Below, one piece after another: positions 1-64,000 of a stretch of DNA of 64,000 nucleotides (the stretch's first letter is position 1; every line of letters begins with the position of its first letter). Origin of the DNA: a virus; IMG/VR virus record IMGVR_UViG_3300042503_001836, positions 54,554 through 118,553 of that record; one strand, written 5' to 3'. A program made the position numbers and the translations under genes. Below the pieces are notes generated by a model. That model was not told where the DNA came from. It saw only the letters and a list, made by a program, of their open reading frames with translations, and did no database searches.

Positions 1-748
1 GATCACAACCACGTCCAGGTACACCCCTGGTAGTAGTCAATGCTGCGGGTAAAGTAGTATTTACAATCTCGATCCGGTCTTTTGATAGTTGGTCAAGTGA
101 GGATACGCCACAATCCCTTCTAATTTTATAAATCGTCCAGAATATCTCTTTCAGATTATTGATGTGCTTGAAGGCGTTTTTCTGTACCTGTGGAGGCAAA
201 ACTGCTAAATCCTGGTAGTAGCTTTTGCCGTCCCTAAACTCTAGGAGATGTTGCCAGATATCGGAAATGTGATCTCGGAAGTATTCTAGATTAGCTACTT
301 TATGATCCGTCCTCCTTAACATTTCCGCAGTGATGTCTAGACGGTCGTGTAAGGAGTCCAAATCAGTCTGCCCTCCTAAATGTACCTGAAACCCGGTAAC
401 GTGCTGTATATAGGCACGTAGTCCAATATGCCCAATAGAGACTAGAGATTTTATTGCTTCGGAGTTCCTTTCTATTTCTGCATAGTAGGCAATTATCCCA
501 AAAGCATAATTGCTGTCAAAAAGATTCTGATGCCCAAAGACATCTAGCAGATATTGAGATTCTGTCTTTTTGTAAAAACATTGAAGCGGTTCATAGTTAG
601 ATAATGTTTGTCTTACGTTATTGACTAATCTACCTACTGTAGTTTGATGCACTCCAGATAGTTTAGCGATCGCTTCCTGATTTAACCCAGTTTGACCACC
701 ATCCAAGGCAATGAAATACTGGTCATCCTTAAAAAATTGGTACGGCAT
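1..748 (-). CDS. Helix-turn-helix protein, C-terminus cut by window edge
   Basis: Read by eye from the minus strand; about 249 codons are visible and the gene runs off the left edge. The start ATG is at 746-748, fixed by an in-frame TAG three codons upstream. The N-terminus (MPYQFFKDDQYFIALDGG) is followed by a helix-turn-helix-like stretch around residues 20-45 (LNQEAIAKLSGVHQTTVGRL). The rest is helical and not assignable. The arrangement resembles cyanobacterial phage-type regulators or antirepressor-like proteins, but that is inference. It starts 5 bp after the stop of the upstream HTH gene at 754-978, so the two are probably cotranscribed. Confidence 0.75.
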   Translation of the reverse strand, partial: MPYQFFKDDQYFIALDGGQTGLNQEAIAKLSGVHQTTVGRLVNNVRQTLSNYEPLQCFYKKTESQYLLDVFGHQNLFDSNYAFGIIAYYAEIERNSEAIKSLVSIGHIGLRAYIQHVTGFQVHLGGQTDLDSLHDRLDITAEMLRRTDHKVANLEYFRDHISDIWQHLLEFRDGKSYYQDLAVLPPQVQKNAFKHINNLKEIFWTIYKIRRDCGVSSLDQLSKDRIEIVNTTLPAALTTTRGVPGRGCD

Positions 749-753
749 ATGTT

Positions 754-978
754 CTATGGTTGTGTTTGCTGTTCTAACGCTTGTTTCATAACCTGAAATA
801 CTTTCTTGATTCTGGAATAGCTTGCTGTTTCATAGCCAGAATCAATCCAAATGCGGACTCGTTTATAGCTAAAGCCTGTCTCACTTGCTAATTGTCTTTT
901 AGACCATCCCAACTGCAAGCGCATCAATTCCAGTGTTTCATGCAACTTGTTAATGTCAACCTGTCTTAAGTCTAACAT
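754..978 (-). CDS. Small helix-turn-helix DNA-binding protein
   Basis: This 74-residue protein has a central HTH-like segment (GWSKRQLASETGFSYKRVRI, residues 24-43) in which a first helix, turn and recognition helix can be seen. It is too short to hold any other domain. The downstream gene at 1-748 begins 5 bp after its stop. Upstream, around 986-1002, the short word AAAAAGTCC occurs twice in tandem and may be an operator for autoregulation. A transcriptional regulator of the phage or plasmid is the likely role; its target is unknown. Confidence 0.7.
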   Translation of the reverse strand: MLDLRQVDINKLHETLELMRLQLGWSKRQLASETGFSYKRVRIWIDSGYETASYSRIKKVFQVMKQALEQQTQP

Positions 979-1619
979 AAAAAAAGTCCTAAAAAGTCCA
1001 CTATCTAAAATATATCAGAAAACGTGCTTTCTTTATAAAAATAAATAAAACAGCACCATTACACTATAATTTCCTATCTGTCAATCAGTAATTTTTTGAA
1101 AAACTCTATTTTTGCACGATACTTCAAATCTTTATACAGTAATAGTTTTAATGCCAGACGGTAGGAATAAACAAAGGTATCTGCACTATAGTATACAGAT
1201 ATACAGCAATATAAAAAATACTTAAATAAATAGCTGAAACTATTGATATATAAAGCTTTTCACTTTTAATGTTTTTTAGTAAGTGATGTTATTAACTGTA
1301 GGGTGATCCAAAAGTTCTAAAAACGATAGCTTATATATTATGATTTTCTCAACTTTTGGATCACCTTAGCTTTTTTTGCTATTTTTCTCAGTAAATTATA
1401 AGTAATCCGTATTAAAAATAACTTTAGTAAAAAACATATTAAAAACTATATTTTAACTCCTAGAATACTTATATAAAGCCCACTCTGTTATTACAAGTCG
1501 GCGCGGAAATTCCAATTAGCTAACTATAAACACTTAATTAGGTAATTTATAAAACAGTAAGCAGTTAGTATAGTAATTATGTACTAAAGTAAAAATTGAC
1601 AGCACAAATGTTTGAGCAT
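979..1619. other. AT-rich stretch without genes
   Basis: I see no open reading frame with a credible start and ribosome site here. The only clear structure is the perfect hairpin repeat at 1302-1365. A motif near 1246-1275 (ATATATAAAGCTTTTCAC and following) resembles sequence flanking the related hairpin near 52860. The rest is low-complexity A/T. Confidence 0.5.
1302..1365. repeat. Hairpin repeat A, GGTGATCC family
   Basis: Perfect 15-bp inverted repeats (GGTGATCCAAAAGTT at 1302-1316 and its complement at 1351-1365) enclose 34 bp. A T7 run follows on the plus strand, so it could also act as a terminator. A second element with the same outer 10 bp lies at 52860-52910. The pair looks like a small non-autonomous element or solitary transposon termini; no transposase is present. 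Its position on the flank of the phage genes is noted but unexplained. Confidence 0.75.
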
Positions 1620-2562
1620 TTTTAGTTAAAAAAACTTTTTAATGCCCGGTTTTCTATTTAATTTTTTAAGCCGTAATAAACCCTATGGATAACTGACATC
1701 CTATCCACTAGATGTCAAGGGCTATAGCTGGCTGTTAACCTACAGCCAGAGTTACTTTAGTTTCTTCAAATTAATCAGGTTGCGAGCCGTCATTCTTTTT
1801 AGTCCCCTCAGATAAATCTGTTTTACCCACAGATGGGAGTCAAATTACCTTTTAACCAATAGGCTTGTCTGTTTTTGTTTAGGATTCGCGGTCTTCAACA
1901 TACTTCATCCAAGACGCTAAGTGTCGTTTAGCTGCGTCCTATTTACTTGATCAGCTAGGTTACTGATATGTGGGTGTTTTTACATCTTGCTCTGATGGTT
2001 TTTGCGCTTATACAGTCGCACTTTCGATACCCAATAGAATTTGCTAACATCTACACCGCCGCACCTGGAGTCATTTATTTCTAAAAGTAGTTCCCATTGT
2101 CGTTTCAATCCAACTCCCTATTAAGAGAGTATTTATACATTCCCCTTGTCTAGTTAATACCTAATGTTCATGGAAATCGCGCTCAAATATGGATCTAGTT
2201 TTTTGGTTCAATCCCTTCAGTAAAGTCTCACTACCTTACTAAATTTTTGATATCCCCTCAAGTCCGCCCAATTATATTGTCCCCATTTCAGGGTATCGTC
2301 ATGGCCAACGCAATCTGCACTACTTTTTTATTGATTCACTTTTAATCCTTACAGGATTTAGGTCTCAACTAGAATCCGCCACGCGCACGCATACGGACTA
2401 GAAGCAATTTCCAATTAAAAACTAAATGAGAGTCTTTAATTTTCAAGCCGGGTAATGACTTCACCGACTCATCTTGCGTTCCTTACTGGTCTAGGGCTTT
2501 TATAATAAACGCTGAGGTGTGTTACAACGCTCGATTGTTTCGCCTATCAGATTTATTCGATT
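1620..2562 (-). ncRNA. Candidate large structured non-coding RNA
   Basis: There is no reading frame of note on either strand, yet the stretch is richer in G and C than its flanks, and purine-rich on the minus strand. A near-consensus sigma-70 promoter at 2569-2597 points into it. Visible stems include: 8-bp CTGGCTGT/ACAGCCAG (1728-1749); GACATC/GATGTC (1695-1716) with a loop word ATCCA (1703-1707) that can pair with TGGAT (1686-1690), a pseudoknot; TAGCTG/CAGCTA (1929-1957); AATCC/GGATT (2344-2357); and a GC-rich hairpin at 2369-2401. It also contains one CRISPR-repeat-like unit. Size and phage setting recall the ornate large RNAs (GOLLD, ROOL), but no sequence match is claimed. The 3' end is not defined. 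Confidence 0.45.
2102..2138 (-). CRISPR. Solitary CRISPR-repeat-like unit 1
   Basis: Read on the minus strand, this 37-nt unit has the form of a class 1 CRISPR repeat. A short imperfect stem (ACTCTCT / AGGGAGT) is followed by the classic 3' end GGATTGAAAC, whose ATTGAAAC is the usual 8-nt crRNA handle. It differs from the unit at 2715-2751 at only two positions, both in the stem-loop. No spacer-repeat periodicity is seen around it and no type I or III cas gene is in the window. It lies inside the candidate structured RNA. The word GGGATTGAACC at 2205-2215 (minus) may be a third, badly decayed relative. Confidence 0.6.
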
Positions 2563-2568
2563 AAATAT

Positions 2569-2597
2569 AATATAACACGGGATAAAATAAATGTCAA
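2569..2597 (-). promoter_or_regulatory. Strong minus-strand promoter for the candidate RNA
   Basis: TTGACA (2592-2597) and TATATT (2569-2574) are separated by exactly 17 bp on the minus strand. No coding gene follows within 1.5 kb in that direction, so the product would be the candidate RNA, starting near 2562. Confidence 0.65.
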
Positions 2598-2610
2598 CCC
2601 CATATAAAAT

Positions 2611-2640
2611 AAAAAAACCTAGTAATTTTGTACTAGGTTT
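2611..2640 (-). terminator. Rho-independent terminator
   Basis: A perfect 10-bp stem (AAACCTAGTA at 2615-2624, TACTAGGTTT at 2631-2640) is followed on the minus strand by a run of T. It ends transcripts coming from the small gene at 2801-3070 and from repeat unit 2, about 75 nt after that unit. Confidence 0.8.
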
Positions 2641-2714
2641 GAGTTCTTATTACTTAGAATTAATTAAAACTAGGGGCTTTTCTGTTGCGGTTTCTGATAT
2701 CTTAGCTGGTTTAT

Positions 2715-2751
2715 GTTTCAATCCAACTCCCTATCAAGGGAGTATTTATAC
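2715..2751 (-). CRISPR. Solitary CRISPR-repeat-like unit 2
   Basis: On the minus strand this 37-nt unit begins GTATAAATACTCCC, forms a perfect ACTCCCT/AGGGAGT stem with a 4-nt loop, and ends GTTGGATTGAAAC. That is the architecture and 3' handle of type I-B/I-D/III repeats, not the GGTTGAAAG end usual for Cas12k systems. It sits in the 3' untranslated stretch of the 89-residue gene at 2801-3070 and is followed 75 nt later by a terminator, so a short RNA carrying one repeat would be made. No second repeat follows at spacer distance. Confidence 0.65.
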
Positions 2752-2800
2752 CATAAGCTTGTGTTTTATGGTTTCTAAATTCATTTTAACACAAATGTGC

Positions 2801-3070
2801 TTACTTGACTTCAAATACATAACCAGATTCAGTTACTTTGACTAATCTCAATACAGTATCAGTCCCGTCTTTTTTCAGGCTACCTTTCCACGCTAGGCAA
2901 CCAAAAGATGTTTTATCTCGAATGTCTTCCGCTTCCTCTAAAAGCTGTTTGCATCTAGTATTATACTTTTTCCAAACATCCTCTATTTTGCAGGATGTAA
3001 ACTTAGCTACAATTTTGTTATTAGCAGCTAAGATATGGTATTCTGTTTTTTCTGTATTTCTTAAAGTCAT
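2801..3070 (-). CDS. Hypothetical small phage protein
   Basis: An 89-residue acidic/basic mixed protein with no domain I recognise. The start is supported by AAGGAG 7 bp before the ATG. It contains a central helical, charged stretch (residues 28-55) and lacks a signal peptide or membrane segment. It is a single-gene unit at the edge of the tail module, and its 3' untranslated region carries CRISPR-repeat-like unit 2 before a strong terminator. That pairing is reminiscent of phage loci in which repeat-mimic RNAs sit beside anti-CRISPR genes, so it is worth testing as an anti-CRISPR protein. That is inference from position only. Confidence 0.7.
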   Translation of the reverse strand: MTLRNTEKTEYHILAANNKIVAKFTSCKIEDVWKKYNTRCKQLLEEAEDIRDKTSFGCLAWKGSLKKDGTDTVLRLVKVTESGYVFEVK

Positions 3071-3270
3071 CTTATTCTCCTTATTTTTTTTTAACTTGAC
3101 ACAACTCGGGATAATGCCTAATTTTAAGAGTCACCTATTTAAGGCGATGTTTGGTTTACCTTTGTTTTTTAACCACACTAATAATATAACAGCATTTAAA
3201 ATTAATGTCAAGCATTTTATAAAACTATTTTAGAAGTATAAAATATTATACATAAGTTATAAATATTTAA

Positions 3271-3441
3271 ATGTTATACATAATACACTCGGATCAAGAC
3301 TTATACAAAATCGGGATATCTCACAATCCAGAAAACAAAACCATTCTAGGTAAATCAGAATAGTTTAGGCTGTGTCCTGAAACCTTAGAATGGCTAGATG
3401 AATTTTTGAACAAACACTTAACTTCTAATTCTGTTTACTGA
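3271..3441 (+). pseudogene. Remnant of a T5orf172/GIY-YIG-like protein
   Basis: An ATG at 3271 opens MLYIIHSDQDLYKIGISHNP, whose LYKIGIS motif is typical of the N-terminus of T5orf172 (Bro-N-associated, GIY-YIG-like) phage proteins. An in-frame TAG at 3361-3363 stops it after 30 codons. The same frame then continues for 25 codons (ending ...WLDEFLNKHLTSNSVY) to a TGA at 3439-3441. The usual central part is missing. It overlaps the 3' end of the converging gpL-like gene. Most likely a decayed fragment; readthrough of the amber codon is possible but unsupported. Confidence 0.5.
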
Positions 3442-4050
3442 AGGAAACCCACCAAATCTTAAAGTATGCCCGTGATATTGTTTACACGCGTCTAAATCTT
3501 TTCTACAGGCTCTATTAGCTGGTGTAGTAGGATTGCCAAAGATGTCAAAATTAAGATTAATAGGTGCTTGACAATCTTGATCGCCTAATTGCCACTGGCA
3601 TCTTTTAGAATATACCCTAGCTGGTAGTTTCTTTCTTTCTAATGAGTAGGGAGTTAGGGAAAATGTAAATTGATTTTGATATTCTCCAGTGTACTGATTA
3701 ATCTTTAAATTTAATTCATAGAATTGTGTAGAGTCAGCCGTAGGTTTATCGTCTAAAAACATAGGCTGCGTACGTTTTACGTTTACGTCCGCACCGATAA
3801 CAAAATAATTATCAATTACATCTCCAACTAAACCAGATATATCAGAAACTATTAAGGATGCACGTGCTTCTACACTTTCACCTGATTTGCTAAAACTACT
3901 AATTTTACAAGGAAAACCTTGATAAATAGTGTTACTAAAACTTACAGTTCCATAGTTACAGATTTTAATATCAAAATCTTGGTTTCTGATATTAATTAAA
4001 TCTATAAATATTTCGGTGTCTAGCTGTTGGGCATTGGATATTAAACTCAT
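3418..4050 (-). CDS. L: Minor tail protein L-like (tail tip, cysteine cluster)
   Basis: The longer frame reaches 4149, but MSLISNAQQLDTEIF at 4050 is the better start: it follows a purine-rich site and leaves the 28 upstream residues, which do not look like the family, outside. About 210 residues. The C-terminal part has the four spaced cysteines of lambda gpL-like proteins (SKRCQWQLGDQDCQAP ... RACRKDLDACKQYHG) and the closing motif LRFGGFPSV. In lambda relatives these cysteines hold an iron-sulfur cluster at the tail tip. It is the last gene of the leftward tail module, downstream of the fibre cassettes rather than directly beside gpM as in lambda. Confidence 0.85.
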   Translation of the reverse strand: MSLISNAQQLDTEIFIDLINIRNQDFDIKICNYGTVSFSNTIYQGFPCKISSFSKSGESVEARASLIVSDISGLVGDVIDNYFVIGADVNVKRTQPMFLDDKPTADSTQFYELNLKINQYTGEYQNQFTFSLTPYSLERKKLPARVYSKRCQWQLGDQDCQAPINLNFDIFGNPTTPANRACRKDLDACKQYHGHTLRFGGFPSVNRIRS

Positions 4051-4078
4051 AATTTTCCCACAAAGATAATTAAAAAAT

Positions 4079-4533
4079 CTAAGGTATGTGTGCTGAATAT
4101 AAAGAAACATGATCCACGATATATCCATTAGCAGCACTAGCAATTCCAAAAGAATGAGTGTGAGTATCTTGCGCTCCTAGTCCGTAGATACTCGCATTAA
4201 CTGCTGTGCCATTAGCAATGGTAGTCCTAATCGGTGTAAGAAACATAGGCACTCTAAAAGGAAAATAGAGGAATAGATTTCCTACTTCCGGAGACTGTAA
4301 TCCATTAGTTATCAACTGAGCGTATCTCTGACACTTAGCTAATTCAACAGCGTAATCATCAGAAGTAAAAGCAGTAGCACTACTGCCTTCTTCTAGTTTT
4401 GGGCGTGAGATTACCCATGTTCCTGAAGTTTGCGCTCCTACCCTTAGTCTTACTTCCAATCCATTTGATACCTCAGCAGGTAATGTTACTGTAGCTGTAT
4501 ATCTTGTAAGTGTGGAGTTAACAGTCCATGTAA
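4079..4533 (-). pseudogene. Truncated tail-fibre copy
   Basis: The reading frame encodes the C-terminal part of a tail fibre ([20 protein letters not shown], then a receptor-region-like end finishing in SAHIP), nearly identical to the matching part of the two intact fibres at 4989-6308 and 6779-7771. At about 4533 the fibre sequence jumps directly to the leader found before the fibre at 4989-6308 (AAACC ATG). The ATG therefore opens out of frame and meets a TAA after 16 codons. The N-terminal half has been deleted. A TTG at 4459 could restart a 126-residue product, but without trimer-forming N-terminus it is unlikely to work. Confidence 0.7.
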
Positions 4534-4555
4534 CATGGTTTACAAGCTACCTCAA

Positions 4556-4984
4556 CTAAATTTTAACTAAATTACTAAAATGCAATTCTTGAACTGCATT
4601 ATTCCAAAGCGTTTTTTCTTGTTCACTTAACACATACCCATCATTAATTAACTCATCAAGACTATCTTTTAATGCTTGTTCTGTTCTAATATTTGACAGG
4701 ACAGTAATTAAATTAACGTAATCAACAGATAAAATATTGTCTGTTTTAGCCTCTTGTTTCAAACGTAAATAAAGCGGCTTTAATTCACCTGCTAAAACAC
4801 TACTATAAAGACCATCCCAATCCGGTAGCATAGGTAGAATAATAACATCAGCAGGCTCAGGGGTGTTGCCTTTAGCTAACCACGCTTCATATAATTGCCA
4901 GTCACCGTTCTGACCTTGGGGAATTGTTGCACCATCAAATAAACGAATTATTTGATTTGGGTTGGAAGTTAGTTTGTAAGTCAT
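4556..4984 (-). CDS. Tail-fibre partner protein, copy A
   Basis: 142 residues. The N-terminus carries the motif [13 protein letters not shown]...[19 protein letters not shown], a pattern found in small proteins encoded next to phage tail fibres (fibre assembly or tip proteins). The rest is helical. It is about 80% identical by eye to copy B at 6328-6753 and lies 5 bp downstream of the gpM/fibre fusion, as copy B lies downstream of fibre 2. A fibre chaperone or fibre-attached subunit is likely; no enzyme motif is seen. Confidence 0.75.
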
Positions 4985-4988
4985 AAGT

Positions 4989-6308
4989 CTAGGGGATATG
5001 CGCTAAAAATGTAGTAAGGTTTAGGGATGCAGCAGCACCGCCAGACGCAGCACTTCCTATTTGAGTACGCAAAGAGTTTTTTGTAGTAGTAATACCAACA
5101 ATTACGTAGGAATTAAAGAAATTGCTCCAAGTACTAGAAGTGATAGGGGCAGAAAACATTTCAACAGGAAAAGTAATAATAGGTGAATGTCCTCTAGCAC
5201 CAAGTTCGCCATACCAAACAAAATCCTGAGTAATATTTAAAGCGTAGAAATGCCTTAAGCATCGCAGCAATTCCGTAGAATAGTTACCGCAATTAAAGTC
5301 AGTAGCACTACTGCCTTCTTCTAGTTTAGGTCTAGCAATTACCCATGTACCGGAAGTTTGCGCTCCTACCCTTAGTCTTACTTCCAATCCATTTGATACC
5401 TCAGCAGGTAATGTTACTGTAGCTGTATATCTTGTAAGTGTGGAGTTAACAGTCCACGTACCTGAAGCTATAAGTGTCTGCGTAGGTGTGGCAATCGTTC
5501 CATGAGTATCTGATGTGGTGGTTGGTCTAAATAGTTCCCACGTCACAGTAGATAATTGTGAGTTACTCAGTTCTACACTTAGTGTTACAGTTTTCCCACT
5601 AAGTTTGGCTGTGTCTCTACTTTCTAATCTTTGTAATAAATAAACCGCAGTAGTTAAAGTTGCTCCTCTAATTGTGAGAGATTGATTAGACCTATCAAAT
5701 ACATAGCTAGGATTACCACCAGATGCAGCTAAACACCATTCTGACTCGCCAGGGTAGCCTAAAGAAGCTGTGGGAAGATTAAGAGAATTAGGTATAGTCC
5801 CAGATGCCGCACCTTGGATCACAGCCAAAGCAGGATTTTTTAAATAATTAAGACTATTTAATTTAAAAGAAAGATTTAACTTAGCAAAATTTACCGCACC
5901 ATCTGCTATTTTATCAGTCGTAATTGATCCATCAGCTATAGTATCCGTAATAATTTCTGTTTTCTGTTCTATAAACGTTGCTGTTATTTGCCATAAATAA
6001 GTACCTTGTTGAATTACACTCCACTTATCACAAACATACTCCTTATAATTATAAGGAGTATATTGTGTGTCTAATGGTCGCCATCTAAATTTTGTAATTC
6101 CACCATAGCTAGTGAACAGGTCAATTATTTCATCTTTATCCGCCGTGCTTAAATTAGGGATTATTAACTCTGTAGTAGTTCTAGCAGAGTTAGGCGATAT
6201 AACCATTAAACCATAGCCATCACCTAATTTAGTATTTTGAATTTGAGCTTTTACCTCTTGACTAAATTCCCATTTAGTTGGTGGTAATATTAATATGGGT
6301 GATGGCAT
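4989..6308 (-). CDS. gpM-like minor tail protein fused to tail fibre
   Basis: 439 residues in two parts. Residues 1-115 match the phage minor tail protein family (lambda gpM; note LGDGYGLMV and the tryptophan-rich [18 protein letters not shown]). Residues about 118-439 are a tail fibre beginning with the [16 protein letters not shown] motif common in fibre shafts, followed by a beta-rich carbohydrate-binding-type region and a variable tip ending LAHIP. The fibre half repeats the neighbour at 6779-7771. gpM normally caps the tape measure at the tail tip, so this fusion would anchor a fibre there. The last ~90 residues differ most between copies, as expected for receptor contact. Confidence 0.8.
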
Positions 6309-6327
6309 GGTTTAGAAACTACCTCAA

Positions 6328-6753
6328 CTAAACTTTAACTAAATTACTAAAATGCAACTCTGTAACAGCATTATTCCAAAGCGTTTTTTCTTGTTCACTT
6401 AAATCATACCCATCATTAATTAATTCATCAAGACTATCTTTTAATGCTTGTTCTGTTCTAATATTTGACAGGACAGTAATTAAATTAATGTAGTCAACAG
6501 ACAAGATAATATCTGCTTTTGCTGCTTGTTTCAAACGCAAATAAAGCGGCTTTAAATCACCAGCTAAAACACGATTATAAAGACCATCCCAATCAGGAAA
6601 AATAGACGCGACAATAACATCAGCAGGTTGTGGAGTGTTACCCTTAGCTACCCACGCTTCGTATAATTGCCAGTCGCCGTTGTTGCCTTCAGGGATTGCG
6701 GCACCGTCAAATAATCGGATTATTTGACTAGGAAATTGACTTAATTTGTACAT
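6328..6753 (-). CDS. Tail-fibre partner protein, copy B
   Basis: 141 residues, a close paralogue of the protein at 4556-4984, with the same N-terminal [13 protein letters not shown]...YEAWVAKGNTPQPAD motif and the same helical C-terminal half ([19 protein letters not shown]). Differences cluster in residues 50-80. It follows fibre 2 and precedes the gpM/fibre fusion, so fibre and partner have been duplicated together as a cassette. Confidence 0.75.
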   Translation of the reverse strand: MYKLSQFPSQIIRLFDGAAIPEGNNGDWQLYEAWVAKGNTPQPADVIVASIFPDWDGLYNRVLAGDLKPLYLRLKQAAKADIILSVDYINLITVLSNIRTEQALKDSLDELINDGYDLSEQEKTLWNNAVTELHFSNLVKV

Positions 6754-6778
6754 ATTTTTGTATTAAAGAAATTGTGAT

Positions 6779-7771
6779 TTAAGGAATATGTGCTGCAAAA
6801 GACCCTAATGACAAATTTGCTCCAGCACCACCAGAGTTTACGTTTCCTATTTGAGTAAAATATCCTTGTTTAGTCGTGTAATCAACCATCACGTAGGCAT
6901 TCTCCCCACCAATCCAATAAGTATTCAATCTTATCGGTGCTTGAAACATTTCTACTGGAAAATTAATAATAGGGCTGTGACCTCTTGCTCCTAGTTCTCC
7001 ATACCAGACAAAAGATTGAACAAGATTGTTCAGCGTATAAAAATATCTTTGGCATTTTTGCAATTCAACGGCGTAATCATCACAAACAAAAGCAGTAGCA
7101 GTAGATCCCTCCTCTAGTTTAGGTCTGGCAATTACCCATGTACCGGAAGTTTGCGCTCCTACCCTTAGTCTTACTTCCAATCCGTTAGATACCTCAGCAG
7201 GTAAGGTTACAGTAGCACTATATCTTGTAAGTGTTGAGTTTACTGTCCATGTTCCACTTGCCACAACTGTCTGAGTAGGGGATGCTATTGTACCATGCGC
7301 ATCTACTGTAGTGGATGGTCTAAAAAATTCCCACGTCACAGTTGATAATTGTGAATTTGATAGTTCTACACTCAAAGTCACTTGCTTTGAGCGCAATCTA
7401 ATTGCATCAATGGATTCTATTCTTTGTAATACATGAATAGCCGTAGTTGATGCTGCACCTCCTAGAGTTAAAGTTTGATTAGCCGTGCTAAAAGCGTAGG
7501 TAGGTGTACCACCAGATGCAGCAATACACCACTCTGTTTCACTAGGGTATCCTAAAGATGCCGTAGGTAAAGTAAGAGAGTTAGTGAGTGTACCTGATGA
7601 TCCAGCACCTTGGATCACAGCAAAAGCAGGATTTTTAAAATAATTTGGATTATTTAATTGAATAGCGACACTCAGTTTAGCTGGTGTCACTGCACCGTCT
7701 GCTATCTTAGCCGTCGTAATTGATCCATCTGGAACTGTACCACTACCAGAATTATTAATGATGATTCCCAT
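6779..7771 (-). CDS. Tail fibre protein 2
   Basis: 330 residues. It starts with a short MGIIINNSGSG leader, then the GSITTAKIADGAVTPAKL shaft motif, a beta-rich middle shared with the fibre at 4989-6308 ([36 protein letters not shown]) and a divergent C-terminal tip. Role: host recognition at the tail tip. Its ATG overlaps the stop of the upstream gene by one base (TAATG), so translation is coupled. It lacks the gpM domain carried by the other copy. Confidence 0.8.
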   Translation of the reverse strand: MGIIINNSGSGTVPDGSITTAKIADGAVTPAKLSVAIQLNNPNYFKNPAFAVIQGAGSSGTLTNSLTLPTASLGYPSETEWCIAASGGTPTYAFSTANQTLTLGGAASTTAIHVLQRIESIDAIRLRSKQVTLSVELSNSQLSTVTWEFFRPSTTVDAHGTIASPTQTVVASGTWTVNSTLTRYSATVTLPAEVSNGLEVRLRVGAQTSGTWVIARPKLEEGSTATAFVCDDYAVELQKCQRYFYTLNNLVQSFVWYGELGARGHSPIINFPVEMFQAPIRLNTYWIGGENAYVMVDYTTKQGYFTQIGNVNSGGAGANLSLGSFAAHIP

Positions 7772-8640
7772 TATACAATCTCCGTAATTCTTGCAAATCC
7801 ATTGGCACTACTCCATATTCCTCTAATTTCACCTGAATAATCCTCACCATTAAAAGTTGCAAAAGATGGTGTATTCCCTACTCTAGCAGGTAGAAAGATA
7901 GAAAAGTTGGTTGTACTAGCCGCACTAGCATTTAATACAATATATAAATCTGAAGCTGAGTCATTAACAATAATTACAGTTTTTCTATCATTGTTAGCTA
8001 CTAATAATATTACTGACGTTGCGCTACTGGCGACGTTAGATATTGTTGATGTGGCTGCAAAAGATTGAACTACAGAAATAGATCCTGAAGGTGCTTTTGC
8101 TCCCAAAGATGCCGGAATTTTACCGTCAATACTACTTAATGAGTTATTACCAGTAGTTTGTAAGGCACTTGTAGACGCACCAGTAGGTAATGACACTGTA
8201 CCGGAAATATTAGCAATTGAGCCAATAGTATTTGTACCGCTATTAATTCCTACAGAAGTTGGTGGTGTTAATGTTGTTAATTGTGCAGCAGGTAATACTA
8301 CAGGCACACTACCACTAGCTAAAGCCTGACCTAAATTAGGTAATTTAGTATTTATACTAGCTAAATTACCACCAGATTCTAATGCAAGTGCAGATGTGTT
8401 TAAATTAGTTCCTGCATTAGCAATAAAGCTAGTGTTGGTGAAAGTAAGATCAGGTGCGGTACCAATATTAAAAGTAGGGATAGTAGTAAACGCTGGTAAT
8501 GTACCACTAATTCCTACATTCCAAGTCCCTAATTGTACTGCCGTAAATTCAGGGACATAAGGATCTGCAAGTGTTCCGCTTCCTGTAGCTTTTCTGTAGG
8601 CTGTTGCGCCTGTCACATCTATATACGGCTGATGTGCCAT
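7771..8640 (-). CDS. Tail-associated structural protein, Ser/Thr/Ala-rich
   Basis: 289 residues with no charged core: Ser, Thr, Ala, Gly and Asn dominate, and short beta-like repeats (TFNIGTAPDLTF, ASINTKLPNLGQAL, SLSSIDGKIPASLG) run through the middle. The C-terminal 90 residues look globular (DRKTVIIVNDSASDLYIVLN). Placed between gpJ and the fibres, it is likely a distal tail or fibre-base component. It starts 2 bp after gpJ ends. I cannot assign a family. Confidence 0.7.
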   Translation of the reverse strand: MAHQPYIDVTGATAYRKATGSGTLADPYVPEFTAVQLGTWNVGISGTLPAFTTIPTFNIGTAPDLTFTNTSFIANAGTNLNTSALALESGGNLASINTKLPNLGQALASGSVPVVLPAAQLTTLTPPTSVGINSGTNTIGSIANISGTVSLPTGASTSALQTTGNNSLSSIDGKIPASLGAKAPSGSISVVQSFAATSTISNVASSATSVILLVANNDRKTVIIVNDSASDLYIVLNASAASTTNFSIFLPARVGNTPSFATFNGEDYSGEIRGIWSSANGFARITEIV

Positions 8641-8642
8641 TT

Positions 8643-10976
8643 TTAAAATTCTCCTGTAAACACTGTGAAATATTGATTACTTACGTCTGCCGTCGCTTGT
8701 GGTGCAGATGGTGCTTCTACAAAAGTGCTAACTTTATTATTAGTTGTGATAGCAGCTACCCTCACATAGAAGAATCCGTTACCTACATTTTCCCACCTAG
8801 CTGATAGTTCAGTAGTTACTTGAGTAGAACCCCATTCAGCCGTTGCACCTCTTTTAAATTCAACTTTATATCTATCAGTATATGGTTCTTCTATAGTAAC
8901 ACCATTTACTTCCTTTGTAGGACGTTGCCACGATGCAACAAGTGTAAAACTTGTTCTTTCACCGTAGTTAATTCTTTGTATTCGGCAAGCAACATCTCTA
9001 GGTGGTGAGGCTACTATTGGTAGTCTTGCCACCGGAATAATTACTGGTACTTTTATCCCTGATTCAATCTGATTGTAATAATCTGCACTATAAGTTTTAG
9101 CAGTAATATCAAAAACATTCAGATTATCTTCAACTGGATTTACTTCTGTAATTCGGTAAAGCTGTGTCCTGCTTATAGTATCTATTATTTGCCAAGGTGA
9201 TCCCGGTGCAGGTAAATCTGTTAAAGGTGTAGCTAGATTAATTTCTGTAAATGTTCCTGCCCCATTGCTAATTAACCTTTCTACAACTGTTTCATCTGGT
9301 AATGTTAATAAAATCTTTTTGTCTGTACTCCCTGTTAATGCTAATGGTGAATCAATTATTATTTTTGTGCTAGTTACATCTGAAACTAAACCACCGTTTC
9401 TAATTCTATTTTTAGCACTATCCGCCACTTGGATTACATCACCAGGCGAAAAAAACATAGCACGTGTTCTGACTCTACAAGTCAAAGTTATATTATTAGG
9501 TTGTGATCCTAAAATAGTCCGTCGTCCCGATCTAATAGCTGCGCCTCGCCGGGTTTCTCCTAATAAAGCATACTCTTCTACTTGCACGCCATAACGTTGA
9601 ATTGCTGAAATATCTTCTACTATTTCTGGTATTAATTCCCAGTCTTCAATTGTAGATTGGTAAGATACCTTAGCAACTGTTGTGACTGTATTTAATTCTG
9701 GCGTTTGATAAGCAAATTTACCATCTTCTACATCAGCATTAGTGAGGACTTTAGGTAACGCTATTGTGGGTCTGTCTTGCCAAAAACTAATCTGTGATCC
9801 GTTCCAATATGGTTTTGCATACATACTAGAACAGATAGCGCGAATCATTTCTAATACTATTTCCTGACCGCCTGACCCTAAAATAGTATTAAATAAAAAT
9901 CTACGTTCCGTCCCACCACCACCATTAGATACAAACTGATTATTATAGACACTACATTGATATAAAGCATATTTATCTATATATTGACTAGGAATACCTA
10001 AATTAAATCTTGGCTCTGTAAGCAACTTCCAGACCACCCAAGCAGGGTCTGCCGTTGCTCTATCCGGTGTATAAAAGCTACCATTCCAACCACCGCTATA
10101 ATCAATTCCATTATCAGTTGTATTGATAGTTGCATTAGTTGGGATGTCGCAAATCATCCCTCTCACTTTTGCCCATATTTCTGGAGTAGATTGAAAAGTT
10201 TTTGCAGGAAATTGTACACTTAGTAATGCCGTATTTAAGTAGGCTATTCTATCGCTCGTAATTTCCGTATAACTAATCCATCTTAAATTAGCTGTTATGT
10301 AGCTGGTTTTTGGCGGAATTGGACTAGGCGGTTCTTGAGGATATAGCTTTACTACCCTAACTTCAAAATAACTTTCATTTCTATTAACAGCAAAACGATA
10401 ATTAAACGCAACTTGATCAGAATATCTAGCAGTGATATCTTGTGAATGTCTTAGTACAAACGCACCATTAATACCTTCTTTTATATATATTTGAAACCCT
10501 ATGCTTGTCTGTCTAATATCGCCATTTGCATCATTATATTGCAACTGGAAACCAAGTCTAACTTGAATTTCTGTTAAATCAGCATTTGATATAGTTCGTG
10601 TTTGCGGAAGCCCAAATTTAACTTCGACATTCAGAGGATTGTCTGAAAAAGTAGCATCTATTAAATTATATGCTTGTCCTGTGGAAAGAGTACCATTAGT
10701 ACTGCTGACAGTCACATTAGCAAAATTAAAAGAGCCGTCCGGATTTTGAAAAGGCGTTTTGTCAAAATAAACCCCTTGAAACCCGCCAATTAGTCCCCCA
10801 ATGGGGCCCTCGCACATTCCTAAAACTAACTTAACATAATCATTAGTTACCCCTGAAATAGAGTCAATGATTTGTTGTCTAACTTGCTGTGCTTGCTGTT
10901 GAGGTGAGGAGCTACTACCACCACCACCGCCAAATAAACCGCCTGAACCTGACAAATTTTTTGTCATATTTTTCAA
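8643..10976 (-). CDS. J: gpJ-like central tail tip / host specificity protein
   Basis: 777 residues. The N-terminus has the glycine/serine-rich lead and the LVLGMCEGPIGGLIGG segment typical of lambda gpJ and related tip proteins, followed by the region with Trp-rich PAWVVWKLLTEPRFNLG, a hallmark of this family. The C-terminal ~100 residues look like a fibronectin-type domain. gpJ proteins form the trimeric tip that contacts the receptor and opens on infection. Lambda gpJ is about 1130 residues; this one is shorter at the C-terminus, and the receptor-binding function may have moved to the adjacent fibres. Gene order K-I-J is as in lambda. Confidence 0.85.
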   Translation of the reverse strand: MKNMTKNLSGSGGLFGGGGGSSSSPQQQAQQVRQQIIDSISGVTNDYVKLVLGMCEGPIGGLIGGFQGVYFDKTPFQNPDGSFNFANVTVSSTNGTLSTGQAYNLIDATFSDNPLNVEVKFGLPQTRTISNADLTEIQVRLGFQLQYNDANGDIRQTSIGFQIYIKEGINGAFVLRHSQDITARYSDQVAFNYRFAVNRNESYFEVRVVKLYPQEPPSPIPPKTSYITANLRWISYTEITSDRIAYLNTALLSVQFPAKTFQSTPEIWAKVRGMICDIPTNATINTTDNGIDYSGGWNGSFYTPDRATADPAWVVWKLLTEPRFNLGIPSQYIDKYALYQCSVYNNQFVSNGGGGTERRFLFNTILGSGGQEIVLEMIRAICSSMYAKPYWNGSQISFWQDRPTIALPKVLTNADVEDGKFAYQTPELNTVTTVAKVSYQSTIEDWELIPEIVEDISAIQRYGVQVEEYALLGETRRGAAIRSGRRTILGSQPNNITLTCRVRTRAMFFSPGDVIQVADSAKNRIRNGGLVSDVTSTKIIIDSPLALTGSTDKKILLTLPDETVVERLISNGAGTFTEINLATPLTDLPAPGSPWQIIDTISRTQLYRITEVNPVEDNLNVFDITAKTYSADYYNQIESGIKVPVIIPVARLPIVASPPRDVACRIQRINYGERTSFTLVASWQRPTKEVNGVTIEEPYTDRYKVEFKRGATAEWGSTQVTTELSARWENVGNGFFYVRVAAITTNNKVSTFVEAPSAPQATADVSNQYFTVFTGEF

Positions 10977-10981
10977 GTTCC

Positions 10982-11587
10982 TTATGCACTATAGCTAGAT
11001 GTGATTTCGACAGATAAAACTTGAAAGTTTTTAACTAAAACCTCACCAAATACTAAAGGTATAGGCGTACCTTCTTTAGTCATATATCCTGGACTTTGGA
11101 AGAAAGAGGATCTTCTATCATCCATGCTTATTTCACTTGGATCATTATTCATATGTGTGCTAGGATTACCAAAAAGCACAGATTGTAACAACCCTGTTGC
11201 ACCTGATATAATCAACCCCCAGCCTAAATTCACAGCTATAGCACCAACGCCTGTAATAGTTGTCAACGCTATCCCAATCCCAATCATGGCAACGCTAGTG
11301 ATGAATTTCCCAACCTCTCCAGATCCTTGGATAGCTGGTGTGATTTCTACAGTTAACCCTGTAATAGGTAATAGTAATTCTGGTGAATTTTCATCAACTT
11401 CTCTTTCCCAATTAGGTGCTTTAATAATAATTGAATAAACCCAATCAGTACCTAATACATAATGTTTGAAGTTTTCAAAATAACAACATAGAAAGTTGAT
11501 TGTTTCTCTAACCGTATGCACATCAGCTTGTAATTCTGGTAAAAATTCCTTACCTAAAGCACCATTTAATTTAATAGTAGTTAGCAT
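10982..11587 (-). CDS. I: gpI-like tail tip assembly protein
   Basis: 201 residues. The N-terminal half has a ubiquitin-like opening (MLTTIKLNGALGKEF) and the C-terminal half contains a long glycine-rich hydrophobic stretch (residues about 105-145) plus SPGYMTKEGTPIPLVFGEV, matching the lambda gpI family. It acts in assembly of the tail tip and does not end up as a major part of it. It overlaps the gpK stop by 7 bp and is followed at 5 bp by gpJ. Confidence 0.8.
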   Translation of the reverse strand: MLTTIKLNGALGKEFLPELQADVHTVRETINFLCCYFENFKHYVLGTDWVYSIIIKAPNWEREVDENSPELLLPITGLTVEITPAIQGSGEVGKFITSVAMIGIGIALTTITGVGAIAVNLGWGLIISGATGLLQSVLFGNPSTHMNNDPSEISMDDRRSSFFQSPGYMTKEGTPIPLVFGEVLVKNFQVLSVEITSSYSA

Positions 11588-12339
11588 ATTTCTTTTAATC
11601 TCCCATGTAAAAGTGTTCTTTTACGCCAATAATCAGCATACTGCTCTATTCTTGACACTGATGAATCTGATGGGGAATGAAGAATAATATTTTCTTCTGG
11701 TTTGACCATAACTATAGCATGATTTACTTTCCTACCACCTTTTAAAGCCACACCGAATACATCATATTTTTGTGGTTGTGTTCCTAACGGCAGCAAGTTA
11801 AATTTGTCCATACTCCAAGGACAGTCATAATCTGTTGGCGGAAAGTTTTCCAATTGAGTTCTATGAAATTCCCCAATATCCACATTTAAAGTTCCCAATA
11901 GATACCTTCGGACAATTGCAAAACAGTCAGACCGTCCCCAATGAAATCTAGTGTTTAAATAAAATTCTAAATCTTGTGGTTTGTAGTCTTTTTTCTCTAG
12001 TGGAAACGGATCTGGATTGTTAGCCTCATAATAGTCCCACACATCAAAACCAGAATGATAAAGAATAATAGGTTTTTGGCTTTGATGAGCAAGTTCAATA
12101 TCTGTATAGGTAAAATACCCCGACTGACCTTCTTTATGGTGTGTATGCCAAATAGCCGTAATATCTGAGTAGTTAAATTCCGCTAAGTCAGTAGCGGCTA
12201 TTGTAAAATGATTTGTTGGATCATCATGAATGTTATTTAAAACAATGGCATTACCATCGATAACAATGCCACAGATTTCCTTATCCGTCCCTAAAGCAGC
12301 CGTTTTAATTTGTAATTTAATTAAGTCTGGTATTAGCAT
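11581..12339 (-). CDS. K: gpK-like tail tip protein, JAMM plus NlpC/P60 peptidase
   Basis: 252 residues with two domains. Residues 1-115 form a JAB/MPN metalloprotease domain; the zinc motif is visible as HTHHKEGQSGYFTYTD (H-x-H, then S and D). Residues 120-250 are an NlpC/P60 cysteine peptidase with catalytic Cys in WGRSDCFAIVR and His in NHAIVMV. Lambda gpK has this same pair. It works on the tail tip and probably on cell-wall peptides at entry. It starts the leftward K-I-J run, 80 bp from the divergent portal gene, behind a promoter at 12364-12392. Confidence 0.88.
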   Translation of the reverse strand: MLIPDLIKLQIKTAALGTDKEICGIVIDGNAIVLNNIHDDPTNHFTIAATDLAEFNYSDITAIWHTHHKEGQSGYFTYTDIELAHQSQKPIILYHSGFDVWDYYEANNPDPFPLEKKDYKPQDLEFYLNTRFHWGRSDCFAIVRRYLLGTLNVDIGEFHRTQLENFPPTDYDCPWSMDKFNLLPLGTQPQKYDVFGVALKGGRKVNHAIVMVKPEENIILHSPSDSSVSRIEQYADYWRKRTLLHGRLKEIC

Positions 12340-12363
12340 AGAATCATTTTTTAGCTATCACTA

Positions 12364-12392
12364 AATATAGCACACATAGATAAATGCTACAA
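12364..12392 (-). promoter_or_regulatory. Promoter of the K-I-J tail tip operon
   Basis: TTGTAG (12387-12392) and TATATT (12364-12369), 17 bp apart on the minus strand, 25 bp before the gpK start. The divergent portal gene starts at 12419 and must use an overlapping, weaker signal. Confidence 0.5.
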
Positions 12393-12418
12393 TAAAATAA
12401 AAGTTAAATCAATAAAAT

Positions 12419-14329
12419 ATGTTAAACACTAATATTCTTTCTCCCAAAGTCCAGGCATTAGTATCAACCTGGATAGGGATGGTACAACAGTCAGATAAAA
12501 ACATAGCTAACACTTATGTAGAAATGCTTAAGGATTCGCCAGTAGCCAGCGCGGCTAACGACTTGCGAATAATGTTAGGTGTTTCCATGTTAGATAAATA
12601 CCAGCATCCAGACCCAGACATTCAACATTTTGTAAGAACGTCTATCAACGCAATGGAGGGTAGTTGGTTAAATGTTGTCTCACAAATGCTGACATTTATT
12701 CCTTTTGGTAAATCGTTCTCAGAAGTAAGTTACAAGATTAAAAAAAGAAAAGCCCATTTAGATATTATCAGAACAGTAGATCCTAGATATTATTGGTTTG
12801 AAGGCTTTAACGGACAAATAAGCCGGGTACATTATCTAAGGTTTAGCGATATCTATATTCCCTATGAAAATGGTATTCATTTAATTAACCAGCCTTACAT
12901 TGCTTTAGGTGGCGATCCTCATGGCGTGGCTATTTGCCGTCGTGCCTATCCTTACTGGGAACTAACAAAAGTAATCAACGCTTGTATGGCTGTGGCATCA
13001 GAAAGACAGGCTACCAAATTGTTAGTAGGAAAAACTGACACTGGTAATAATTCCGTTAGCATGATTAATCCTGAAACTGGACAGCCTTATATAGATCCAA
13101 ATACAGGTGAACCTAGATTATTTAATCAGGGTTATGTGATGTCTAGAAACTTAGAAGATATCAAAAATAATTCCTATGCCGTGATTGATCTAGCTGATGA
13201 AATTGAGGCGATCGCACATGAATCCGACGGTCGTTTCTTCATCAATATCTTAGGCTACCTAGAATCAATGATTATGCTATCCTGGTTAGTCCCTCGCACA
13301 GTTACAGGAACAGGAACAGTCAGCAGTGGTGATAGTAACCTAAACGAAGGGCATCAAAACATTCTTAGATTAGTGACTAGATCCCAAATGCAGATAGTAG
13401 GGGAAGCATTAGTAGAGCAAGCGATTCGTCCAATGTTGGAGTTTAACTTTGGCGAGTTAGACGACTATGGCACTTTTCCCCTTGTCATAGAAGATAATAT
13501 AGACACAATCACGCTATTAAACATCATTAATAATTGTGTGAATACCGGAACTTTTAGCAAATATGATTTAGACGTACTCAATAAAATGAGAACATTAGCA
13601 GGTATCACAGCCTTAGAAGAATTACCTAATGAGGAGGTAGAACTCAACCAAAAAAAGTATCAACTTGACTTATTAACTAAGTCAAAGAACCAAGAATCAA
13701 CTAACTTTACCTGGAATAAAAAAAGCCAACGTTATCACTATGCCAACGGTTCTAAGAAAGGTCGGTTTGTTAAAGAAAGTCAGATAGAGCAGTTAACAGA
13801 ACAAGCGATTAAAGATCATTTAGAACTAGGCGAAGTTGTGAATAACGCCTTATTTTCTGGAAAAATTAACGTTGCTAGATGGGAACGGCAAACAGCAGAA
13901 CTATTAAGAAGTTTAGCTATCTATCAATATGCTTTAGGTATAGGTGGCGCAAAACAAATGGACTGGCAGGACTACTCATTAATTAATGGTCAATTAAATC
14001 TTGAGTATCAATATCTGCGTAGATTTTCACGAGATATTTTAAGAGGCAATCTATCTGAAGCACAGATAGAAGCGCGTATAAAAATGTACTATAACAAAAC
14101 TAATCACTTTAAAGAACGCGGCAGACTAGAAGGGCATAAACGTAATGGTTATTTATGGGAACGTAGAGTAATAGCAGCAAACCATAGCTGTGATGATTGT
14201 ATTCGTTATACTGGGATGGGATGGGCGCAAATTGGTACACTGCCTAACCCTGGAGAAAACTGTCAATGTAAGTCTAATTGTAAATGCGTAAAATACTACT
14301 CAAACTCACTAATAATGCCAAAACTATGA
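12419..14329 (+). CDS. Portal protein fused to head morphogenesis protein
   Basis: 636 residues. Residues 1-410 match Mu gp29/DUF935-type portals (TLLNIINNCVNTG, and a helical crown region). Residues about 480-636 match SPP1 gp7/Mu gpF-type head morphogenesis proteins, with the cysteine-rich end C-DDC...GMGW...LPNPGENCQCKSNCKC. The portal is the ring through which DNA is packed. In most phages the two parts are separate adjacent genes. The gene is on the plus strand while all tail genes on both sides are on the minus strand, which is unusual for a late operon. Confidence 0.85.
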   Translation: MLNTNILSPKVQALVSTWIGMVQQSDKNIANTYVEMLKDSPVASAANDLRIMLGVSMLDKYQHPDPDIQHFVRTSINAMEGSWLNVVSQMLTFIPFGKSFSEVSYKIKKRKAHLDIIRTVDPRYYWFEGFNGQISRVHYLRFSDIYIPYENGIHLINQPYIALGGDPHGVAICRRAYPYWELTKVINACMAVASERQATKLLVGKTDTGNNSVSMINPETGQPYIDPNTGEPRLFNQGYVMSRNLEDIKNNSYAVIDLADEIEAIAHESDGRFFINILGYLESMIMLSWLVPRTVTGTGTVSSGDSNLNEGHQNILRLVTRSQMQIVGEALVEQAIRPMLEFNFGELDDYGTFPLVIEDNIDTITLLNIINNCVNTGTFSKYDLDVLNKMRTLAGITALEELPNEEVELNQKKYQLDLLTKSKNQESTNFTWNKKSQRYHYANGSKKGRFVKESQIEQLTEQAIKDHLELGEVVNNALFSGKINVARWERQTAELLRSLAIYQYALGIGGAKQMDWQDYSLINGQLNLEYQYLRRFSRDILRGNLSEAQIEARIKMYYNKTNHFKERGRLEGHKRNGYLWERRVIAANHSCDDCIRYTGMGWAQIGTLPNPGENCQCKSNCKCVKYYSNSLIMPKL

Positions 14330-14511
14330 AAAACACCACTGTATTACCGGGAATATTTGCCACGCTTAGTACCATATTAGCCCTAGCTGTATTGTATGCC
14401 CCTAACTTATCAGATGCTAAAAGCAGTGGCGCGTTCAATATTTCCCTAGCTTTAGCTTCAGGCAGTGCCGGATTAGCAGTATCAGATAAAGAAAAGCATG
14501 ACCACAACTAA
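14326..14511 (+). CDS. Small membrane protein
   Basis: 61 residues from the ATG at 14326, which overlaps the portal stop as ATGA; the longer in-frame start lies inside the portal gene and is less likely. Residues 6-26 (VLPGIFATLSTILALAVLYA) form a clear membrane helix and residues 33-50 a weaker one; the end is charged (SDKEKHDHN). The layout fits a small holin-like or superinfection membrane protein, but no family is recognised. Confidence 0.65.
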   Translation: MKNTTVLPGIFATLSTILALAVLYAPNLSDAKSSGAFNISLALASGSAGLAVSDKEKHDHN

Positions 14512-14671
14512 ATTCACTCCTAAACCTGAAACATTACCACCCATAGGTGATCTGATGACAGAATTAACTTTAAATACAGATGTAGTAGAAAACATCCTTA
14601 AAGAGTTCATAGATAATCCGCCTATACCAGAATTAGCTAATTTAATATTAGCTGAACCCGATGATGATTAA
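14498..14671 (+). CDS. Small acidic protein
   Basis: 57 residues, read by eye (MTTTKFTPKPETLPPIGDLM ... ending AEPDDD). It overlaps the upstream gene by 14 bp and ends just before a two-way terminator, so it completes the portal transcript. It is acidic and proline-rich, with a helical middle. Function unknown. Confidence 0.6.
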   Translation: MTTTKFTPKPETLPPIGDLMTELTLNTDVVENILKEFIDNPPIPELANLILAEPDDD

Positions 14672-14716
14672 TATTTGTAGTAGAATATGAGAACCATCTT
14701 TTTAATCTCAAAAAAA

Positions 14717-14742
14717 GCAGTTAGCTAATCATAGCTGACTGC
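14717..14742. terminator. Bidirectional terminator
   Basis: An 11-bp stem with one wobble (GCAGTTAGCTA / TAGCTGACTGC, 4-nt loop) has A-runs on its left and T-runs on its right. It separates the converging portal and tape measure transcripts. Confidence 0.85.
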
Positions 14743-14768
14743 AATTTTTTTATGTTGATTTAGATATA

Positions 14769-17700
14769 TTATCTGTTGTAAGGATTACCACGATTAATAG
14801 AACCGCCTACTCTCATTTCCCGACGAATACCATCTGATACCATCGCTTGTACAGCCTGTGACAGTCTGTAGGTATCTACTTCAGAATCACTGCCAACCTC
14901 AACACTTACAGGAACATTTATAGTTGTCGTATTGCCAATCTTAGATGCCATACTACCGTTACCACCTGCACCTACAACACCACCATTAGCAAACCCAGCC
15001 ACACCGCTTTGCAACTTATTCCAAATAGCGGTTTCTTTGTGGTTAAGAACCCGTTCACCTTCAGAAGCAACTATTAAATGAGGCTTACGTCCAGTAATAG
15101 ATCGCTCCTTATTCATTACCCCAACTATCCCGCCATCAGCAAACATTGGTAAAGTAGCAAAACCAAAATCTGTAGGAATAGCATCAAATAATCCAGGCGT
15201 AGGATTAAATCCCATAGAATTGGCATTAAACACAGAACCAGAGAGAATATCAAAAGTGCCACCAAGAAGACTGCTAAAAATATCACCACCCGCGTCCATT
15301 GCTGTGTTTGCCACAGTTTGACTACTTAATGTTAAAGCAGCTTGCATCAACATTTGCCCAGCTTGGTTTAATGTCATACCTGCCAGGTTGAGTCCATTAG
15401 CACCAACACTCAAATCAGCTAAACCTTTAACAGCATTTATACCATCAGTTGGTTTTTCATCTTTCTTTTTATTTCCAAACAATCCCTCAGTCCAACCAAA
15501 TAGAGCATCAGTCATGCGTTTAGATGCCATATCAGCTAGAGGATCAAGGAAACCTTTCATAATAGAGTTAAATAGATCACTTACGGACTCGCCAAACCCT
15601 TTTGTACTTAATAGGAACTCCTTAAACCCGCCCCTAAAGCTACTTGTGACACCTTTAACCACAGTTCCTAACTCAGAGAATTGTAGTTTAATAGCGTCTA
15701 GTTTTGCTTCATTAGTCAGCTTGAGATTTTCCCGTAAAGTATTAATCTGTTCATTAGTTAACTTATTAGCTTCCGTAGCTTCAGCGTTCTTTCTAATAAA
15801 ATCATCTAACTGAAGCGTAGCCTTAGCAAAATCCATCTGTTGATTATTAATAGCCAATTGCTTATCAATCTTTTCAGCACGGAAATCAAGACCATAGGCT
15901 TTGAGTAGAGAACTTCTAGACTCTTGTACACCTTTAAATGAATCCTGGATAAATTGCACTCTTTCTAATAATCTAGAAGGAATATTTGCATTTTCAGCAA
16001 TACGATCATTTTTTTGTTTTAACTCAATATTTTGTTTATTGCGTTCAAATTCTTCCTTAACGTAGTCCCTTCTTTTCTTAGCTTCTTCAGAAGAAATAGA
16101 CCGACTATTTTCTTCATTTGTAATAGCATTAAGTTTTTCTTTATATTCATTCTCGGTATTTAATAAAGCTAGGTTTGCTTCTAAATCAGCAGTTCTAGCA
16201 GACCTTGGATCAAGTGGGTTTAATTGCTGTAATAGTTTACGCTGTTCAACTTGTTTTTGGAGTAAACTAATTCGGAGTTTTTCAGTTTGTAATGTAACTC
16301 CTGTTCGTCTAGATATTTCCTCTCTATTAAATTGTTCTACTCTTGCTTCAAGTATTTTAGGAGTATTTTGATTTAATTCAGCTAATGCTTTTTTAGCTTG
16401 TATATTCTGAAGTACAGTAGTTTTAAAGACCTCGTTATTTGTATTAATTGCGTTAAGTGCCTGTTCAGGACTGTCTGGAAATTTCTCTAAAGATGCAACA
16501 AAAGCAGCTTTTAGTAATTTTTCATTGTCAATTACACCTTGAGTATCACGAACTGTTTTTTCTAACGCTTCTCTCTTTTTCTCTAATGAACGAATAAGCT
16601 CTTGATAGCCAATCAAGAATCGTTCAACATTACTCATGTTGGGAGACAAGCCCTCTCTTATAGTTTTCCAAATATCTAAATCAGTATCTTTCATACTGCT
16701 TTGAATTTGAAACATAGATTCAGTAGTTTGTCTAAGTAAACGATATAACCCTAACAATTGCTGTGTTCTGTCTGTTAATAGCTGGGACTCAGTATTCATA
16801 GAGTTGGCTGCATTTTGTCCATCGGCTGTATTGAATTTAAGATTTGTTGCATCTGTAACATTTGATTGCATTTCGTCAGGAGTAAGAGTCCCGCCAGTAT
16901 TAACTAGTTGATTCAACCTATTAAGATTTTCTTGATAAGTCTTTAAGAAATTACCATGTTGTCCTTGGGGTGTTCCTTGTCCTTTATATGCACTTCTATT
17001 CTTACCCGACTGGATACTGGCATAATGTAGTGCAAGTTTATTTAATACAGATGTATCTACTTGACCTTTCAAAACTTGATCTAAAACACCTCTAGATTTT
17101 AAGGAATGAATAAAATACAAATCTTGCATACCCGGGCTAAAGCTTGGTTGATCCTGACCTTGATAGTCTGTCAACTTAAACATATCCGGCATGGCATTTT
17201 TACCAAACTGTTTTTTAGCCGCTTGGATAGATGCGTTAAAGTTCATCATCTGATAGCGTCCGGCTGCAGTGCTACTGTTGTTAATCCACTTAATCCAAGT
17301 TGGTTTCCTACCAGTTCCCACATAGGGATGTTTAGAGAAATCAGTAACATTCTCACCACCAATCGTTAGACCATAGCCAAAGTTCCTAGTATTTTTTCTA
17401 AAATCAGAACCCTCAGCATTAGCCACAGCATTAGCCAAAGCTAAAATATACTTATTCTTACGCAGTTCATAAAGTTGTTTACCAAGTGGGGTTAGTTTTG
17501 CATACTCTTCAGGGCTTAAGTCATTACCACCTTGAGATATTCCTGAAGAATTTTTAATACCTATCGTACCAGGTACAGGCGGTAATATGGGAACGGGTTG
17601 TCTTTTTGGCAACGGCTTAACCTGTGATGCGACATTCTTAGCTATTTCTACCGCACCAACAGCTTGATCAAAGACAAAACTCTTAATACCCGTACTCTTT

Positions 17701-20700
17701 AATGCTTGCTTAAATTTATTAAATTCTGCTTCGTTAGCAAATACAATACAACCACTAGAGCCAGGATCAACAAGTCTGTCCTTATCAATGTGGAAACCAA
17801 TAGCGGTTCGTTCTGTTTTAAAATCAGGTTCAAGTCTTATAAACTCATTCCCCATTTTAGCCTTATTGCCGCTAGGAGTAGTTTTACCAAGTCTATAACT
17901 ACCAAACTCTACAGGTTGTTTAGACCCTGCTTTTGTTTCACCTGCACCACCAAATATTTGAGTATCCGCCTTACCTGAATTAACAATAAATCTATCAACT
18001 ATCTTTCCTTGTTTAATGACGGCTAACTGGATTTTTTCTAATCCAAATTCATCTTTTTGTCCCAATCGCTGCATCCTGATTACAGATTCACCCTTGGACT
18101 GACTGGCAGGAGTAACAGTATTAGCTTTAGTTTTAGCAGTTGCCGGAGGTTGGGAAGCGATCGCACCATAATCACCCTTAGCTAAATTAGCAAGGAACAC
18201 TTGAGGGTTAATATAGCGTCCGTTTGCCTTAACCCCAAAATCTAGATGATGTCCTAATACATTACCCAGTTTTTGCCCAGCTTGTACTTGTACAGGTTTG
18301 CTCAAGTCACCAAGAGTATTTTTGATACTATTAAGTGCTAAGTGTCCATACTCTATAGTTATCTTTGTACCCGATGGTAATATACTATTAACAAACACAG
18401 CAGCATCTTGTCCGCCCCATTTTTGCAATTTAGCTACACCTGCAAGACTAGCAATAACTTCTGCACCAGCACCACCCTTAACACGACTGTCAAAATCAAC
18501 CTTATTGTGTAAACGTCCTGGACGTTGACCCATGACACTTTGTCCAAAGGTGGGTTTATAGTTAATCAAATCTTGGATAGTCGTATTTTTAATAGGTGAT
18601 GTAAATTGATTTGCTACTGTAGGTATAACCGTTGGTGCTGGTGTTGCTGATGCTGCATCCTGTGTTGTAGGTGGCGTTATAGCTGACGATACAGCCGATG
18701 TTATACCACCAAACACACGACCTACAGTGTTTAGTAAATTACCTGCCCAGTCAGAAGAGTTATTTTCATTAGTGACTTGATTTAACTTACCTAAAGTTAC
18801 ATCTAACTTAGTTCCTACGCCCGTCACAGTATCACCAAGTCCCTTAAAGGCATCGTTAAGACCACTAGTAGCTATTACTGCGTCTTGTCCTAAAGACTTC
18901 ACAACCTCTTGCACATCAGAGTTTATACCAACAACACTACCCTGAACTGTTCTAAGTTGATCGTCAAACTCTTTAATTTTATCCTCATCAAAAGGAACTA
19001 TCTTACCTGGTAGACTTCGTTGTAATTCACTAGCACGAAGCTTAATGTCATCAATATTATTTTGATAATCAATTTCCTGTTTTTTAGCATCTAACTGACG
19101 TTTTTCCATCTCCGTAGTTTGAGAGATAATATTAATAAGCCCCTCAATAAATTGAGTGTAAATGTTATCGCCAGCACCTATCAAAGCTTCTCTAAGCTTG
19201 TTTTGCATCCTAGATCCTTCTAGGGTTTTTTGTGCTTTTTGGAACTCTATGCTTACCGCTTGCGCTTCCCTAACAGAAGCTCTATAGTATTCAGCTACTT
19301 GTTTAGTCTGGTCAATCAAAGCCTGTTTCATATCACGCTGGGCTTTGGCCATTTCTTGTGAGTTTTGAGCTAATGCCTCTCTATCTTTAGTAATATCGCC
19401 TCTTAACTTATCAAATTCCGCTTGTGCTTCATTTAAGTTAGTACCACCAGCCGCAATAACTTGGCTTATCTTGTCTAAGGCAGCTTGATCACTATTAATC
19501 TTTTCAGTTAATAAAGTGCGTTGGCTGCTTAAATCAGCTAGTTGAATATTTGATAATTCCGGTGCTATTTGTTGCGCTGTTCCCGATGATGCGTAAATTT
19601 TAGCCTGACTTAAATTAGACTTAATCCTATTAGCAGATGTAGCACGCTCAAATCTAGTATTTGCATCCTTAACAGCATTGGTAGCTTGGGTATATAAAGC
19701 CTCTTCCATAGGTCGGACATCAAACGGTTTTGCCCCAGCAATCATGTTTTTAAGCTGGTCAATTCGTGCTTGAGTCTTTTGGACAGCAGCAGGAATTAAA
19801 TTTCCTGTAACACCTTCAACCGCGCCTAGCTGTAACTTTTGCTTATATTCTTCTTCCTGTTTAAGCATCCGTTCCAACATAGGCAACGGTGATCCAAAGC
19901 TATTAACTAGATCCTCACGTTTTTTGTAAAGTTGTTGAATTAATTGCTTAACCTCACCTTGTTCCTTACGAACCTTATCACTCGGTAACGCCTTGTTTAG
20001 TTCTACACTTCGTTTAGTTGCTGCCTCTAGTTGTTTGTCAATATTTTTAATCTCTTTAAAATCAAACGCACGTTGTATAGAGGTTTTGATAATGATCTCC
20101 TGATTTTTCCTTTGATTTTCTAATGCTTGTAATTCCTCTTTAGCTTTTTCATATTCTTCTTTAATTTTTTTATCCCGTCTATTAAAGAAAGTAGGTACAG
20201 TCAACTTTTCAAATTCAGCTTTCTTTTGCGGAATTTTTTTATCAAGATCCTCCATAATTTTTCTATTTTCTAGACGATCACCTACTTCAAACTCAGAGGA
20301 TTTGATAGCCAAAGTATTCCGCATCTGTTTAGACTGATTTTCTAAGTTTTTAAAATCAGCACTGTTTTGTATATCTTTAATTTCTTGAGGACTAGCACCT
20401 CTAGCTTTTGCATCGGCTAATACAGCTAATCTTCTATTGTTGTTATCCTCAATTTGTCTGTTAAGATTTGATATATCTTTGTTAGCATTAAATTTTTGTT
20501 GCTGTTCTATTGTCAGTGGTTTGATATCAGCTACAAAGTCACTAGGTTTACCAGTAAATCCTTGACTAGACGCAAACTCTTTTAAGTTTTGGATATTTTT
20601 TTCTTGATCCTCAAAATATTTGATAACCTGTTGTTGCGCGTTAGTTAATCGGGCGTTTGGATCTTCTGTATCAAAATAGCTTTTTATTCCTTTGTTTTCT

Positions 20701-23700
20701 GGTTTGTTAAGAAACTCTTTTTGTTTGTCTGTTAGTTTAGGTGCAAATAAGTCAAGAGCCTTAGTGGCTAATGTTATAGCAGCAATGAAAGCAACAACCG
20801 CAGTAAGAATAATAGTAAGAGGGTTAGCAAAAAGAGGTGCTAAAAGCATAGCTAGTTTACCTATAAGAGGTACTGCCATGAGTGGCCCGGATGCACCTGA
20901 AGCAATCAAGGCAGCATTGGAAGCCATAGCGGTAGACGCAGCCACAGAAGCCGCAGTAGTAGCTGAAGCTAAACCTACATTAGCAGCATACGCAGCACCA
21001 GCACCAGCCACACCTAAAGCACCTACACCAAGAAAATCCATTACTGGATTAGCTTGACCTTTATTTCTTGCCTTGATTGCATCATCCCATTTAAAGTCAC
21101 CACCACCCCAGAAGCTTCTAATGTCAAGCTGTACGCCTTTAGAAGGTAATGTGTCAGCTAGTGATCCGCCTAACTTTTTAACATTGTTAGTTGCTTTATC
21201 AAAGGAGTCCGCCGTTTTTTGAACATTGGCTCTAATCTCAGTCAAACCGTTATTTAGTTCCTTAGTTGCTTCCTTGAGTGAATCACCCATAGGATTGCTA
21301 AAGTCACCTTTAGAGAACATCAAGATAGCAAAAGCGACCCCTATATGAGTTAATGCTTTTCCTAAGAATCCTAATGAAGCCGCAAACAGTTTATTTCTTG
21401 CAATTCCGGCATCCATAGCTGCATTAGCCGCACCCATTGAAGTTAGCATTAATTCACTAGCAGCTTTCATTGTAGTCATGAAGCCTATAAAAGCCTTTGC
21501 TGAACTACTGAACATTCCTGCGGCTGCACCAACTACACTCGTGATCATTGGCCAAAGAGCCATTTTTACTAAAGCCGTAGCTTGTTCAAACATGAACACC
21601 ATTGCTAGTAGTTCTACAACTCCTGGAGGAATGACTTTAAAAAACCCACTAAATACACCTTTAAGCCCGTCAATTATATTACCCGCTTGTTCAGCACCTT
21701 GTACTAAGCTGCCAAACATAGATGAAAAGCTAACATTACCATCACTCATAGACCGCATAACAGAATCTATAGTGCTAAAAAGTGCTACAACAAGATTACC
21801 TACACCACTATTCATGTTAGAAATTAGGTCTTTTTCTGCACCTAACCAGTTGTCAGCAACATCCGCAGTAATGCCAACAATTAAAGGCATCATGTTAGTA
21901 GCCATAACTGAAAAAGTTGCCATTAATAGGTGTTGCAAAGATCCAAGTAAAGTAACCAAGGGTTTAAACTTAGTCATAATTACTGTTAACCCTATTGCTA
22001 TGGTTGCAGCAAAACCAATGGCAAAAGATTGACCTAAAGGTATTAATGCTCCAAGACTCTTACTGAACAAAGATAAGCCATCAGCAAAAGTGCTAACAAA
22101 GAAACCTAGAGTTCCGCCTAACTTATCAGTAAATATTGTGGTTATTTCAAAACCCACATTACCTAGTTTATTTAATGCAACAACTAGCCCACCCGCTTGA
22201 CTAGCAGCCGAATTACCATAATCTTGTTTGAGTACCTTAGCAACTTTAGGTAAGATATCCTGAGATAACACACTACCAGATGAGATGAGAGCGTTCATTT
22301 CTGGTACTGACACACCCATAGCCTTAGCAAATACACCCATAGCTGGCGGGAATTTTTCGCCTAATTGCTGTCTTAATTCTTCCATTGACAGCTTACCTTT
22401 AGCCAGAATTTGAGTATAAGCCATGAAGACTAAACTTGCATCTTGACCAGTAATACCTAACGCGCTTAGAGATGCTGTTATACCTTCAAACAAATCTCTG
22501 ACACCTTGTCCTTCCATCTTACTATCTCTAGCTGCAATAGCTAATTGAGAATAAGAATTAGCCGCTACTTCAGAAGGAACATTCATTTTATTAGCAATGT
22601 CTTTGGCATACTTAAATTCTGCCTCGCCACCTGCCTTAGAGCCGCCTAAGAAAGTAAACCTTCTTTGTAATACTTCTACTCGCTGAATACCGTCCATTAA
22701 TCTAGCGACATGGGGTGAAACCATACTAACAGCCGCACCTATACCACCAATAATCGGAGCTAGAGGTAAGAATAAGGGACTTAAGGAAGCAAACAAAGAT
22801 GTTACAGGTGCTAAAGTTGCAGCAATAGACCCCATAAATTGCAACACATTCGGGAAAGTTGCGTCAGCTTCTTTTGGATCGCTAAACAGAACTTTTTTCA
22901 CACCAGATCCCATCTGGTTGTACATTTCCTTAAATTGATCCTGGGTAGCTACAGTACCCCGACTCATGCGCTTAAATATGACTCCAACAGCATCACCAAA
23001 GTTAGCTTGACCTAGTGCTTTTTTAGCATTGTATTCCAGGTCGTCTTTAGCGTTAGCAAGGTTACGTACAGAGTCTTTAAAACCTTCGGCTATAGATTTA
23101 CCCATATCAAAGCCTTTTTCCTTAAACTTAGCTTGTAAGCCAGTTAAGGATGCCATCAAACCCGCGGTAGCCGTATCTAAAAGTTTAGGATCGATGTTTT
23201 TAAGTTGCTGTGAAGACATACCAGCTTTTCTCAAGCCTTCTAGTAATAAGCCTTTCATAGCTTCTTGATCATTACCAGCATAGGCTTCGGTAAGTCTGCC
23301 AACAAAACCAGTAGAACGTGGAGCATTAACCAAACTTTGACGGAAAGTATCTAACCCACCAGAATCTCGCATCTGTTGGAAAGTTTTAAAAGCTACGCCA
23401 CGCTCACTTAAAACCTTTGCTGTAAGTGAGTCTAATTTACCTTGTGCTTTATCATCACCTAAAACTGCTCTAGAACGTTCAATATCACCCATTGCTTGCA
23501 TAAGTTTACGCTCATTATTGGTTGCCGCAATAGGATTATTTAGAATGTTTTGGCGTGCTGCGTCTAACTGTGCATCAGTCATAGCATCACGGGTAGTTTT
23601 ATTAACTCCACGTCTGCGTAACGCTTGTTTTGTCATAGCATCTAGCACTTGTGGAGATATAGGACTGAACTGCGATACCCCTTCTAAAGCCTTTTCTACT

Positions 23701-26700
23701 TTGTTTCTTTGAGTACCAAGAGAGTTAATTGTATTTACTATTGTTCCTGATTGTTGTTTTAGTTTATTCCCTGTTAATCCTTGTATAACAGAAGTAGGAA
23801 TCATAGGAATATTGAGATTTTCTAAAACACTGTCTATGGCAGTATTACCTAAATTCTCAATTAATTGTTGACTCGCTTGAGTACCTTTAGCATTACCTAA
23901 TCCTGCTTTTTTGCGATTAGCCGATGTTTGTTCTTGTAAAACTTGTTCAACAGTAGGAGCTTGGTTTCTAGGATTTGATCTTGATGATTGATCCAAACCT
24001 AAGATCCCACCAAAAGTATTCATGAACATTCCAAACATACCTAGTCCCATTGATGCAAGACCACCACCACCAACAATTGATGGTAAAGGGAACATGCTAG
24101 GGACAGGATTCATCATCTGGGATATGCCACCTAGTATCCCGTGTGTTTTTTGTCCAGATAACGAAGATAAATCTATTCTGGTAACAGAACTTAGTAATTT
24201 TGTTAAGAAACCACCGGGTTTTAAGACATCATTATTAAGTAAGTTCTTAATAATTGCGTTACCCAAGCCTAAAGTTAAGCCACCAAGTACAGGTATCAGT
24301 GGTTTTAGCATGGGTACAAGTTGCAATGTCTTGGGTATGAATTTCATAAACCAAGGCATTATAGAGCGAGTTTGAGACAACAGACCTTGATAAAGTGGCT
24401 GTTTTAAAGTATCAGCAAGAGAGAATAACGCCGCGTTTACAGCATTACGCATCACCTGGCCTAATGAAGCATAACCAGAAAGTGTGCTTTGACGGACACT
24501 ATCACTAACAGCAGTAAATAAATTAGTAATTAAGTCTTTACCCAGACTCAAATACTGACTCATCATTGTTGGTGGTACTGGAGGTATGGGCGGTGTAGGG
24601 GGTGTGGGTGGTGATGGCGGAGATGGCGGTGTGGGTGGTGATGGGGGTACTGGAGGTACTGGAGGTACAGGAGGTACTGGAGGTACAGGTCTAGGAGGAA
24701 CAGGAGGTACAGGAGGTCTAGGAGGAACAGGAGGTCTAGGAGGTACAGGAGGTACAGGTCTAGGAGCAGTAGTCCAAGGATCTGGAATTTGTGAATAACT
24801 ATCAAATAACCGGGACATATTACCAGCCATTAATGCATTTAAGTTAATACGTATGGGTGGGTAGGGCTGTGTAGCTTGTGTTCTAGTTGATAAGTGAGGT
24901 CTTGTTTGCTGAGTTTGCTGAACTGTACTAGCTAAATTAGTTCTTTGCTGTCCTAAGTTTCTATTTGTTGCAGGCACATTTTCAGTATTCTGTGCTTCAT
25001 AGTCTTCAGGTAGAGAATTAACAGCTCGCTTAGACTGTTGTAATATACTTGATATCTGTGGTTTAAAATAATTAGATAAGCCAAGGTATGCCGCTATTGA
25101 TTTACCTTCTATTACACCTTCTGCTAAATCTTGGGCAACATTAAGATCCTTTGATTTGTTATACTTACCTTCTTTGTAACCTTTAGCAATTGTTTGATGA
25201 TATGCGTCTATATTAGCCGCATAGTTAGCTACAAGAGCTTTTTGAGATTCTGTGGCTGTCTTACTTTCATTAACTGTTTTAACCATTAAATCAGCAATTC
25301 TCTTGTTAGCTAAGACTAAAGCAGCCACAGCACCATCTTCAAAACCCTCACCAAAATCTAGACCCATTTCTAGCATAACTTTTGATGGGGATGCAATCCC
25401 AAATATTCTTTTAATCGTAGATAATATACCTGTAGCAAACTTAGTAACTATCCCTAAAACGCCACCATTTGCAGACAAGAATCCTTGTCCAAAAGAAGTT
25501 ATTAAATTAATACCAATGTCTTTTAAACTTCCGCCTTTGCTAAATGCAGATTTGGCACTGTTAAATAAATTGCCTAAAATAGTATCACTGCCAAAGTCTT
25601 TTTTAACACCTGATAATAGATTAGATAGAGGGTTTGCAGGTTGATCAAACTCTTCTAGATAAGATTTAATTTCTGGGTGTTGTGTAAACGCATTATAGTC
25701 AGCATTTGAGTTAAAAGCAGTGCGTGCTTTTTCTTGTAACTGTTTAAGTTTTTCAGATGAAACCGTGTGTGATTGAATGTAAGGTTTTCCACCAATAATG
25801 GAATGTGCCTTATCAGATAATTGAAATTCTTTTTGTTGTGGATGACCACTCAATGCAAAAAGAGTATTATTATCATTGTCTACTTTTCCATAACCCTTGT
25901 ACTTGTCTAGATACTTCAAGCCCATGTTTTGAGCTAACTTAGGATGTTTCAATAAGAAATTATTTAATTTGGTAGCAATACCGAAGGGTGTACTAAACCC
26001 AGTCATTAAATTTGTATCGTGCGTCCAGTCATAGACATCGCTTATCTGTAACCCACCCTCTTTATTGCGTCCATAATTAAAACCGCCTAAAGTGTAATGT
26101 AAATTTTTAAATCCGGGTATTTGACTAACTTCATTGCCTACAGTACCACTACCCACTTCCCAATTTGAAGGAATTTTAGTTGTTTTATTTTTTGAAGCAA
26201 AGTCAAGCATAGACCTGTACATTACTGCTAGTTCTGCCTCTCTAGCAGTACGCCCCTGCAATTTATGAACATCAGTATTTCCTTGATAATAAGCACCTAA
26301 ATGTTTAACTGGTTCTGATAGTTTATTTCCTAGTATGCCAGTATTTCCCAGTGCAACCATAGATGCGCCAAGTATTGATCCAAAAGTTGTCTTTTTCTCA
26401 TGTTTATTGCTTTGCTCATAAACACCCTTAGTAGCTTTAGCACTACCATCAACGGCATTTTCAACAATGGAATCATATGTATTAATGTTCTCAGAATTAA
26501 ATAAATCTAATTCTTTAATTCCCGTATCCACAGCTTTCGCTAATAACTGACTAGCACCTGATACATCAACAACACCTTGTTTAATACCAATAGCCAGACC
26601 TGACGCAATCATTACACCCAAGGCAATCATCACCTTTGAAGGTGAACTAATGCCCATGTTTTGTTTAATCTGATTTTGAATAGCGTCACCAGTAGTATTT

Positions 26701-29700
26701 ATAGCTTTAGAAGATAAGGCAACCGTGCTTAATATACCTTGGCTCAAACCTTCGTTAGTCTGTTTACCGATCTTAATGAAATTATTTAAGGGTGAGTGAA
26801 GTTTTGCACCTAGTGACCCCACAACATTAGCTATTCCTTGAGGTGCGCCATAATCTGCAACACTAGAAGCTATAGCATCTTTCACTGGTAAACCCTGACC
26901 AACTTTAGATTTAGATTTTCTATATAAATCTAAAGGTACAGACAAAGTATCAACAACAGCATCAACACCATAACCAGCAGTTGCAAAATTAGAATTTGCA
27001 CCAGTACCTAAACCTGTAGGTACAACCTTCATGACACTGCTAATGGCTCTTACTATTTCACTCTTACTGAGTTTAAGGTCTTTCAAATTGTCATTTAAAA
27101 CACTCTTAAACGTAGACATATAATCAAGGGAAGTATCAGCTTGTAACTTCGCCTTAGTTTGTCCATGAGCTTGAGTAACAGCTTTAGTAATAGCACTATT
27201 TCTTAATAATGCGGTCATACCAGCTTGAGCAGCATCAACGGCACTGACAGTCATCGGATTAGCACCAAGACCTAACGCGCCAGCTTTAGCAATATTTATA
27301 GTGTGATCAAAAGCCGCTCTAGGTGTAGTCAAAGTTTTATCAGCAACAATGCTATTTACAAAATCTTTAGCAGACCCACCTACAGACTGAAATAAAGTTT
27401 CACTAGGGTTTGCTGCATGCCGTTCTCCAACCTTACCTAGTATTTTCAATCCCGTATCCGTAGCACTTAGACCAGCACTTCCATACGTGCTAATTGATGT
27501 AAGTCCAGGTATTACACTGGTTGCACCAAGAGCTGGATCAGCAAAGGTTTTTACTGCACCTACAATATCAGTTACAGTTGATACCATTTGTCTTGCACCT
27601 TGAGCAACCTTGCTATTACCTTTTTGCATTCCCAAAAACAAACCCGAAGTTATCATCAGACCCATCTCAAACATCAACCAAGATGGTGACTGGATCTGCA
27701 TTTTGGTTTGGACTACTTTAATAAAGTCATCGAGCATAACACGGGCAGCATTGGACACCCCACCTGCACCATGTTTAATCCCGTTTTGCAAACCTTTAGG
27801 AATTTCTACTCCATGCTGTTGTGCTAACTCTGTATAACCCTTTAATTGCTGATCAAATAGTTTTTTGTCAGCGAGGTTTAACTTGCCTTCTAAATGTCCC
27901 GCGTTTTTTCTATTATTTTCTAGAGGTGATTTAGCTCTGCCGTGAATCCCGCTTAATTCACTATTAATATCTTTGCTAAAGCCAGCATCCTCACCCATTT
28001 TTACATATTTATCAACAGTAGCAACGGCTTCTTTAGAGCGACTAATAAAAGTAACAACTTCAGCTCTTGCTGATTTAAGTTCTTCATGCGTACCTACTGC
28101 GGTAGCTTGTTTAACTTTCGCCTGTATTCTCTTATATTCATCTGCAAAATATTTTTTAATAGATGTTAATGCTTTATCAATCTCATCTAAGGAAGTCTGA
28201 GCATATTTTTTTGTATTAGCTGTTTTATCAGAAGAAACAGGCGGTAAAGGTATTAATTTATTTTCGGCTGCCGTAGCATCTTTATAGCCTTGGGATATAT
28301 CAATATTTTTAACTATTTCAGATTGAATTGTTTGGAAAAGTGGCTTAATCTGCTCAGGAATATTAACAGGAATTGGTTCTAATTCCCGTTTTTTAGCTGG
28401 TGGGGGTAATGGTACTTTATTTTCCTTAGCTGGTGGCTGCTTAGGTAAAGGTGCTGAATCTTTCCAAGGATCTGAAATAACTTCAGAAACAAAAGGTTTA
28501 CTGGTTTTAGATTTTGATACAGCTTGAGATTCAGATTTCATACCTATGGAGGCATCACTCAAAGCTTTAGCAGCATTTTTTAAATCGGCTGCGGCTTCTT
28601 TAAGTACATCTGAAGAAGATTTAACAACAGGTGTAACAGGCTTATTTAATACACCTTTACTTAAAAAATCTTTAATGATAGGTGCTGTATTTGGTAATAA
28701 TTTATCAAAGGCAATCTCCACAACTTTTTTAGATTCAGAAGCCAAACCTTGACCTATAAACGTACTTGTAGAATCTTTTTTACCACTTTCAGCCGCATCA
28801 AAGAACCAGCCTACAGCATTTTGAACACCAGATGATGAGTTTTGAGTAACTGAACTGGCCGATTTTCTAACTTGTCTAATAGTCGCTAATTTAGCCCTTT
28901 GAGCAATACTCTCAACACTAATATTAATACTGTCAGAAAATGCCGTATTTATTTCTGACACTGTACTAGAAATAACGCTGGGATTATCTTTAGCTATATT
29001 TTCTTTAAATGATTTAACTCCAGACTTACTACTTTTTTTAGTCTTAATTCCTACACCAAAAGAATTTAAAAAACTATCTGCCGCCTTTTCACCAACATCA
29101 CTCATATCAATGTTAGCGTTTTTCTTAATAGATTGGCGCATCCCTTTAGATATTTCTGAACCAAAACCCATTGAGATTCCTTCAAGAAACCCAGTCAATA
29201 AATCTTTACCTGGTTTTAAAATAATACTAACTGCTTGGTCTATTTGACTATTACCCGTAATTTCTTTAATACCTCCAAACATTGTTTTTAATTCTTCCAC
29301 TACTTCTTGAGTGTTAGCATTAACAACACTGTCACTAGATTTTACGCCTTTAGATATTGCATCAATAAAAGCATTTTCAATACTGCTAGAAACACCACTG
29401 ATAGCACTAAGAATACCTTTTTCAATTCCTTCTGCTATCGATTGAGAAACTTCTTGCTTAGAAGAATCTGTAATCTTAATATCTAGATTTTCTTCTGTTT
29501 CAATTATGTATCGCTTACTAGATAAATTACCCAATCTTTGTTCTAATTCATCTAATTTAGTAACATCAGTATTAACAGCTATGGGGTTGCTATCAAAATA
29601 TTTATTAACTTCCTTAAGGTGCTGTACTTTAGTATGTAAATGTTTATTTAAATCAACAAGTTGATCGTCGTCAACATTAACAACAATCGGATTATTATTA

Positions 29701-29921
29701 AAATATTTATTAACTTCTTTAAGGTGTTGTACTTTAAGATTTAGATGTTTATTTAAGTCAGCTAAACTATCATCGTCAACATTAATTTCTAAATTAATTT
29801 TATCAAAACTTTTTTCAATACTTGCAGCCGCTTCATAGGCTTTCTTTTTAGCCTGTTCTAGAGATTTTTCTAATTGTGCAGTATCAGCACACAATTCAAC
29901 AATTAACTCACCTAAATTCAT
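14769..29921 (-). CDS. H: Giant tail tape measure protein (5050 residues)
   Basis: The start is set by GAGGAG 8 bp before the ATG. Order of parts: coiled coil; two 35-residue repeats (48-117); three SPSxxM...G motifs (about 744, 1094, 1510) typical of tape measures; proline-rich linker (about 1715-1777); hydrophobic stretches (1850-1950, 2370-2420, 2600-3060); tape measure domain (about 2440-2580); coiled coils; M23-like domain (about 3790-3910; HNKVDFD and HLDFGV, the second metal His being Asp); L,D-transpeptidase-like domain (about 3940-4090; SSGCIVF); lysozyme-like domain (about 4145-4330; STAAGRYQM); coiled coil; glycine-rich end. Length sets tail length, here near 0.75 micrometre by the usual 1.5 angstrom per residue. 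It lies directly after the tail chaperones, as in lambda. Confidence 0.95.
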   Translation of the reverse strand: MNLGELIVELCADTAQLEKSLEQAKKKAYEAAASIEKSFDKINLEINVDDDSLADLNKHLNLKVQHLKEVNKYFNNNPIVVNVDDDQLVDLNKHLHTKVQHLKEVNKYFDSNPIAVNTDVTKLDELEQRLGNLSSKRYIIETEENLDIKITDSSKQEVSQSIAEGIEKGILSAISGVSSSIENAFIDAISKGVKSSDSVVNANTQEVVEELKTMFGGIKEITGNSQIDQAVSIILKPGKDLLTGFLEGISMGFGSEISKGMRQSIKKNANIDMSDVGEKAADSFLNSFGVGIKTKKSSKSGVKSFKENIAKDNPSVISSTVSEINTAFSDSINISVESIAQRAKLATIRQVRKSASSVTQNSSSGVQNAVGWFFDAAESGKKDSTSTFIGQGLASESKKVVEIAFDKLLPNTAPIIKDFLSKGVLNKPVTPVVKSSSDVLKEAAADLKNAAKALSDASIGMKSESQAVSKSKTSKPFVSEVISDPWKDSAPLPKQPPAKENKVPLPPPAKKRELEPIPVNIPEQIKPLFQTIQSEIVKNIDISQGYKDATAAENKLIPLPPVSSDKTANTKKYAQTSLDEIDKALTSIKKYFADEYKRIQAKVKQATAVGTHEELKSARAEVVTFISRSKEAVATVDKYVKMGEDAGFSKDINSELSGIHGRAKSPLENNRKNAGHLEGKLNLADKKLFDQQLKGYTELAQQHGVEIPKGLQNGIKHGAGGVSNAARVMLDDFIKVVQTKMQIQSPSWLMFEMGLMITSGLFLGMQKGNSKVAQGARQMVSTVTDIVGAVKTFADPALGATSVIPGLTSISTYGSAGLSATDTGLKILGKVGERHAANPSETLFQSVGGSAKDFVNSIVADKTLTTPRAAFDHTINIAKAGALGLGANPMTVSAVDAAQAGMTALLRNSAITKAVTQAHGQTKAKLQADTSLDYMSTFKSVLNDNLKDLKLSKSEIVRAISSVMKVVPTGLGTGANSNFATAGYGVDAVVDTLSVPLDLYRKSKSKVGQGLPVKDAIASSVADYGAPQGIANVVGSLGAKLHSPLNNFIKIGKQTNEGLSQGILSTVALSSKAINTTGDAIQNQIKQNMGISSPSKVMIALGVMIASGLAIGIKQGVVDVSGASQLLAKAVDTGIKELDLFNSENINTYDSIVENAVDGSAKATKGVYEQSNKHEKKTTFGSILGASMVALGNTGILGNKLSEPVKHLGAYYQGNTDVHKLQGRTAREAELAVMYRSMLDFASKNKTTKIPSNWEVGSGTVGNEVSQIPGFKNLHYTLGGFNYGRNKEGGLQISDVYDWTHDTNLMTGFSTPFGIATKLNNFLLKHPKLAQNMGLKYLDKYKGYGKVDNDNNTLFALSGHPQQKEFQLSDKAHSIIGGKPYIQSHTVSSEKLKQLQEKARTAFNSNADYNAFTQHPEIKSYLEEFDQPANPLSNLLSGVKKDFGSDTILGNLFNSAKSAFSKGGSLKDIGINLITSFGQGFLSANGGVLGIVTKFATGILSTIKRIFGIASPSKVMLEMGLDFGEGFEDGAVAALVLANKRIADLMVKTVNESKTATESQKALVANYAANIDAYHQTIAKGYKEGKYNKSKDLNVAQDLAEGVIEGKSIAAYLGLSNYFKPQISSILQQSKRAVNSLPEDYEAQNTENVPATNRNLGQQRTNLASTVQQTQQTRPHLSTRTQATQPYPPIRINLNALMAGNMSRLFDSYSQIPDPWTTAPRPVPPVPPRPPVPPRPPVPPVPPRPVPPVPPVPPVPPVPPSPPTPPSPPSPPTPPTPPIPPVPPTMMSQYLSLGKDLITNLFTAVSDSVRQSTLSGYASLGQVMRNAVNAALFSLADTLKQPLYQGLLSQTRSIMPWFMKFIPKTLQLVPMLKPLIPVLGGLTLGLGNAIIKNLLNNDVLKPGGFLTKLLSSVTRIDLSSLSGQKTHGILGGISQMMNPVPSMFPLPSIVGGGGLASMGLGMFGMFMNTFGGILGLDQSSRSNPRNQAPTVEQVLQEQTSANRKKAGLGNAKGTQASQQLIENLGNTAIDSVLENLNIPMIPTSVIQGLTGNKLKQQSGTIVNTINSLGTQRNKVEKALEGVSQFSPISPQVLDAMTKQALRRRGVNKTTRDAMTDAQLDAARQNILNNPIAATNNERKLMQAMGDIERSRAVLGDDKAQGKLDSLTAKVLSERGVAFKTFQQMRDSGGLDTFRQSLVNAPRSTGFVGRLTEAYAGNDQEAMKGLLLEGLRKAGMSSQQLKNIDPKLLDTATAGLMASLTGLQAKFKEKGFDMGKSIAEGFKDSVRNLANAKDDLEYNAKKALGQANFGDAVGVIFKRMSRGTVATQDQFKEMYNQMGSGVKKVLFSDPKEADATFPNVLQFMGSIAATLAPVTSLFASLSPLFLPLAPIIGGIGAAVSMVSPHVARLMDGIQRVEVLQRRFTFLGGSKAGGEAEFKYAKDIANKMNVPSEVAANSYSQLAIAARDSKMEGQGVRDLFEGITASLSALGITGQDASLVFMAYTQILAKGKLSMEELRQQLGEKFPPAMGVFAKAMGVSVPEMNALISSGSVLSQDILPKVAKVLKQDYGNSAASQAGGLVVALNKLGNVGFEITTIFTDKLGGTLGFFVSTFADGLSLFSKSLGALIPLGQSFAIGFAATIAIGLTVIMTKFKPLVTLLGSLQHLLMATFSVMATNMMPLIVGITADVADNWLGAEKDLISNMNSGVGNLVVALFSTIDSVMRSMSDGNVSFSSMFGSLVQGAEQAGNIIDGLKGVFSGFFKVIPPGVVELLAMVFMFEQATALVKMALWPMITSVVGAAAGMFSSSAKAFIGFMTTMKAASELMLTSMGAANAAMDAGIARNKLFAASLGFLGKALTHIGVAFAILMFSKGDFSNPMGDSLKEATKELNNGLTEIRANVQKTADSFDKATNNVKKLGGSLADTLPSKGVQLDIRSFWGGGDFKWDDAIKARNKGQANPVMDFLGVGALGVAGAGAAYAANVGLASATTAASVAASTAMASNAALIASGASGPLMAVPLIGKLAMLLAPLFANPLTIILTAVVAFIAAITLATKALDLFAPKLTDKQKEFLNKPENKGIKSYFDTEDPNARLTNAQQQVIKYFEDQEKNIQNLKEFASSQGFTGKPSDFVADIKPLTIEQQQKFNANKDISNLNRQIEDNNNRRLAVLADAKARGASPQEIKDIQNSADFKNLENQSKQMRNTLAIKSSEFEVGDRLENRKIMEDLDKKIPQKKAEFEKLTVPTFFNRRDKKIKEEYEKAKEELQALENQRKNQEIIIKTSIQRAFDFKEIKNIDKQLEAATKRSVELNKALPSDKVRKEQGEVKQLIQQLYKKREDLVNSFGSPLPMLERMLKQEEEYKQKLQLGAVEGVTGNLIPAAVQKTQARIDQLKNMIAGAKPFDVRPMEEALYTQATNAVKDANTRFERATSANRIKSNLSQAKIYASSGTAQQIAPELSNIQLADLSSQRTLLTEKINSDQAALDKISQVIAAGGTNLNEAQAEFDKLRGDITKDREALAQNSQEMAKAQRDMKQALIDQTKQVAEYYRASVREAQAVSIEFQKAQKTLEGSRMQNKLREALIGAGDNIYTQFIEGLINIISQTTEMEKRQLDAKKQEIDYQNNIDDIKLRASELQRSLPGKIVPFDEDKIKEFDDQLRTVQGSVVGINSDVQEVVKSLGQDAVIATSGLNDAFKGLGDTVTGVGTKLDVTLGKLNQVTNENNSSDWAGNLLNTVGRVFGGITSAVSSAITPPTTQDAASATPAPTVIPTVANQFTSPIKNTTIQDLINYKPTFGQSVMGQRPGRLHNKVDFDSRVKGGAGAEVIASLAGVAKLQKWGGQDAAVFVNSILPSGTKITIEYGHLALNSIKNTLGDLSKPVQVQAGQKLGNVLGHHLDFGVKANGRYINPQVFLANLAKGDYGAIASQPPATAKTKANTVTPASQSKGESVIRMQRLGQKDEFGLEKIQLAVIKQGKIVDRFIVNSGKADTQIFGGAGETKAGSKQPVEFGSYRLGKTTPSGNKAKMGNEFIRLEPDFKTERTAIGFHIDKDRLVDPGSSGCIVFANEAEFNKFKQALKSTGIKSFVFDQAVGAVEIAKNVASQVKPLPKRQPVPILPPVPGTIGIKNSSGISQGGNDLSPEEYAKLTPLGKQLYELRKNKYILALANAVANAEGSDFRKNTRNFGYGLTIGGENVTDFSKHPYVGTGRKPTWIKWINNSSTAAGRYQMMNFNASIQAAKKQFGKNAMPDMFKLTDYQGQDQPSFSPGMQDLYFIHSLKSRGVLDQVLKGQVDTSVLNKLALHYASIQSGKNRSAYKGQGTPQGQHGNFLKTYQENLNRLNQLVNTGGTLTPDEMQSNVTDATNLKFNTADGQNAANSMNTESQLLTDRTQQLLGLYRLLRQTTESMFQIQSSMKDTDLDIWKTIREGLSPNMSNVERFLIGYQELIRSLEKKREALEKTVRDTQGVIDNEKLLKAAFVASLEKFPDSPEQALNAINTNNEVFKTTVLQNIQAKKALAELNQNTPKILEARVEQFNREEISRRTGVTLQTEKLRISLLQKQVEQRKLLQQLNPLDPRSARTADLEANLALLNTENEYKEKLNAITNEENSRSISSEEAKKRRDYVKEEFERNKQNIELKQKNDRIAENANIPSRLLERVQFIQDSFKGVQESRSSLLKAYGLDFRAEKIDKQLAINNQQMDFAKATLQLDDFIRKNAEATEANKLTNEQINTLRENLKLTNEAKLDAIKLQFSELGTVVKGVTSSFRGGFKEFLLSTKGFGESVSDLFNSIMKGFLDPLADMASKRMTDALFGWTEGLFGNKKKDEKPTDGINAVKGLADLSVGANGLNLAGMTLNQAGQMLMQAALTLSSQTVANTAMDAGGDIFSSLLGGTFDILSGSVFNANSMGFNPTPGLFDAIPTDFGFATLPMFADGGIVGVMNKERSITGRKPHLIVASEGERVLNHKETAIWNKLQSGVAGFANGGVVGAGGNGSMASKIGNTTTINVPVSVEVGSDSEVDTYRLSQAVQAMVSDGIRREMRVGGSINRGNPYNR
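24590..24775 (-). repeat. Short tandem repeats encoding a proline-rich linker
   Basis: Reiterated 9-bp units of the ACCTCCTGT type on the minus strand encode (P-x-P-P) repeats inside the tape measure gene. They are likely to vary in copy number by slippage. The plus strand reads as poly-glycine, which is not a gene. Confidence 0.85.
29571..29780 (-). repeat. Two 105-bp tandem repeats in the tape measure gene
   Basis: Residues 48-82 and 83-117 are two copies of a 35-residue unit (VDDD-L-DLNKHL---KVQHL, then KEVNKYF--NPI-VN), with high DNA identity. Such units can lengthen or shorten the tail by recombination. Confidence 0.85.
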
Positions 29922-29947
29922 AATAATAATCTCCTCTTATAAAAAAA

Positions 29948-29985
29948 GATTGTAAATTCGTAATTAAAATTCGTAATTTACAATC
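29948..29985 (-). terminator. Hairpin and T-run between tail chaperone and tape measure genes
   Basis: Perfect 11-bp arms (GATTGTAAATT / AATTTACAATC) are followed by T7 on the minus strand. It overlaps the stop codon of the frameshift chaperone, so translation into the stop could influence whether transcription proceeds into the 15-kb tape measure gene. Confidence 0.7.
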
Positions 29986-30382
29986 AAGGTAATAGCAGAC
30001 TCAACGCGGACAGAACAGGAGCAGACAAACCATTAGTTTTAATTAACTCGGTAATAATCGCTTCTGTCCGTTCACTGACTTTCCGATTATTCTCTTTAAT
30101 TTCGTCTGCAAAGGGCAACAAGTCCACAAAATCAATACTCGGATCTGTTTCTTTTTTGAACCCGTTAAACAGTCCAGACCATCCGATAGCGTGAACCCTT
30201 GCCTCAATGTTTGACTGCTCTTTCCTGTTCTTTTCGAGTGCTTCAATACACTCAAAAACTATATGAATAGGCTGATCGAGAAAGGTATCCCAATCAGCAA
30301 ATCTAGGGTCTAATATCCTGTAAGATTGGATTCTCCAGTAGATGCTACTCCAGTCAATTGGACTGGTTGCTGTTGCTCCCCC
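29984..30382 (-). CDS. Tail assembly chaperone, frameshift extension (gpT-like)
   Basis: An open frame of about 130 codons in the -1 frame relative to the gene upstream, with no ATG, GTG or TTG start: it opens after a TAA near 30398 and runs through IDWSSIYWRIQSYRILDPRF to a TGA at 29984-29986. The position between tail tube and tape measure, the -1 register and the missing start are the signature of lambda gpG/gpGT. The best slip site is the five-G run at 30378-30382, in the codons CAG GGG GAG. The fusion would be about 385 residues. The GA rather than GG at the second slip codon makes it imperfect, so the exact site is inferred. Confidence 0.7.
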   Translation of the reverse strand, partial: GGATATSPIDWSSIYWRIQSYRILDPRFADWDTFLDQPIHIVFECIEALEKNRKEQSNIEARVHAIGWSGLFNGFKKETDPSIDFVDLLPFADEIKENNRKVSERTEAIITELIKTNGLSAPVLSALSLLLP

Positions 30383-31143
30383 TGGACAGCCGCATTAGTT
30401 ACAGGTGCTTCTACTTGCCAACGACTGCGCTCATTTTCATAGAATTTGTAAATAGCCCCTACAAATTCATTACTACAACCTTTAGTATCTTCTTCTGTCC
30501 AATCTTCAGTACCAACCTGATATTTTTTCTCAGCTTTGTTGTACAAGAAACCAGTCACAGCTTCCAGATTTTCAGACACAGGCAATACATTAATATTCAG
30601 ATAATCTTGCTCATTAGCAGGTTCATGATTACCGTTAACAACTACTAAGCAATCACCAAATTTAATTACCTGTCTATCTTTCAGATAAAAGTTAACAGGC
30701 GCAATTTTAATCTGAGTAGAATTAAATGCTACAGGTACTAACAATTCCACAGGGAAAGCTACCCGTTTTTGGATTAATAAAGTAGCTATAGCAATAGAAA
30801 CAGAAGCACTATCAATGGCACTTAAAGAATTTAACTCAGTAAAATCTTCAATGTAGTCATAAATCACCGCAGAATTATCAACCTCAACACCACTATCAGC
30901 GTTGCGAGTTGGAGACAATAATTCTTGAGCCTCAGCAATAGTTACACCACGATCTACAGAGATTTTTTTAACTAATTTAGAAGCAATAATCGCTGCTTTT
31001 TGACGTTTAGCGTCAATCATATCCACAGCACTAGCTTCGCCAACAGTTAAAGATCCGCGCTTTTCTAAATAGATAATTCCTGATAGATCATCACCAACTG
31101 GTACAATTTCGTATCTTGGTTTTTTATTAATTACTGGACGCAT
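30310..31143 (-). CDS. Tail assembly chaperone (gpG-like)
   Basis: 277 residues from the ATG at 31143 (MRPVINKKPRYEIVPVG); the longer upstream frame runs inside the neighbour and is rejected. Acidic and mostly helical, with a glutamine/glycine tail (GEQQQPVQLTGVASTGE). It lies directly before the tape measure gene and overlaps the -1 frame at 29984-30382, so a minority of ribosomes would make a longer product. Both forms would coat the tape measure during tail assembly. It is about twice as long as lambda gpG. Confidence 0.7.
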   Translation of the reverse strand: MRPVINKKPRYEIVPVGDDLSGIIYLEKRGSLTVGEASAVDMIDAKRQKAAIIASKLVKKISVDRGVTIAEAQELLSPTRNADSGVEVDNSAVIYDYIEDFTELNSLSAIDSASVSIAIATLLIQKRVAFPVELLVPVAFNSTQIKIAPVNFYLKDRQVIKFGDCLVVVNGNHEPANEQDYLNINVLPVSENLEAVTGFLYNKAEKKYQVGTEDWTEEDTKGCSNEFVGAIYKFYENERSRWQVEAPVTNAAVQGEQQQPVQLTGVASTGESNLTGY

Positions 31144-31369
31144 ATTCAATCTCCAAATTATCATCTGAGTCTGCAAAAACTTGATAGGTTGCCACCATCT
31201 GAACTGAATCAGGGATTTTAATTTTGTAGGTAGATTTGTCATTAGAAACAATAATTTCTCCAGATAAACCACCCCTAAAAACTGCCGCACCACAAAGCAA
31301 CCTATCTTGAGCAATGCGGCAGTTGATTAAGATAGCCAGTAAACCTGTACTATCTTTCAAAACTTTCAT
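31127..31369 (-). CDS. Hypothetical protein between tail tube and tail chaperone
   Basis: 80 residues with a beta-rich pattern (GEIIVSNDKSTYKIKIPDSV) and no recognised motif. It overlaps the upstream gene by one base and the downstream gene by 17 bp, so all three are translationally coupled. Being inside the tail assembly run suggests a small tail or assembly role. Confidence 0.65.
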   Translation of the reverse strand: MKVLKDSTGLLAILINCRIAQDRLLCGAAVFRGGLSGEIIVSNDKSTYKIKIPDSVQMVATYQVFADSDDNLEIEYASSN

Positions 31370-32127
31370 TAGAGGTTATAGGATGGGAAACCATTAGCTA
31401 AACCACCAGAAGCATAATAGGCAGGTGTCCAAATCCAATCGTCTTGGAACTCTAAAGTAAATGTATACTTCATTACTTCCATTGGTGTACCTGTCAAGTT
31501 TAAAGCGGTAGATTTAGCAGCACCTTCAAATCTAGATCCGTTAGGATAGGTAGCGATAGCATACAATTCACGGTTCATGTACACAGGATCAAAGTGTGTA
31601 CGTTTAATAAATTGTTCTAAGGCAATATCACCTACATACTCAATACCTTCTACAGATATTTCCCGTTTAGAACGGATAATAGCAGAGCTAGTACCAGAAC
31701 CGGATTGAGAATGGGTGGTATCAACAACAGTAGGAGAAGGCTGTAACCCAAAGCTGGTAATTCCCAATAATGGGAACATATCTTGCACTAAACGAGATGT
31801 AGAATTGACGGCAATGGGATCTAACAGAGGTGCAATACTCAAAGTAACGGCAGTTGTACCGTTGAGAGTTGCGTTAGCTAACACTAAAGCCTGTTGTCTG
31901 TTAAGAGGATTAGAAGGTGCAACAAAATTTAAAGAAGTACCCGCAGCAATTGTGTAAGTAACACCAGCAGTAGTAGCAACACTGAGAGTAGTAGCACCTT
32001 CAGCCGCACCAGATGGAGCGGTAATAGTTGCACTGGTAACACTCCGAGTATTTTCAGGTAGCAACTTCAAATCTAAAGTATAGTTTTGAAGAATTACAGT
32101 TTGTACGGGACGATTAGCAGTTGCCAT
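31369..32127 (-). CDS. Probable major tail tube protein
   Basis: 252 residues. Beta-rich, with an inserted immunoglobulin-like or decoration-type region (residues about 30-105) and a C-terminal half resembling tail tube proteins (KREISVEGIEYVGDIALEQF, YTFTLEFQDDWIWTP). Position before the tail chaperones matches lambda gpV. The neighbour at 32169-32780 is the other candidate for the tube, so the assignment is positional. Confidence 0.6.
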   Translation of the reverse strand: MATANRPVQTVILQNYTLDLKLLPENTRSVTSATITAPSGAAEGATTLSVATTAGVTYTIAAGTSLNFVAPSNPLNRQQALVLANATLNGTTAVTLSIAPLLDPIAVNSTSRLVQDMFPLLGITSFGLQPSPTVVDTTHSQSGSGTSSAIIRSKREISVEGIEYVGDIALEQFIKRTHFDPVYMNRELYAIATYPNGSRFEGAAKSTALNLTGTPMEVMKYTFTLEFQDDWIWTPAYYASGGLANGFPSYNL

Positions 32128-32168
32128 AGTTTAAAAATCCTATTTGAGATTAAACAAAATTAAAAAGA

Positions 32169-32780
32169 TTAAGCAGTTCTAGCTACGCGGATATTGCTAT
32201 AGAAAGCATCTAAATCCACGCTAGGGGCATTACCTTGAGCATCAACTAAGTTAATAATTGCACTAGCGTTAGCTGCCGTACCTGCTGTACCATTCAAACT
32301 ACCGTTATAAAGAAACAAAGTAGGACGGATAGAGACTACAGATCCCGACTTAACGTAGGTTAAGCGAATACCCCAAGTAGTTGGAGTAATGGCAGGAGGT
32401 GTAATTGTTAAAGTTGTGCTGTTAGCAGATGAACTACTAGCAGAAGGCGCAACGCTTAAAGTAATAGATGTAGTGCTATTAACAGCAGTTACAGTGTTAG
32501 CAGAAATAGTACCACCGCCACTATCTACTGTTACGACATCACCCACTCGCACAGATGCAAAACCATCAGCAGTAGTAGTGGTAATAGTGGTGTTACTCGC
32601 TACTAAGTTACAGCCAGCTACATTAAACGCGCTGGGAGTAATAGACGCATGGTTGAAAGGAAGAAAGTAAGACTCTTCTGAACCTGTATCAACTTCTACC
32701 GCAGTACCCGCATTGATAACCGCGTTAGTTGAGTTTGTAGTAACAGATTTTGGACGACTAAAATCTAAAGTGATGGGCAT
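32169..32780 (-). CDS. Structural protein, tail tube or decoration
   Basis: 203 residues, very rich in Ser, Thr and Val. Residues about 70-115 hold the pattern VRVGDVVTVDSGGG...ITLSVAP, also present in the capsid-side protein at 35548-36480 and the tube candidate at 31369-32127, suggesting a shared surface domain. It sits between the tail terminator candidate and the tube candidate. Precise role unclear. Confidence 0.6.
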   Translation of the reverse strand: MPITLDFSRPKSVTTNSTNAVINAGTAVEVDTGSEESYFLPFNHASITPSAFNVAGCNLVASNTTITTTTADGFASVRVGDVVTVDSGGGTISANTVTAVNSTTSITLSVAPSASSSSANSTTLTITPPAITPTTWGIRLTYVKSGSVVSIRPTLFLYNGSLNGTAGTAANASAIINLVDAQGNAPSVDLDAFYSNIRVARTA

Positions 32781-32784
32781 AACA

Positions 32785-33153
32785 TTAAATTACAATAGGG
32801 TCAAAAATGAGGATTCTGCTTTGTTCTAAAGTGTCTGACGCTGCCGGAAGATGGGTATAGCGAGTCACATTAAAACGTTTTTCAATCTTGGAAACTGCTA
32901 GAGGTAGATTAGAGTTTTTAGCCCAATTCCTCAAAGTCACTTCCCATAATTGTGGTTTGTACTTATACCCGGCACTAGTAGCCATAGCTACAGTATCGGG
33001 AGTTTCTTTAATCAAACATTCAAGCCCGTTACTAGAAGAAGGAGGTTGAGAAGAACTCCCATAAACCCAAACGGAGGGAGTTCCATTTGAGTAAACACCT
33101 AGCTCCGTAGCTAACAAAGTGGTTAAAATCCTTCTTAAATCAGCTACTTTCAT
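32785..33153 (-). CDS. Tail terminator-like protein (gpU position)
   Basis: 122 residues. The start (MKVADLRRILTTLLATELG) and the strand-rich middle (LIKETPDTVAM ... QLWEVTLRNW) are typical of small tail completion proteins. It overlaps the neck protein gene by 14 bp. Order neck, terminator, tube, chaperone, tape measure supports gpU-like function; sequence similarity alone is weak. Confidence 0.6.
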   Translation of the reverse strand: MKVADLRRILTTLLATELGVYSNGTPSVWVYGSSSQPPSSSNGLECLIKETPDTVAMATSAGYKYKPQLWEVTLRNWAKNSNLPLAVSKIEKRFNVTRYTHLPAASDTLEQSRILIFDPIVI

Positions 33154-33535
33154 ATTGCACCTGATAAGAATTTTTTAACGCACCTGTATCAACGATATCT
33201 CTAGGAGAATCAACAATAGCACCACTTTTTCTAACTGTAGTGCGCGGCCATTGCCACCTAGTATCGCTAATATTTAATTGACAGTTTTCACCAAATCCTT
33301 CGGACATTTTTAAAAATGCCTCTTTGAAGCTTTCGGATTGGGAAAAACCATCAGCATAATTTTCTAAAAAATCATATTCTTTGATAGCTACATCTACCCA
33401 AGGTCGGGCAGGTTTTACATTACCATTAACAGAAGTTGTACCCTCATGAACCATAGCAGCATAAGGTGTATTCCAAGAATGAATTGCCTTAAGTTTTTTA
33501 GGAATATTAATTTGATTCCAGTTAACTTCTACCAT
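33140..33535 (-). CDS. HK97 gp10-like neck/minor tail protein
   Basis: 131 residues. Motifs PYAAMVHEGTTSVNG, RPWVDVAIKEY and DTGALKNSYQV are those of the HK97 gp10 family of head-tail joining proteins. It lies 4 bp after the gene at 33540-33965 and overlaps the tail terminator gene. Acts in the neck during joining of head and tail. Confidence 0.75.
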   Translation of the reverse strand: MVEVNWNQINIPKKLKAIHSWNTPYAAMVHEGTTSVNGNVKPARPWVDVAIKEYDFLENYADGFSQSESFKEAFLKMSEGFGENCQLNISDTRWQWPRTTVRKSGAIVDSPRDIVDTGALKNSYQVQYESS

Positions 33536-33539
33536 TTCT

Positions 33540-33965
33540 TTACACCTTACTAGCTATGGTTAAAGTACCTTTTATATACTTATTTCTAGATATTAAATAA
33601 TTAGTAATCCGATTTTGAACAACTGGTTTGAATCTCCAGATACCGACGGTTTCCATTCCTTGGGCATCAGTTAAAACTCCCGTTGCTATAGATTCATAAC
33701 TGATTTCTGGAGGTAACTCTGAAGTTAATCTGCCTTTAAGTCGCATCACTTGTTGTCCTATTTCTGCCACTTCAGGAATAACGCTAGGTTGAGAGTCATT
33801 GCTTACCGTTGCTGTCACCACAACATTAGTAGAACTTTCAACTAAATTCCCCACAGCATCCTCAATAAATTGTCCGCCACCCACTTTAAAAGTTAAGATT
33901 AAATTAGTCGCAAAATGCGGCTGATTTACATAACCAATAGTTTGGGAAACATAGGACTCTATCAT
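33540..33965 (-). CDS. Head-tail connection protein, family unassigned
   Basis: 141 residues, beta-rich (NLILTFKVGGGQF, TNVVVTATVSND, LKGRLTSELPPEI) with no motif I can name. It starts back to back with the plus-strand gene at 33964, the two start codons overlapping by two bases, so no promoter can lie between them; both must be read from elsewhere or from promoters inside each other. Position suggests a head completion or stopper protein. Confidence 0.6.
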   Translation of the reverse strand: MIESYVSQTIGYVNQPHFATNLILTFKVGGGQFIEDAVGNLVESSTNVVVTATVSNDSQPSVIPEVAEIGQQVMRLKGRLTSELPPEISYESIATGVLTDAQGMETVGIWRFKPVVQNRITNYLISRNKYIKGTLTIASKV

Positions 33966-34377
33966 GATTTACTTTGCTGATTTTATTGTTAAATATCCAG
34001 AATTTGCAGGTGAGGAAACTAAGTTTGATTTATTTATGACTGATGTTTTGTCAGAAATAAATATTTATAATTGGGGAACTTTAAGAAACACAGCAACAGA
34101 ATTGCTAATAGCTCATAAAATCTCCATTACTAAACCTAGTGAGAACAGCGACTACACGGCAGGAACATTAAGAATTTTAGAAGTAGAAGATGATTCTTAC
34201 CGAGTGGAATTACAACAGTTAGCCAACAACAGTTATGCTTTGAGTAAATACGGATTGGAATACCAACGACTCTTAAAAATAGTTACCTATTCCAGTGATG
34301 AAAGGGCATCTTTTACAAAAGGAACTTCCATCACTGGAACAACAGGTACTAACAAGATCCGATGGTCACAGTACTAA
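33964..34377 (+). CDS. Head-tail adaptor-like protein (DUF4054 type)
   Basis: 137 residues, mostly helical. The opening MIYFADFIVKYPEFAG and the middle ATELLIAHKISI match small adaptor proteins that bind under the portal. It is encoded on the plus strand, opposite to the capsid and neck genes around it, and its stop overlaps the end of the major capsid gene by 4 bp. Such an isolated inverted head gene is odd. Confidence 0.65.
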   Translation: MIYFADFIVKYPEFAGEETKFDLFMTDVLSEINIYNWGTLRNTATELLIAHKISITKPSENSDYTAGTLRILEVEDDSYRVELQQLANNSYALSKYGLEYQRLLKIVTYSSDERASFTKGTSITGTTGTNKIRWSQY

Positions 34378-35534
34378 GCTACTTCCACTTTTCTTGCACC
34401 GATAAACCGAGGATCGGGTACTAAGGGGAAACCGCGACCAGCTACAGTAATTTTTTCTTGGGGTGGTTCTTTACTAACTATTTCAGTAGTTGTAACTAAA
34501 CCACCTGCAAAGTTATTAGATGCAGTGGGTACAATTGCCCGTTCAATATAGTTATCGGTTGCAAAGAAATAGTGGTTAGCTGGGATGTAAGGAAGTGTTT
34601 GAGTGCCGGACACAGTTGCACCACGTTGGTAGTAGAAAGCATCAGATACGATGATCTGAGTAGTTCCATACTGACCACCACCAGCAATTAAACGCTTGTT
34701 AATTGCGTCACTTACAGCCTCTAGAGATGGAGGAGGTAATTGACCAATAGCAGTAGCGTCTGGTGCGCCAACTTCCATTAACACGCCAGTATTACGAGCT
34801 ACAATTGCCTTAGTGCTGTTCTGATTCCGTAAATCATTAGCTGTTTTACGAGACATGACAATAAACGGAGGGAACTTCTTCAGGTTGTTGTAGTATTCGT
34901 TCATGTGGTTAACAATATCGTTGATACCGTTAGCTGTTACCCAATTACTCCATACTGCCGAACCTGTCAAAGCAGAAGCTAGATTACCGTTAGGGATTTG
35001 ACCAATGTAACTAAGGTTAGCAGTAATGCCTGATACAGGATCAGCGTAATTACAAGCACCTGTACAAGCAACCTGTAAAGACATTACAGTATGTAAGTTA
35101 ATTAGAGATTGGGTAAGCATTGCCGGAACAGCTAAGAACATATTGCGAATAGCTTCGGCAGCTTGACCATTACCAGTTAAAGCTAATTGTTCAGCCTGAC
35201 GGGCAACAATAAAATCCTCTTCAGTGATTAAACGAGATTTAGCAAGTTTAAAGTTACCAAAAGTTTCTTGAGTAACAGTGATGCGCTCGCTATCTTTAGG
35301 GATATCGCCATCAGTTGCCACAACATAACCCACAGTTGGGGTATAGGAACGCAACTTTAATAATGCCAGGATAGGATCTGAGTATTGGACAAAAGGAAAG
35401 AAGCGATTTAATGCAGGGTCAGGATAACCGTCGCGGTAGACCTCGCCTGTACTGGAGACTGTAGATAGCTGCAAGTCAATAGCACGCTGAACTACACCAG
35501 GTTGATTGTTTACTAATTCAATAATTGAAGGCAT
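34374..35534 (-). CDS. E: Major capsid protein (lambda gpE-like)
   Basis: 386 residues. The C-terminus (EPPQEKITVAGRGFPLVPDP, then RFIGARKVEV) and the middle (RITVTQETFGNFKLAKSRLI) match the capsid-E family, HK97 fold. It builds the icosahedral shell. Upstream in the same direction are a decoration-type protein and the protease/scaffold, the usual head order. Confidence 0.85.
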   Translation of the reverse strand: MPSIIELVNNQPGVVQRAIDLQLSTVSSTGEVYRDGYPDPALNRFFPFVQYSDPILALLKLRSYTPTVGYVVATDGDIPKDSERITVTQETFGNFKLAKSRLITEEDFIVARQAEQLALTGNGQAAEAIRNMFLAVPAMLTQSLINLHTVMSLQVACTGACNYADPVSGITANLSYIGQIPNGNLASALTGSAVWSNWVTANGINDIVNHMNEYYNNLKKFPPFIVMSRKTANDLRNQNSTKAIVARNTGVLMEVGAPDATAIGQLPPPSLEAVSDAINKRLIAGGGQYGTTQIIVSDAFYYQRGATVSGTQTLPYIPANHYFFATDNYIERAIVPTASNNFAGGLVTTTEIVSKEPPQEKITVAGRGFPLVPDPRFIGARKVEVA

Positions 35535-35547
35535 CTTCTAGCACCAC

Positions 35548-36480
35548 CTAAACTAAATTGATTTGAGAATACAACGCAGTCAATTGACCATCTATGTAGG
35601 GAAGTCGGTTTAGATAAACGTCGGTATCTATGTATAAACCGAAATTTTGACTTTCTCTGTATAACAAGTCAATGGGAATAGATGGGGAAAGCATACCTAA
35701 ATTATCAGGTAAACTTGTGGATACACCTAAAGGCATACCTAAAGGAACAGATACAGCAGCCGCGCTAATAGTAACTACATCAGTAGCAGTATTAACAGCA
35801 GAGATAGTCCCTACCGTAGTATTTGGTGCAAGATTAGCAGCCGAAGCAGTAACAGTACCATTAGTAGCAGTATCAGCCGCAGCTAAACTATATACACTGG
35901 TAAAATCTTTAGCCCACAAAACAATATCTGTGCTAGTGCCAGAACCAGCTATAGCTAAACCACTAACTAAACTAGATAGATAAGGATTAGCATTGATGGC
36001 TACGATTAGCTTATTAGCTACATTGGTGTTAGTTGCAGTCAAAGATCCGCCACTATCACCACTAACAACGGTATAAACTAAAGCTTGTCCGTTGATGGTT
36101 AATGTGACAGTATCACCAGCAGCCCAACCACCACTAGTAGAAGCAACGTTAATCCGTGCAGATGGGGGAATAATAGAGAGGACATCGCCAGGTATAAAAA
36201 TACCCGCAGTACCAGATTTAAAGGTAACGCTTGTACCACTGGCAGCAGTGGCAGCAACGGTTGTCATGCGTGGTAAAATCCGAGCTTTTGCAGAACCAGG
36301 AATACTACCAGCAAAAAAACCAGGGGCGAAAATCTTGACCAGTTTTCTAATAGCACCTTCTTTACCAGTGACATAGTCAGGATCTAAAGATTGATAGCGA
36401 GTAGCAATAGCCTCGGATCTAGCTAGTACAGGTAAAAACCCTGATAACTCGTCATCGTAAACGTAAGTTTCGTGTCTCAT
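35548..36480 (-). CDS. Capsid decoration or head structural protein
   Basis: 310 residues. A charged N-terminus (MRHETYVYDDELSGFLPVL) and a C-terminus (GLYIDTDVYLNRLPYIDGQL) flank a low-complexity Ala/Thr/Val region (residues 75-250) with the phrase GDTVTLTINGQALVYTVVSG, a beta domain seen in decoration proteins. It lies 13 bp before the major capsid gene, the place of lambda gpD. Confidence 0.65.
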   Translation of the reverse strand: MRHETYVYDDELSGFLPVLARSEAIATRYQSLDPDYVTGKEGAIRKLVKIFAPGFFAGSIPGSAKARILPRMTTVAATAASGTSVTFKSGTAGIFIPGDVLSIIPPSARINVASTSGGWAAGDTVTLTINGQALVYTVVSGDSGGSLTATNTNVANKLIVAINANPYLSSLVSGLAIAGSGTSTDIVLWAKDFTSVYSLAAADTATNGTVTASAANLAPNTTVGTISAVNTATDVVTISAAAVSVPLGMPLGVSTSLPDNLGMLSPSIPIDLLYRESQNFGLYIDTDVYLNRLPYIDGQLTALYSQINLV

Positions 36481-36491
36481 TTTTTATAACC

Positions 36492-37688
36492 TTACATAAA
36501 GATAGGTGATTGATTTACAGTTTTAAGCAATTCCGCCGCATGGGATTCAATCTGTTTAGAATCAATTTGTCCAGGATTAGAAACTGGTTCTTTCACAGAT
36601 TGTTCAAGATTGATTAGCGGTTTAGCTCGTTTTTCAATCAAACTTAAGTGAAAATCAATATAGCCAAGTTTGTCGGTTTGGGACTTAGTATGAATCTCAA
36701 TATCCTCACTGGGAACAGTAGAGAATAATTCATTGAACTCACTACCGGACAATTTAGCTTGAGATACTAAATCTTCTGCTTTTTGACGTAAATCATAGTA
36801 ACGACTAGCTACTAATTCTTTTTTCTCAAAATTAGAAATGATTTCAGCTTTTTGTTCTAAGAGCCATTCAAACTGTTTAACTTGTTCAGCTAACTTACCA
36901 TTTTCGCTAACTAGGATTTGTTGTTTAGCTTGCAGGTTGCTATTTTCACTAATTAAAACTTCCTGTTTAGATTTTAGGGAAGCATTAATATTGTTAGCCT
37001 CTGATAATGCAGACTTAGTAGATGCTAACTCTAATTCTAAGGATTTAGTATCAGGTTGATTCATGGTTTTTTCTTGTAATTGTGGATAAAAATTGGGGTT
37101 TCCATCAATAGTTACATTGTCTAGTTCCACAAAAGATTTACCATAACCCACTGTAGGATCTGAGGGTATATCTTCTGATGAAATTTCAAATAAAACTATT
37201 TTTGTGGCTTCTAAAAGTGCTTTTTTAGTTATCTTTCTATAACCATCTTCATCAATAGAATATTCAGCAGGCGTAATAACCTTGTATTCTTCTACCATGT
37301 AGCCAAAGCTAATTCCGCCGCAAGTTCCATCTTCAATATCGGATATAAATTGATCGGCTAAAGCATTTTTAGATAACTTTGTTATGCAAGTACCTTTCTC
37401 ACCATCTAAAGATACACTTCTAATAATGCCGATCTTCTGACCACGAGCATGGTTTTTAAGGAAAGGACAAGCATTGCTAGTAACTCTAGTCAGATCCCAA
37501 GCTTCAGGATCATGGGATAGGTACTCATCAAAGATAACGCTTGCGCCATCTGGAAGTTCTGAGTAACTATATCTTTCACAGATATTACTTTTAGAAGTAA
37601 AGGAAAAACCGACAGTTCTTTCTTCACGGTTCAATTGTAAATCTGTAGATAAAAATTTAGTTAATAACGATTTATTTTTTGTAGCCAT
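36492..37688 (-). CDS. Prohead protease fused to scaffold
   Basis: 398 residues. Residues 1-190 are an HK97-type prohead serine protease, with catalytic His in FLKNHARGQKIG and Ser in GGISFGYM. Residues about 215-310 form a coiled coil (LELELASTKSALSEANNIN) that acts as scaffold; the end is disordered. Protease and scaffold in one chain is common in this family. It cleaves itself and the shell lining before DNA entry. An internal ATG at the start of the coiled coil (MNQPDTKS, 37062) could produce the scaffold alone. Confidence 0.82.
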   Translation of the reverse strand: MATKNKSLLTKFLSTDLQLNREERTVGFSFTSKSNICERYSYSELPDGASVIFDEYLSHDPEAWDLTRVTSNACPFLKNHARGQKIGIIRSVSLDGEKGTCITKLSKNALADQFISDIEDGTCGGISFGYMVEEYKVITPAEYSIDEDGYRKITKKALLEATKIVLFEISSEDIPSDPTVGYGKSFVELDNVTIDGNPNFYPQLQEKTMNQPDTKSLELELASTKSALSEANNINASLKSKQEVLISENSNLQAKQQILVSENGKLAEQVKQFEWLLEQKAEIISNFEKKELVASRYYDLRQKAEDLVSQAKLSGSEFNELFSTVPSEDIEIHTKSQTDKLGYIDFHLSLIEKRAKPLINLEQSVKEPVSNPGQIDSKQIESHAAELLKTVNQSPIFM

Positions 37689-37754
37689 AAAGTGAAAATT
37701 TTTATAACTACAACCATACTAGCAACAATAATATATATTTTCATATTAGTATTA

Positions 37755-37784
37755 GTGAAAACCACCAATAACCGCGATTTTCAC
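37755..37784. promoter_or_regulatory. Inverted repeat, likely operator of the XRE regulator
   Basis: GTGAAAA (37755-37761) and TTTTCAC (37778-37784) are perfect 7-bp arms lying between the divergent protease and regulator genes. A TATAAT at 37796-37801 lies 25 bp before the regulator start. Confidence 0.45.
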
Positions 37785-37826
37785 CAATATTCATGTATAA
37801 TAATCAATGAAGTTACAATTTAAAAT

Positions 37827-38090
37827 ATGACTATTATCACGGATGCCAATGTTTATGATAACCTCACAGCAGAAGAAAAAATAGGGATACACATTTTTAT
37901 CTGTAGAGAACAGAAAAATATGTCTAGGAAACAGTTGGCCTCTAAAGTAGGAAAAACTGTAGAAGTCATATCTGCAATTGAAAACTTGTTTCAGCATCGC
38001 GAATCTAGAAGACAATCAATTGCCTATAGCGAAATTGAAGCTATAGCACGCGCCTTAGATATACCTATAAATCAAATTCTCCCTAAATGA
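37827..38090 (+). CDS. XRE-family transcriptional regulator
   Basis: 87 residues with a Cro/CI-type HTH: MSRKQLASKVGKTVEVISAI (residues 32-51) holds both helices, and the end ARALDIPINQILPK is typical. No Shine-Dalgarno is evident before the ATG. It sits between head genes and a tail protein gene that starts one base after its stop, so it is cotranscribed with a structural gene, an odd place for a repressor. It may bind the inverted repeat at 37755-37784. Confidence 0.85.
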   Translation: MTIITDANVYDNLTAEEKIGIHIFICREQKNMSRKQLASKVGKTVEVISAIENLFQHRESRRQSIAYSEIEAIARALDIPINQILPK

Positions 38091-38091
38091 T

Positions 38092-39495
38092 ATGTACGAC
38101 ATTACCCCCAACTCTCTAAAACTAAGCTGGGAAAATGCTCTCAGCTTTGAATCCTCTTATGTTGCCCAAAACTACTACGGTGGTGTAGATGAGAAAGGCA
38201 ACAGAAACCAAATTAACCAAGTTACTAAAACCCAGACACTCTCTTTAGTAGTCCCTAGAGATGATGAATATTTAGAAATAGATAATTTTCTTACCACTAA
38301 CTTAGGACAACCCATAATTTTTAACGGTGCATTATATTGCTGTGAGTCTTTTAAATGGACTTGTCAGAATATGCAAGTATTCACATTAGAACTGAGTTTA
38401 GTCCAGGTTTTCCGTCCCGACGTTACAGACCGTGATAAGCTAAAAATTAAATATTTCCCCTTAACACTTATTGCAGACTTTAAAGCTGCCCGTCAATATA
38501 ATTATGGTACTTTAACAGATACATTAACTACACCTAACGGTACTTATCCAGGTAACAATGCTTTTTATGGTGGTGTATTGCTATCAAACAATAGAGTATT
38601 TTGTATACCGTTTAAGTCAACAACGGCGAGAATATATAATTCATCTACAGACACATTAACTACTCCTAGCGGCACTTATCCAGGTAATGATGCTTTTGCA
38701 GGAGGTGTTTTACTACCTGATGGACGGGTATTCTGTATACCTTACAATGCCACAACAGCTAAAATATACAACGCTACTACTGACAGCTTAACCACACCTA
38801 ATGGCACTTACCCAGGAGGACAATCCTTCTATGGTGGCGTACTATTACCAGACGGACGAGTATTTTGTGTACCGTTTAGATCCACAACAGCAAGAATATA
38901 CGATCCAACCACTAACACATTAATTACACCAAGAGGAACTTATCCAGGAAACGCCGCTTTTGCAGGTGGCGTACTGATGCTAGATGGTAGAGTGTTTTGT
39001 ATACCATTTAATTCCACAACAGCTAGAATATACGATCCATCAACAGATACAGTAACTACACCTAATGGTACTTACCCAGGTGGAGGTGCTTTTATCGGTG
39101 GTGTACTATTACCAGACGGACGAGTATTCTGTGTATCATTTAATTCACCCACTGCAAGAATCTATGATCCAACTACTAACACGCTAATCACGTCTAATAA
39201 TGACTTTACTGGTAACAGTTCTTTTCTTGGTGGCGTATTGTTGCCTGATAGTAGAGTATTTTGTATCCCACATAATGCTACTAGTGCAAGAATATATAAC
39301 TCTGTGAGTGATACTGCAATTGTACCTAGTGGTGTTTATGCGGGTAGTGGTGCTTTTGCAGGTGGTGTGTTATTGGCTGACGGTAGAGTGTTCTGTGTTC
39401 CGCACAATTCGACTACTGCAAGGATCTATGGATCTGCTCTATCACCAAATCTGCCAATGGGAAGGACACATTCTGCATTTGATAATAAACTTTAA
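38092..39495 (+). CDS. Tail protein with seven-bladed propeller, probable receptor binder
   Basis: 467 residues. Residues 1-135 resemble the phage minor tail/gpM-type fold (QTLSLVVPRDDEYLEIDNFL, QVFTLELSLVQVFRPD). Residues 142-449 are exactly seven 44-residue repeats of the form TLTTPNGTYPG---F-GGVLL, PDGRVFCIP, TARIY, a Kelch-like pattern that should fold as one seven-bladed beta-propeller. Propellers on tails usually bind surface sugars or proteins. It is on the plus strand behind the XRE gene, and converges with the large terminase gene 5 bp away without a visible terminator. Confidence 0.75.
   Translation: MYDITPNSLKLSWENALSFESSYVAQNYYGGVDEKGNRNQINQVTKTQTLSLVVPRDDEYLEIDNFLTTNLGQPIIFNGALYCCESFKWTCQNMQVFTLELSLVQVFRPDVTDRDKLKIKYFPLTLIADFKAARQYNYGTLTDTLTTPNGTYPGNNAFYGGVLLSNNRVFCIPFKSTTARIYNSSTDTLTTPSGTYPGNDAFAGGVLLPDGRVFCIPYNATTAKIYNATTDSLTTPNGTYPGGQSFYGGVLLPDGRVFCVPFRSTTARIYDPTTNTLITPRGTYPGNAAFAGGVLMLDGRVFCIPFNSTTARIYDPSTDTVTTPNGTYPGGGAFIGGVLLPDGRVFCVSFNSPTARIYDPTTNTLITSNNDFTGNSSFLGGVLLPDSRVFCIPHNATSARIYNSVSDTAIVPSGVYAGSGAFAGGVLLADGRVFCVPHNSTTARIYGSALSPNLPMGRTHSAFDNKL
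38515..39438 (+). repeat. Seven 132-bp repeats encoding propeller blades
   Basis: Seven in-frame units of 132 bp, best conserved around the LLPDGRVF coding part. Units 1-5 are most alike and 6-7 more diverged, consistent with recent amplification in the middle. Confidence 0.85.
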
Positions 39496-39500
39496 CACAT

Positions 39501-42215
39501 CTAACTAAAAGGATTGTGGATCTTACCACCAACAAAGCTACTACGCGGAGTAGATTCTTGTAACTCACCAAAAGCACCATCAGCACTATCCACAATATCG
39601 TTAGTCAGTGGTTTCTTACTACCATCAAATTCATGTAACGCCGCTAAAAATTGATCATTCCACGCACCCCTAAATAGTTTCACCTTTCCATCTTTAGCAG
39701 CAATAGCTAAAGGCATAGCGCGTGTTACTTTATCACCTAACGGCTTAACACCTCTAGCATCAAATCCTACTAACTGCCGTTTAAGCGATGACTCGTAACG
39801 TTTGCCAGCACTACCGCCTTCTAATTCCCAGCGCACCTTACAAGCAGTTCCATCTTGTTGCGCGATTTTCAAAACTGAATTATCTCCGTCATCCGCCGAT
39901 ACCTGTTCCCAAAAACAATCAAGTACATAATAGATACCTTGGTATAGCTTGATTTTAGTCCGTACACTGTAGAAACTACTTTTTGACGCTGTAGCCGACG
40001 ACGTAGCGGCAAAGTCCCAAAAAGCCACAGTTTGACCACCAGCCGGAACAGAGTTAACCACTTCAAACCAATGACGATTAAATATAGTACCCGCTTCATA
40101 TTTAATTTTCCAATTACCTTTTAATAGTCGCTCCATCTCCACAGGATGCAATGATAAAAGGTTTTGCAGATACTGAGGATTAGATTCTAATAGATGCGGA
40201 TTATCATATACAGTCCCCTTGATAAAAGTAAAACTTTTTGGTGGTGCGATCGCTGCCAAGTCTGGAAATTGATCCATTAATTCCTGTTCTGTATCACCCC
40301 AATGAATCTCACCATTGATCCGGTAAAAATACCTCAAAACTCCCGATCTTTCTTCGATAGGGTAGCCAGTATCTTGATCAATGTACCAAGCTACTAACTT
40401 TGCTACCCATGAATCGGCATCAGGGTTACAAGTTGCATCAATACGAGGTCTAACGCCACAGGTTGATCTATTCCGTGAGAACAAAAACCAGAATTGACGC
40501 TCTGTAAATTTTGTTAACTCGTCAAAGCCAAGATGACATATCTGTGAACCTGGATATTTATCCTCAACATCTTTTTCATATTGAGCGTGTCCAAAACTGA
40601 TAGCACTACCAGTAGGAAAAACCCAGTCTAGTTGATATTCTCTAGCTTGGGCTTTAGGAATTAATTTATATAAATTTCTTGACTCATCCCATAACCCGCC
40701 TTCGTTAGTTATCTCAGGTCGAGTCCGTCTTAGAATAACAGAGCCATAACCCGGTACTTTTAAGAATTTAGACGCTTTTAAGAGCATTGAAAAGCTGTTA
40801 TGGGTGACGTTATATCCGTCGGTAATGTAAAGATGATTAGGATTAGAGACAGTAATACAGCGACAGTAAACTTTTTTACCTAACTTTTCAATATTTGTAA
40901 TAGCCTTCCCAACCCAAATATTAGGCTCATGACTCATTGCCGCTTCTATTTTGCGAGGCAAGCTAAATAAACGGTGGCGATTGTTACCCTCAACTGATAC
41001 TATATAAGCCATCCGTTTTTCACCTTCATAACCTTTGGTATAGCAAACACCTTGCTTTTGGCGAATCTTAGCAATAAAACCTAATGACCTCACTAAATTA
41101 GCTACGTCTTCCGCTAATTCTAGTGATACTGTGCAATAAGAAACCTCATTTTTTTCCACAGTTGCAGTTGCGGCATAGCCATCAGTGTCAAACAAACCTT
41201 GAGCTAAATTCCATCTAAACCCTAATGATTCCTTCAAATAACCTTTAGGAATAAATTTCTCATGAGAATATTTGCCCATTAGTCCAGTATTAACAGCCCA
41301 ATTCCTTACCCAGTCATCCTTAATAGTTATATACGCAAAGTAAGGTTGCTGACTTTGTTCTGACTTATCTCTAATACTGTACTTCTCTAATAGCGATAAA
41401 CATCTTTCTTGTATCCAAATATCCGCAGTACAAAAACCAATCCCATTAGTTTTTCTTCCCTGGATCATCCCGTCACCAAGCAAAACACCGTATAAATAAG
41501 CCCTATCTTCACGCCCTCTTGTTATGTGTGTGTAGTTAAGCGGTGCGGTAATAGGAATTATAAACCTTCTGTCTTTTTGAATTTCTTGAAATAACCATTC
41601 AGTATCTCTAACTCTAGCCCTTGAAATGTAGTTAATATTCCAATTAGTCGCATCATTGTTATCAAGTATTAGCTTTTTGCCTTCTCTAGTTTTCTTTCTA
41701 CTATCTTGCCTTGCTTCCCAAAAACCCCACAAATGATCACCAGAACACTCAACGCTAGTCTTATCTTCAAAAGTTACTTTATAAACGTCTAACAGTCCAC
41801 GCTCATGGACTTGAATAATTTCTTGAGCGTGTCCGTCAGGATTCATGATCCTATCACCTACCGCAACTTCAGAAAATCCTTTCCATTCACCATTCCACAT
41901 TAATACTTTACTATCCATGTCTCTAATTTCTTTGGGTACTAAGTGAATTATATCATGATAGTAGTCCGCCGTAAATCCTAAAATATTTTGGAACGCCCAC
42001 CCTAAACCATAACAGCTTTCCGCCTTCCCACTACCTGCGGCTCCACCATATATGCACACATCGGCAGGTGTATTATAGAACATTTCTTGCGCGCCTGGTG
42101 AAGGTGCAGGAAGATTGACCTCAAAATCAGATGTGTCTACCATCTGATTATCTATAGTGGCTTTTTTAATTTTTTTTATATTCTTAGGGTTAAGTCTGCC
42201 AAAGGATAAAGTCAT
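39501..42215 (-). CDS. terL: Terminase large subunit interrupted by an intein
   Basis: 904 residues, of which 65-473 are an intein, leaving a terminase of 495. The ATPase Walker A (GGAAGSGK-S) is split by the intein exactly after the lysine. Walker B is in ICHLGFDELTKF, and the nuclease domain shows FWDFAA and the later NDIVDSADGAFG. It pumps phage DNA into the head through the portal. The intact enzyme appears only after splicing. The small terminase candidate is 8 kb away at 49994-50548, an unusual distance. Confidence 0.92.
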   Translation of the reverse strand: MTLSFGRLNPKNIKKIKKATIDNQMVDTSDFEVNLPAPSPGAQEMFYNTPADVCIYGGAAGSGKAESCYGLGWAFQNILGFTADYYHDIIHLVPKEIRDMDSKVLMWNGEWKGFSEVAVGDRIMNPDGHAQEIIQVHERGLLDVYKVTFEDKTSVECSGDHLWGFWEARQDSRKKTREGKKLILDNNDATNWNINYISRARVRDTEWLFQEIQKDRRFIIPITAPLNYTHITRGREDRAYLYGVLLGDGMIQGRKTNGIGFCTADIWIQERCLSLLEKYSIRDKSEQSQQPYFAYITIKDDWVRNWAVNTGLMGKYSHEKFIPKGYLKESLGFRWNLAQGLFDTDGYAATATVEKNEVSYCTVSLELAEDVANLVRSLGFIAKIRQKQGVCYTKGYEGEKRMAYIVSVEGNNRHRLFSLPRKIEAAMSHEPNIWVGKAITNIEKLGKKVYCRCITVSNPNHLYITDGYNVTHNSFSMLLKASKFLKVPGYGSVILRRTRPEITNEGGLWDESRNLYKLIPKAQAREYQLDWVFPTGSAISFGHAQYEKDVEDKYPGSQICHLGFDELTKFTERQFWFLFSRNRSTCGVRPRIDATCNPDADSWVAKLVAWYIDQDTGYPIEERSGVLRYFYRINGEIHWGDTEQELMDQFPDLAAIAPPKSFTFIKGTVYDNPHLLESNPQYLQNLLSLHPVEMERLLKGNWKIKYEAGTIFNRHWFEVVNSVPAGGQTVAFWDFAATSSATASKSSFYSVRTKIKLYQGIYYVLDCFWEQVSADDGDNSVLKIAQQDGTACKVRWELEGGSAGKRYESSLKRQLVGFDARGVKPLGDKVTRAMPLAIAAKDGKVKLFRGAWNDQFLAALHEFDGSKKPLTNDIVDSADGAFGELQESTPRSSFVGGKIHNPFS
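40797..42023 (-). mobile_element. Class 3 intein with LAGLIDADG homing endonuclease
   Basis: 409 residues inside terL. It begins with Ala (KAESCYG), not Cys or Ser, and ends THN before Ser, as required for splicing. The three residues that define class 3 inteins are visible: Trp two residues after the block B His (SGDHLW), Cys in block F (KVYCRC) and Thr before the final HN (NVTHN). The homing endonuclease has both acidic motifs (YGVLLGDGM and GLFDTDGY), so it may still be active. About 36 residues separate the N-terminal splice site from the usual block A-like DSKVLMWNG, longer than typical. Confidence 0.85.
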
Positions 42216-42265
42216 TTTAAGGATTAAAATACTGGTTTATCTTAGTATATAAAATATTTTCTAAA

Positions 42266-42427
42266 TCATTTTTGCAATGGTGACATTCTTGCCTGACCTA
42301 AAGGGCATATTTTGTCTTTTAACTTAACCTTGCAGCAAGCTGGGCATCTCACGCCTTTAGGATCTTCTGCCTGTTCTGTACAGGTTTTAATTTGAGAGTC
42401 TACAGCGTCTTCATTAAGATAAAGCAT
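42266..42427 (-). CDS. Small cysteine-rich (zinc-ribbon-like) protein
   Basis: 53 residues read by eye, with cysteines at CxxCC (RCPACCKV) and a later Cys (KICPLG), recalling Mu Com-type zinc fingers. The ATG follows the T-run of a terminator and has no Shine-Dalgarno, so expression is uncertain. It lies 50 bp before terL. Confidence 0.45.
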   Translation of the reverse strand: MLYLNEDAVDSQIKTCTEQAEDPKGVRCPACCKVKLKDKICPLGQARMSPLQK

Positions 42428-42433
42428 AAAAAA

Positions 42434-42453
42434 TGGGGTGATAGTTCACCCCA
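42434..42453 (-). terminator. Terminator after the J-domain gene
   Basis: TGGGGTGA / TCACCCCA stem with T6 on the minus strand, 6 bp after the stop of the gene at 42459. Confidence 0.75.
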
Positions 42454-42458
42454 TAATT

Positions 42459-42944
42459 TTATCCTACTTTGATATTTTTATTAAACTTGCTGGCGTTGGT
42501 GCATCCGTACTTTTTGGCTAGTTCTTCCAGGCTGTCCGGTGATGACTTGCCGTAATACTTGCCAATCTTAAAATACCAACAGCCGCGCTTAGAGTGCCAT
42601 GTACAGCCCGCTTGTTTGATTTTGTCCTTAACTGGTTTTGTGTCACCAGTTATCCAGATCCAAGTTCCTATTAAACCTATCTCTACTTCCATATTGAGAG
42701 ATAATAGTTCAATGATCTTGTCCATCAAAGCTTTTTCAATTTCTTGGTTGTATTTGTATGTGTACTCTTGACCTTGATCATCCTTACTAGTTTGACCATT
42801 GCAGTTTTTTAATGCAGCTTCATAAGCATTGTTTAACGCTTTCATTGTCTCCAGATCCCCGCCTAAGTCTGGATGATGTTTCACAGCTAATTTTTTATAG
42901 TTAATTTTGATTTGTTCTACGGTCATTCCTGAGAAGTTAAACAT
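42459..42944 (-). CDS. J-domain protein
   Basis: 161 residues. The N-terminal 50 residues are a J domain with the HPD signature (KLAVKHHPDLGGD), which stimulates Hsp70 (DnaK) ATPase. The C-terminal part (WIWITGDTKPVKDKIKQAG, then CTWHSKRGCWYFK) recurs in phage and bacterial proteins of this type and may bind a client. Phages use such proteins to redirect host DnaK. It has its own operator-bearing promoter at 43002-43025 and its own terminator. Confidence 0.8.
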   Translation of the reverse strand: MFNFSGMTVEQIKINYKKLAVKHHPDLGGDLETMKALNNAYEAALKNCNGQTSKDDQGQEYTYKYNQEIEKALMDKIIELLSLNMEVEIGLIGTWIWITGDTKPVKDKIKQAGCTWHSKRGCWYFKIGKYYGKSSPDSLEELAKKYGCTNASKFNKNIKVG

Positions 42945-43001
42945 TGTTTTACCCTTTATTCTTTGTTGTTTTTTTTTGTTTTATCCTGTATGACTAATAT
43001 A

Positions 43002-43025
43002 GTGGATAGACTATATTTTTGTCAA
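43002..43025 (-). promoter_or_regulatory. Regulon promoter 1 (J-domain gene)
   Basis: TTGACA (43020-43025) with the shared operator GTGGATAGACTAT (43002-43014) between it and the -10. First of ten copies. Confidence 0.8.
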
Positions 43026-43056
43026 CAGGATTTTAGAAAATATTTTAAGTAGCCTA

Positions 43057-43281
43057 TTACTTTATTTGTTTGGAATCTCTTAGCCATTGCCAAACATCGC
43101 CAGCTAAACCACAAAACACTACTTCACCATCTTTCAAAATGTAGCGTCGTTGCAAGCTGCGACTAATTAAATTTTCATGTTCTCTAGTAGTCATATTTAA
43201 GCAACCGAGAACAGAATATAAACTCATATCTTTTGTATCTAACATTTGCTTTGTTTCCTTAGAAAATTTAGTATGCTTCAA
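43057..43281 (-). CDS. Hypothetical small protein
   Basis: 74 residues, no known domain; contains SVLGCLNMTTREHENLISRS and ends with a tryptophan-containing helix (GDVWQWLRDSK). It overlaps the stop of the gene at 43268-43645 by 14 bp, so the two form a two-gene unit under regulon promoter 2. Confidence 0.65.
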   Translation of the reverse strand: MKHTKFSKETKQMLDTKDMSLYSVLGCLNMTTREHENLISRSLQRRYILKDGEVVFCGLAGDVWQWLRDSKQIK

Positions 43282-43645
43282 TAATTACTATGTCACCAGT
43301 TAACCAGCATTTTTCAACGCTACCAGATACACTACCGCCCCAAAACTCCATAAACCAGGGAGGAGTATTTTTAAGTGCTTTATCTGCACTTTTTTGACTT
43401 TTATATGTAGCATACACGCCACCAAAAGCAGTGATCGCCCATGTTTTTTTACCTGTCAAAATATTTAGTAATCGTACGACTTTAGGCTGATCTAGCCCCT
43501 TGGCTTCTGCCTCTAATTTTTCTAGCTTACCTTCCAGAATAATTAATTGATCAATGTAAAATCTAATTCCGTCACTGATAAGTTTTAAAGTAGCTTCGAT
43601 TTGGTGTTTGAGTGTACGGATTTGGTAAGAAATTGTGGTGGTCAT
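43268..43645 (-). CDS. Hypothetical protein with shared coiled-coil N-terminus
   Basis: 125 residues. The first ~50 (QIRTLKHQIEATLKLISDG and following) are nearly identical to those of the protein at 43792-44280, while the C-terminal parts are unrelated. This looks like a common multimerisation or targeting helix joined to different effectors. The C-terminal domain is small and Trp-rich (PPWFMEFWGG). Transcribed from regulon promoter 2. Confidence 0.7.
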   Translation of the reverse strand: MTTTISYQIRTLKHQIEATLKLISDGIRFYIDQLIILEGKLEKLEAEAKGLDQPKVVRLLNILTGKKTWAITAFGGVYATYKSQKSADKALKNTPPWFMEFWGGSVSGSVEKCWLTGDIVIIEAY

Positions 43646-43689
43646 CTTGTTTTGTTTCTCTGTTGTTTTAACCTTATGTATCTATACTA

Positions 43690-43712
43690 GTGGATAGACT
43701 ATTTTTTGTCAA
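43690..43712 (-). promoter_or_regulatory. Regulon promoter 2
   Basis: TTGACA (43707-43712) and operator GTGGATAGACTAT (43690-43702) before the gene at 43645. Confidence 0.8.
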
Positions 43713-43756
43713 TAGGTTTTTCTAAAATAATTTAAAATATTTTTTTTGCAATAAAA

Positions 43757-43786
43757 AACCCTAGCAACTTATTAGCCGCTAGGGTT
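43757..43786 (-). terminator. Terminator after 43792-44280
   Basis: AACCCTAGC / GCTAGGGTT stem, T6 on the minus strand. Confidence 0.8.
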
Positions 43787-43791
43787 AAGGA

Positions 43792-44280
43792 TTAAACAAC
43801 ACCATCTATGATGTCGGAACGCTTTGCTAAGTATTCATAAAATTTTTCTTGCTGTACTTGTGGAAGATTAGAAGCTTTCCACTGGTTATTAAAGTAGTCG
43901 CGTTCTGCTTTAAACAGAATCGCGTAATTTATAAAATACTCGCTGTACTCTTCACGGAGTTTAATTAATCTGTCTTCATTTTTATTTCTTTTTAAAACCT
44001 CTTTTCTGAAGACATAACGCCATTCATAATTAGGTACACTACGCATTGCCCAAGCTAAATAGTCTGTAGGAATGTCACGAACGCAACTACCCTTGTATTT
44101 TCCAAAGGTTACTACTTTTGCGCTGTCTGGAGTGTTAAGACTGCTTTCTAATTTTTCCAATTTGCCCTCTAAAATGATAAGTTGATCAATATAAAATAAA
44201 ATACCATCTGCAATAAGTTTTAAAGTAGCTTCGATTTGATGTTTGAGTGTACGGATTTGGTAGAAAATTGTAGTAGTCAT
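43792..44280 (-). CDS. DUF3820-like protein with shared coiled-coil N-terminus
   Basis: 162 residues. After the shared N-terminal ~50 residues comes KVVTFGKYKGSCVRDIPTDY, then LAWAMRSV, the signature of the DUF3820 family, often found next to nuclease or replication functions in phages. The end is helical and charged. The paralogous neighbour at 43268-43645 carries a different C-terminal domain. Own promoter (44322-44344) and terminator. Confidence 0.75.
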   Translation of the reverse strand: MTTTIFYQIRTLKHQIEATLKLIADGILFYIDQLIILEGKLEKLESSLNTPDSAKVVTFGKYKGSCVRDIPTDYLAWAMRSVPNYEWRYVFRKEVLKRNKNEDRLIKLREEYSEYFINYAILFKAERDYFNNQWKASNLPQVQQEKFYEYLAKRSDIIDGVV

Positions 44281-44321
44281 CTTGTTTGTTTCCTGTGTTT
44301 TAACCTTATGTAACTATAATA

Positions 44322-44344
44322 GTGGATAGACTATTTTTTGTCAA
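44322..44344 (-). promoter_or_regulatory. Regulon promoter 3
   Basis: TTGACA (44339-44344) and operator (44322-44334) before the DUF3820-like gene. Confidence 0.8.
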
Positions 44345-44386
44345 TAGGTTTTTCTAAAATAATTTAAAATAGTTTTTTACAATAAA

Positions 44387-44409
44387 AAACCCTTGTAACT
44401 TAAGGGTTT
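44387..44409 (-). terminator. Terminator after 44438-44668
   Basis: AAACCCTT / AAGGGTTT stem with T6 on the minus strand. Confidence 0.75.
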
Positions 44410-44437
44410 AATAATTTTATCTAGTTTTTTAAAGTAA

Positions 44438-44668
44438 TTAAAGTAAAACAAACTGCTGCCCAGGTAGTTGTCTCACTAAGCCAGCTAGTTCAAACTCTAG
44501 CAAGATATTTGATATAGGAAAATCAAAGTTTTTCTGTATTTGAGAGTAACTGAGATGTTTCTTTTCACTTTCACAAAACAACACGGCTATATCGTTCATT
44601 GCCTGTTCAGTTTGTGCTTGAGTAGGTTGCTGGTGAGTAGGTTGGTGTTTACTTTTAGCTTTAGCCAT
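44438..44668 (-). CDS. Winged-helix protein resembling the DprA C-terminal domain
   Basis: 76 residues. A disordered, Gln-rich N-terminus is followed by a winged helix ending LLEFELAGLVRQLPGQQFVL, which matches the DprA winged-helix tail. It would bind DNA or a partner protein. It could be the regulator of the local regulon or a counter to host uptake or recombination; neither is shown. Own promoter and terminator. Confidence 0.75.
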   Translation of the reverse strand: MAKAKSKHQPTHQQPTQAQTEQAMNDIAVLFCESEKKHLSYSQIQKNFDFPISNILLEFELAGLVRQLPGQQFVLL

Positions 44669-44722
44669 TATCTTGTCTCCTGTTTTCTTGTTTTCTTGTC
44701 TTATCCTTATGTACCTATAATA

Positions 44723-44745
44723 GTGGATAGACTATTTTTTGTCAA
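44723..44745 (-). promoter_or_regulatory. Regulon promoter 4
   Basis: TTGACA (44740-44745) and operator (44723-44735) before the winged-helix gene. Confidence 0.8.
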
Positions 44746-44777
44746 TAGGTTTTTTAAAATAATTTTTTACAATAAAA

Positions 44778-44800
44778 AAACCCTGAGTTAATCAGGGTTT
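44778..44800 (-). terminator. Terminator after 44805-45179
   Basis: AAACCCTGA / TCAGGGTTT stem with T7 on the minus strand. Confidence 0.8.
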
Positions 44801-44804
44801 AAGC

Positions 44805-45179
44805 TTAAAATTCAATTAGGTCAGAATCAATTATTTCAGGATTATTTCTGAGAAACCAATAAGCTTGTCCTCTGGTTTTGAAAGTGTAAACAGTTGGATG
44901 CCATTCTTTTATTATATATTTGTATTTGCCTCTACCAAAACCAGAATCATCTTTATAGGTCATTTCAGTAGGCGTGTTGCGTTCAACGTTTTCCTCCATG
45001 TATTTTTGAGCCTCTTCATGGTTTTTAAAACCCTGTTCAAACTCATTCATGTTGTAATAACGATAATCTGTTACTGTGTATAGTGGATTTGAAAAATCAC
45101 TAGTGTGAATGGGATGAGACAGCAAAAAATTAATTTTTTTATTTAATTCGCGTTCTTGAGTTTTAGTTAAAGTAGTCAT
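44805..45179 (-). CDS. Hypothetical protein
   Basis: 124 residues. Aromatic and charged (DYRYYNMNEFEQGFKNHEEA), with a C-terminal KTRGQAYWFLRNNPEIIDSD stretch that looks like a small alpha/beta domain. No family recognised. Single-gene unit with promoter 5 and a terminator. Confidence 0.7.
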   Translation of the reverse strand: MTTLTKTQERELNKKINFLLSHPIHTSDFSNPLYTVTDYRYYNMNEFEQGFKNHEEAQKYMEENVERNTPTEMTYKDDSGFGRGKYKYIIKEWHPTVYTFKTRGQAYWFLRNNPEIIDSDLIEF

Positions 45180-45219
45180 CTTATTTTGTCTCTTTTTGTT
45201 TTGACCTTATGTAACTACT

Positions 45220-45245
45220 ATAGTCTATCCACAAATAAAAGTCAA
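45220..45245 (-). promoter_or_regulatory. Regulon promoter 5, operator inverted
   Basis: TTGACT (45240-45245) with the operator in reversed orientation (ATAGTCTATCCAC, 45220-45232), showing that the site works in either direction. Confidence 0.75.
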
Positions 45246-45288
45246 TAGGTTTTTCAAAATAATTTAAAATATTTTCTTAAAATAAAAA

Positions 45289-45311
45289 AAACCCTTGTAA
45301 CTCAAGGGTTT
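45289..45311 (-). terminator. Terminator after 45323-45463
   Basis: AAACCCTT / AAGGGTTT stem, T8 on the minus strand. Confidence 0.75.
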
Positions 45312-45322
45312 AATAGTCTTAT

Positions 45323-45463
45323 TTAGTTTTTTTGGTTGATATGATTGTTTACAATCGCTTTTAGTTCTTCTAGAGTCTTTGCCATTAGAAGATGATAATT
45401 ATTGAAATCTTTACTCTCTGCTACATATCCCATGTAGGTCTTATGAATTATATAGTTATCCAT
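45323..45463 (-). CDS. Small hypothetical protein
   Basis: 46 residues read by eye (MDNYIIHKTYMGYVAESKDF and on). Start supported by GGAG about 7 bp upstream. A short strand-rich half and a helical end (TLEELKAIVNNHIN). Single-gene unit with promoter 6 and terminator, which is the best reason to call it a gene. Confidence 0.65.
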   Translation of the reverse strand: MDNYIIHKTYMGYVAESKDFNNYHLLMAKTLEELKAIVNNHINQKN

Positions 45464-45512
45464 CTGTTTTATTCTCCGTCGCTCTGTTGTTTTGACCTTA
45501 TGTATTTACTAT

Positions 45513-45536
45513 ATAGTCTATCCACTAATTTGTCAA
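45513..45536 (-). promoter_or_regulatory. Regulon promoter 6, operator inverted
   Basis: TTGACA (45531-45536) and reversed operator (45513-45525). Confidence 0.75.
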
Positions 45537-45577
45537 TAGGTTTTTCAAAATAATTTAAAATATTTTTTAAAATAGAA

Positions 45578-45600
45578 AAACCCTTGAGTTACAAGGGTTT
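45578..45600 (-). terminator. Terminator after 45606-45779
   Basis: AAACCCTTG / CAAGGGTTT-type stem, T-rich tail on the minus strand. Confidence 0.7.
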
Positions 45601-45605
45601 TAGCT

Positions 45606-45779
45606 TTATTCTTGTTCTTGTTCTTTAGCTTCAGCGCGTTTACGCCTCATGTGTTCCCTATTGGCAAGTCGTTTTTTCTCCCTTTGCGCTTCACTCATAT
45701 TCTGTTGCCACTTACGCTTACGGGCTTTACCCTTTTCAGTGGCGTTGTATTTGGCTTGGGCTTCCGGATCATAAGCCAT
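45606..45779 (-). CDS. Small, highly basic protein
   Basis: 57 residues read by eye, mostly one charged helix rich in Lys, Arg, Glu and Gln (YNATEKGKARKRKWQQNMSE). AGGAG 9 bp before the ATG supports the start. It resembles small phage proteins that bind nucleic acid, but has no specific motif. Promoter 7 precedes it. Confidence 0.65.
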   Translation of the reverse strand: MAYDPEAQAKYNATEKGKARKRKWQQNMSEAQREKKRLANREHMRRKRAEAKEQEQE

Positions 45780-45818
45780 AGTGAAAATCTCCTAGTCATC
45801 TTGTTTATCACTATATGT

Positions 45819-45844
45819 ATAGTCTATCCAATTTTCTCTGTCAA
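45819..45844 (-). promoter_or_regulatory. Regulon promoter 7, operator 12 of 13
   Basis: TTGACA (45839-45844) and reversed operator with one changed end base (ATAGTCTATCCA, 45819-45830). Confidence 0.7.
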
Positions 45845-45890
45845 TCGTACGGGTATAAAAAATAAACTAAAAAATATTTTAAATTAAGTA

Positions 45891-45919
45891 TTGACTTTTA
45901 TTTGTGGATAGACTATATT
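45891..45919 (+). promoter_or_regulatory. Regulon promoter 8
   Basis: TTGACT (45891-45896), 17 bp, TATATT (45914-45919). The operator (45904-45916) fills the spacer and reaches the -10. An A/T-rich word AAATATTTTAAATTA lies just upstream, an UP-element-like sequence shared with promoters 9 and 10. Confidence 0.85.
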
Positions 45920-45947
45920 TAAAACATAAGCAAAGAAGCAAAAAACA

Positions 45948-46208
45948 ATGTACGTTACTTTTGAAACATCTGACGGTCAAAAAATCACAATTGATATCAC
46001 AAGGGTTAAAGCTTGGGACACAGAAGATTTAGTTCACACTGCTTGCGAGCAACTAGGACTAGAGTATGTAGATTTTTCTAGGAGATCAAAAAAATTGAAA
46101 GGCACGGTGACACCAATAGACTGGAGACCGCTAATCCAGGAGTACAGATCAGAAATGGTCATTTTAAAAAGACCACCCAGAAAAGGTGTGATTCCCGTTC
46201 CCTGGTAA
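45948..46208 (+). CDS. Hypothetical small protein
   Basis: 86 residues. Strand-rich N-terminus (YVTFETSDGQKITIDITRV), helix, basic end (LKRPPRKGVIPVPW). No family recognised. Single-gene unit between regulon promoter 8 and a terminator; first of the plus-strand genes of the regulon. Confidence 0.7.
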   Translation: MYVTFETSDGQKITIDITRVKAWDTEDLVHTACEQLGLEYVDFSRRSKKLKGTVTPIDWRPLIQEYRSEMVILKRPPRKGVIPVPW

Positions 46209-46218
46209 ACAAGATACA

Positions 46219-46250
46219 CAACCGCTTAGGCTTAAACTTAAGCGGTTTTT
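46219..46250 (+). terminator. Terminator after 45948-46208
   Basis: ACCGCTTA / TAAGCGGT stem followed by T6. Confidence 0.8.
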
Positions 46251-46312
46251 TATGTTTTATTCTCAGTAAGATATTGTATAAAAAAGAAACTAAAAATATT
46301 TTAAATTAAGTA

Positions 46313-46341
46313 TTGACTTTTATTTGTGGATAGACTATATT
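46313..46341 (+). promoter_or_regulatory. Regulon promoter 9
   Basis: TTGACT (46313-46318), operator (46326-46338) and TATATT (46336-46341); about 55 bp here are almost identical to promoter 8. Confidence 0.85.
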
Positions 46342-46396
46342 TAAAACATAAGGAAAAACAAGTAAGACAAAAACAAAAACAAAGGGGACAAACTAA

Positions 46397-46663
46397 ATGA
46401 CAGCACTACAAAACCAGTACAACACACTAACTGTTAAAATTGCTGAATTAAAAGATCAACGCGATCAACAACAATGGTTACAAGCAAAGATAGACTTAAC
46501 AGTTAAAATAGCAGAATTAGAAAATCAACAAAAAGTAATAGCTAGTAAAATAATAAAAAACGGTGGTGAACTTCCACAAAAAGCCAAACAGAAAAGACAG
46601 CCAACAAAACAAAAAGCAAATAACCTATTAGCTTACGCTGAACATCTAAAAAGCCATTTCTAA
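46397..46663 (+). CDS. Small coiled-coil protein
   Basis: 88 residues. Two near-repeats of a heptad helix (LTVKIAELKDQRDQQQ and LTVKIAELENQQKVIA) followed by a Lys/Gln-rich linker and a short final helix. Probably self-associating. Starts with GGGG about 10 bp upstream. Own promoter and terminator. Confidence 0.7.
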   Translation: MTALQNQYNTLTVKIAELKDQRDQQQWLQAKIDLTVKIAELENQQKVIASKIIKNGGELPQKAKQKRQPTKQKANNLLAYAEHLKSHF

Positions 46664-46685
46664 TAAAACTTAATAAAAAAAAAAC

Positions 46686-46713
46686 AACCGCTTAAGCTCA
46701 AGCTTAGGCGGTT
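46686..46713 (+). terminator. Terminator after 46397-46663
   Basis: 13-bp stem AACCGCTTAAGCT / AGCTTAGGCGGTT with T6. Confidence 0.85.
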
Positions 46714-46788
46714 TTTTGTATCCATATCACAAATACTTAGTATTCATAATATGCTATAGTGGTGTTAAATGCTATAGGGACTAAATAT

Positions 46789-47064
46789 ATGACTAAAACT
46801 TTAGATGATTATATGCAAGTTATCCTAGTCCAACAGGTAGCGTTTATCAGTCAAGCCCAAGATATCTATAAGCAGTCTGGAAGGTCTAAAGACGCTAAGA
46901 ATATTTCAGAACTGATGTCAGGGTTATCTATCTTTACAGAGTCCATAGGGGCTATGAACGAGGTAGGAATAGCTAGTATTGATATTGAATCTATAAAAGT
47001 ATTGATCAATAAATTGGAACTGGAGATGTATTACCAAGAAAATGCAGATGTAGATGATGAGTAA
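46789..47064 (+). CDS. Hypothetical helical protein
   Basis: 91 residues from the ATG at 46789 (MTKTLDDYMQV), preferred over 46759 because AGGGA precedes it and the earlier ATG lies in the promoter. All-helical (VAFISQAQDIYKQSGRSKDA, IKVLINKLELEMYYQE), acidic end. Unlike its neighbours it does not carry the regulon operator; instead the 9-mer ATGCTATAG occurs twice, at 46751 and 46769, within its promoter region. Confidence 0.65.
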   Translation: MTKTLDDYMQVILVQQVAFISQAQDIYKQSGRSKDAKNISELMSGLSIFTESIGAMNEVGIASIDIESIKVLINKLELEMYYQENADVDDE

Positions 47065-47083
47065 GAAGGTATATAAATATAAT

Positions 47084-47117
47084 AACAACCGCTTAGAGTA
47101 ATGTTTAAGCAGTTGTT
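47084..47117 (+). terminator. Terminator after 46789-47064
   Basis: AACAACCGCTTA / TAAGCAGTTGTT stem with T4. Confidence 0.75.
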
Positions 47118-47191
47118 TTGTATTTGTCGTGGTAAAGTGTATAACACATTTACTCTTTGTTTCATATCCTAAAAATATTTTAATTTAGTGC

Positions 47192-47220
47192 TTGACAAAT
47201 AATAGTGGATAGACTATATT
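47192..47220 (+). promoter_or_regulatory. Regulon promoter 10
   Basis: TTGACA (47192-47197), operator (47205-47217), TATATT at 47215-47220, with the same upstream A/T element. Confidence 0.85.
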
Positions 47221-47248
47221 TATTATAGAAACAAAAAAGGTAAACAAA

Positions 47249-47431
47249 ATGACTACTTTAACAACCAGAGAACAATTAAAACAAAACTACATTTTAGCAG
47301 ATCACAATTATCAACTAGCCTATGCAGAGTACATGATTAATGGTGATTTTACAAAACTTAAAAAAGCAGAGACAGCTAAAAAGAAAGCGTTTAGCCAATT
47401 ACAAAAACATATAAAGGCAAACTTTAAATAA
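47249..47431 (+). CDS. Small helical protein
   Basis: 60 residues, two helices with Lys-rich end (KAETAKKKAFSQLQKHIKAN). Start ATG lies 8 bp after a purine-rich AAAAAGG. Last plus-strand gene of the regulon; converges with the PLP enzyme gene. Confidence 0.65.
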   Translation: MTTLTTREQLKQNYILADHNYQLAYAEYMINGDFTKLKKAETAKKKAFSQLQKHIKANFK

Positions 47432-47437
47432 AAAATT

Positions 47438-48142
47438 TTAACCCATTACATTCCAAAACAAAGGAACACCTTGCCCGTACTTTTTAACATACTCCCACCC
47501 TTTAGCATCGTAATTAGAACAAGATGGAAAGGGTGGTTTTATTTTAGAGTCTTTGTCGAATGTCAAAGGATGCTTATATATTTTAGCATTACCCATTTTA
47601 CTTACATCTAATGATTTACCAACTTGGATAACATTAAACGTAACATTAGAGGTAAACCCTAATTGCAAGGATCTAGATAAAACACCACTCCCACCAACAC
47701 ACCAAACCTCAGTTATATTTGAATGTGTTCCTTGTATTTGTCTGGCAACTTTAGCTATTTCACTAAATGACAATGGTGTTTCTAATCCAAAAGGTAAAAG
47801 ATGTGCGCCTGTATCACTACAATAGGCTTTTGCTTTAGATATAACATTACTCAAGTAGCCATAAGGAACTTGTATTATTGTTGCACCTGCTCTTTTAGCT
47901 TCTAATGTTCTAGCGTGAGGTGTTTTCCTCTTAGCACAAAATATAGTAACTTTTACGCCTACTTCTTTTCCTGCGTGAGCAAGAGCTATTTGCGCCCCAC
48001 CATATACGGGTGAAGTATAAACTACTTCACGATAGCCTTTTATCAATTGATCTGAAAAACGCCTCTTAGTTCCGCCAGGTATATAATCGTCCCTGACTAC
48101 TAAGATTCCGTCATGCTCTTTAATGATTGGTTCAAATCTCAT
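47438..48142 (-). CDS. PLP-dependent enzyme, tryptophan-synthase-beta fold, probable DNA modification
   Basis: 234 residues. Fold-type II PLP features: Lys in YIPGGTKRRF (Schiff base), Ser/Gly region SPVYGGAQIALAH, and phosphate loop VGGSGVLSRS. It is close in layout to ACC deaminase and threonine synthase but about 100 residues shorter. Its ATG overlaps the methylase stop (ATGA), so it is coupled to the methylase and ParB-like genes. A role in adding an amino-acid-derived group to a DNA base fits the context and known phage hypermodification loci; free amino acid chemistry is the alternative. Confidence 0.75.
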   Translation of the reverse strand: MRFEPIIKEHDGILVVRDDYIPGGTKRRFSDQLIKGYREVVYTSPVYGGAQIALAHAGKEVGVKVTIFCAKRKTPHARTLEAKRAGATIIQVPYGYLSNVISKAKAYCSDTGAHLLPFGLETPLSFSEIAKVARQIQGTHSNITEVWCVGGSGVLSRSLQLGFTSNVTFNVIQVGKSLDVSKMGNAKIYKHPLTFDKDSKIKPPFPSCSNYDAKGWEYVKKYGQGVPLFWNVMG

Positions 48143-49104
48143 AAAACTTCACCGTATTTATTGGCTACGGAATCATCTACAAAAAGAGAGTCGTCAATGT
48201 AAACGTCACCAAAAACGTCTTTAATGTTTTTTGGATCGCCTTTATAAAAAACTAACACATTTTGATGAGTCTTTCCCAGCTTTCTACCTGATTGAAATTG
48301 TTTAGTTACTCTAATAGGTAAACTACCAACAGAAGTTACTAAAATTCCTTCATTATATAGAGTCATTCCCCCATCATGAAATGCAGTAATAGTATCAGCA
48401 ACAAAGTTATTGTAAAATCCTTTTTTATCTCTAAAGTCTCCTACAACAAAACAGGCAAATCTATCATCTTTCAACTGTTTAATACAGTTGGCAATAATAA
48501 CACGATAGTCTTGTATAAATTCTTTATAAGGCAGCGTACTTAAATCATTTTCAAGATCCGAATATACTTCTAAATCACCATAGGGAGGGCAACTAAAAAC
48601 TAAATCAAACTGTTTGTTTTTAGTTAAAATGTTGATATTTCTTGAATCCCCATTAATCCATGCTGGCGGGTTATTGGGACAAAGATTTTGACCTTGTGGT
48701 GTATTAGCTTCGACCTGTTCTTTTCTTAACTCAATACCTGTGTAATGGTAGCCTAAATAATTGGCAACAATACCTCTTACAGAGCCACCAGCGAACGGAT
48801 CTAAAATAGTACCGTTTTGAGGGCAAAACCAGCGATAAACTAACTCGCAAAGGACGGGATCAAATATTGAGGTTCCTGATTGAGTTAATGCTTCAGTCGG
48901 ATAAGCATACTCACCTTTGGGAACAGTTTCACTGTTCCCAAAGCCTCTTGATGGTTCTGATTGTTCTTTATTATTTTTCATATTTTTTTTAGGTGCTAGG
49001 CGATCGCACATCCCCCCCCTATTTTTGCTGCGTTGCTGTTGATATTTGACATTTTCGCCTCTCATTAAATCTTGACCGAATGTACGAGCAAAGTTTTTCT
49101 TCAC
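48139..49104 (-). CDS. Phage DNA methyltransferase domain protein
   Basis: 321 residues from a GTG at 49104 that overlaps the stop of a mini-ORF (GTGA). The methylase region shows the AdoMet motif TILDPFAGGSVRGIVANYLG and catalytic FSCPPYGDLEVY (SPPY-type, amino methylation of A or C). GTSIFDPVLCELVYRWFCP is a stretch I know from phage ParB-methylase fusions. Here the ParB part is a separate frame at 49208-49936. A G8 tract at 49012-49019 precedes an internal ATG (MCDRLAPKK), which is a second possible start. Confidence 0.85.
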   Translation of the reverse strand: MKKNFARTFGQDLMRGENVKYQQQRSKNRGGMCDRLAPKKNMKNNKEQSEPSRGFGNSETVPKGEYAYPTEALTQSGTSIFDPVLCELVYRWFCPQNGTILDPFAGGSVRGIVANYLGYHYTGIELRKEQVEANTPQGQNLCPNNPPAWINGDSRNINILTKNKQFDLVFSCPPYGDLEVYSDLENDLSTLPYKEFIQDYRVIIANCIKQLKDDRFACFVVGDFRDKKGFYNNFVADTITAFHDGGMTLYNEGILVTSVGSLPIRVTKQFQSGRKLGKTHQNVLVFYKGDPKNIKDVFGDVYIDDSLFVDDSVANKYGEVL

Positions 49105-49211
49105 GGAATAGCCCTCCCTTTGGAATCACCTCTAGTATGGTCTTTTGAATACGACATAGATGGCATTAAAGAACCGCTTGGCACTGCTAAGTAACGTGCC
49201 TTGCTGCTCAT
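49101..49211 (-). CDS. Mini-ORF bridging ParB-like and methylase genes
   Basis: 36 codons (MSSKARYLAVPSGSLMPSMS and on). Its ATG overlaps the ParB stop (ATGA) right after a G8 tract, and its TGA overlaps the methylase GTG start (GTGA). Perfect 4-bp overlaps on both sides suggest it is translated, if only to pass ribosomes to the methylase. It may be the broken linker of a former single gene. Confidence 0.45.
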   Translation of the reverse strand: MSSKARYLAVPSGSLMPSMSYSKDHTRGDSKGRAIP

Positions 49212-49936
49212 CCCCCCCCATTCGGAATTAGCTGATCGCCACGACCTAATTCACTTTGAATACCTAAAGCAAGCCATTCACGTTTGCGCTTCTGCCAATA
49301 GCCTTGTCTTGCATCCAAAACAGAAAACGGTGGCACTATAAACTTGTCTGCCAATGTTTTCTTTCCAGATTCGTTTTCCGTATCTTTGTCTTTATCATTG
49401 TCATTAGCACTACCGTCTTTGTCATTACTACTTAATTCACGTCCTTTATCAACAACTACTTCTTTTTCTTGATATTCTGTATTTTCTAATGACAAATAAC
49501 TACTCAAATCCTCACTATCAAACCCTGTCAAAGTTAGATCAAAAGACATTTCATTTAGAAAGTCCATGTCTATCTTTAACAAGTCAGGATCAAAGTCTGT
49601 ATTCATTGTTAGCTTATTATGCTGTACACGATAAGCTATCTTTTGTTCTTCAGTTAGTCCTAATACCTGAAATGTAGGAACAGATTTCAGATTTAAGATA
49701 TCTACAGCCGCTAAGTATCTCCCATGACCTTCTAATATTTCTCCATTCTCATCTATGGCAATAGGATCTAAGAATCCAAACTCAGTAATAGAATTGGCAA
49801 TTTGTTGTATTTGTTCTGGCGGGTGTAGTTTACTGTTCTTAGCATACATGATAAGTTCCTTGGGATCTCGCCATGTAACTGTTAATTGATTTTTTGTAGT
49901 TGTGGACTTTACCCAACCTGGTTGTTGCTTAGGCAT
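49208..49936 (-). CDS. ParB-like nuclease-domain protein
   Basis: 242 residues. The ParB N-terminal fold is seen in PEQIQQIANSITEFGFLDPI and the motif ILEGHGRYLAA. An acidic linker (DKDKDTENESG) leads to KFIVPPFSVLDARQGYWQKR, the linker that in related phages runs on into a methylase. The frame ends at a G8 tract (49212-49219). In phages this domain hydrolyses NTP or prepares the site for the methylase. Encoded between the small terminase and methylase. Confidence 0.82.
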   Translation of the reverse strand: MPKQQPGWVKSTTTKNQLTVTWRDPKELIMYAKNSKLHPPEQIQQIANSITEFGFLDPIAIDENGEILEGHGRYLAAVDILNLKSVPTFQVLGLTEEQKIAYRVQHNKLTMNTDFDPDLLKIDMDFLNEMSFDLTLTGFDSEDLSSYLSLENTEYQEKEVVVDKGRELSSNDKDGSANDNDKDKDTENESGKKTLADKFIVPPFSVLDARQGYWQKRKREWLALGIQSELGRGDQLIPNGGG

Positions 49937-49993
49937 ATTGTTTACATTGCTAGACTTGTTTTACTGTAACATAGTTGATACACAAAGACTTTT

Positions 49994-50548
49994 TTACTCA
50001 TCATTACTAACAGATTTGGGATCTATAATTTCATAACCTTCTCTTGTGAGTTTATCAGCCGCAGCGTTCATGTCAATGAAGTATCTAATCCCTCTACCTT
50101 CGTTAATGGCGTTAGTCAGTTTTGTTAACGCTTGTGTCAGTTGATTTATTTCAGATGCGTTATGTTTAGAAACTGCTTTTTTCCTTTCCTCAACTGGCAA
50201 CTGTAGATCCTCTTCTAATTGCTTTGCTCGTGCCTCGATTAATTTGGCAACATAGTTTCTCGCCAATCTTTGAACTTGATAATTCTCAGTGACAATCTGT
50301 GATAACTCATCTGATATCTTGTCAGATGTTTTTTCTATGGTCTTTTGCTGAACAGCTTTTTTTAAATCCTCTTGATATCGTTTTCGCTGCTCAACCCAAA
50401 GGTCTTGACGTACCCAAACCTCAACAGTTGCTTTATTATATCCACACGCATTAGCTAAGTCTCTAATGCCTATAGGCTCTTCACTTTCAACATACCGACG
50501 ACGGCATTGCTCTTTAGTCCAGGGTTTAGGTAATTTATCCCATCTCAT
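49994..50548 (-). CDS. terS: Probable terminase small subunit
   Basis: 184 residues. An N-terminal HTH (IRDLANACGYNKATVEVWVR) is followed by a long coiled coil and an oligomerisation-type C-terminus, the usual plan of small terminases, which recognise the packaging site. AGGAG precedes the ATG. It heads the ParB-methylase-PLP run, as often seen next to phage packaging genes. It is 8 kb from terL, so the call rests on domain plan and location. Confidence 0.65.
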   Translation of the reverse strand: MRWDKLPKPWTKEQCRRRYVESEEPIGIRDLANACGYNKATVEVWVRQDLWVEQRKRYQEDLKKAVQQKTIEKTSDKISDELSQIVTENYQVQRLARNYVAKLIEARAKQLEEDLQLPVEERKKAVSKHNASEINQLTQALTKLTNAINEGRGIRYFIDMNAAADKLTREGYEIIDPKSVSNDE

Positions 50549-50596
50549 TTTATGTTATCTCCTATATAGTATTTTATATTAAAACATAAAAAAGTC

Positions 50597-50703
50597 TTAG
50601 TAGTATTATACTACTAAAACTATAAAATAGAATAGACTACACAAGTGGGCGAACGTCGGTTTCATACCGTGTGTTTAAGTGGCTTGTCTGCTTAAACCTA
50701 GTC
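50597..50703 (-). ncRNA. Candidate small structured RNA ending in a terminator
   Basis: On the minus strand, between the terminator at 50749-50772 and terS, lies a multibranched structure: closing stem GACTA/TAGTC (50635-50639 with 50699-50703), hairpin GTTTAAG/CTTAAAC (50673-50697), hairpin CGGT/ACCG (50657-50669), then a perfect 9-bp terminator stem TTAGTAGTA/TACTACTAA (50597-50617) followed by T6. It is GC-richer than its flanks and has no reading frame. It could be an RNA gene, a terS leader or part of the packaging site. Confidence 0.45.
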
Positions 50704-50748
50704 CACGTTTTAAAGACATAAGCATATTACTTAATTTAAAATAAAAAA

Positions 50749-50772
50749 AGCTAGTAAAATAAATTACTAGCT
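50749..50772 (-). terminator. Terminator after 50781-51296
   Basis: AGCTAGTAA / TTACTAGCT stem with T7 on the minus strand. Confidence 0.85.
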
Positions 50773-50780
50773 GTTTATAG

Positions 50781-51296
50781 TTATACTTTTTTTAACAGGT
50801 TACGGATACCCTCAGAGTATCCTCTACCGTGTCCTAGTTTTTTCACAACTTCCCACTGGTCTTCAGTCAGTTTAATGTCCTTCGACACCCCTAGATAAAC
50901 CTTGTTATTGTAGCTGTTTGGATTCTTCCCACGTCCATCGGGTAATGGGATTTTTACAGTTAATGTCGTGGTGCAACTACCATTACCGTTAAGTTTATCG
51001 TAATCTGGAGTTTTAATTACTTCTTTTTTTACCTTAACCCCCGTTAGTGTATGAGTATACCAATCAGTCTTTTTGCTGTGTGACCATAACTGTCCAGGGT
51101 TCTCATAAGCTGAATAACTGGGAATGAAGCCACCCCAAGCATCGTAGAGAATGACAAGTTCTGTCCCCACTTCTATTTCAGTAAGTATATTGTCATAATT
51201 TGTAGCATTAATTTTTTCAAATTCAGCTACTGATAAATTAGAGTGTGATGTATACGCTTTAGTAGCTGTATATACTTCGGTTTTGTAGCTAACCAT
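50781..51296 (-). CDS. Hypothetical protein
   Basis: 171 residues. Strand-rich, with DAWGGFIPSYSAYENPGQLW in the middle, and ends with a ribbon-helix-helix-like stretch (KDIKLTEDQWEVVKKLGHGR, then GYSEGIRNLLKK). That end looks like the C-terminus of small phage DNA-binding proteins. Function unknown. It overlaps the gene upstream by 8 bp and is followed by a strong terminator. Confidence 0.7.
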   Translation of the reverse strand: MVSYKTEVYTATKAYTSHSNLSVAEFEKINATNYDNILTEIEVGTELVILYDAWGGFIPSYSAYENPGQLWSHSKKTDWYTHTLTGVKVKKEVIKTPDYDKLNGNGSCTTTLTVKIPLPDGRGKNPNSYNNKVYLGVSKDIKLTEDQWEVVKKLGHGRGYSEGIRNLLKKV

Positions 51297-51474
51297 TGTG
51301 TTCCTCTAAATATTTTACAATCTCGCTTAAATCGTCAAGTCTGCGTAAATCAGACTTTCTTAGTTCATTAGGAAAGCAAGAAAGTTTTCTGATGTCTGCT
51401 GTGGTTTTTATTTTGTGACCAGAAAGACGGCTAATTAATCTGTGATAGCCGTCACGGCCATAGTTATGCTTCAT
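51289..51474 (-). CDS. Small hypothetical protein
   Basis: About 61 residues from the ATG at 51474 (MKHNYGRDGYHRLI), chosen because AGAGAAG precedes it and it overlaps the upstream stop by 11 bp; a longer frame starts at 51513. Arg/Asp-rich and helical (RLDDLSEIVKYLEEHN). No family recognised. Confidence 0.6.
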   Translation of the reverse strand: MKHNYGRDGYHRLISRLSGHKIKTTADIRKLSCFPNELRKSDLRRLDDLSEIVKYLEEHNG

Positions 51475-52060
51475 AATCTTCTCTATCTCTGGCATCCCAT
51501 TTGCCAGCACCATATAGCTGATCTAAAGCTTTTTCGGTAGTTCCTCTACCATCATTGGCTTTAAGCCAATTTGAATAAGCTTTGTCTGCCTCATGTGCGA
51601 ACTTGTAAAGAATGTCATAATCGCAAGAAAGGTTTGTAGATCCGCCTAACCAGCGATAAACCAGTTTGGCTCTGACTTCATCAACACTGCAGGAGTAACC
51701 TGCTTTGATTTTTTTAGTGTACATATCTACTTTTTCCTGGATATCAGTTCCAGGTTTTAACTTGTTATTATCTTTCAACCAATTTAAGCAAGTCCTTATG
51801 TATGCACTTAAGTCAATATTTGGAGTTTTTACGTTGTTTAAGATGTTTTCTATGTCTTCCCATGACATCCGATACATAAACTCTTTAAAAGTATCATCAG
51901 AGTTATATCTAAGTTCTGCAAAAGTTTTTCCTTTTTGCGTAATGTATAGTCTGACTAGCCCATGTTTTCGCCAAGCTTTAGCACTAAAGCTTGGATTTTG
52001 ATTAATTAAGTCTGCAAGTGTTTCAGGTGAGAGTTCAGATAGATTTTCTTGCGCTTTCAT
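51464..52060 (-). CDS. Hypothetical protein
   Basis: 198 residues, mostly helical; N-terminus LSELSPETLADLINQNPSFS, middle RMSWEDIENILNNVKTPNID, acidic C-terminus. No domain recognised. First of a three-gene coupled run (52060 to 50781) behind a promoter with the CTATAT...ATATAG operator. Confidence 0.7.
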   Translation of the reverse strand: MKAQENLSELSPETLADLINQNPSFSAKAWRKHGLVRLYITQKGKTFAELRYNSDDTFKEFMYRMSWEDIENILNNVKTPNIDLSAYIRTCLNWLKDNNKLKPGTDIQEKVDMYTKKIKAGYSCSVDEVRAKLVYRWLGGSTNLSCDYDILYKFAHEADKAYSNWLKANDGRGTTEKALDQLYGAGKWDARDREDYEA

Positions 52061-52098
52061 TTGTTTTATTCTTTGCTTGGTGTTGCTTGTTTATATTT

Positions 52099-52129
52099 CT
52101 ATATTAGGGTATATAGAAAATTAAGTCAA
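52099..52129 (-). promoter_or_regulatory. Promoter with second operator type, copy 1
   Basis: TTGACT (52124-52129) and the inverted repeat CTATATTAGGGTATATAG (52099-52116) covering the spacer and -10 region. The same 45 bp recur at 52712-52742. Confidence 0.75.
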
Positions 52130-52185
52130 TACTTAATTTAAAAATATTTTTTATACTTGTACGCAGAAAACAAACATAAAAAAAA

Positions 52186-52203
52186 CATCCAGATAACTGG
52201 ATG
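52186..52203 (-). terminator. Terminator after 52212-52673
   Basis: CATCCAG / CTGGATG stem with a 4-nt loop and a long T-run on the minus strand. Confidence 0.8.
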
Positions 52204-52211
52204 CTTGTTTT

Positions 52212-52673
52212 TTAAAAAGGTAAATTTTCTGGAGTGATATCTAAGCCGTCTTTTTTCATTTGTCTTAACCAGGGGCGTAAGTATTGAGAGTCTATGATTT
52301 GTTGTCTTTCTTTTTCAGTAAATCCTACAATGTAAGGTTTAAAATCTAGACCCTCTTTCCAAAAACTAAGTTTACAAATCTCTTTAATCACTTCCTGTAC
52401 AGTACCTTCTATGGGGTTTCTGTCCATTGTTTCGTAAGTTCTACCTCTTTTTATTAAGACTTCACTTACGCTACCACCATCCATATCAAGACAGTATTTA
52501 GAGTGTTTAATGGTGATGTATAAGCTTCCTTTACTAGATTCTACATCGTTGATTTCGTATCCGTATTTTTTGAGTTGACTTACAATCCATCTACAAATGA
52601 ACTTTTGACCCGTGTTTAATTCCTCAGAGTAGTTGTTTACCCAAGAAGAATTAAATTGTATAAGAGGAGTCAT
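52212..52673 (-). CDS. Hypothetical protein
   Basis: 153 residues; alpha/beta, with ITIKHSKYCLDMDGGSVSEV and an end rich in Trp, Arg and Lys (YLRPWLRQMKKDGLDITPEN). No family recognised. Single-gene unit with its own operator-bearing promoter and terminator. Confidence 0.7.
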   Translation of the reverse strand: MTPLIQFNSSWVNNYSEELNTGQKFICRWIVSQLKKYGYEINDVESSKGSLYITIKHSKYCLDMDGGSVSEVLIKRGRTYETMDRNPIEGTVQEVIKEICKLSFWKEGLDFKPYIVGFTEKERQQIIDSQYLRPWLRQMKKDGLDITPENLPF

Positions 52674-52711
52674 TTGTTTTATTCCTTGTTTGGTGTTGCT
52701 TGTCTATGTTT

Positions 52712-52742
52712 CTATATTAGGGTATATAGAGAATTAAGTCAA
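52712..52742 (-). promoter_or_regulatory. Promoter with second operator type, copy 2
   Basis: TTGACT (52737-52742) and inverted repeat CTATAT..ATATAG (52712-52729), before the gene at 52673. Confidence 0.75.
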
Positions 52743-52859
52743 TACTTAATTTAAAAATATTTTTTATACTTGTACGTAAAGACAAACATTCATAGGTCTA
52801 TTTACAGCTTTGCCGCCAGGACTCATAAAATCAGACCAGTTGCTATATAAAGATTTCAG

Positions 52860-52910
52860 GGTGATCCAAGATTCGTAATAGATATAGAATTTTACGAACT
52901 TTGGATCACC
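52860..52910. repeat. Hairpin repeat B, GGTGATCC family
   Basis: Arms GGTGATCCAA / TTGGATCACC, extended by TTCGTAA/TTACGAA after two imperfect pairs; 51 bp. The outer ends match repeat A (1302-1365). It is flanked by imperfect direct repeats of about 20 bp (TTGCTATATAAAGATTTCA and TTGCTATATAAGGCTTTCA), as expected if it was inserted or duplicated. Confidence 0.75.
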
Positions 52911-53050
52911 TTTAAAAGTATTGCTATATAAGGCTTTCAAGTTTTAAGAGATTCTAGTAAATAGCTAGGATTTCATCTTAGGAGCGATCGCTCACCATCC
53001 CAAACTACCCAAATCAACAATCTTACCCTTAAAACACATAAGCAATATTA

Positions 53051-53163
53051 ACTAAACTATATCTATACACTAAACTATATAAGCGTGTTAATTAAAGTAG
53101 TAACAAATTTACACAAAATAGACAAAATTGTTCCCAAATTACCCAAAATTTACAAATTACCCA
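53051..53163. repeat. Iteron-like direct repeats
   Basis: ACTAAACTATAT occurs at 53051-53062 and 53069-53080; CAAATTACCCA at 53135-53145 and 53153-53163. Both pairs have an 18-bp period. Such spacing is common in iteron origins. Confidence 0.5.
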
Positions 53164-53221
53164 CAAACGATTATAACCGGGGTTTGATGCCCGGCTGGTA
53201 GTCTAGCTTTTTTTATTGATT

Positions 53222-56200
53222 TTAGACTGTTAGAAACGCCAGTTGCCTGCGCTGTTGTAACTGTTGAAAGACTGGTTTGCTCACTTGTTTATCTGTGGTT
53301 TCCGTAGCAATTCCTAGATGAGCCTTCCATAGGGCATCACCACCTTCATCCCCACTAGGATTATAGAAGTAGCTAAACATTCCCTCGTCTCTATTCTCGT
53401 ATTGTGCTACCCAGCCAGTCCAAACTCTAAGAGTCAATTGATCCTCAGTGATGGTGTAGTTATTGAGAGGTGCATTACCATTAGCTGCTTTACCTGCACC
53501 AGCCTCACGGTTTCTGCCTTTTTCCACATTCCAACCAATGCAAGTAAAGAACTTAGAAATGTTTGTAGCTGCCATGTCTGGACGGACATCTACATCAAAG
53601 CCAAAGGTTTTTTTGACATAGGCGCGGTTTTCTACTAATACCTTATTAGTTTTGATAATGATTGGCATACGGTTGTGAAAAAACATTACAGGTCTACCAT
53701 TATCAAGTTTTCCCCGCTTAGTAGCTTCCTGAAGTAATACATTTGCAAGTCCCTTGATATCCATAGTATTGATCATAAAATCAATACCAGCTTTCATACT
53801 CATAGGAGTATCTTTGATTGACCTACTAGAAGAGTTGATCATGTTGCGGAACTCTTCAGCCATATAGATAATTTTGGCAATATCCTCTTGGCCATTAGTC
53901 ATCGCACATCGGAAGCTAAAGCCATAAACTAACTTCCGGCGTGTCTTAGAACGTTTGCCCAATGTCCTGCGGACTAACTCCAGTTTTTCATCTTCATTGT
54001 ACCCATTGCACCAACCGTACCCACCTTCTACTTTCACACCCAAGGAATAAAGAATACCTTTCAAATCTTTAGCCCGTGCGGTATCTTTAGGCATGGTATC
54101 TTGATTCTTTTCAATAGAATCCAATAAGGCTAGATCGGCATTAGCTATTTCTACAAGTTTCTTTTCTTTTTGCGCTTCGCCGTATTCTTGCAAAGTAGCA
54201 ATAAACTCTGCGTCTGATTCAAAGTCTTGATGATCAATTGTGTAGCCTTTTTCTTGCATCCGTGCTTTTAAATTAATACGGAACTCTTGAGCAGCATAGA
54301 AACTTTCCTCTAAAGAATCTTGCCACCAAGCTAGAATGTCCTTATCTAATTCTGGAAACTGTGCAGCTATACGCGCCTCAATTTCACTATGCTGTAATAC
54401 TTTCATATCAGCCCAAGTCTGCATTAAGGCAGCCTTAGAACCATCATAACTGCGTCTTACTTCCTCAAAGTTTTTTTCAATGTTGGTAATATCACCTTTA
54501 GTCATGCCCATAGAAGAACGACGTGCAGCCCAAATAAACCGAACTACATTATCCCGAACCCGTTCTAACTGTTGTAGTGTGTTATCCATCCCCATGATGC
54601 CCATGTACACACCGTATACACAGTCAAGTCCTAAATTATTCCAGTCAGTACCAGAATCAATTACTGGAGATATAAATATCACACCTTTACAGCACGCACT
54701 AATGACGGCATGAAGATTATCTACAATATGATGATCTGGATCATCGCTAAATTGACGGGTATCTGCGTCTAAAATCCGTCCTAATTTTAGATCACGTAAG
54801 TAATTACCAAAGCCTTGAGTAGCCCAGTAAAATTTAGAAGATGATTGCTTAATATCTGTGAAAAACAAAGCCTTATGTGTGCTATCTTTAGCAGCTAAAC
54901 GACGGTTAACTTCGCTGTTCAATCCATCGCGGGCATCAGTAAATATTGCTTTACGTCCTTCTTCCTTAAACTTGCAATAAGAGTTAAGGATCACATAGCA
55001 GTTGTATTTAGCCTTGGTTGCTTCGGCATCATACTCTTCACCCCCGCACCAATGCTGAAATAAATTAATAGTTGATACTCTTAAATTGGCATCAGCTAAT
55101 ATAATTCTGCCACCTGCTTTATAGATAGCTACCACAAGAGTTTTTAAAGCAGTAATAGCTTTTTGTCTATTTTCTGCAATAGTGCCTGATTCAATTAAAT
55201 ATTTTACAAAAGACTCTGTTTCATCAATGACTAGTGTTGCATCTTTCCAATCATCAATTTTAAAGTCAGGCAAATAACCCTGTTCATTTGTCCCTTGACA
55301 CAGAGTATTAATGGTGATAGCTAAACCCTGTTTTTTAGCCGCTTCATATTTCTCAGAAGCACTTCTGTAATGTGGTGCTTTGTAGTCAACAATATTTAAC
55401 CGTTTAGCCGCTTGTCTGGTTAGTTGCTCACGGTGCGCGATCGCTAATAATTTGCCCTCACTCCAAGCCTTGACCTGGTTAGCCAGAACCTCGGTTTTAC
55501 CTGTTCCCATTTCCGACACAAACGCCACTAGCTTGCGGTTCTTAGCAGTTGCCTCACATTCTTTGACAACATCACTAAACCATTTACGATTAGCTGTGTG
55601 TCCATATAATAAAGCTTCTTTATTCTTACGATTACCCAGCATCTTAGGGGTAATTACTTGTGTAACACGCACCCAGTAATAATGAGCCGACCATTCAATA
55701 CCTTTCTCATCAATCACAACTACAGTAGGTTTGTAGTCTTTAATCTTGGTATCCTTATTATTTTTTCTTAGTAGATTACGCGCAACTTGAGAATAATACC
55801 CAGCGCGTAAGTTTTCCGCTAACATCCGGTCAGTACCGGGGGCGTTAGGTGTAAAGTTAAAAGTAAATCCATTCTCACAAGCGTATTCTGCCAATAAATG
55901 CAGATTTACGGCGGATGTCTCTTTATTCACATAGCACACACCAGGTATACCAGTATTCAGTATAGCTAAAGCATGAGTAGGACAAGTAGTTATATATATA
56001 GATTTGTTTTCATTCAAGAAAGTAATAGCATTATTCCATCCGTTTTCGGATGCACTGTAAAGCAAAGGCAAGTCTGCAAAAGTAAGCTGTTGTGGTTTTT
56101 GTCTTAGACCTCGCACAGCCTCTTCAATCAAGTTAGTAATAGTGCGGTTGTGCTTGAGGTGAGCGATCGCGTCCTCACCAATTTTAGTCTCTTGTCTGGA

Positions 56201-57640
56201 AGTCAAATAGGATTCAAACTTATCAACATGGCGGGCATGGGGTACATTTGTACCTTTCTCAAAACTAGTAAAAGTAGTCCAGACTTTTTTAATTAAATCG
56301 TTCTCACTGGAATTAAAAGTCTTATCTACCCATTGACGGAATAATTCTTCTGCCGATTCTTTAGCGCGTAACGGTGAACCACTAACTAAGTATTGCGCCT
56401 CAAGTAAAGACTTAGCGACGTACTTAGCTACTTTGTGAGAGCGACCTGTACCGTCAGGAGTGCCATTTTCAACGTGCTGTTTAACAGCGTAATCTACAAA
56501 CTGTAGTAAGGAAACAACCTCACCCTTGATTGATTCTGCACGACGTTTGATTTCCTTGGGTGATAAGCCTTGTAATTGCTTTTCACGTTCTGCCTTGTTA
56601 GCTTCGATTCTGGCCTTATCCTCTTCAGCTTTAGCTGCTAGTCTGGCTTTGTAGTCAGCATAGGATTCGTATGGGTGAAAGCGTTGTTTCCACTCAGAGG
56701 AAAGGATAGTTTCAAAAGCTTGAACGCCAGTAGGGTATGTATCAAATACAAACTCTTTACCAGACTGTGCTTTATATTCTCCTAACTTGGGGAATTTACC
56801 AATTTGTGCTTTTAAATCTTCATAGTTATAGATATCATTGATTTCCAGAATAGAACACTCTCTACCTGTTTTTTGGTGCTTAAATCCAGGAATACGCAAG
56901 ATTAACGTTTTTAAATCTTTTATAATATGCTGAATAGTCTTCTCATATCCATCAAAACCGGAATTTCTGAGCATTTGTGCTGCCAATTCCGCTGCCTCTT
57001 CAAAACTAATAGGTTCATGTAATATGTAATCATTGTGTGGTGACTTATTGCCAGAATCACGTACTAAGCTAGGTTTAGGTAATCCTAATCTTTCTAAGTA
57101 TTGTAGTTTTTCAGTAAATGATTCTGTATCGTCGTTTTCTATTCGGATGATTCTTGTAGTACCATCTCCCCACTTATCAACTTCATCCGCAGTTGTGCTG
57201 GAGTCAATACTATTAGGGGCAAAATACAATGTATTGCCTTTATGCGCTTCTATACGAAAAACTCTAAGTAGATGTTCTTTACCATATACCCCATTATCTT
57301 CCTGTAAAGGAAATCTAAACTGAGGTTTACCACTTTTTTTAGAGTATTCTACTAATTTATTATGTATTTCTGTGCGTTCTGCCAAATCTTTGGCTTTATA
57401 AGCATCTTTAATATCTTGTCTACCGTTCGGAGCGTGGTAGTAAATGTTTGTATAAATATCCTGGTATTTATCTACTTCACCTGGTTTCTTTGCCCTTATA
57501 AGCTTACGTTCCCCTCTTCTGAGGATAAAGCTATGATTCTCTAGTAGATAATCAAACGGTAGGCAGGAAACGTAAGAAAAAAATATTTCTTGAGAATCAG
57601 AAAATTCTGTGTTGGATATTGTGTTATTTAAAATATTCAT
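53222..57640 (-). CDS. Primase-helicase replication protein, CyRepA1-like
   Basis: 1472 residues. Residues about 90-240 look like a primase/polymerase-type domain (FTEKLQYLERLGLPKPSLVR followed by DSGNKSPHNDYIL, the small-residue-x-His motif). A long helical linker follows (330-520), then a Toprim-like piece (545-600), then a superfamily-2-type helicase with Walker A SEMGTGKTEVL (about 710) and Walker B LVIDETESF (about 805). This order is that of the large replication proteins of cyanobacterial plasmids (CyRepA1 type). It would start plasmid or phage DNA replication. A DnaA box and short repeats lie upstream and iteron-like repeats downstream. Confidence 0.7.
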   Translation of the reverse strand: MNILNNTISNTEFSDSQEIFFSYVSCLPFDYLLENHSFILRRGERKLIRAKKPGEVDKYQDIYTNIYYHAPNGRQDIKDAYKAKDLAERTEIHNKLVEYSKKSGKPQFRFPLQEDNGVYGKEHLLRVFRIEAHKGNTLYFAPNSIDSSTTADEVDKWGDGTTRIIRIENDDTESFTEKLQYLERLGLPKPSLVRDSGNKSPHNDYILHEPISFEEAAELAAQMLRNSGFDGYEKTIQHIIKDLKTLILRIPGFKHQKTGRECSILEINDIYNYEDLKAQIGKFPKLGEYKAQSGKEFVFDTYPTGVQAFETILSSEWKQRFHPYESYADYKARLAAKAEEDKARIEANKAEREKQLQGLSPKEIKRRAESIKGEVVSLLQFVDYAVKQHVENGTPDGTGRSHKVAKYVAKSLLEAQYLVSGSPLRAKESAEELFRQWVDKTFNSSENDLIKKVWTTFTSFEKGTNVPHARHVDKFESYLTSRQETKIGEDAIAHLKHNRTITNLIEEAVRGLRQKPQQLTFADLPLLYSASENGWNNAITFLNENKSIYITTCPTHALAILNTGIPGVCYVNKETSAVNLHLLAEYACENGFTFNFTPNAPGTDRMLAENLRAGYYSQVARNLLRKNNKDTKIKDYKPTVVVIDEKGIEWSAHYYWVRVTQVITPKMLGNRKNKEALLYGHTANRKWFSDVVKECEATAKNRKLVAFVSEMGTGKTEVLANQVKAWSEGKLLAIAHREQLTRQAAKRLNIVDYKAPHYRSASEKYEAAKKQGLAITINTLCQGTNEQGYLPDFKIDDWKDATLVIDETESFVKYLIESGTIAENRQKAITALKTLVVAIYKAGGRIILADANLRVSTINLFQHWCGGEEYDAEATKAKYNCYVILNSYCKFKEEGRKAIFTDARDGLNSEVNRRLAAKDSTHKALFFTDIKQSSSKFYWATQGFGNYLRDLKLGRILDADTRQFSDDPDHHIVDNLHAVISACCKGVIFISPVIDSGTDWNNLGLDCVYGVYMGIMGMDNTLQQLERVRDNVVRFIWAARRSSMGMTKGDITNIEKNFEEVRRSYDGSKAALMQTWADMKVLQHSEIEARIAAQFPELDKDILAWWQDSLEESFYAAQEFRINLKARMQEKGYTIDHQDFESDAEFIATLQEYGEAQKEKKLVEIANADLALLDSIEKNQDTMPKDTARAKDLKGILYSLGVKVEGGYGWCNGYNEDEKLELVRRTLGKRSKTRRKLVYGFSFRCAMTNGQEDIAKIIYMAEEFRNMINSSSRSIKDTPMSMKAGIDFMINTMDIKGLANVLLQEATKRGKLDNGRPVMFFHNRMPIIIKTNKVLVENRAYVKKTFGFDVDVRPDMAATNISKFFTCIGWNVEKGRNREAGAGKAANGNAPLNNYTITEDQLTLRVWTGWVAQYENRDEGMFSYFYNPSGDEGGDALWKAHLGIATETTDKQVSKPVFQQLQQRRQLAFLTV

Positions 57641-58010
57641 GTTATAATACCTTCAACGAATCAAGAATTTTTTCTAAACATATTTTATCACCTGTTAGCG
57701 AGTAATGGGTGATATTTTTTTTATATTTTTGTAAAATAGCGTAAGACAGATTGTAAAATAGTATAATTAAATACTGATATATCCAGTGTTTCATGGCTGT
57801 TGCACCTTAATGGGATTTTTCAAAGGTAACACAGCCAAATATTTTAAACCTGTGGAAAAACCTGGGGAAAACTCTGTAATGCGGGTTTGCGTGATGTGGG
57901 TAAATCTCGAAACCCTTACTGTGTATGAATAAAAAAATTTTGTAATTTTTAGTAAACTTTTTAAGGTAACAAAAAACCCGCCTAAGTGTTTAAGCGGGAT
58001 TAGTATAGTG
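57641..58010. other. Gene-free stretch upstream of the replication gene, DnaA box
   Basis: Contains a perfect DnaA box (TGTGGAAAA, 57851-57859), a near copy GGGGAAAA ten bases on, two direct copies of TTGTAAAATAG (about 57727 and 57751), and the terminator of the ATPase gene at its right edge. A replication origin or the replication gene promoter is likely. No reading frame seen. Confidence 0.5.
57977..57998 (-). terminator. Terminator after the ATPase gene
   Basis: CCCGCCTAA / TTAAGCGGG stem with T6 on the minus strand. Confidence 0.8.
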
Positions 58011-59012
58011 TTATTCTTGTGTGGGGTTTATCAAAGTTGGTTGAATCCAGATAATCTTTGAATCCTGTAATTTTTCGCCACAAGGCTGATTTCTCCAGTG
58101 TCCACGTCTCCAATGAGTTATAGGACTTTCATGTTTACCTGTTGTACTCTGTCTCTTTATAACCCTTGTTTTATTATCTACATCTAGTTTAATGTACGAA
58201 CGCAAACTTAGTTGCTTGCTCTTTTTTATTTTACTTTGCCCAAAACCTTTTGATTCTACATAAGTTACTTCCTTGTTCTGCTGTGTTTGAAAAAAGAGGA
58301 ATAAGTTAGTGACAAAAGAATCTATCTGGGATAAAACAGTGTAACCATCTTCTTTCATCTCATGCCCAAACCTTAATATATTCCCATTATTTCCTTCAAA
58401 TTGAATTATACCCTCCGCTACCGATTCTCTGTTAGGATCATTCCTAACAATCCAGTCTAAATCGAAAAAACTATAGTATAAACTTGGGTAATTGCAACTA
58501 ACACATTTACCTTCTAAAGTAGCAATCCAGTTGTAACCCTCTCTGTTGATGTCTACATCTGTGTCCTTATATTCCATTATGTAATCAGGTACTTGATTTA
58601 GGTTATTATCATACCCATGAGGATAAAAACTCAATAAAATATGTGTCACCTTAGCATTTGTTTTACCATCTGAAAATATGTTATGACTATTGGGTAATAG
58701 CTTAAGTTCAACTTTATGACTTTTGCCCCTAGTAACATTACAGATAAAAGGAGTGTCAAACGTTTGAAATTTAAGCTCAATAGCAAGTTGATCTCGCCCC
58801 GTCATGATGTCATCAACCTCAAAGTTAATGCGTCTATCTTGATACGCAGTAAATTGGGGTAAAACTCTTGACAGTGCAATCCGCAAGGCATCAAGTACAC
58901 TAGATTTACCTACACCGTTAATACCAACGAGTAGATTCATACCTGGTTGAAACTCAAAGGTTGCTTGCTCAAAAGCACGAAATTGAGTGAGAGTAAGAGA
59001 TTTAATTTCCAT
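58011..59012 (-). CDS. Truncated ABC-type ATPase fused to a foreign C-terminus
   Basis: 333 residues. Residues 1-60 are a RecF/SMC-type start with Walker A VGINGVGKSSVLDALRIALS. No ABC signature, Walker B or second half is visible. The last ~45 residues (TTGKHESPITHWRRGHWR and on) belong to a different small domain with the HWRRGHWR motif common at the C-terminus of phage- and plasmid-borne proteins. An ATPase half cut and joined to that domain is the simplest reading. It lies 180 bp after hsdS, a place where restriction loci often carry an extra ATPase. Activity is doubtful without Walker B. Confidence 0.7.
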   Translation of the reverse strand: MEIKSLTLTQFRAFEQATFEFQPGMNLLVGINGVGKSSVLDALRIALSRVLPQFTAYQDRRINFEVDDIMTGRDQLAIELKFQTFDTPFICNVTRGKSHKVELKLLPNSHNIFSDGKTNAKVTHILLSFYPHGYDNNLNQVPDYIMEYKDTDVDINREGYNWIATLEGKCVSCNYPSLYYSFFDLDWIVRNDPNRESVAEGIIQFEGNNGNILRFGHEMKEDGYTVLSQIDSFVTNLFLFFQTQQNKEVTYVESKGFGQSKIKKSKQLSLRSYIKLDVDNKTRVIKRQSTTGKHESPITHWRRGHWRNQPCGEKLQDSKIIWIQPTLINPTQE

Positions 59013-59192
59013 TGTTATAATACTGTCACAGCTATCTGTTCAGTAATTTTTACTATAATTAGTACAGCAATATGCTGACTTTAACAGTTTATAGCTATTG
59101 CATCATATTCGGATCATGTATCAATTAAATTTTACTTTTCTTAAAGAATTGACTTATTAAATGAAGTGAAAAATAAACATTGACTAAGTATA

Positions 59193-60542
59193 TTAGGCTG
59201 CTACTTTAATTTGTCCCGTAACTGCTGCTGTAATTAGTGCTGTGCGTCGTTCTTGTAAAAGTTCGATAGTATTCTTAGTCACTGAGTCTAATTTAGATAA
59301 TTGAGAGCTATATTTTTGAATAGATTGAATTAATTTTTCTTGCTCATCTTGAGGTGGTAGAGGAATCCAAAAATTACCTATATCTTCAAAAGTTAAACCT
59401 TCACGAGAAATTCCCTCTTGATTCAGAAACACTTGCGTTTGTCCCACGTTACTAGCTAATACAGCATTAAGGTAATCTGATTTAATAGTTTTAAAGTTTG
59501 GTCGAATAATACAAACGTGCTGATTAACATTACCTTGTGATATATCTTCTGGAACTACACAACATCTTCCAATAGATGCGCCTGTTATATTAATTAGCAC
59601 ATCATACGGTTGAACGCGACTACTTGACATTTCAGCATCAATTTCTTCTGTAATATAGACAAGTTCACTAATAACTAACCCTGTAAATAGAACATTTTGG
59701 CTTCTTATAAGTGGAATACCTTCTGTTAGATAAATTTCTGATCCGCCTTTAGGAGTTTTCCCACTACCTATTTTTTCTGTAATTTGTTTCAATTTCACTA
59801 TATCCCAATGTTTGGGTATTTTACCTATATATTCAACACCAGAATCACGCATAGGAACATCAGGATTTAACCCACAAGTGATAACATTAGTAATTAAGGA
59901 TTGACGCTTTTCTGTTAGTAAATCAAGCAGACGTTCTTTAGCTGAAATAAGTTTGTCTATTTTGACAGTTTCATGATCAAGATAATTTGCGATCGCACGT
60001 TGTTCAGAAAGTGAAGGTAGCGGAATTAAAACTTCACCATATTTCTCCGCACTAAAGTTTTGAATAGTAGCTTGGATTGTACCTTTATGTATTTGTGTCC
60101 AGTAAATATTAGATTGCGTGAAAAAAAATAAAAAATCAGGAATCAGTAAATTATAATTACAGCGAAAACGAATTAAATAGCCTGCAAAACAGGCTTTACC
60201 CCATTCTTTTCGGTAAATAAATGTTTTACCAACAGTTGCACCACTTCTTGCAAGTAAAATATCGCTTTCTTGCAGCAAATATGGTTCAGCAACTTGGGGT
60301 GGCAATGATTTAAAAGTTTCTGAACGCAATGAGCTATCTTCCTTAATATCTGTGATACGTATAAATCTAGGGAAGTTAGGATCATCTTCTAGAGCAGCTT
60401 CATTTGCACCGTAGGCTAAAGGTTCATTGGTTAAATATTTTAATTTTACCATATTCCAAACGATTGGAATATTTTGAAACCAATCAAAATCGGAACTATG
60501 AAAGCGAGTCTCACACGAATTAAATGTATTAGAAATGCTCAA
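59193..60542 (-). CDS. hsdS: Type I restriction-modification specificity subunit
   Basis: 449 residues with two target recognition domains, each followed by a long helix. TRD1 begins IPIVWNMVKLKYLTNE and TRD2 IPKHWDIVKLKQITEKIG; the conserved helices read LPSLSEQRAIANYLDHETVK and LPPQDEQEKLIQSIQ. It recognises a bipartite DNA site. It overlaps hsdM by 4 bp (ATGA) and is cotranslated with it. Full length for the family. Confidence 0.92.
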   Translation of the reverse strand: MSISNTFNSCETRFHSSDFDWFQNIPIVWNMVKLKYLTNEPLAYGANEAALEDDPNFPRFIRITDIKEDSSLRSETFKSLPPQVAEPYLLQESDILLARSGATVGKTFIYRKEWGKACFAGYLIRFRCNYNLLIPDFLFFFTQSNIYWTQIHKGTIQATIQNFSAEKYGEVLIPLPSLSEQRAIANYLDHETVKIDKLISAKERLLDLLTEKRQSLITNVITCGLNPDVPMRDSGVEYIGKIPKHWDIVKLKQITEKIGSGKTPKGGSEIYLTEGIPLIRSQNVLFTGLVISELVYITEEIDAEMSSSRVQPYDVLINITGASIGRCCVVPEDISQGNVNQHVCIIRPNFKTIKSDYLNAVLASNVGQTQVFLNQEGISREGLTFEDIGNFWIPLPPQDEQEKLIQSIQKYSSQLSKLDSVTKNTIELLQERRTALITAAVTGQIKVAA

Positions 60543-62560
60543 ATTATCACCTCATGAAGCAAACGCATAAACTCTTCCTCCATGCGTTTGATATCAGCAT
60601 CAATTTCAGCCAAAGATCGCGGAGGAGTGTACTTATAAAAATGCCGATTAAAATTAATCTCATAAGCACTGCGAATTTTTTCACCATCTGCCCAAGCATC
60701 ATTTACGTGCGGTTCAACCTCACGACAAAAATAATCCACAATTTCATTTGTCAAAGAGATATTTTCAAAATCCCTTAATTGTGTATCTGGCTCATACATC
60801 CGCTCTACCTTGCCCTTGGCATCTCTAAACCAACCCCAAACACGGGCATTAGGTTCATTAGTAGCTTTACGTTCCTTGAAAATAACCCTCTCAGCTTCTA
60901 CATTACGCTCTGTAAACACATCTCTAAACAGCTTGCTTTCTGCCTTTTTCCACTTACTACCACGCTGCTTAATTAAAGCATTCATCAACTTATCAAACTC
61001 ACTCCAATTAGGACGGGGTTCTCTTCCTAACTCTCTATCTATTGCTTGTACATCATCTAACAAGTGAGGAACAGCATCTAAAAATCTGCTTTTGCGTTCT
61101 ACATCCATTTGGTAAAGCAAACGTAACGGTCTTTCAATGGGAACACGATGATAACCAAAATCTTCATTATCAAAAATCTTGCTGGTTTCACTTTCCTCAA
61201 ATTCCCCATAGTCGCGCACCACAGCCGCAATATCTTCTTCACCCATATAACGGCGTTTATCCCCCAAACTGCGGCGCATAGGTAGCCAACGAGAGCGAGA
61301 ATCTATTAATTGAATCTTGCCTTTACGGTGTTTTTGCTTGCGATTAGTAACAATCCAAATATAAGTACCAATTCCAGTGTTATAAAACATTTGCTCTGGT
61401 AAAGCTATAATCGCCTCTAACCAATCATTTTCAATAATCCATTTACGAATTTCACTTTCACCACTACCCGCACCACCAGTAAACAAAGGTGAACCATTGA
61501 AAACAATAGCCAAACGTGAGCCATTTTTCCCCGCTTCCGGTTGATATGGCTCAAACTTACTAATCATGTGCTGTAAGAATAGCAAAGAACCATCATTAAC
61601 TCGTGGTGTACCTGCGCCAAACCTACCAGCAAAACCAAATTTTTCGCTTTCCCGTTGTACTTCTTTTTGTTGCCGTTTCCAGTCCACACCAAAGGGGGGA
61701 TTAGCTAAAAAATAATCAAAATGTTCACCAGAATATTGATCATTAATTAATGAATCACCATAACGAATATCACTTTTTTCATTACTTTTTAATAACAAAT
61801 CTGAAGCAGCAATAGCATAAGCACGGGGGTTAAAATCCTGCCCAAATACATATAATGTTGCAGTTTTATGGTGTTCACGCAAATAAGTTTGGGCTTCTGC
61901 CAACATTCCACCAGTACCACAAGTTGGATCAAGGAGTTTGCGAATAATCCCCGGTTGAGTCAAAATATCATCATCAGGATCAAATAAAATATCCACCATC
62001 AAGCGAATCACTTCTCGTGGTGTAAAGTGATCACCTGCTGTTTCATTAGCTGCTTCATTAAATCTGCGGATTAAATCTTCAAATAACAACCCCATCCCGA
62101 TATTATCAACAGCATCAGGATGGAGATTAACATCACAAAATTTAGATACAACGAGATAGAGAATATTAGCCTCGCGCATCTTCTCAATTTCGGCAGGAAA
62201 CTCAAATTTCTCGAAAATTTCGTAAACGTTTTTTGAGAAACCTTTAATGTAGCTAATGAGATGTTGATCTATATTGTCAGGATCACCTTTAAGCTGCTCA
62301 AAATTAAGTTCTGAACGATTATGAAACCGTTGTTTTGCTACGGCATTTAGCCTTGCATCTAGGGCATCACCCGTGAGTGTATCCTTCCGCTTGTGATATT
62401 CTGCTAATACTTGGGGTTTAGTTGAAGCAAGCACACAGTCAAAGCGACGCAACACCGTCATTGGTAACATTGCACGCTCGTATTGCGGTGGCCGATAAGG
62501 ACCACGTAACAAGTCAGCAATTTGCCAAATGAAGTTGGAGAGTTGGTGATGGTCTGTCAT
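60539..62560 (-). CDS. hsdM: Type I DNA methyltransferase subunit
   Basis: 673 residues. The N-terminal helical domain (LSNFIWQIADLLRGPYRPPQ) is followed by the AdoMet motif LDPTCGTGGMLAEAQTYL and catalytic NPPFGVDW, which marks N6-adenine methylation. The C-terminus ends in a coiled coil that pairs with HsdS. No hsdR lies on either side, so as seen here the locus can methylate but not cut. Confidence 0.93.
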   Translation of the reverse strand: MTDHHQLSNFIWQIADLLRGPYRPPQYERAMLPMTVLRRFDCVLASTKPQVLAEYHKRKDTLTGDALDARLNAVAKQRFHNRSELNFEQLKGDPDNIDQHLISYIKGFSKNVYEIFEKFEFPAEIEKMREANILYLVVSKFCDVNLHPDAVDNIGMGLLFEDLIRRFNEAANETAGDHFTPREVIRLMVDILFDPDDDILTQPGIIRKLLDPTCGTGGMLAEAQTYLREHHKTATLYVFGQDFNPRAYAIAASDLLLKSNEKSDIRYGDSLINDQYSGEHFDYFLANPPFGVDWKRQQKEVQRESEKFGFAGRFGAGTPRVNDGSLLFLQHMISKFEPYQPEAGKNGSRLAIVFNGSPLFTGGAGSGESEIRKWIIENDWLEAIIALPEQMFYNTGIGTYIWIVTNRKQKHRKGKIQLIDSRSRWLPMRRSLGDKRRYMGEEDIAAVVRDYGEFEESETSKIFDNEDFGYHRVPIERPLRLLYQMDVERKSRFLDAVPHLLDDVQAIDRELGREPRPNWSEFDKLMNALIKQRGSKWKKAESKLFRDVFTERNVEAERVIFKERKATNEPNARVWGWFRDAKGKVERMYEPDTQLRDFENISLTNEIVDYFCREVEPHVNDAWADGEKIRSAYEINFNRHFYKYTPPRSLAEIDADIKRMEEEFMRLLHEVII

Positions 62561-62720
62561 GTGCGTCTGTTGTTGATCTACCTATTATATCTACTTTTTA
62601 GGTAAGCAGAGCATAATAATAAAACAGATTGCACAGGTAAAGTCACTCTGTCAACAGTGGGGGTATAGTGGGATGCGGGATGCGGGATGCGATCGCTCAC
62701 TTCACTATAAGCATAACCCT
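62561..62720. other. Intergenic stretch with GGGATGC repeats
   Basis: The 7-mer GGGATGC is repeated three times in tandem (about 62669-62689) and runs straight into a HIP1 octamer. No gene seen. The promoter of hsdM should lie here. Confidence 0.5.
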
Positions 62721-62894
62721 TTAACTCCCCTGTGACTTACCACCAGCAGGGGAATCTTTTTTTTGCAACCAATCTTTTATGGCCTCTTCTAAAGCCGCAG
62801 TTTGCGTCATTTCCAGCCGCGCACAGGCAATTTCAAAGGCGATTTTTATGTCTTTAGGGACTCTTCCCCTAACTTCTCTAGTTTCTTCTGTCAT
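62721..62894 (-). CDS. Ribbon-helix-helix (Arc/CopG type) repressor beside cas12k
   Basis: 57 residues from the ATG at 62894; a TTG six codons upstream (62912) is the alternative start. One strand (REVRGRVPKDI) and two helices (KIAFEIACARLEMTQTAALE and EAIKDWLQKK) form a typical ribbon-helix-helix fold. Small repressors in this place, divergent from cas12k, control type V-K CRISPR-transposon systems: MerR-type CvkR in some, Arc-type in others. Four tandem 8-bp repeats between the two genes are its likely operator. Confidence 0.78.
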   Translation of the reverse strand: MTEETREVRGRVPKDIKIAFEIACARLEMTQTAALEEAIKDWLQKKDSPAGGKSQGS

Positions 62895-62956
62895 CCTAAT
62901 TTTAAAGCCCAAGCTTGCGGTTTTTATTTTTGCACAGTCTTTGAGAAAAAAATCAT

Positions 62957-62992
62957 TTGCGCTATTGCGTCATTACGTCATTGCGCTATAAT
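62957..62992 (+). promoter_or_regulatory. cas12k promoter covered by four tandem 8-bp repeats
   Basis: Head-to-tail units TTGCGCTA, TTGCGTCA, TTACGTCA, TTGCGCTA run from 62957 to 62988. TATAAT at 62987-62992 is the -10 and TTGCGT at 62965-62970 a fair -35. Ribbon-helix-helix repressors commonly bind such tandem short repeats, one dimer per repeat. Confidence 0.75.
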
Positions 62993-63020
62993 TAGGGAAG
63001 GTAAAAAAATCAAAGACACT

Positions 63021-64000
63021 ATGAGCGTTATTACAATTCAATGTCGCTTAGTTGCTGATGAAAGCAGCCTCCGTCAACTATGGGAATTGATGACTGAAAA
63101 AAATACACCATTCATCAATGAAATATTGCTACAGATAGGAAAACACCCAGAATTTGAAACTTGGCTAGAAAAAGGTAGGATACCTGCTGAATTACTCAAA
63201 ACACTGGGTAATTCCCTCAAATCTCAAGAACCTTTTACTGAACAACCTGGACGTTTTTACACCTCAGCGATTACCTTAGTGGATTATCTGTATAAATCCT
63301 GGTTCGCTTTACAGAAACGCAGAAAGAACCAAATAGAAGGGAAACAGCGTTGGCTAAAAATGCTCAAAAGTGATCAAGAACTAGAACAAGAAAGTCAATC
63401 TAGTTTAGAAGTAATCCGTACTAAAGCTAGTGAACTTATCACTAAATTTGCACCTCAGTCAGATAGCGAAGCGCTCCGTAGGAATCAAAATGACAACCAG
63501 AAAAAGGGAAAAAAGACTAAAAAATCCACAAAATCTAAAACATCTTCCATTTTCAAAATTCTTTTAAACACTTACGAAGAAACAGAAGATATTCTTACTC
63601 GTTGCGCTCTTGCATATCTACTCAAAAATAACTGTCAAATTAGTGAAGTGGATGAAAAACCAGAAGAATTTACCAGAAATAAGCGTAGAAAAGAAATAGA
63701 AATTGAACGCCTAAAAGATCAACTCCAAAGTCGCATTCCTAAAGGTAGAGATTTGACAGGAGAAGAATGGTTAGAAACTTTAAAAGTTGCTACTTTCAAT
63801 GTTCCGCAAAATGAAAATGAAGCAAAGGCATGGCAAGCAGCACTTTTAAGAAAAACTGCTAATGTTCCCTTTCCTGTAGCTTATGAATCTAACGAGGATA
63901 TGACATGGTTAAAAAATGATAAGAATCGTCTCTTTGTGCGGTTCAATGGCTTGGGAAAACTTACTTTTGAGATTTACTGCGATAAGCGTCATTTGCACTA
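63021..64000 (+). CDS. cas12k: Cas12k, RNA-guided effector of a type V-K CAST (C-terminus beyond window)
   Basis: 326 codons are visible, about half of the usual ~640. The start MSVITIQCRLVADESSLRQL and later stretches (FYTSAITLVDYLYKSWFALQ; RIPKGRDLTGEEWLET; FPVAYESNEDMTWLKNDKN) match, from memory, the Cas12k of Anabaena cylindrica CAST very closely and ShCAST Cas12k throughout. Cas12k binds a guide RNA and tracrRNA and, without cutting DNA, directs TnsC, TniQ and TnsB to insert the transposon beside the target. The naturally inactive RuvC half would lie past the window, as would the tracrRNA, array and right end. It is likely repressed by the divergent RHH protein. Confidence 0.95.
   Translation, partial: MSVITIQCRLVADESSLRQLWELMTEKNTPFINEILLQIGKHPEFETWLEKGRIPAELLKTLGNSLKSQEPFTEQPGRFYTSAITLVDYLYKSWFALQKRRKNQIEGKQRWLKMLKSDQELEQESQSSLEVIRTKASELITKFAPQSDSEALRRNQNDNQKKGKKTKKSTKSKTSSIFKILLNTYEETEDILTRCALAYLLKNNCQISEVDEKPEEFTRNKRRKEIEIERLKDQLQSRIPKGRDLTGEEWLETLKVATFNVPQNENEAKAWQAALLRKTANVPFPVAYESNEDMTWLKNDKNRLFVRFNGLGKLTFEIYCDKRHLH

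Follow-up and report, generated by a model that had tools for sequence, protein, structure and literature searches.

The 64,000-nt stretch of DNA analyzed here (the window: positions 54,554-118,553, the right end, of a 118,553-bp IMG/VR virus record) encodes an uninterrupted tape measure protein (TMP) of 5,050 residues. The reading we favor, at a probability of roughly 55%, is that this is a giant intact ruler of two units in a siphovirus with a tail like that of phage CrV-01T, a variable N-terminal unit, part A, setting most of the length differences between relatives, and the C-terminal unit, part B, bearing a cassette of cell-wall enzyme-like modules. What is new is the two-part, exchangeable ruler of this family and the natural test that it offers.

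The gene has no internal stop and the window has no N. The same 15,153 bp are present with 0 mismatches in a second IMG/VR record (111,652 bp, with a different metagenome id), possibly from the same or a sister sample or from the same phage, and, because the bases are identical there, a local assembly error is unlikely. Comparison with a relative, G002, in 500-codon blocks gave dN/dS of 0.09-0.24 in eight blocks of ten; in one of the other two dS is saturated, and the block with the enzyme cassette has a value of 0.46. Judged by these comparisons the frame is a real gene under purifying selection, and the uninterrupted 15.2-kb gene that the initial annotation had placed in the tape measure position is borne out. 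Its naming as a TMP also holds. PF20155 (TMP_3) matches the uncut protein at 92.9 bits (E 1e-27), above the curated cut-off, and the protein cut in two at 39.2 and 25.4 bits; TIGR02675 (tape_meas_nterm) scores 43.1 bits, over its cut-off; several PHROG TMP families match, and the gene is downstream of that for the tube protein. On these matches the product is a tape measure protein. No RNA polymerase family matches it, and in place of the polymerase motif DFDGD the nearest sequence is DTDLD at residue 4412.

The TMP gene sits between tube and chaperone-like genes and the tip genes (3418-12339), with a portal gene intervening (Table). The product of the chaperone-like gene has no family match. 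The portal gene (Portal_Mu, 12419-14329), on the plus strand, interrupts the minus-strand tail operon, with the TMP gene on one side and the tail-tip genes on the other. Between the chaperone-like gene and the TMP gene, 29984-30255 is a short coding-looking stretch that resembles part of CrV-01T gp033 and is without a clear start in frame. For the junction of tube and TMP genes a programmed frameshift was considered and rejected, the alignment showing a conserved overlapping ATG instead. Further along, neighboring tail-fiber-like genes at 4079-7771 have near-identical stretches in common. As the tube protein is CrV-related, tip proteins L, K, I and J are encoded and the tail sheath family PF04984 has no match in the 118.5-kb record, which may be incomplete, the best inference from the genes is that the tail is non-contractile and lambda-like.

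Relatives were found via the tube protein and the TMP core. The nearest cultured ones are two siphophages of Cylindrospermopsis raciborskii, CrV-01T (MH636380) and Cr-LKS4 (OQ625504), whose TMPs have the same N-terminus, SPS modules, TMP_3 core and C-terminus, with 32-45% identity to the window TMP in the longer matching stretches, and whose tube protein and tail-tip proteins J, K and L are homologous to those of the window. Their TMPs are shorter, at 4,416 and 2,987 residues respectively, and in CrV-01T three tandem genes for tube-protein paralogs (gp028-gp030, L050:11485-14119) all match the single tube protein of the window. CrV-01T gp018 (called major capsid in Cr-LKS4), gp015, ERF and dCTP deaminase have no match in the record, and its RNR has one of only 25%. 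Because the kinship lies in the tail module, the window phage is not placed in the same genus. Since these nearest cultured relatives infect C. raciborskii a cyanobacterial host is likely, probably of the filamentous freshwater type, though the similarity is one of tail genes and no match was found for several other CrV-01T genes. Searching bacterial genomes with the tube protein gave no hit, and with the TMP core one distant hit. The suggestion that induced particles be imaged has no basis, as no tyrosine integrase (PF00589) was found in the record.

Table. Coordinates in the window of the tape measure gene, its parts and the neighboring tail genes
Feature	Position	Strand	Remarks
Tape measure protein gene	14769..29921	-	5050 aa, ATG start, TAA stop
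Part A (aa 1-2399), variable N-terminal part	22725..29921	-	start MNLGELIVEL...; SPS modules; Pro-rich linker
105-bp repeat, 1.9 copies (about aa 46-110)	29591..29785	-	
SPS module 1 (aa 704-802)	27516..27812	-	
SPS module 2 (aa 1015-1140)	26502..26879	-	matches 683-808 of 865, the C-terminal end, of Geobacillus phage PK2.1 TMP
SPS module 3 (aa 1410-1565)	25227..25694	-	
Pro-rich low-complexity tract (PVPPRPPVPP...), 9/18-bp units	24589..24758	-	
Part B (aa 2400-5050), conserved tape-measure core to C-terminus	14772..22724	-	
Hydrophobic stretch, six candidate membrane segments (aa 2383-3053)	20763..22775	-	hydropathy only
TMP_3 (PF20155) tape-measure domain	22158..22679	-	profile match
TIGR02675 tape_meas_nterm	22254..22421	-	56-residue match
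M23-like endopeptidase module	18192..18539	-	below Pfam cut-off; HxxxD kept, HxH reads HLD
YkuD (L,D-transpeptidase)-like module	17730..18026	-	His and SSGC motif; below Pfam cut-off
Lambda-lysozyme (GH104-type) module	17085..17441	-	AEG and STAAGRYQ motifs
Conserved C-terminal segment (aa 4658-5050), likely tail-tip binding	14772..15950	-	
Major tail (tube) protein candidate	31369..32127	-	homologous to CrV tube protein
Conserved gene between tube and tape measure	30310..31140	-	tail assembly chaperone suggested by position
Lambda-like tail tip genes J, I, K	8643..12339	-	
Lambda-like minor tail protein L (start uncertain)	3418..4149	-	

The boundary between parts A and B was set at the start of the conserved TMP core. 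The SPS module, of which part A has three diverged copies, corresponds to the rear end (residues 669-819) of the 865-residue TMP of Geobacillus phage PK2.1, and the core in part B to residues 256-487 of the 1,273-residue TMP of a Polaribacter phage. On PHROG profile positions the A-part matches lie at 0.66-0.93 and the B-part matches at 0.13-0.48, keeping in mind that the profiles are not independent and that some of the B matches come from relatives. With rear-end modules thus preceding a front-half module, the order suggests that two tape measures have been joined head to tail. The start of part A is conserved in all 12 complete TMPs, and the N-terminal 100 residues of the family have no match among a small set of ordinary TMP starts. 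Part A is Gly/Pro-rich in places and need not be an extended helix. Structure prediction of the TMP core (20 sequences) gave a pLDDT of 44, too poor to show an extended helix.

The initial annotation predicted one of the longest known phage tails from this TMP. The size comparison that it called for gave several longer TMPs, so that within its family the length is not exceptional. Complete TMPs in the relatives found have 4,448, 4,505, 5,555, 5,772, 5,846, 6,123, 6,125, 6,228 and 6,235 residues, and with the two cultured phages included the family spans 2,987-6,235, the window TMP being mid-range. Among the 12 complete TMPs part A has 994-3,891 residues and part B 1,993-2,745, and differences in part A make up 86% of the length variance, though the 12 are related and so not independent. 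Internal repeats are present as had been claimed but are small (105 bp in 1.9 copies, Pro-rich units of 9/18 bp and the three diverged SPS modules), and it is from the N-terminal half, not mainly from short repeats, that the length variation in the family comes. Over 25.5 kb of structural genes, tube and tip included, CrV-01T and Cr-LKS4 have 99.0% identity, while DNA-level identity between their TMP genes is limited to the last 742 bp. Between two metagenome relatives, G004 and G008, identity is 86% across the final ~3,000 residues, and the front parts differ by ~1,660 residues. Both patterns point to the ruler having been exchanged, or its front part altered, with its partners unchanged.

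In the favored two-unit mechanism the TMP would be extended during assembly, its C-terminus placed at the lambda-like tip of the tail, and tube subunits would polymerize along it so that, as in lambda and TP901-1, the more residues the tube holds the longer the tail would be. The conserved unit B at the C-terminus (~2,500-2,650 residues) would be preceded by a fast-changing N-terminal unit A (~2,400 residues here), the source of most length differences between relatives, and if both units were stretched out inside the tube, a tail of about 0.65-0.76 µm would result.

For TP901-1 and lambda the published slope is 0.145-0.15 nm/residue; the TP901-1 value of 0.145 holds after subtraction of 127 end residues, and duplicating N-terminal sequence makes its tail proportionately longer (PMC5099701). 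Taking 937 residues, the whole-protein ratio for TP901-1 is 0.126. Microcystis phage Mic1, a freshwater cyanosiphophage used here for calibration, has a 400-nm tail and a TMP (ORF35) of 2,572 residues, or 0.156 nm/residue (PMC7156551), and its TMP does not match the core model of the window family. For CL131, 361 nm and 2,131 residues (only gp049 counted) give 0.169 (PMC6293099); its TMP was rejected as a close relative, with no match at 1e-4, and kept for calibration only. MinS1, like Mic1 and CL131 a cyanosiphophage, has 260 nm and 1,155 residues and gives 0.225 (PMC8876498), and the measured phages thus range over 0.126-0.225 nm/residue. The 1.5 angstrom per residue of the initial annotation agrees with the TP901-1 and lambda slope and falls short of the Mic1, CL131 and MinS1 ratios. 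Its yardstick was P23-45. The TMP of P23-45/P74-26 (gp96, 5,002 residues) is close to that of the window in total length and has a reported metallopeptidase and membrane segments, and in P23-45 residues 327-1124 are an RNA polymerase (PMC10770324). The comparison is confounded because the N-terminal ~1,100 residues hold this polymerase, whereas part A of the window protein matches tape-measure families. With a tail of more than 800 nm (PMC9022992), the apparent 0.16 nm/residue of P23-45 becomes about 0.21 without the first 1,124 residues.

The window tail would be 732-758 nm if all 5,050 residues count at 0.145-0.15 nm/residue, ~650-700 nm without the cassette and ~300-450 nm if only part B counts. 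The 0.7-0.8 µm proposed earlier follows if every residue counts and is one of several defensible values; because the protein is modular, ~540 of its residues being in enzyme modules and its N-terminal part being an extra one, any tail length between ~0.3 and ~0.86 µm could result. In the portions of the literature searched, no tail lengths were found for the window phage, CrV-01T or Cr-LKS4.

One alternative, which we hold to be rather unlikely, has part B alone as the ruler, with part A in the neck or capsid, folded up or removed before assembly. The resulting tail of ~0.3-0.45 µm would be ordinary for freshwater cyanosiphophages such as Mic1 and CL131 (the measured cyanosiphophage tails span 260-400 nm), part B is nearly constant in length while part A varies fourfold, the TMP_3 and tape_meas_nterm matches are at the start of B, and the folded N-terminal enzyme of P23-45 is a precedent. 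The proportionate effect of N-terminal duplication in TP901-1 argues the other way, as do the conserved start of part A in all twelve TMPs and the purifying selection on it. No better placed, in our estimation, is a single full-length ruler, all of whose residues count, with a tail of 0.73-0.86 µm, among the longest known, which is in essence the proposal of the initial annotation. It would accord with the published slope, the somewhat higher ratios of Mic1 and CL131 and the long tail of P23-45, but an extended helix is improbable for the enzyme modules and the Pro-rich linkers, and the module order is like that of two joined tape measures. It would also require tails of more than 0.9 µm for those relatives with TMPs of more than 6,000 residues, and none was found reported in the literature searched. 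That the frame is an assembly artefact or arose by chance may safely be dismissed: the source record is metagenome-derived, but an identical second record, the selection on the frame, many relatives with complete long frames and the long TMPs of the cultured phages all speak against it.

The part B cassette (approximately residues 3,795-4,335) comprises ~540 residues of predicted enzyme modules. Its lambda-lysozyme module matches PDB 3d3d/1am7 (E 4e-7) and also phage lysins, and the key motifs of the cassette recur in two homologs, the HxH of the M23-like module being HLD, with the last His missing, in all three. At the corresponding part of its TMP G002 has instead a phage-type lysozyme (PF00959, 103.5 bits); five other relatives, and CrV-01T and Cr-LKS4, have no recognized domain, and so no recognized wall enzyme, in the corresponding C-terminal part. 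Structure prediction of the cassette (3 sequences) gave a pLDDT of 35, too poor for use. In a sister phage, L122, a domain of the serine beta-lactamase/DD-peptidase fold (PF13354, 99 bits, at ~3700-4500) is inserted in the TMP between the YkuD-like and lysozyme modules. The TMP of mycobacteriophage TM4 bears a peptidoglycan hydrolase motif (PMC1796659). Like it, the window TMP has a recognized wall-enzyme domain, here as one of three enzyme-like modules in a row. The TM4 protein is much shorter and has one such motif. The replaceable M23-like, YkuD-like and lambda-lysozyme-like cassette probably helps the tail cross the peptidoglycan at DNA entry. Being exchangeable, it is also relevant to the way in which phages get through the wall of cyanobacteria.

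More tentatively, the window may represent a clade of freshwater, probably cyanobacterial, siphoviruses with a ruler fused from two TMPs, its front unit exchanged or altered to change tail length, the remainder of the particle being unchanged, and its rear unit with three or four cell-wall-active modules. If so, tails of 0.9 µm or more would be expected in the longest members, those with more than 6,200 residues. The relation between ruler and tail length is known from short rulers, those of lambda and TP901-1, and the best-known example of 3,000-6,200 residues is the one confounded by an RNA polymerase. The twofold range of TMP length, and the existence of two cultured phages with near-identical structural genes and different rulers, make the relation testable without engineering.

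Elsewhere in the window, the large terminase gene (39501-42215) carries a LAGLIDADG/Hint intein, and a plus-strand ORF at 38092-39495 has about five 132-bp repeats and looks like a propeller-type repeat protein. The genes at 53222-62560, which include HsdM- and HsdS-like genes, a gene for a PtuA/GajA-like AAA ATPase and a ResIII helicase gene, are possibly a phage-borne system of the type I restriction type.
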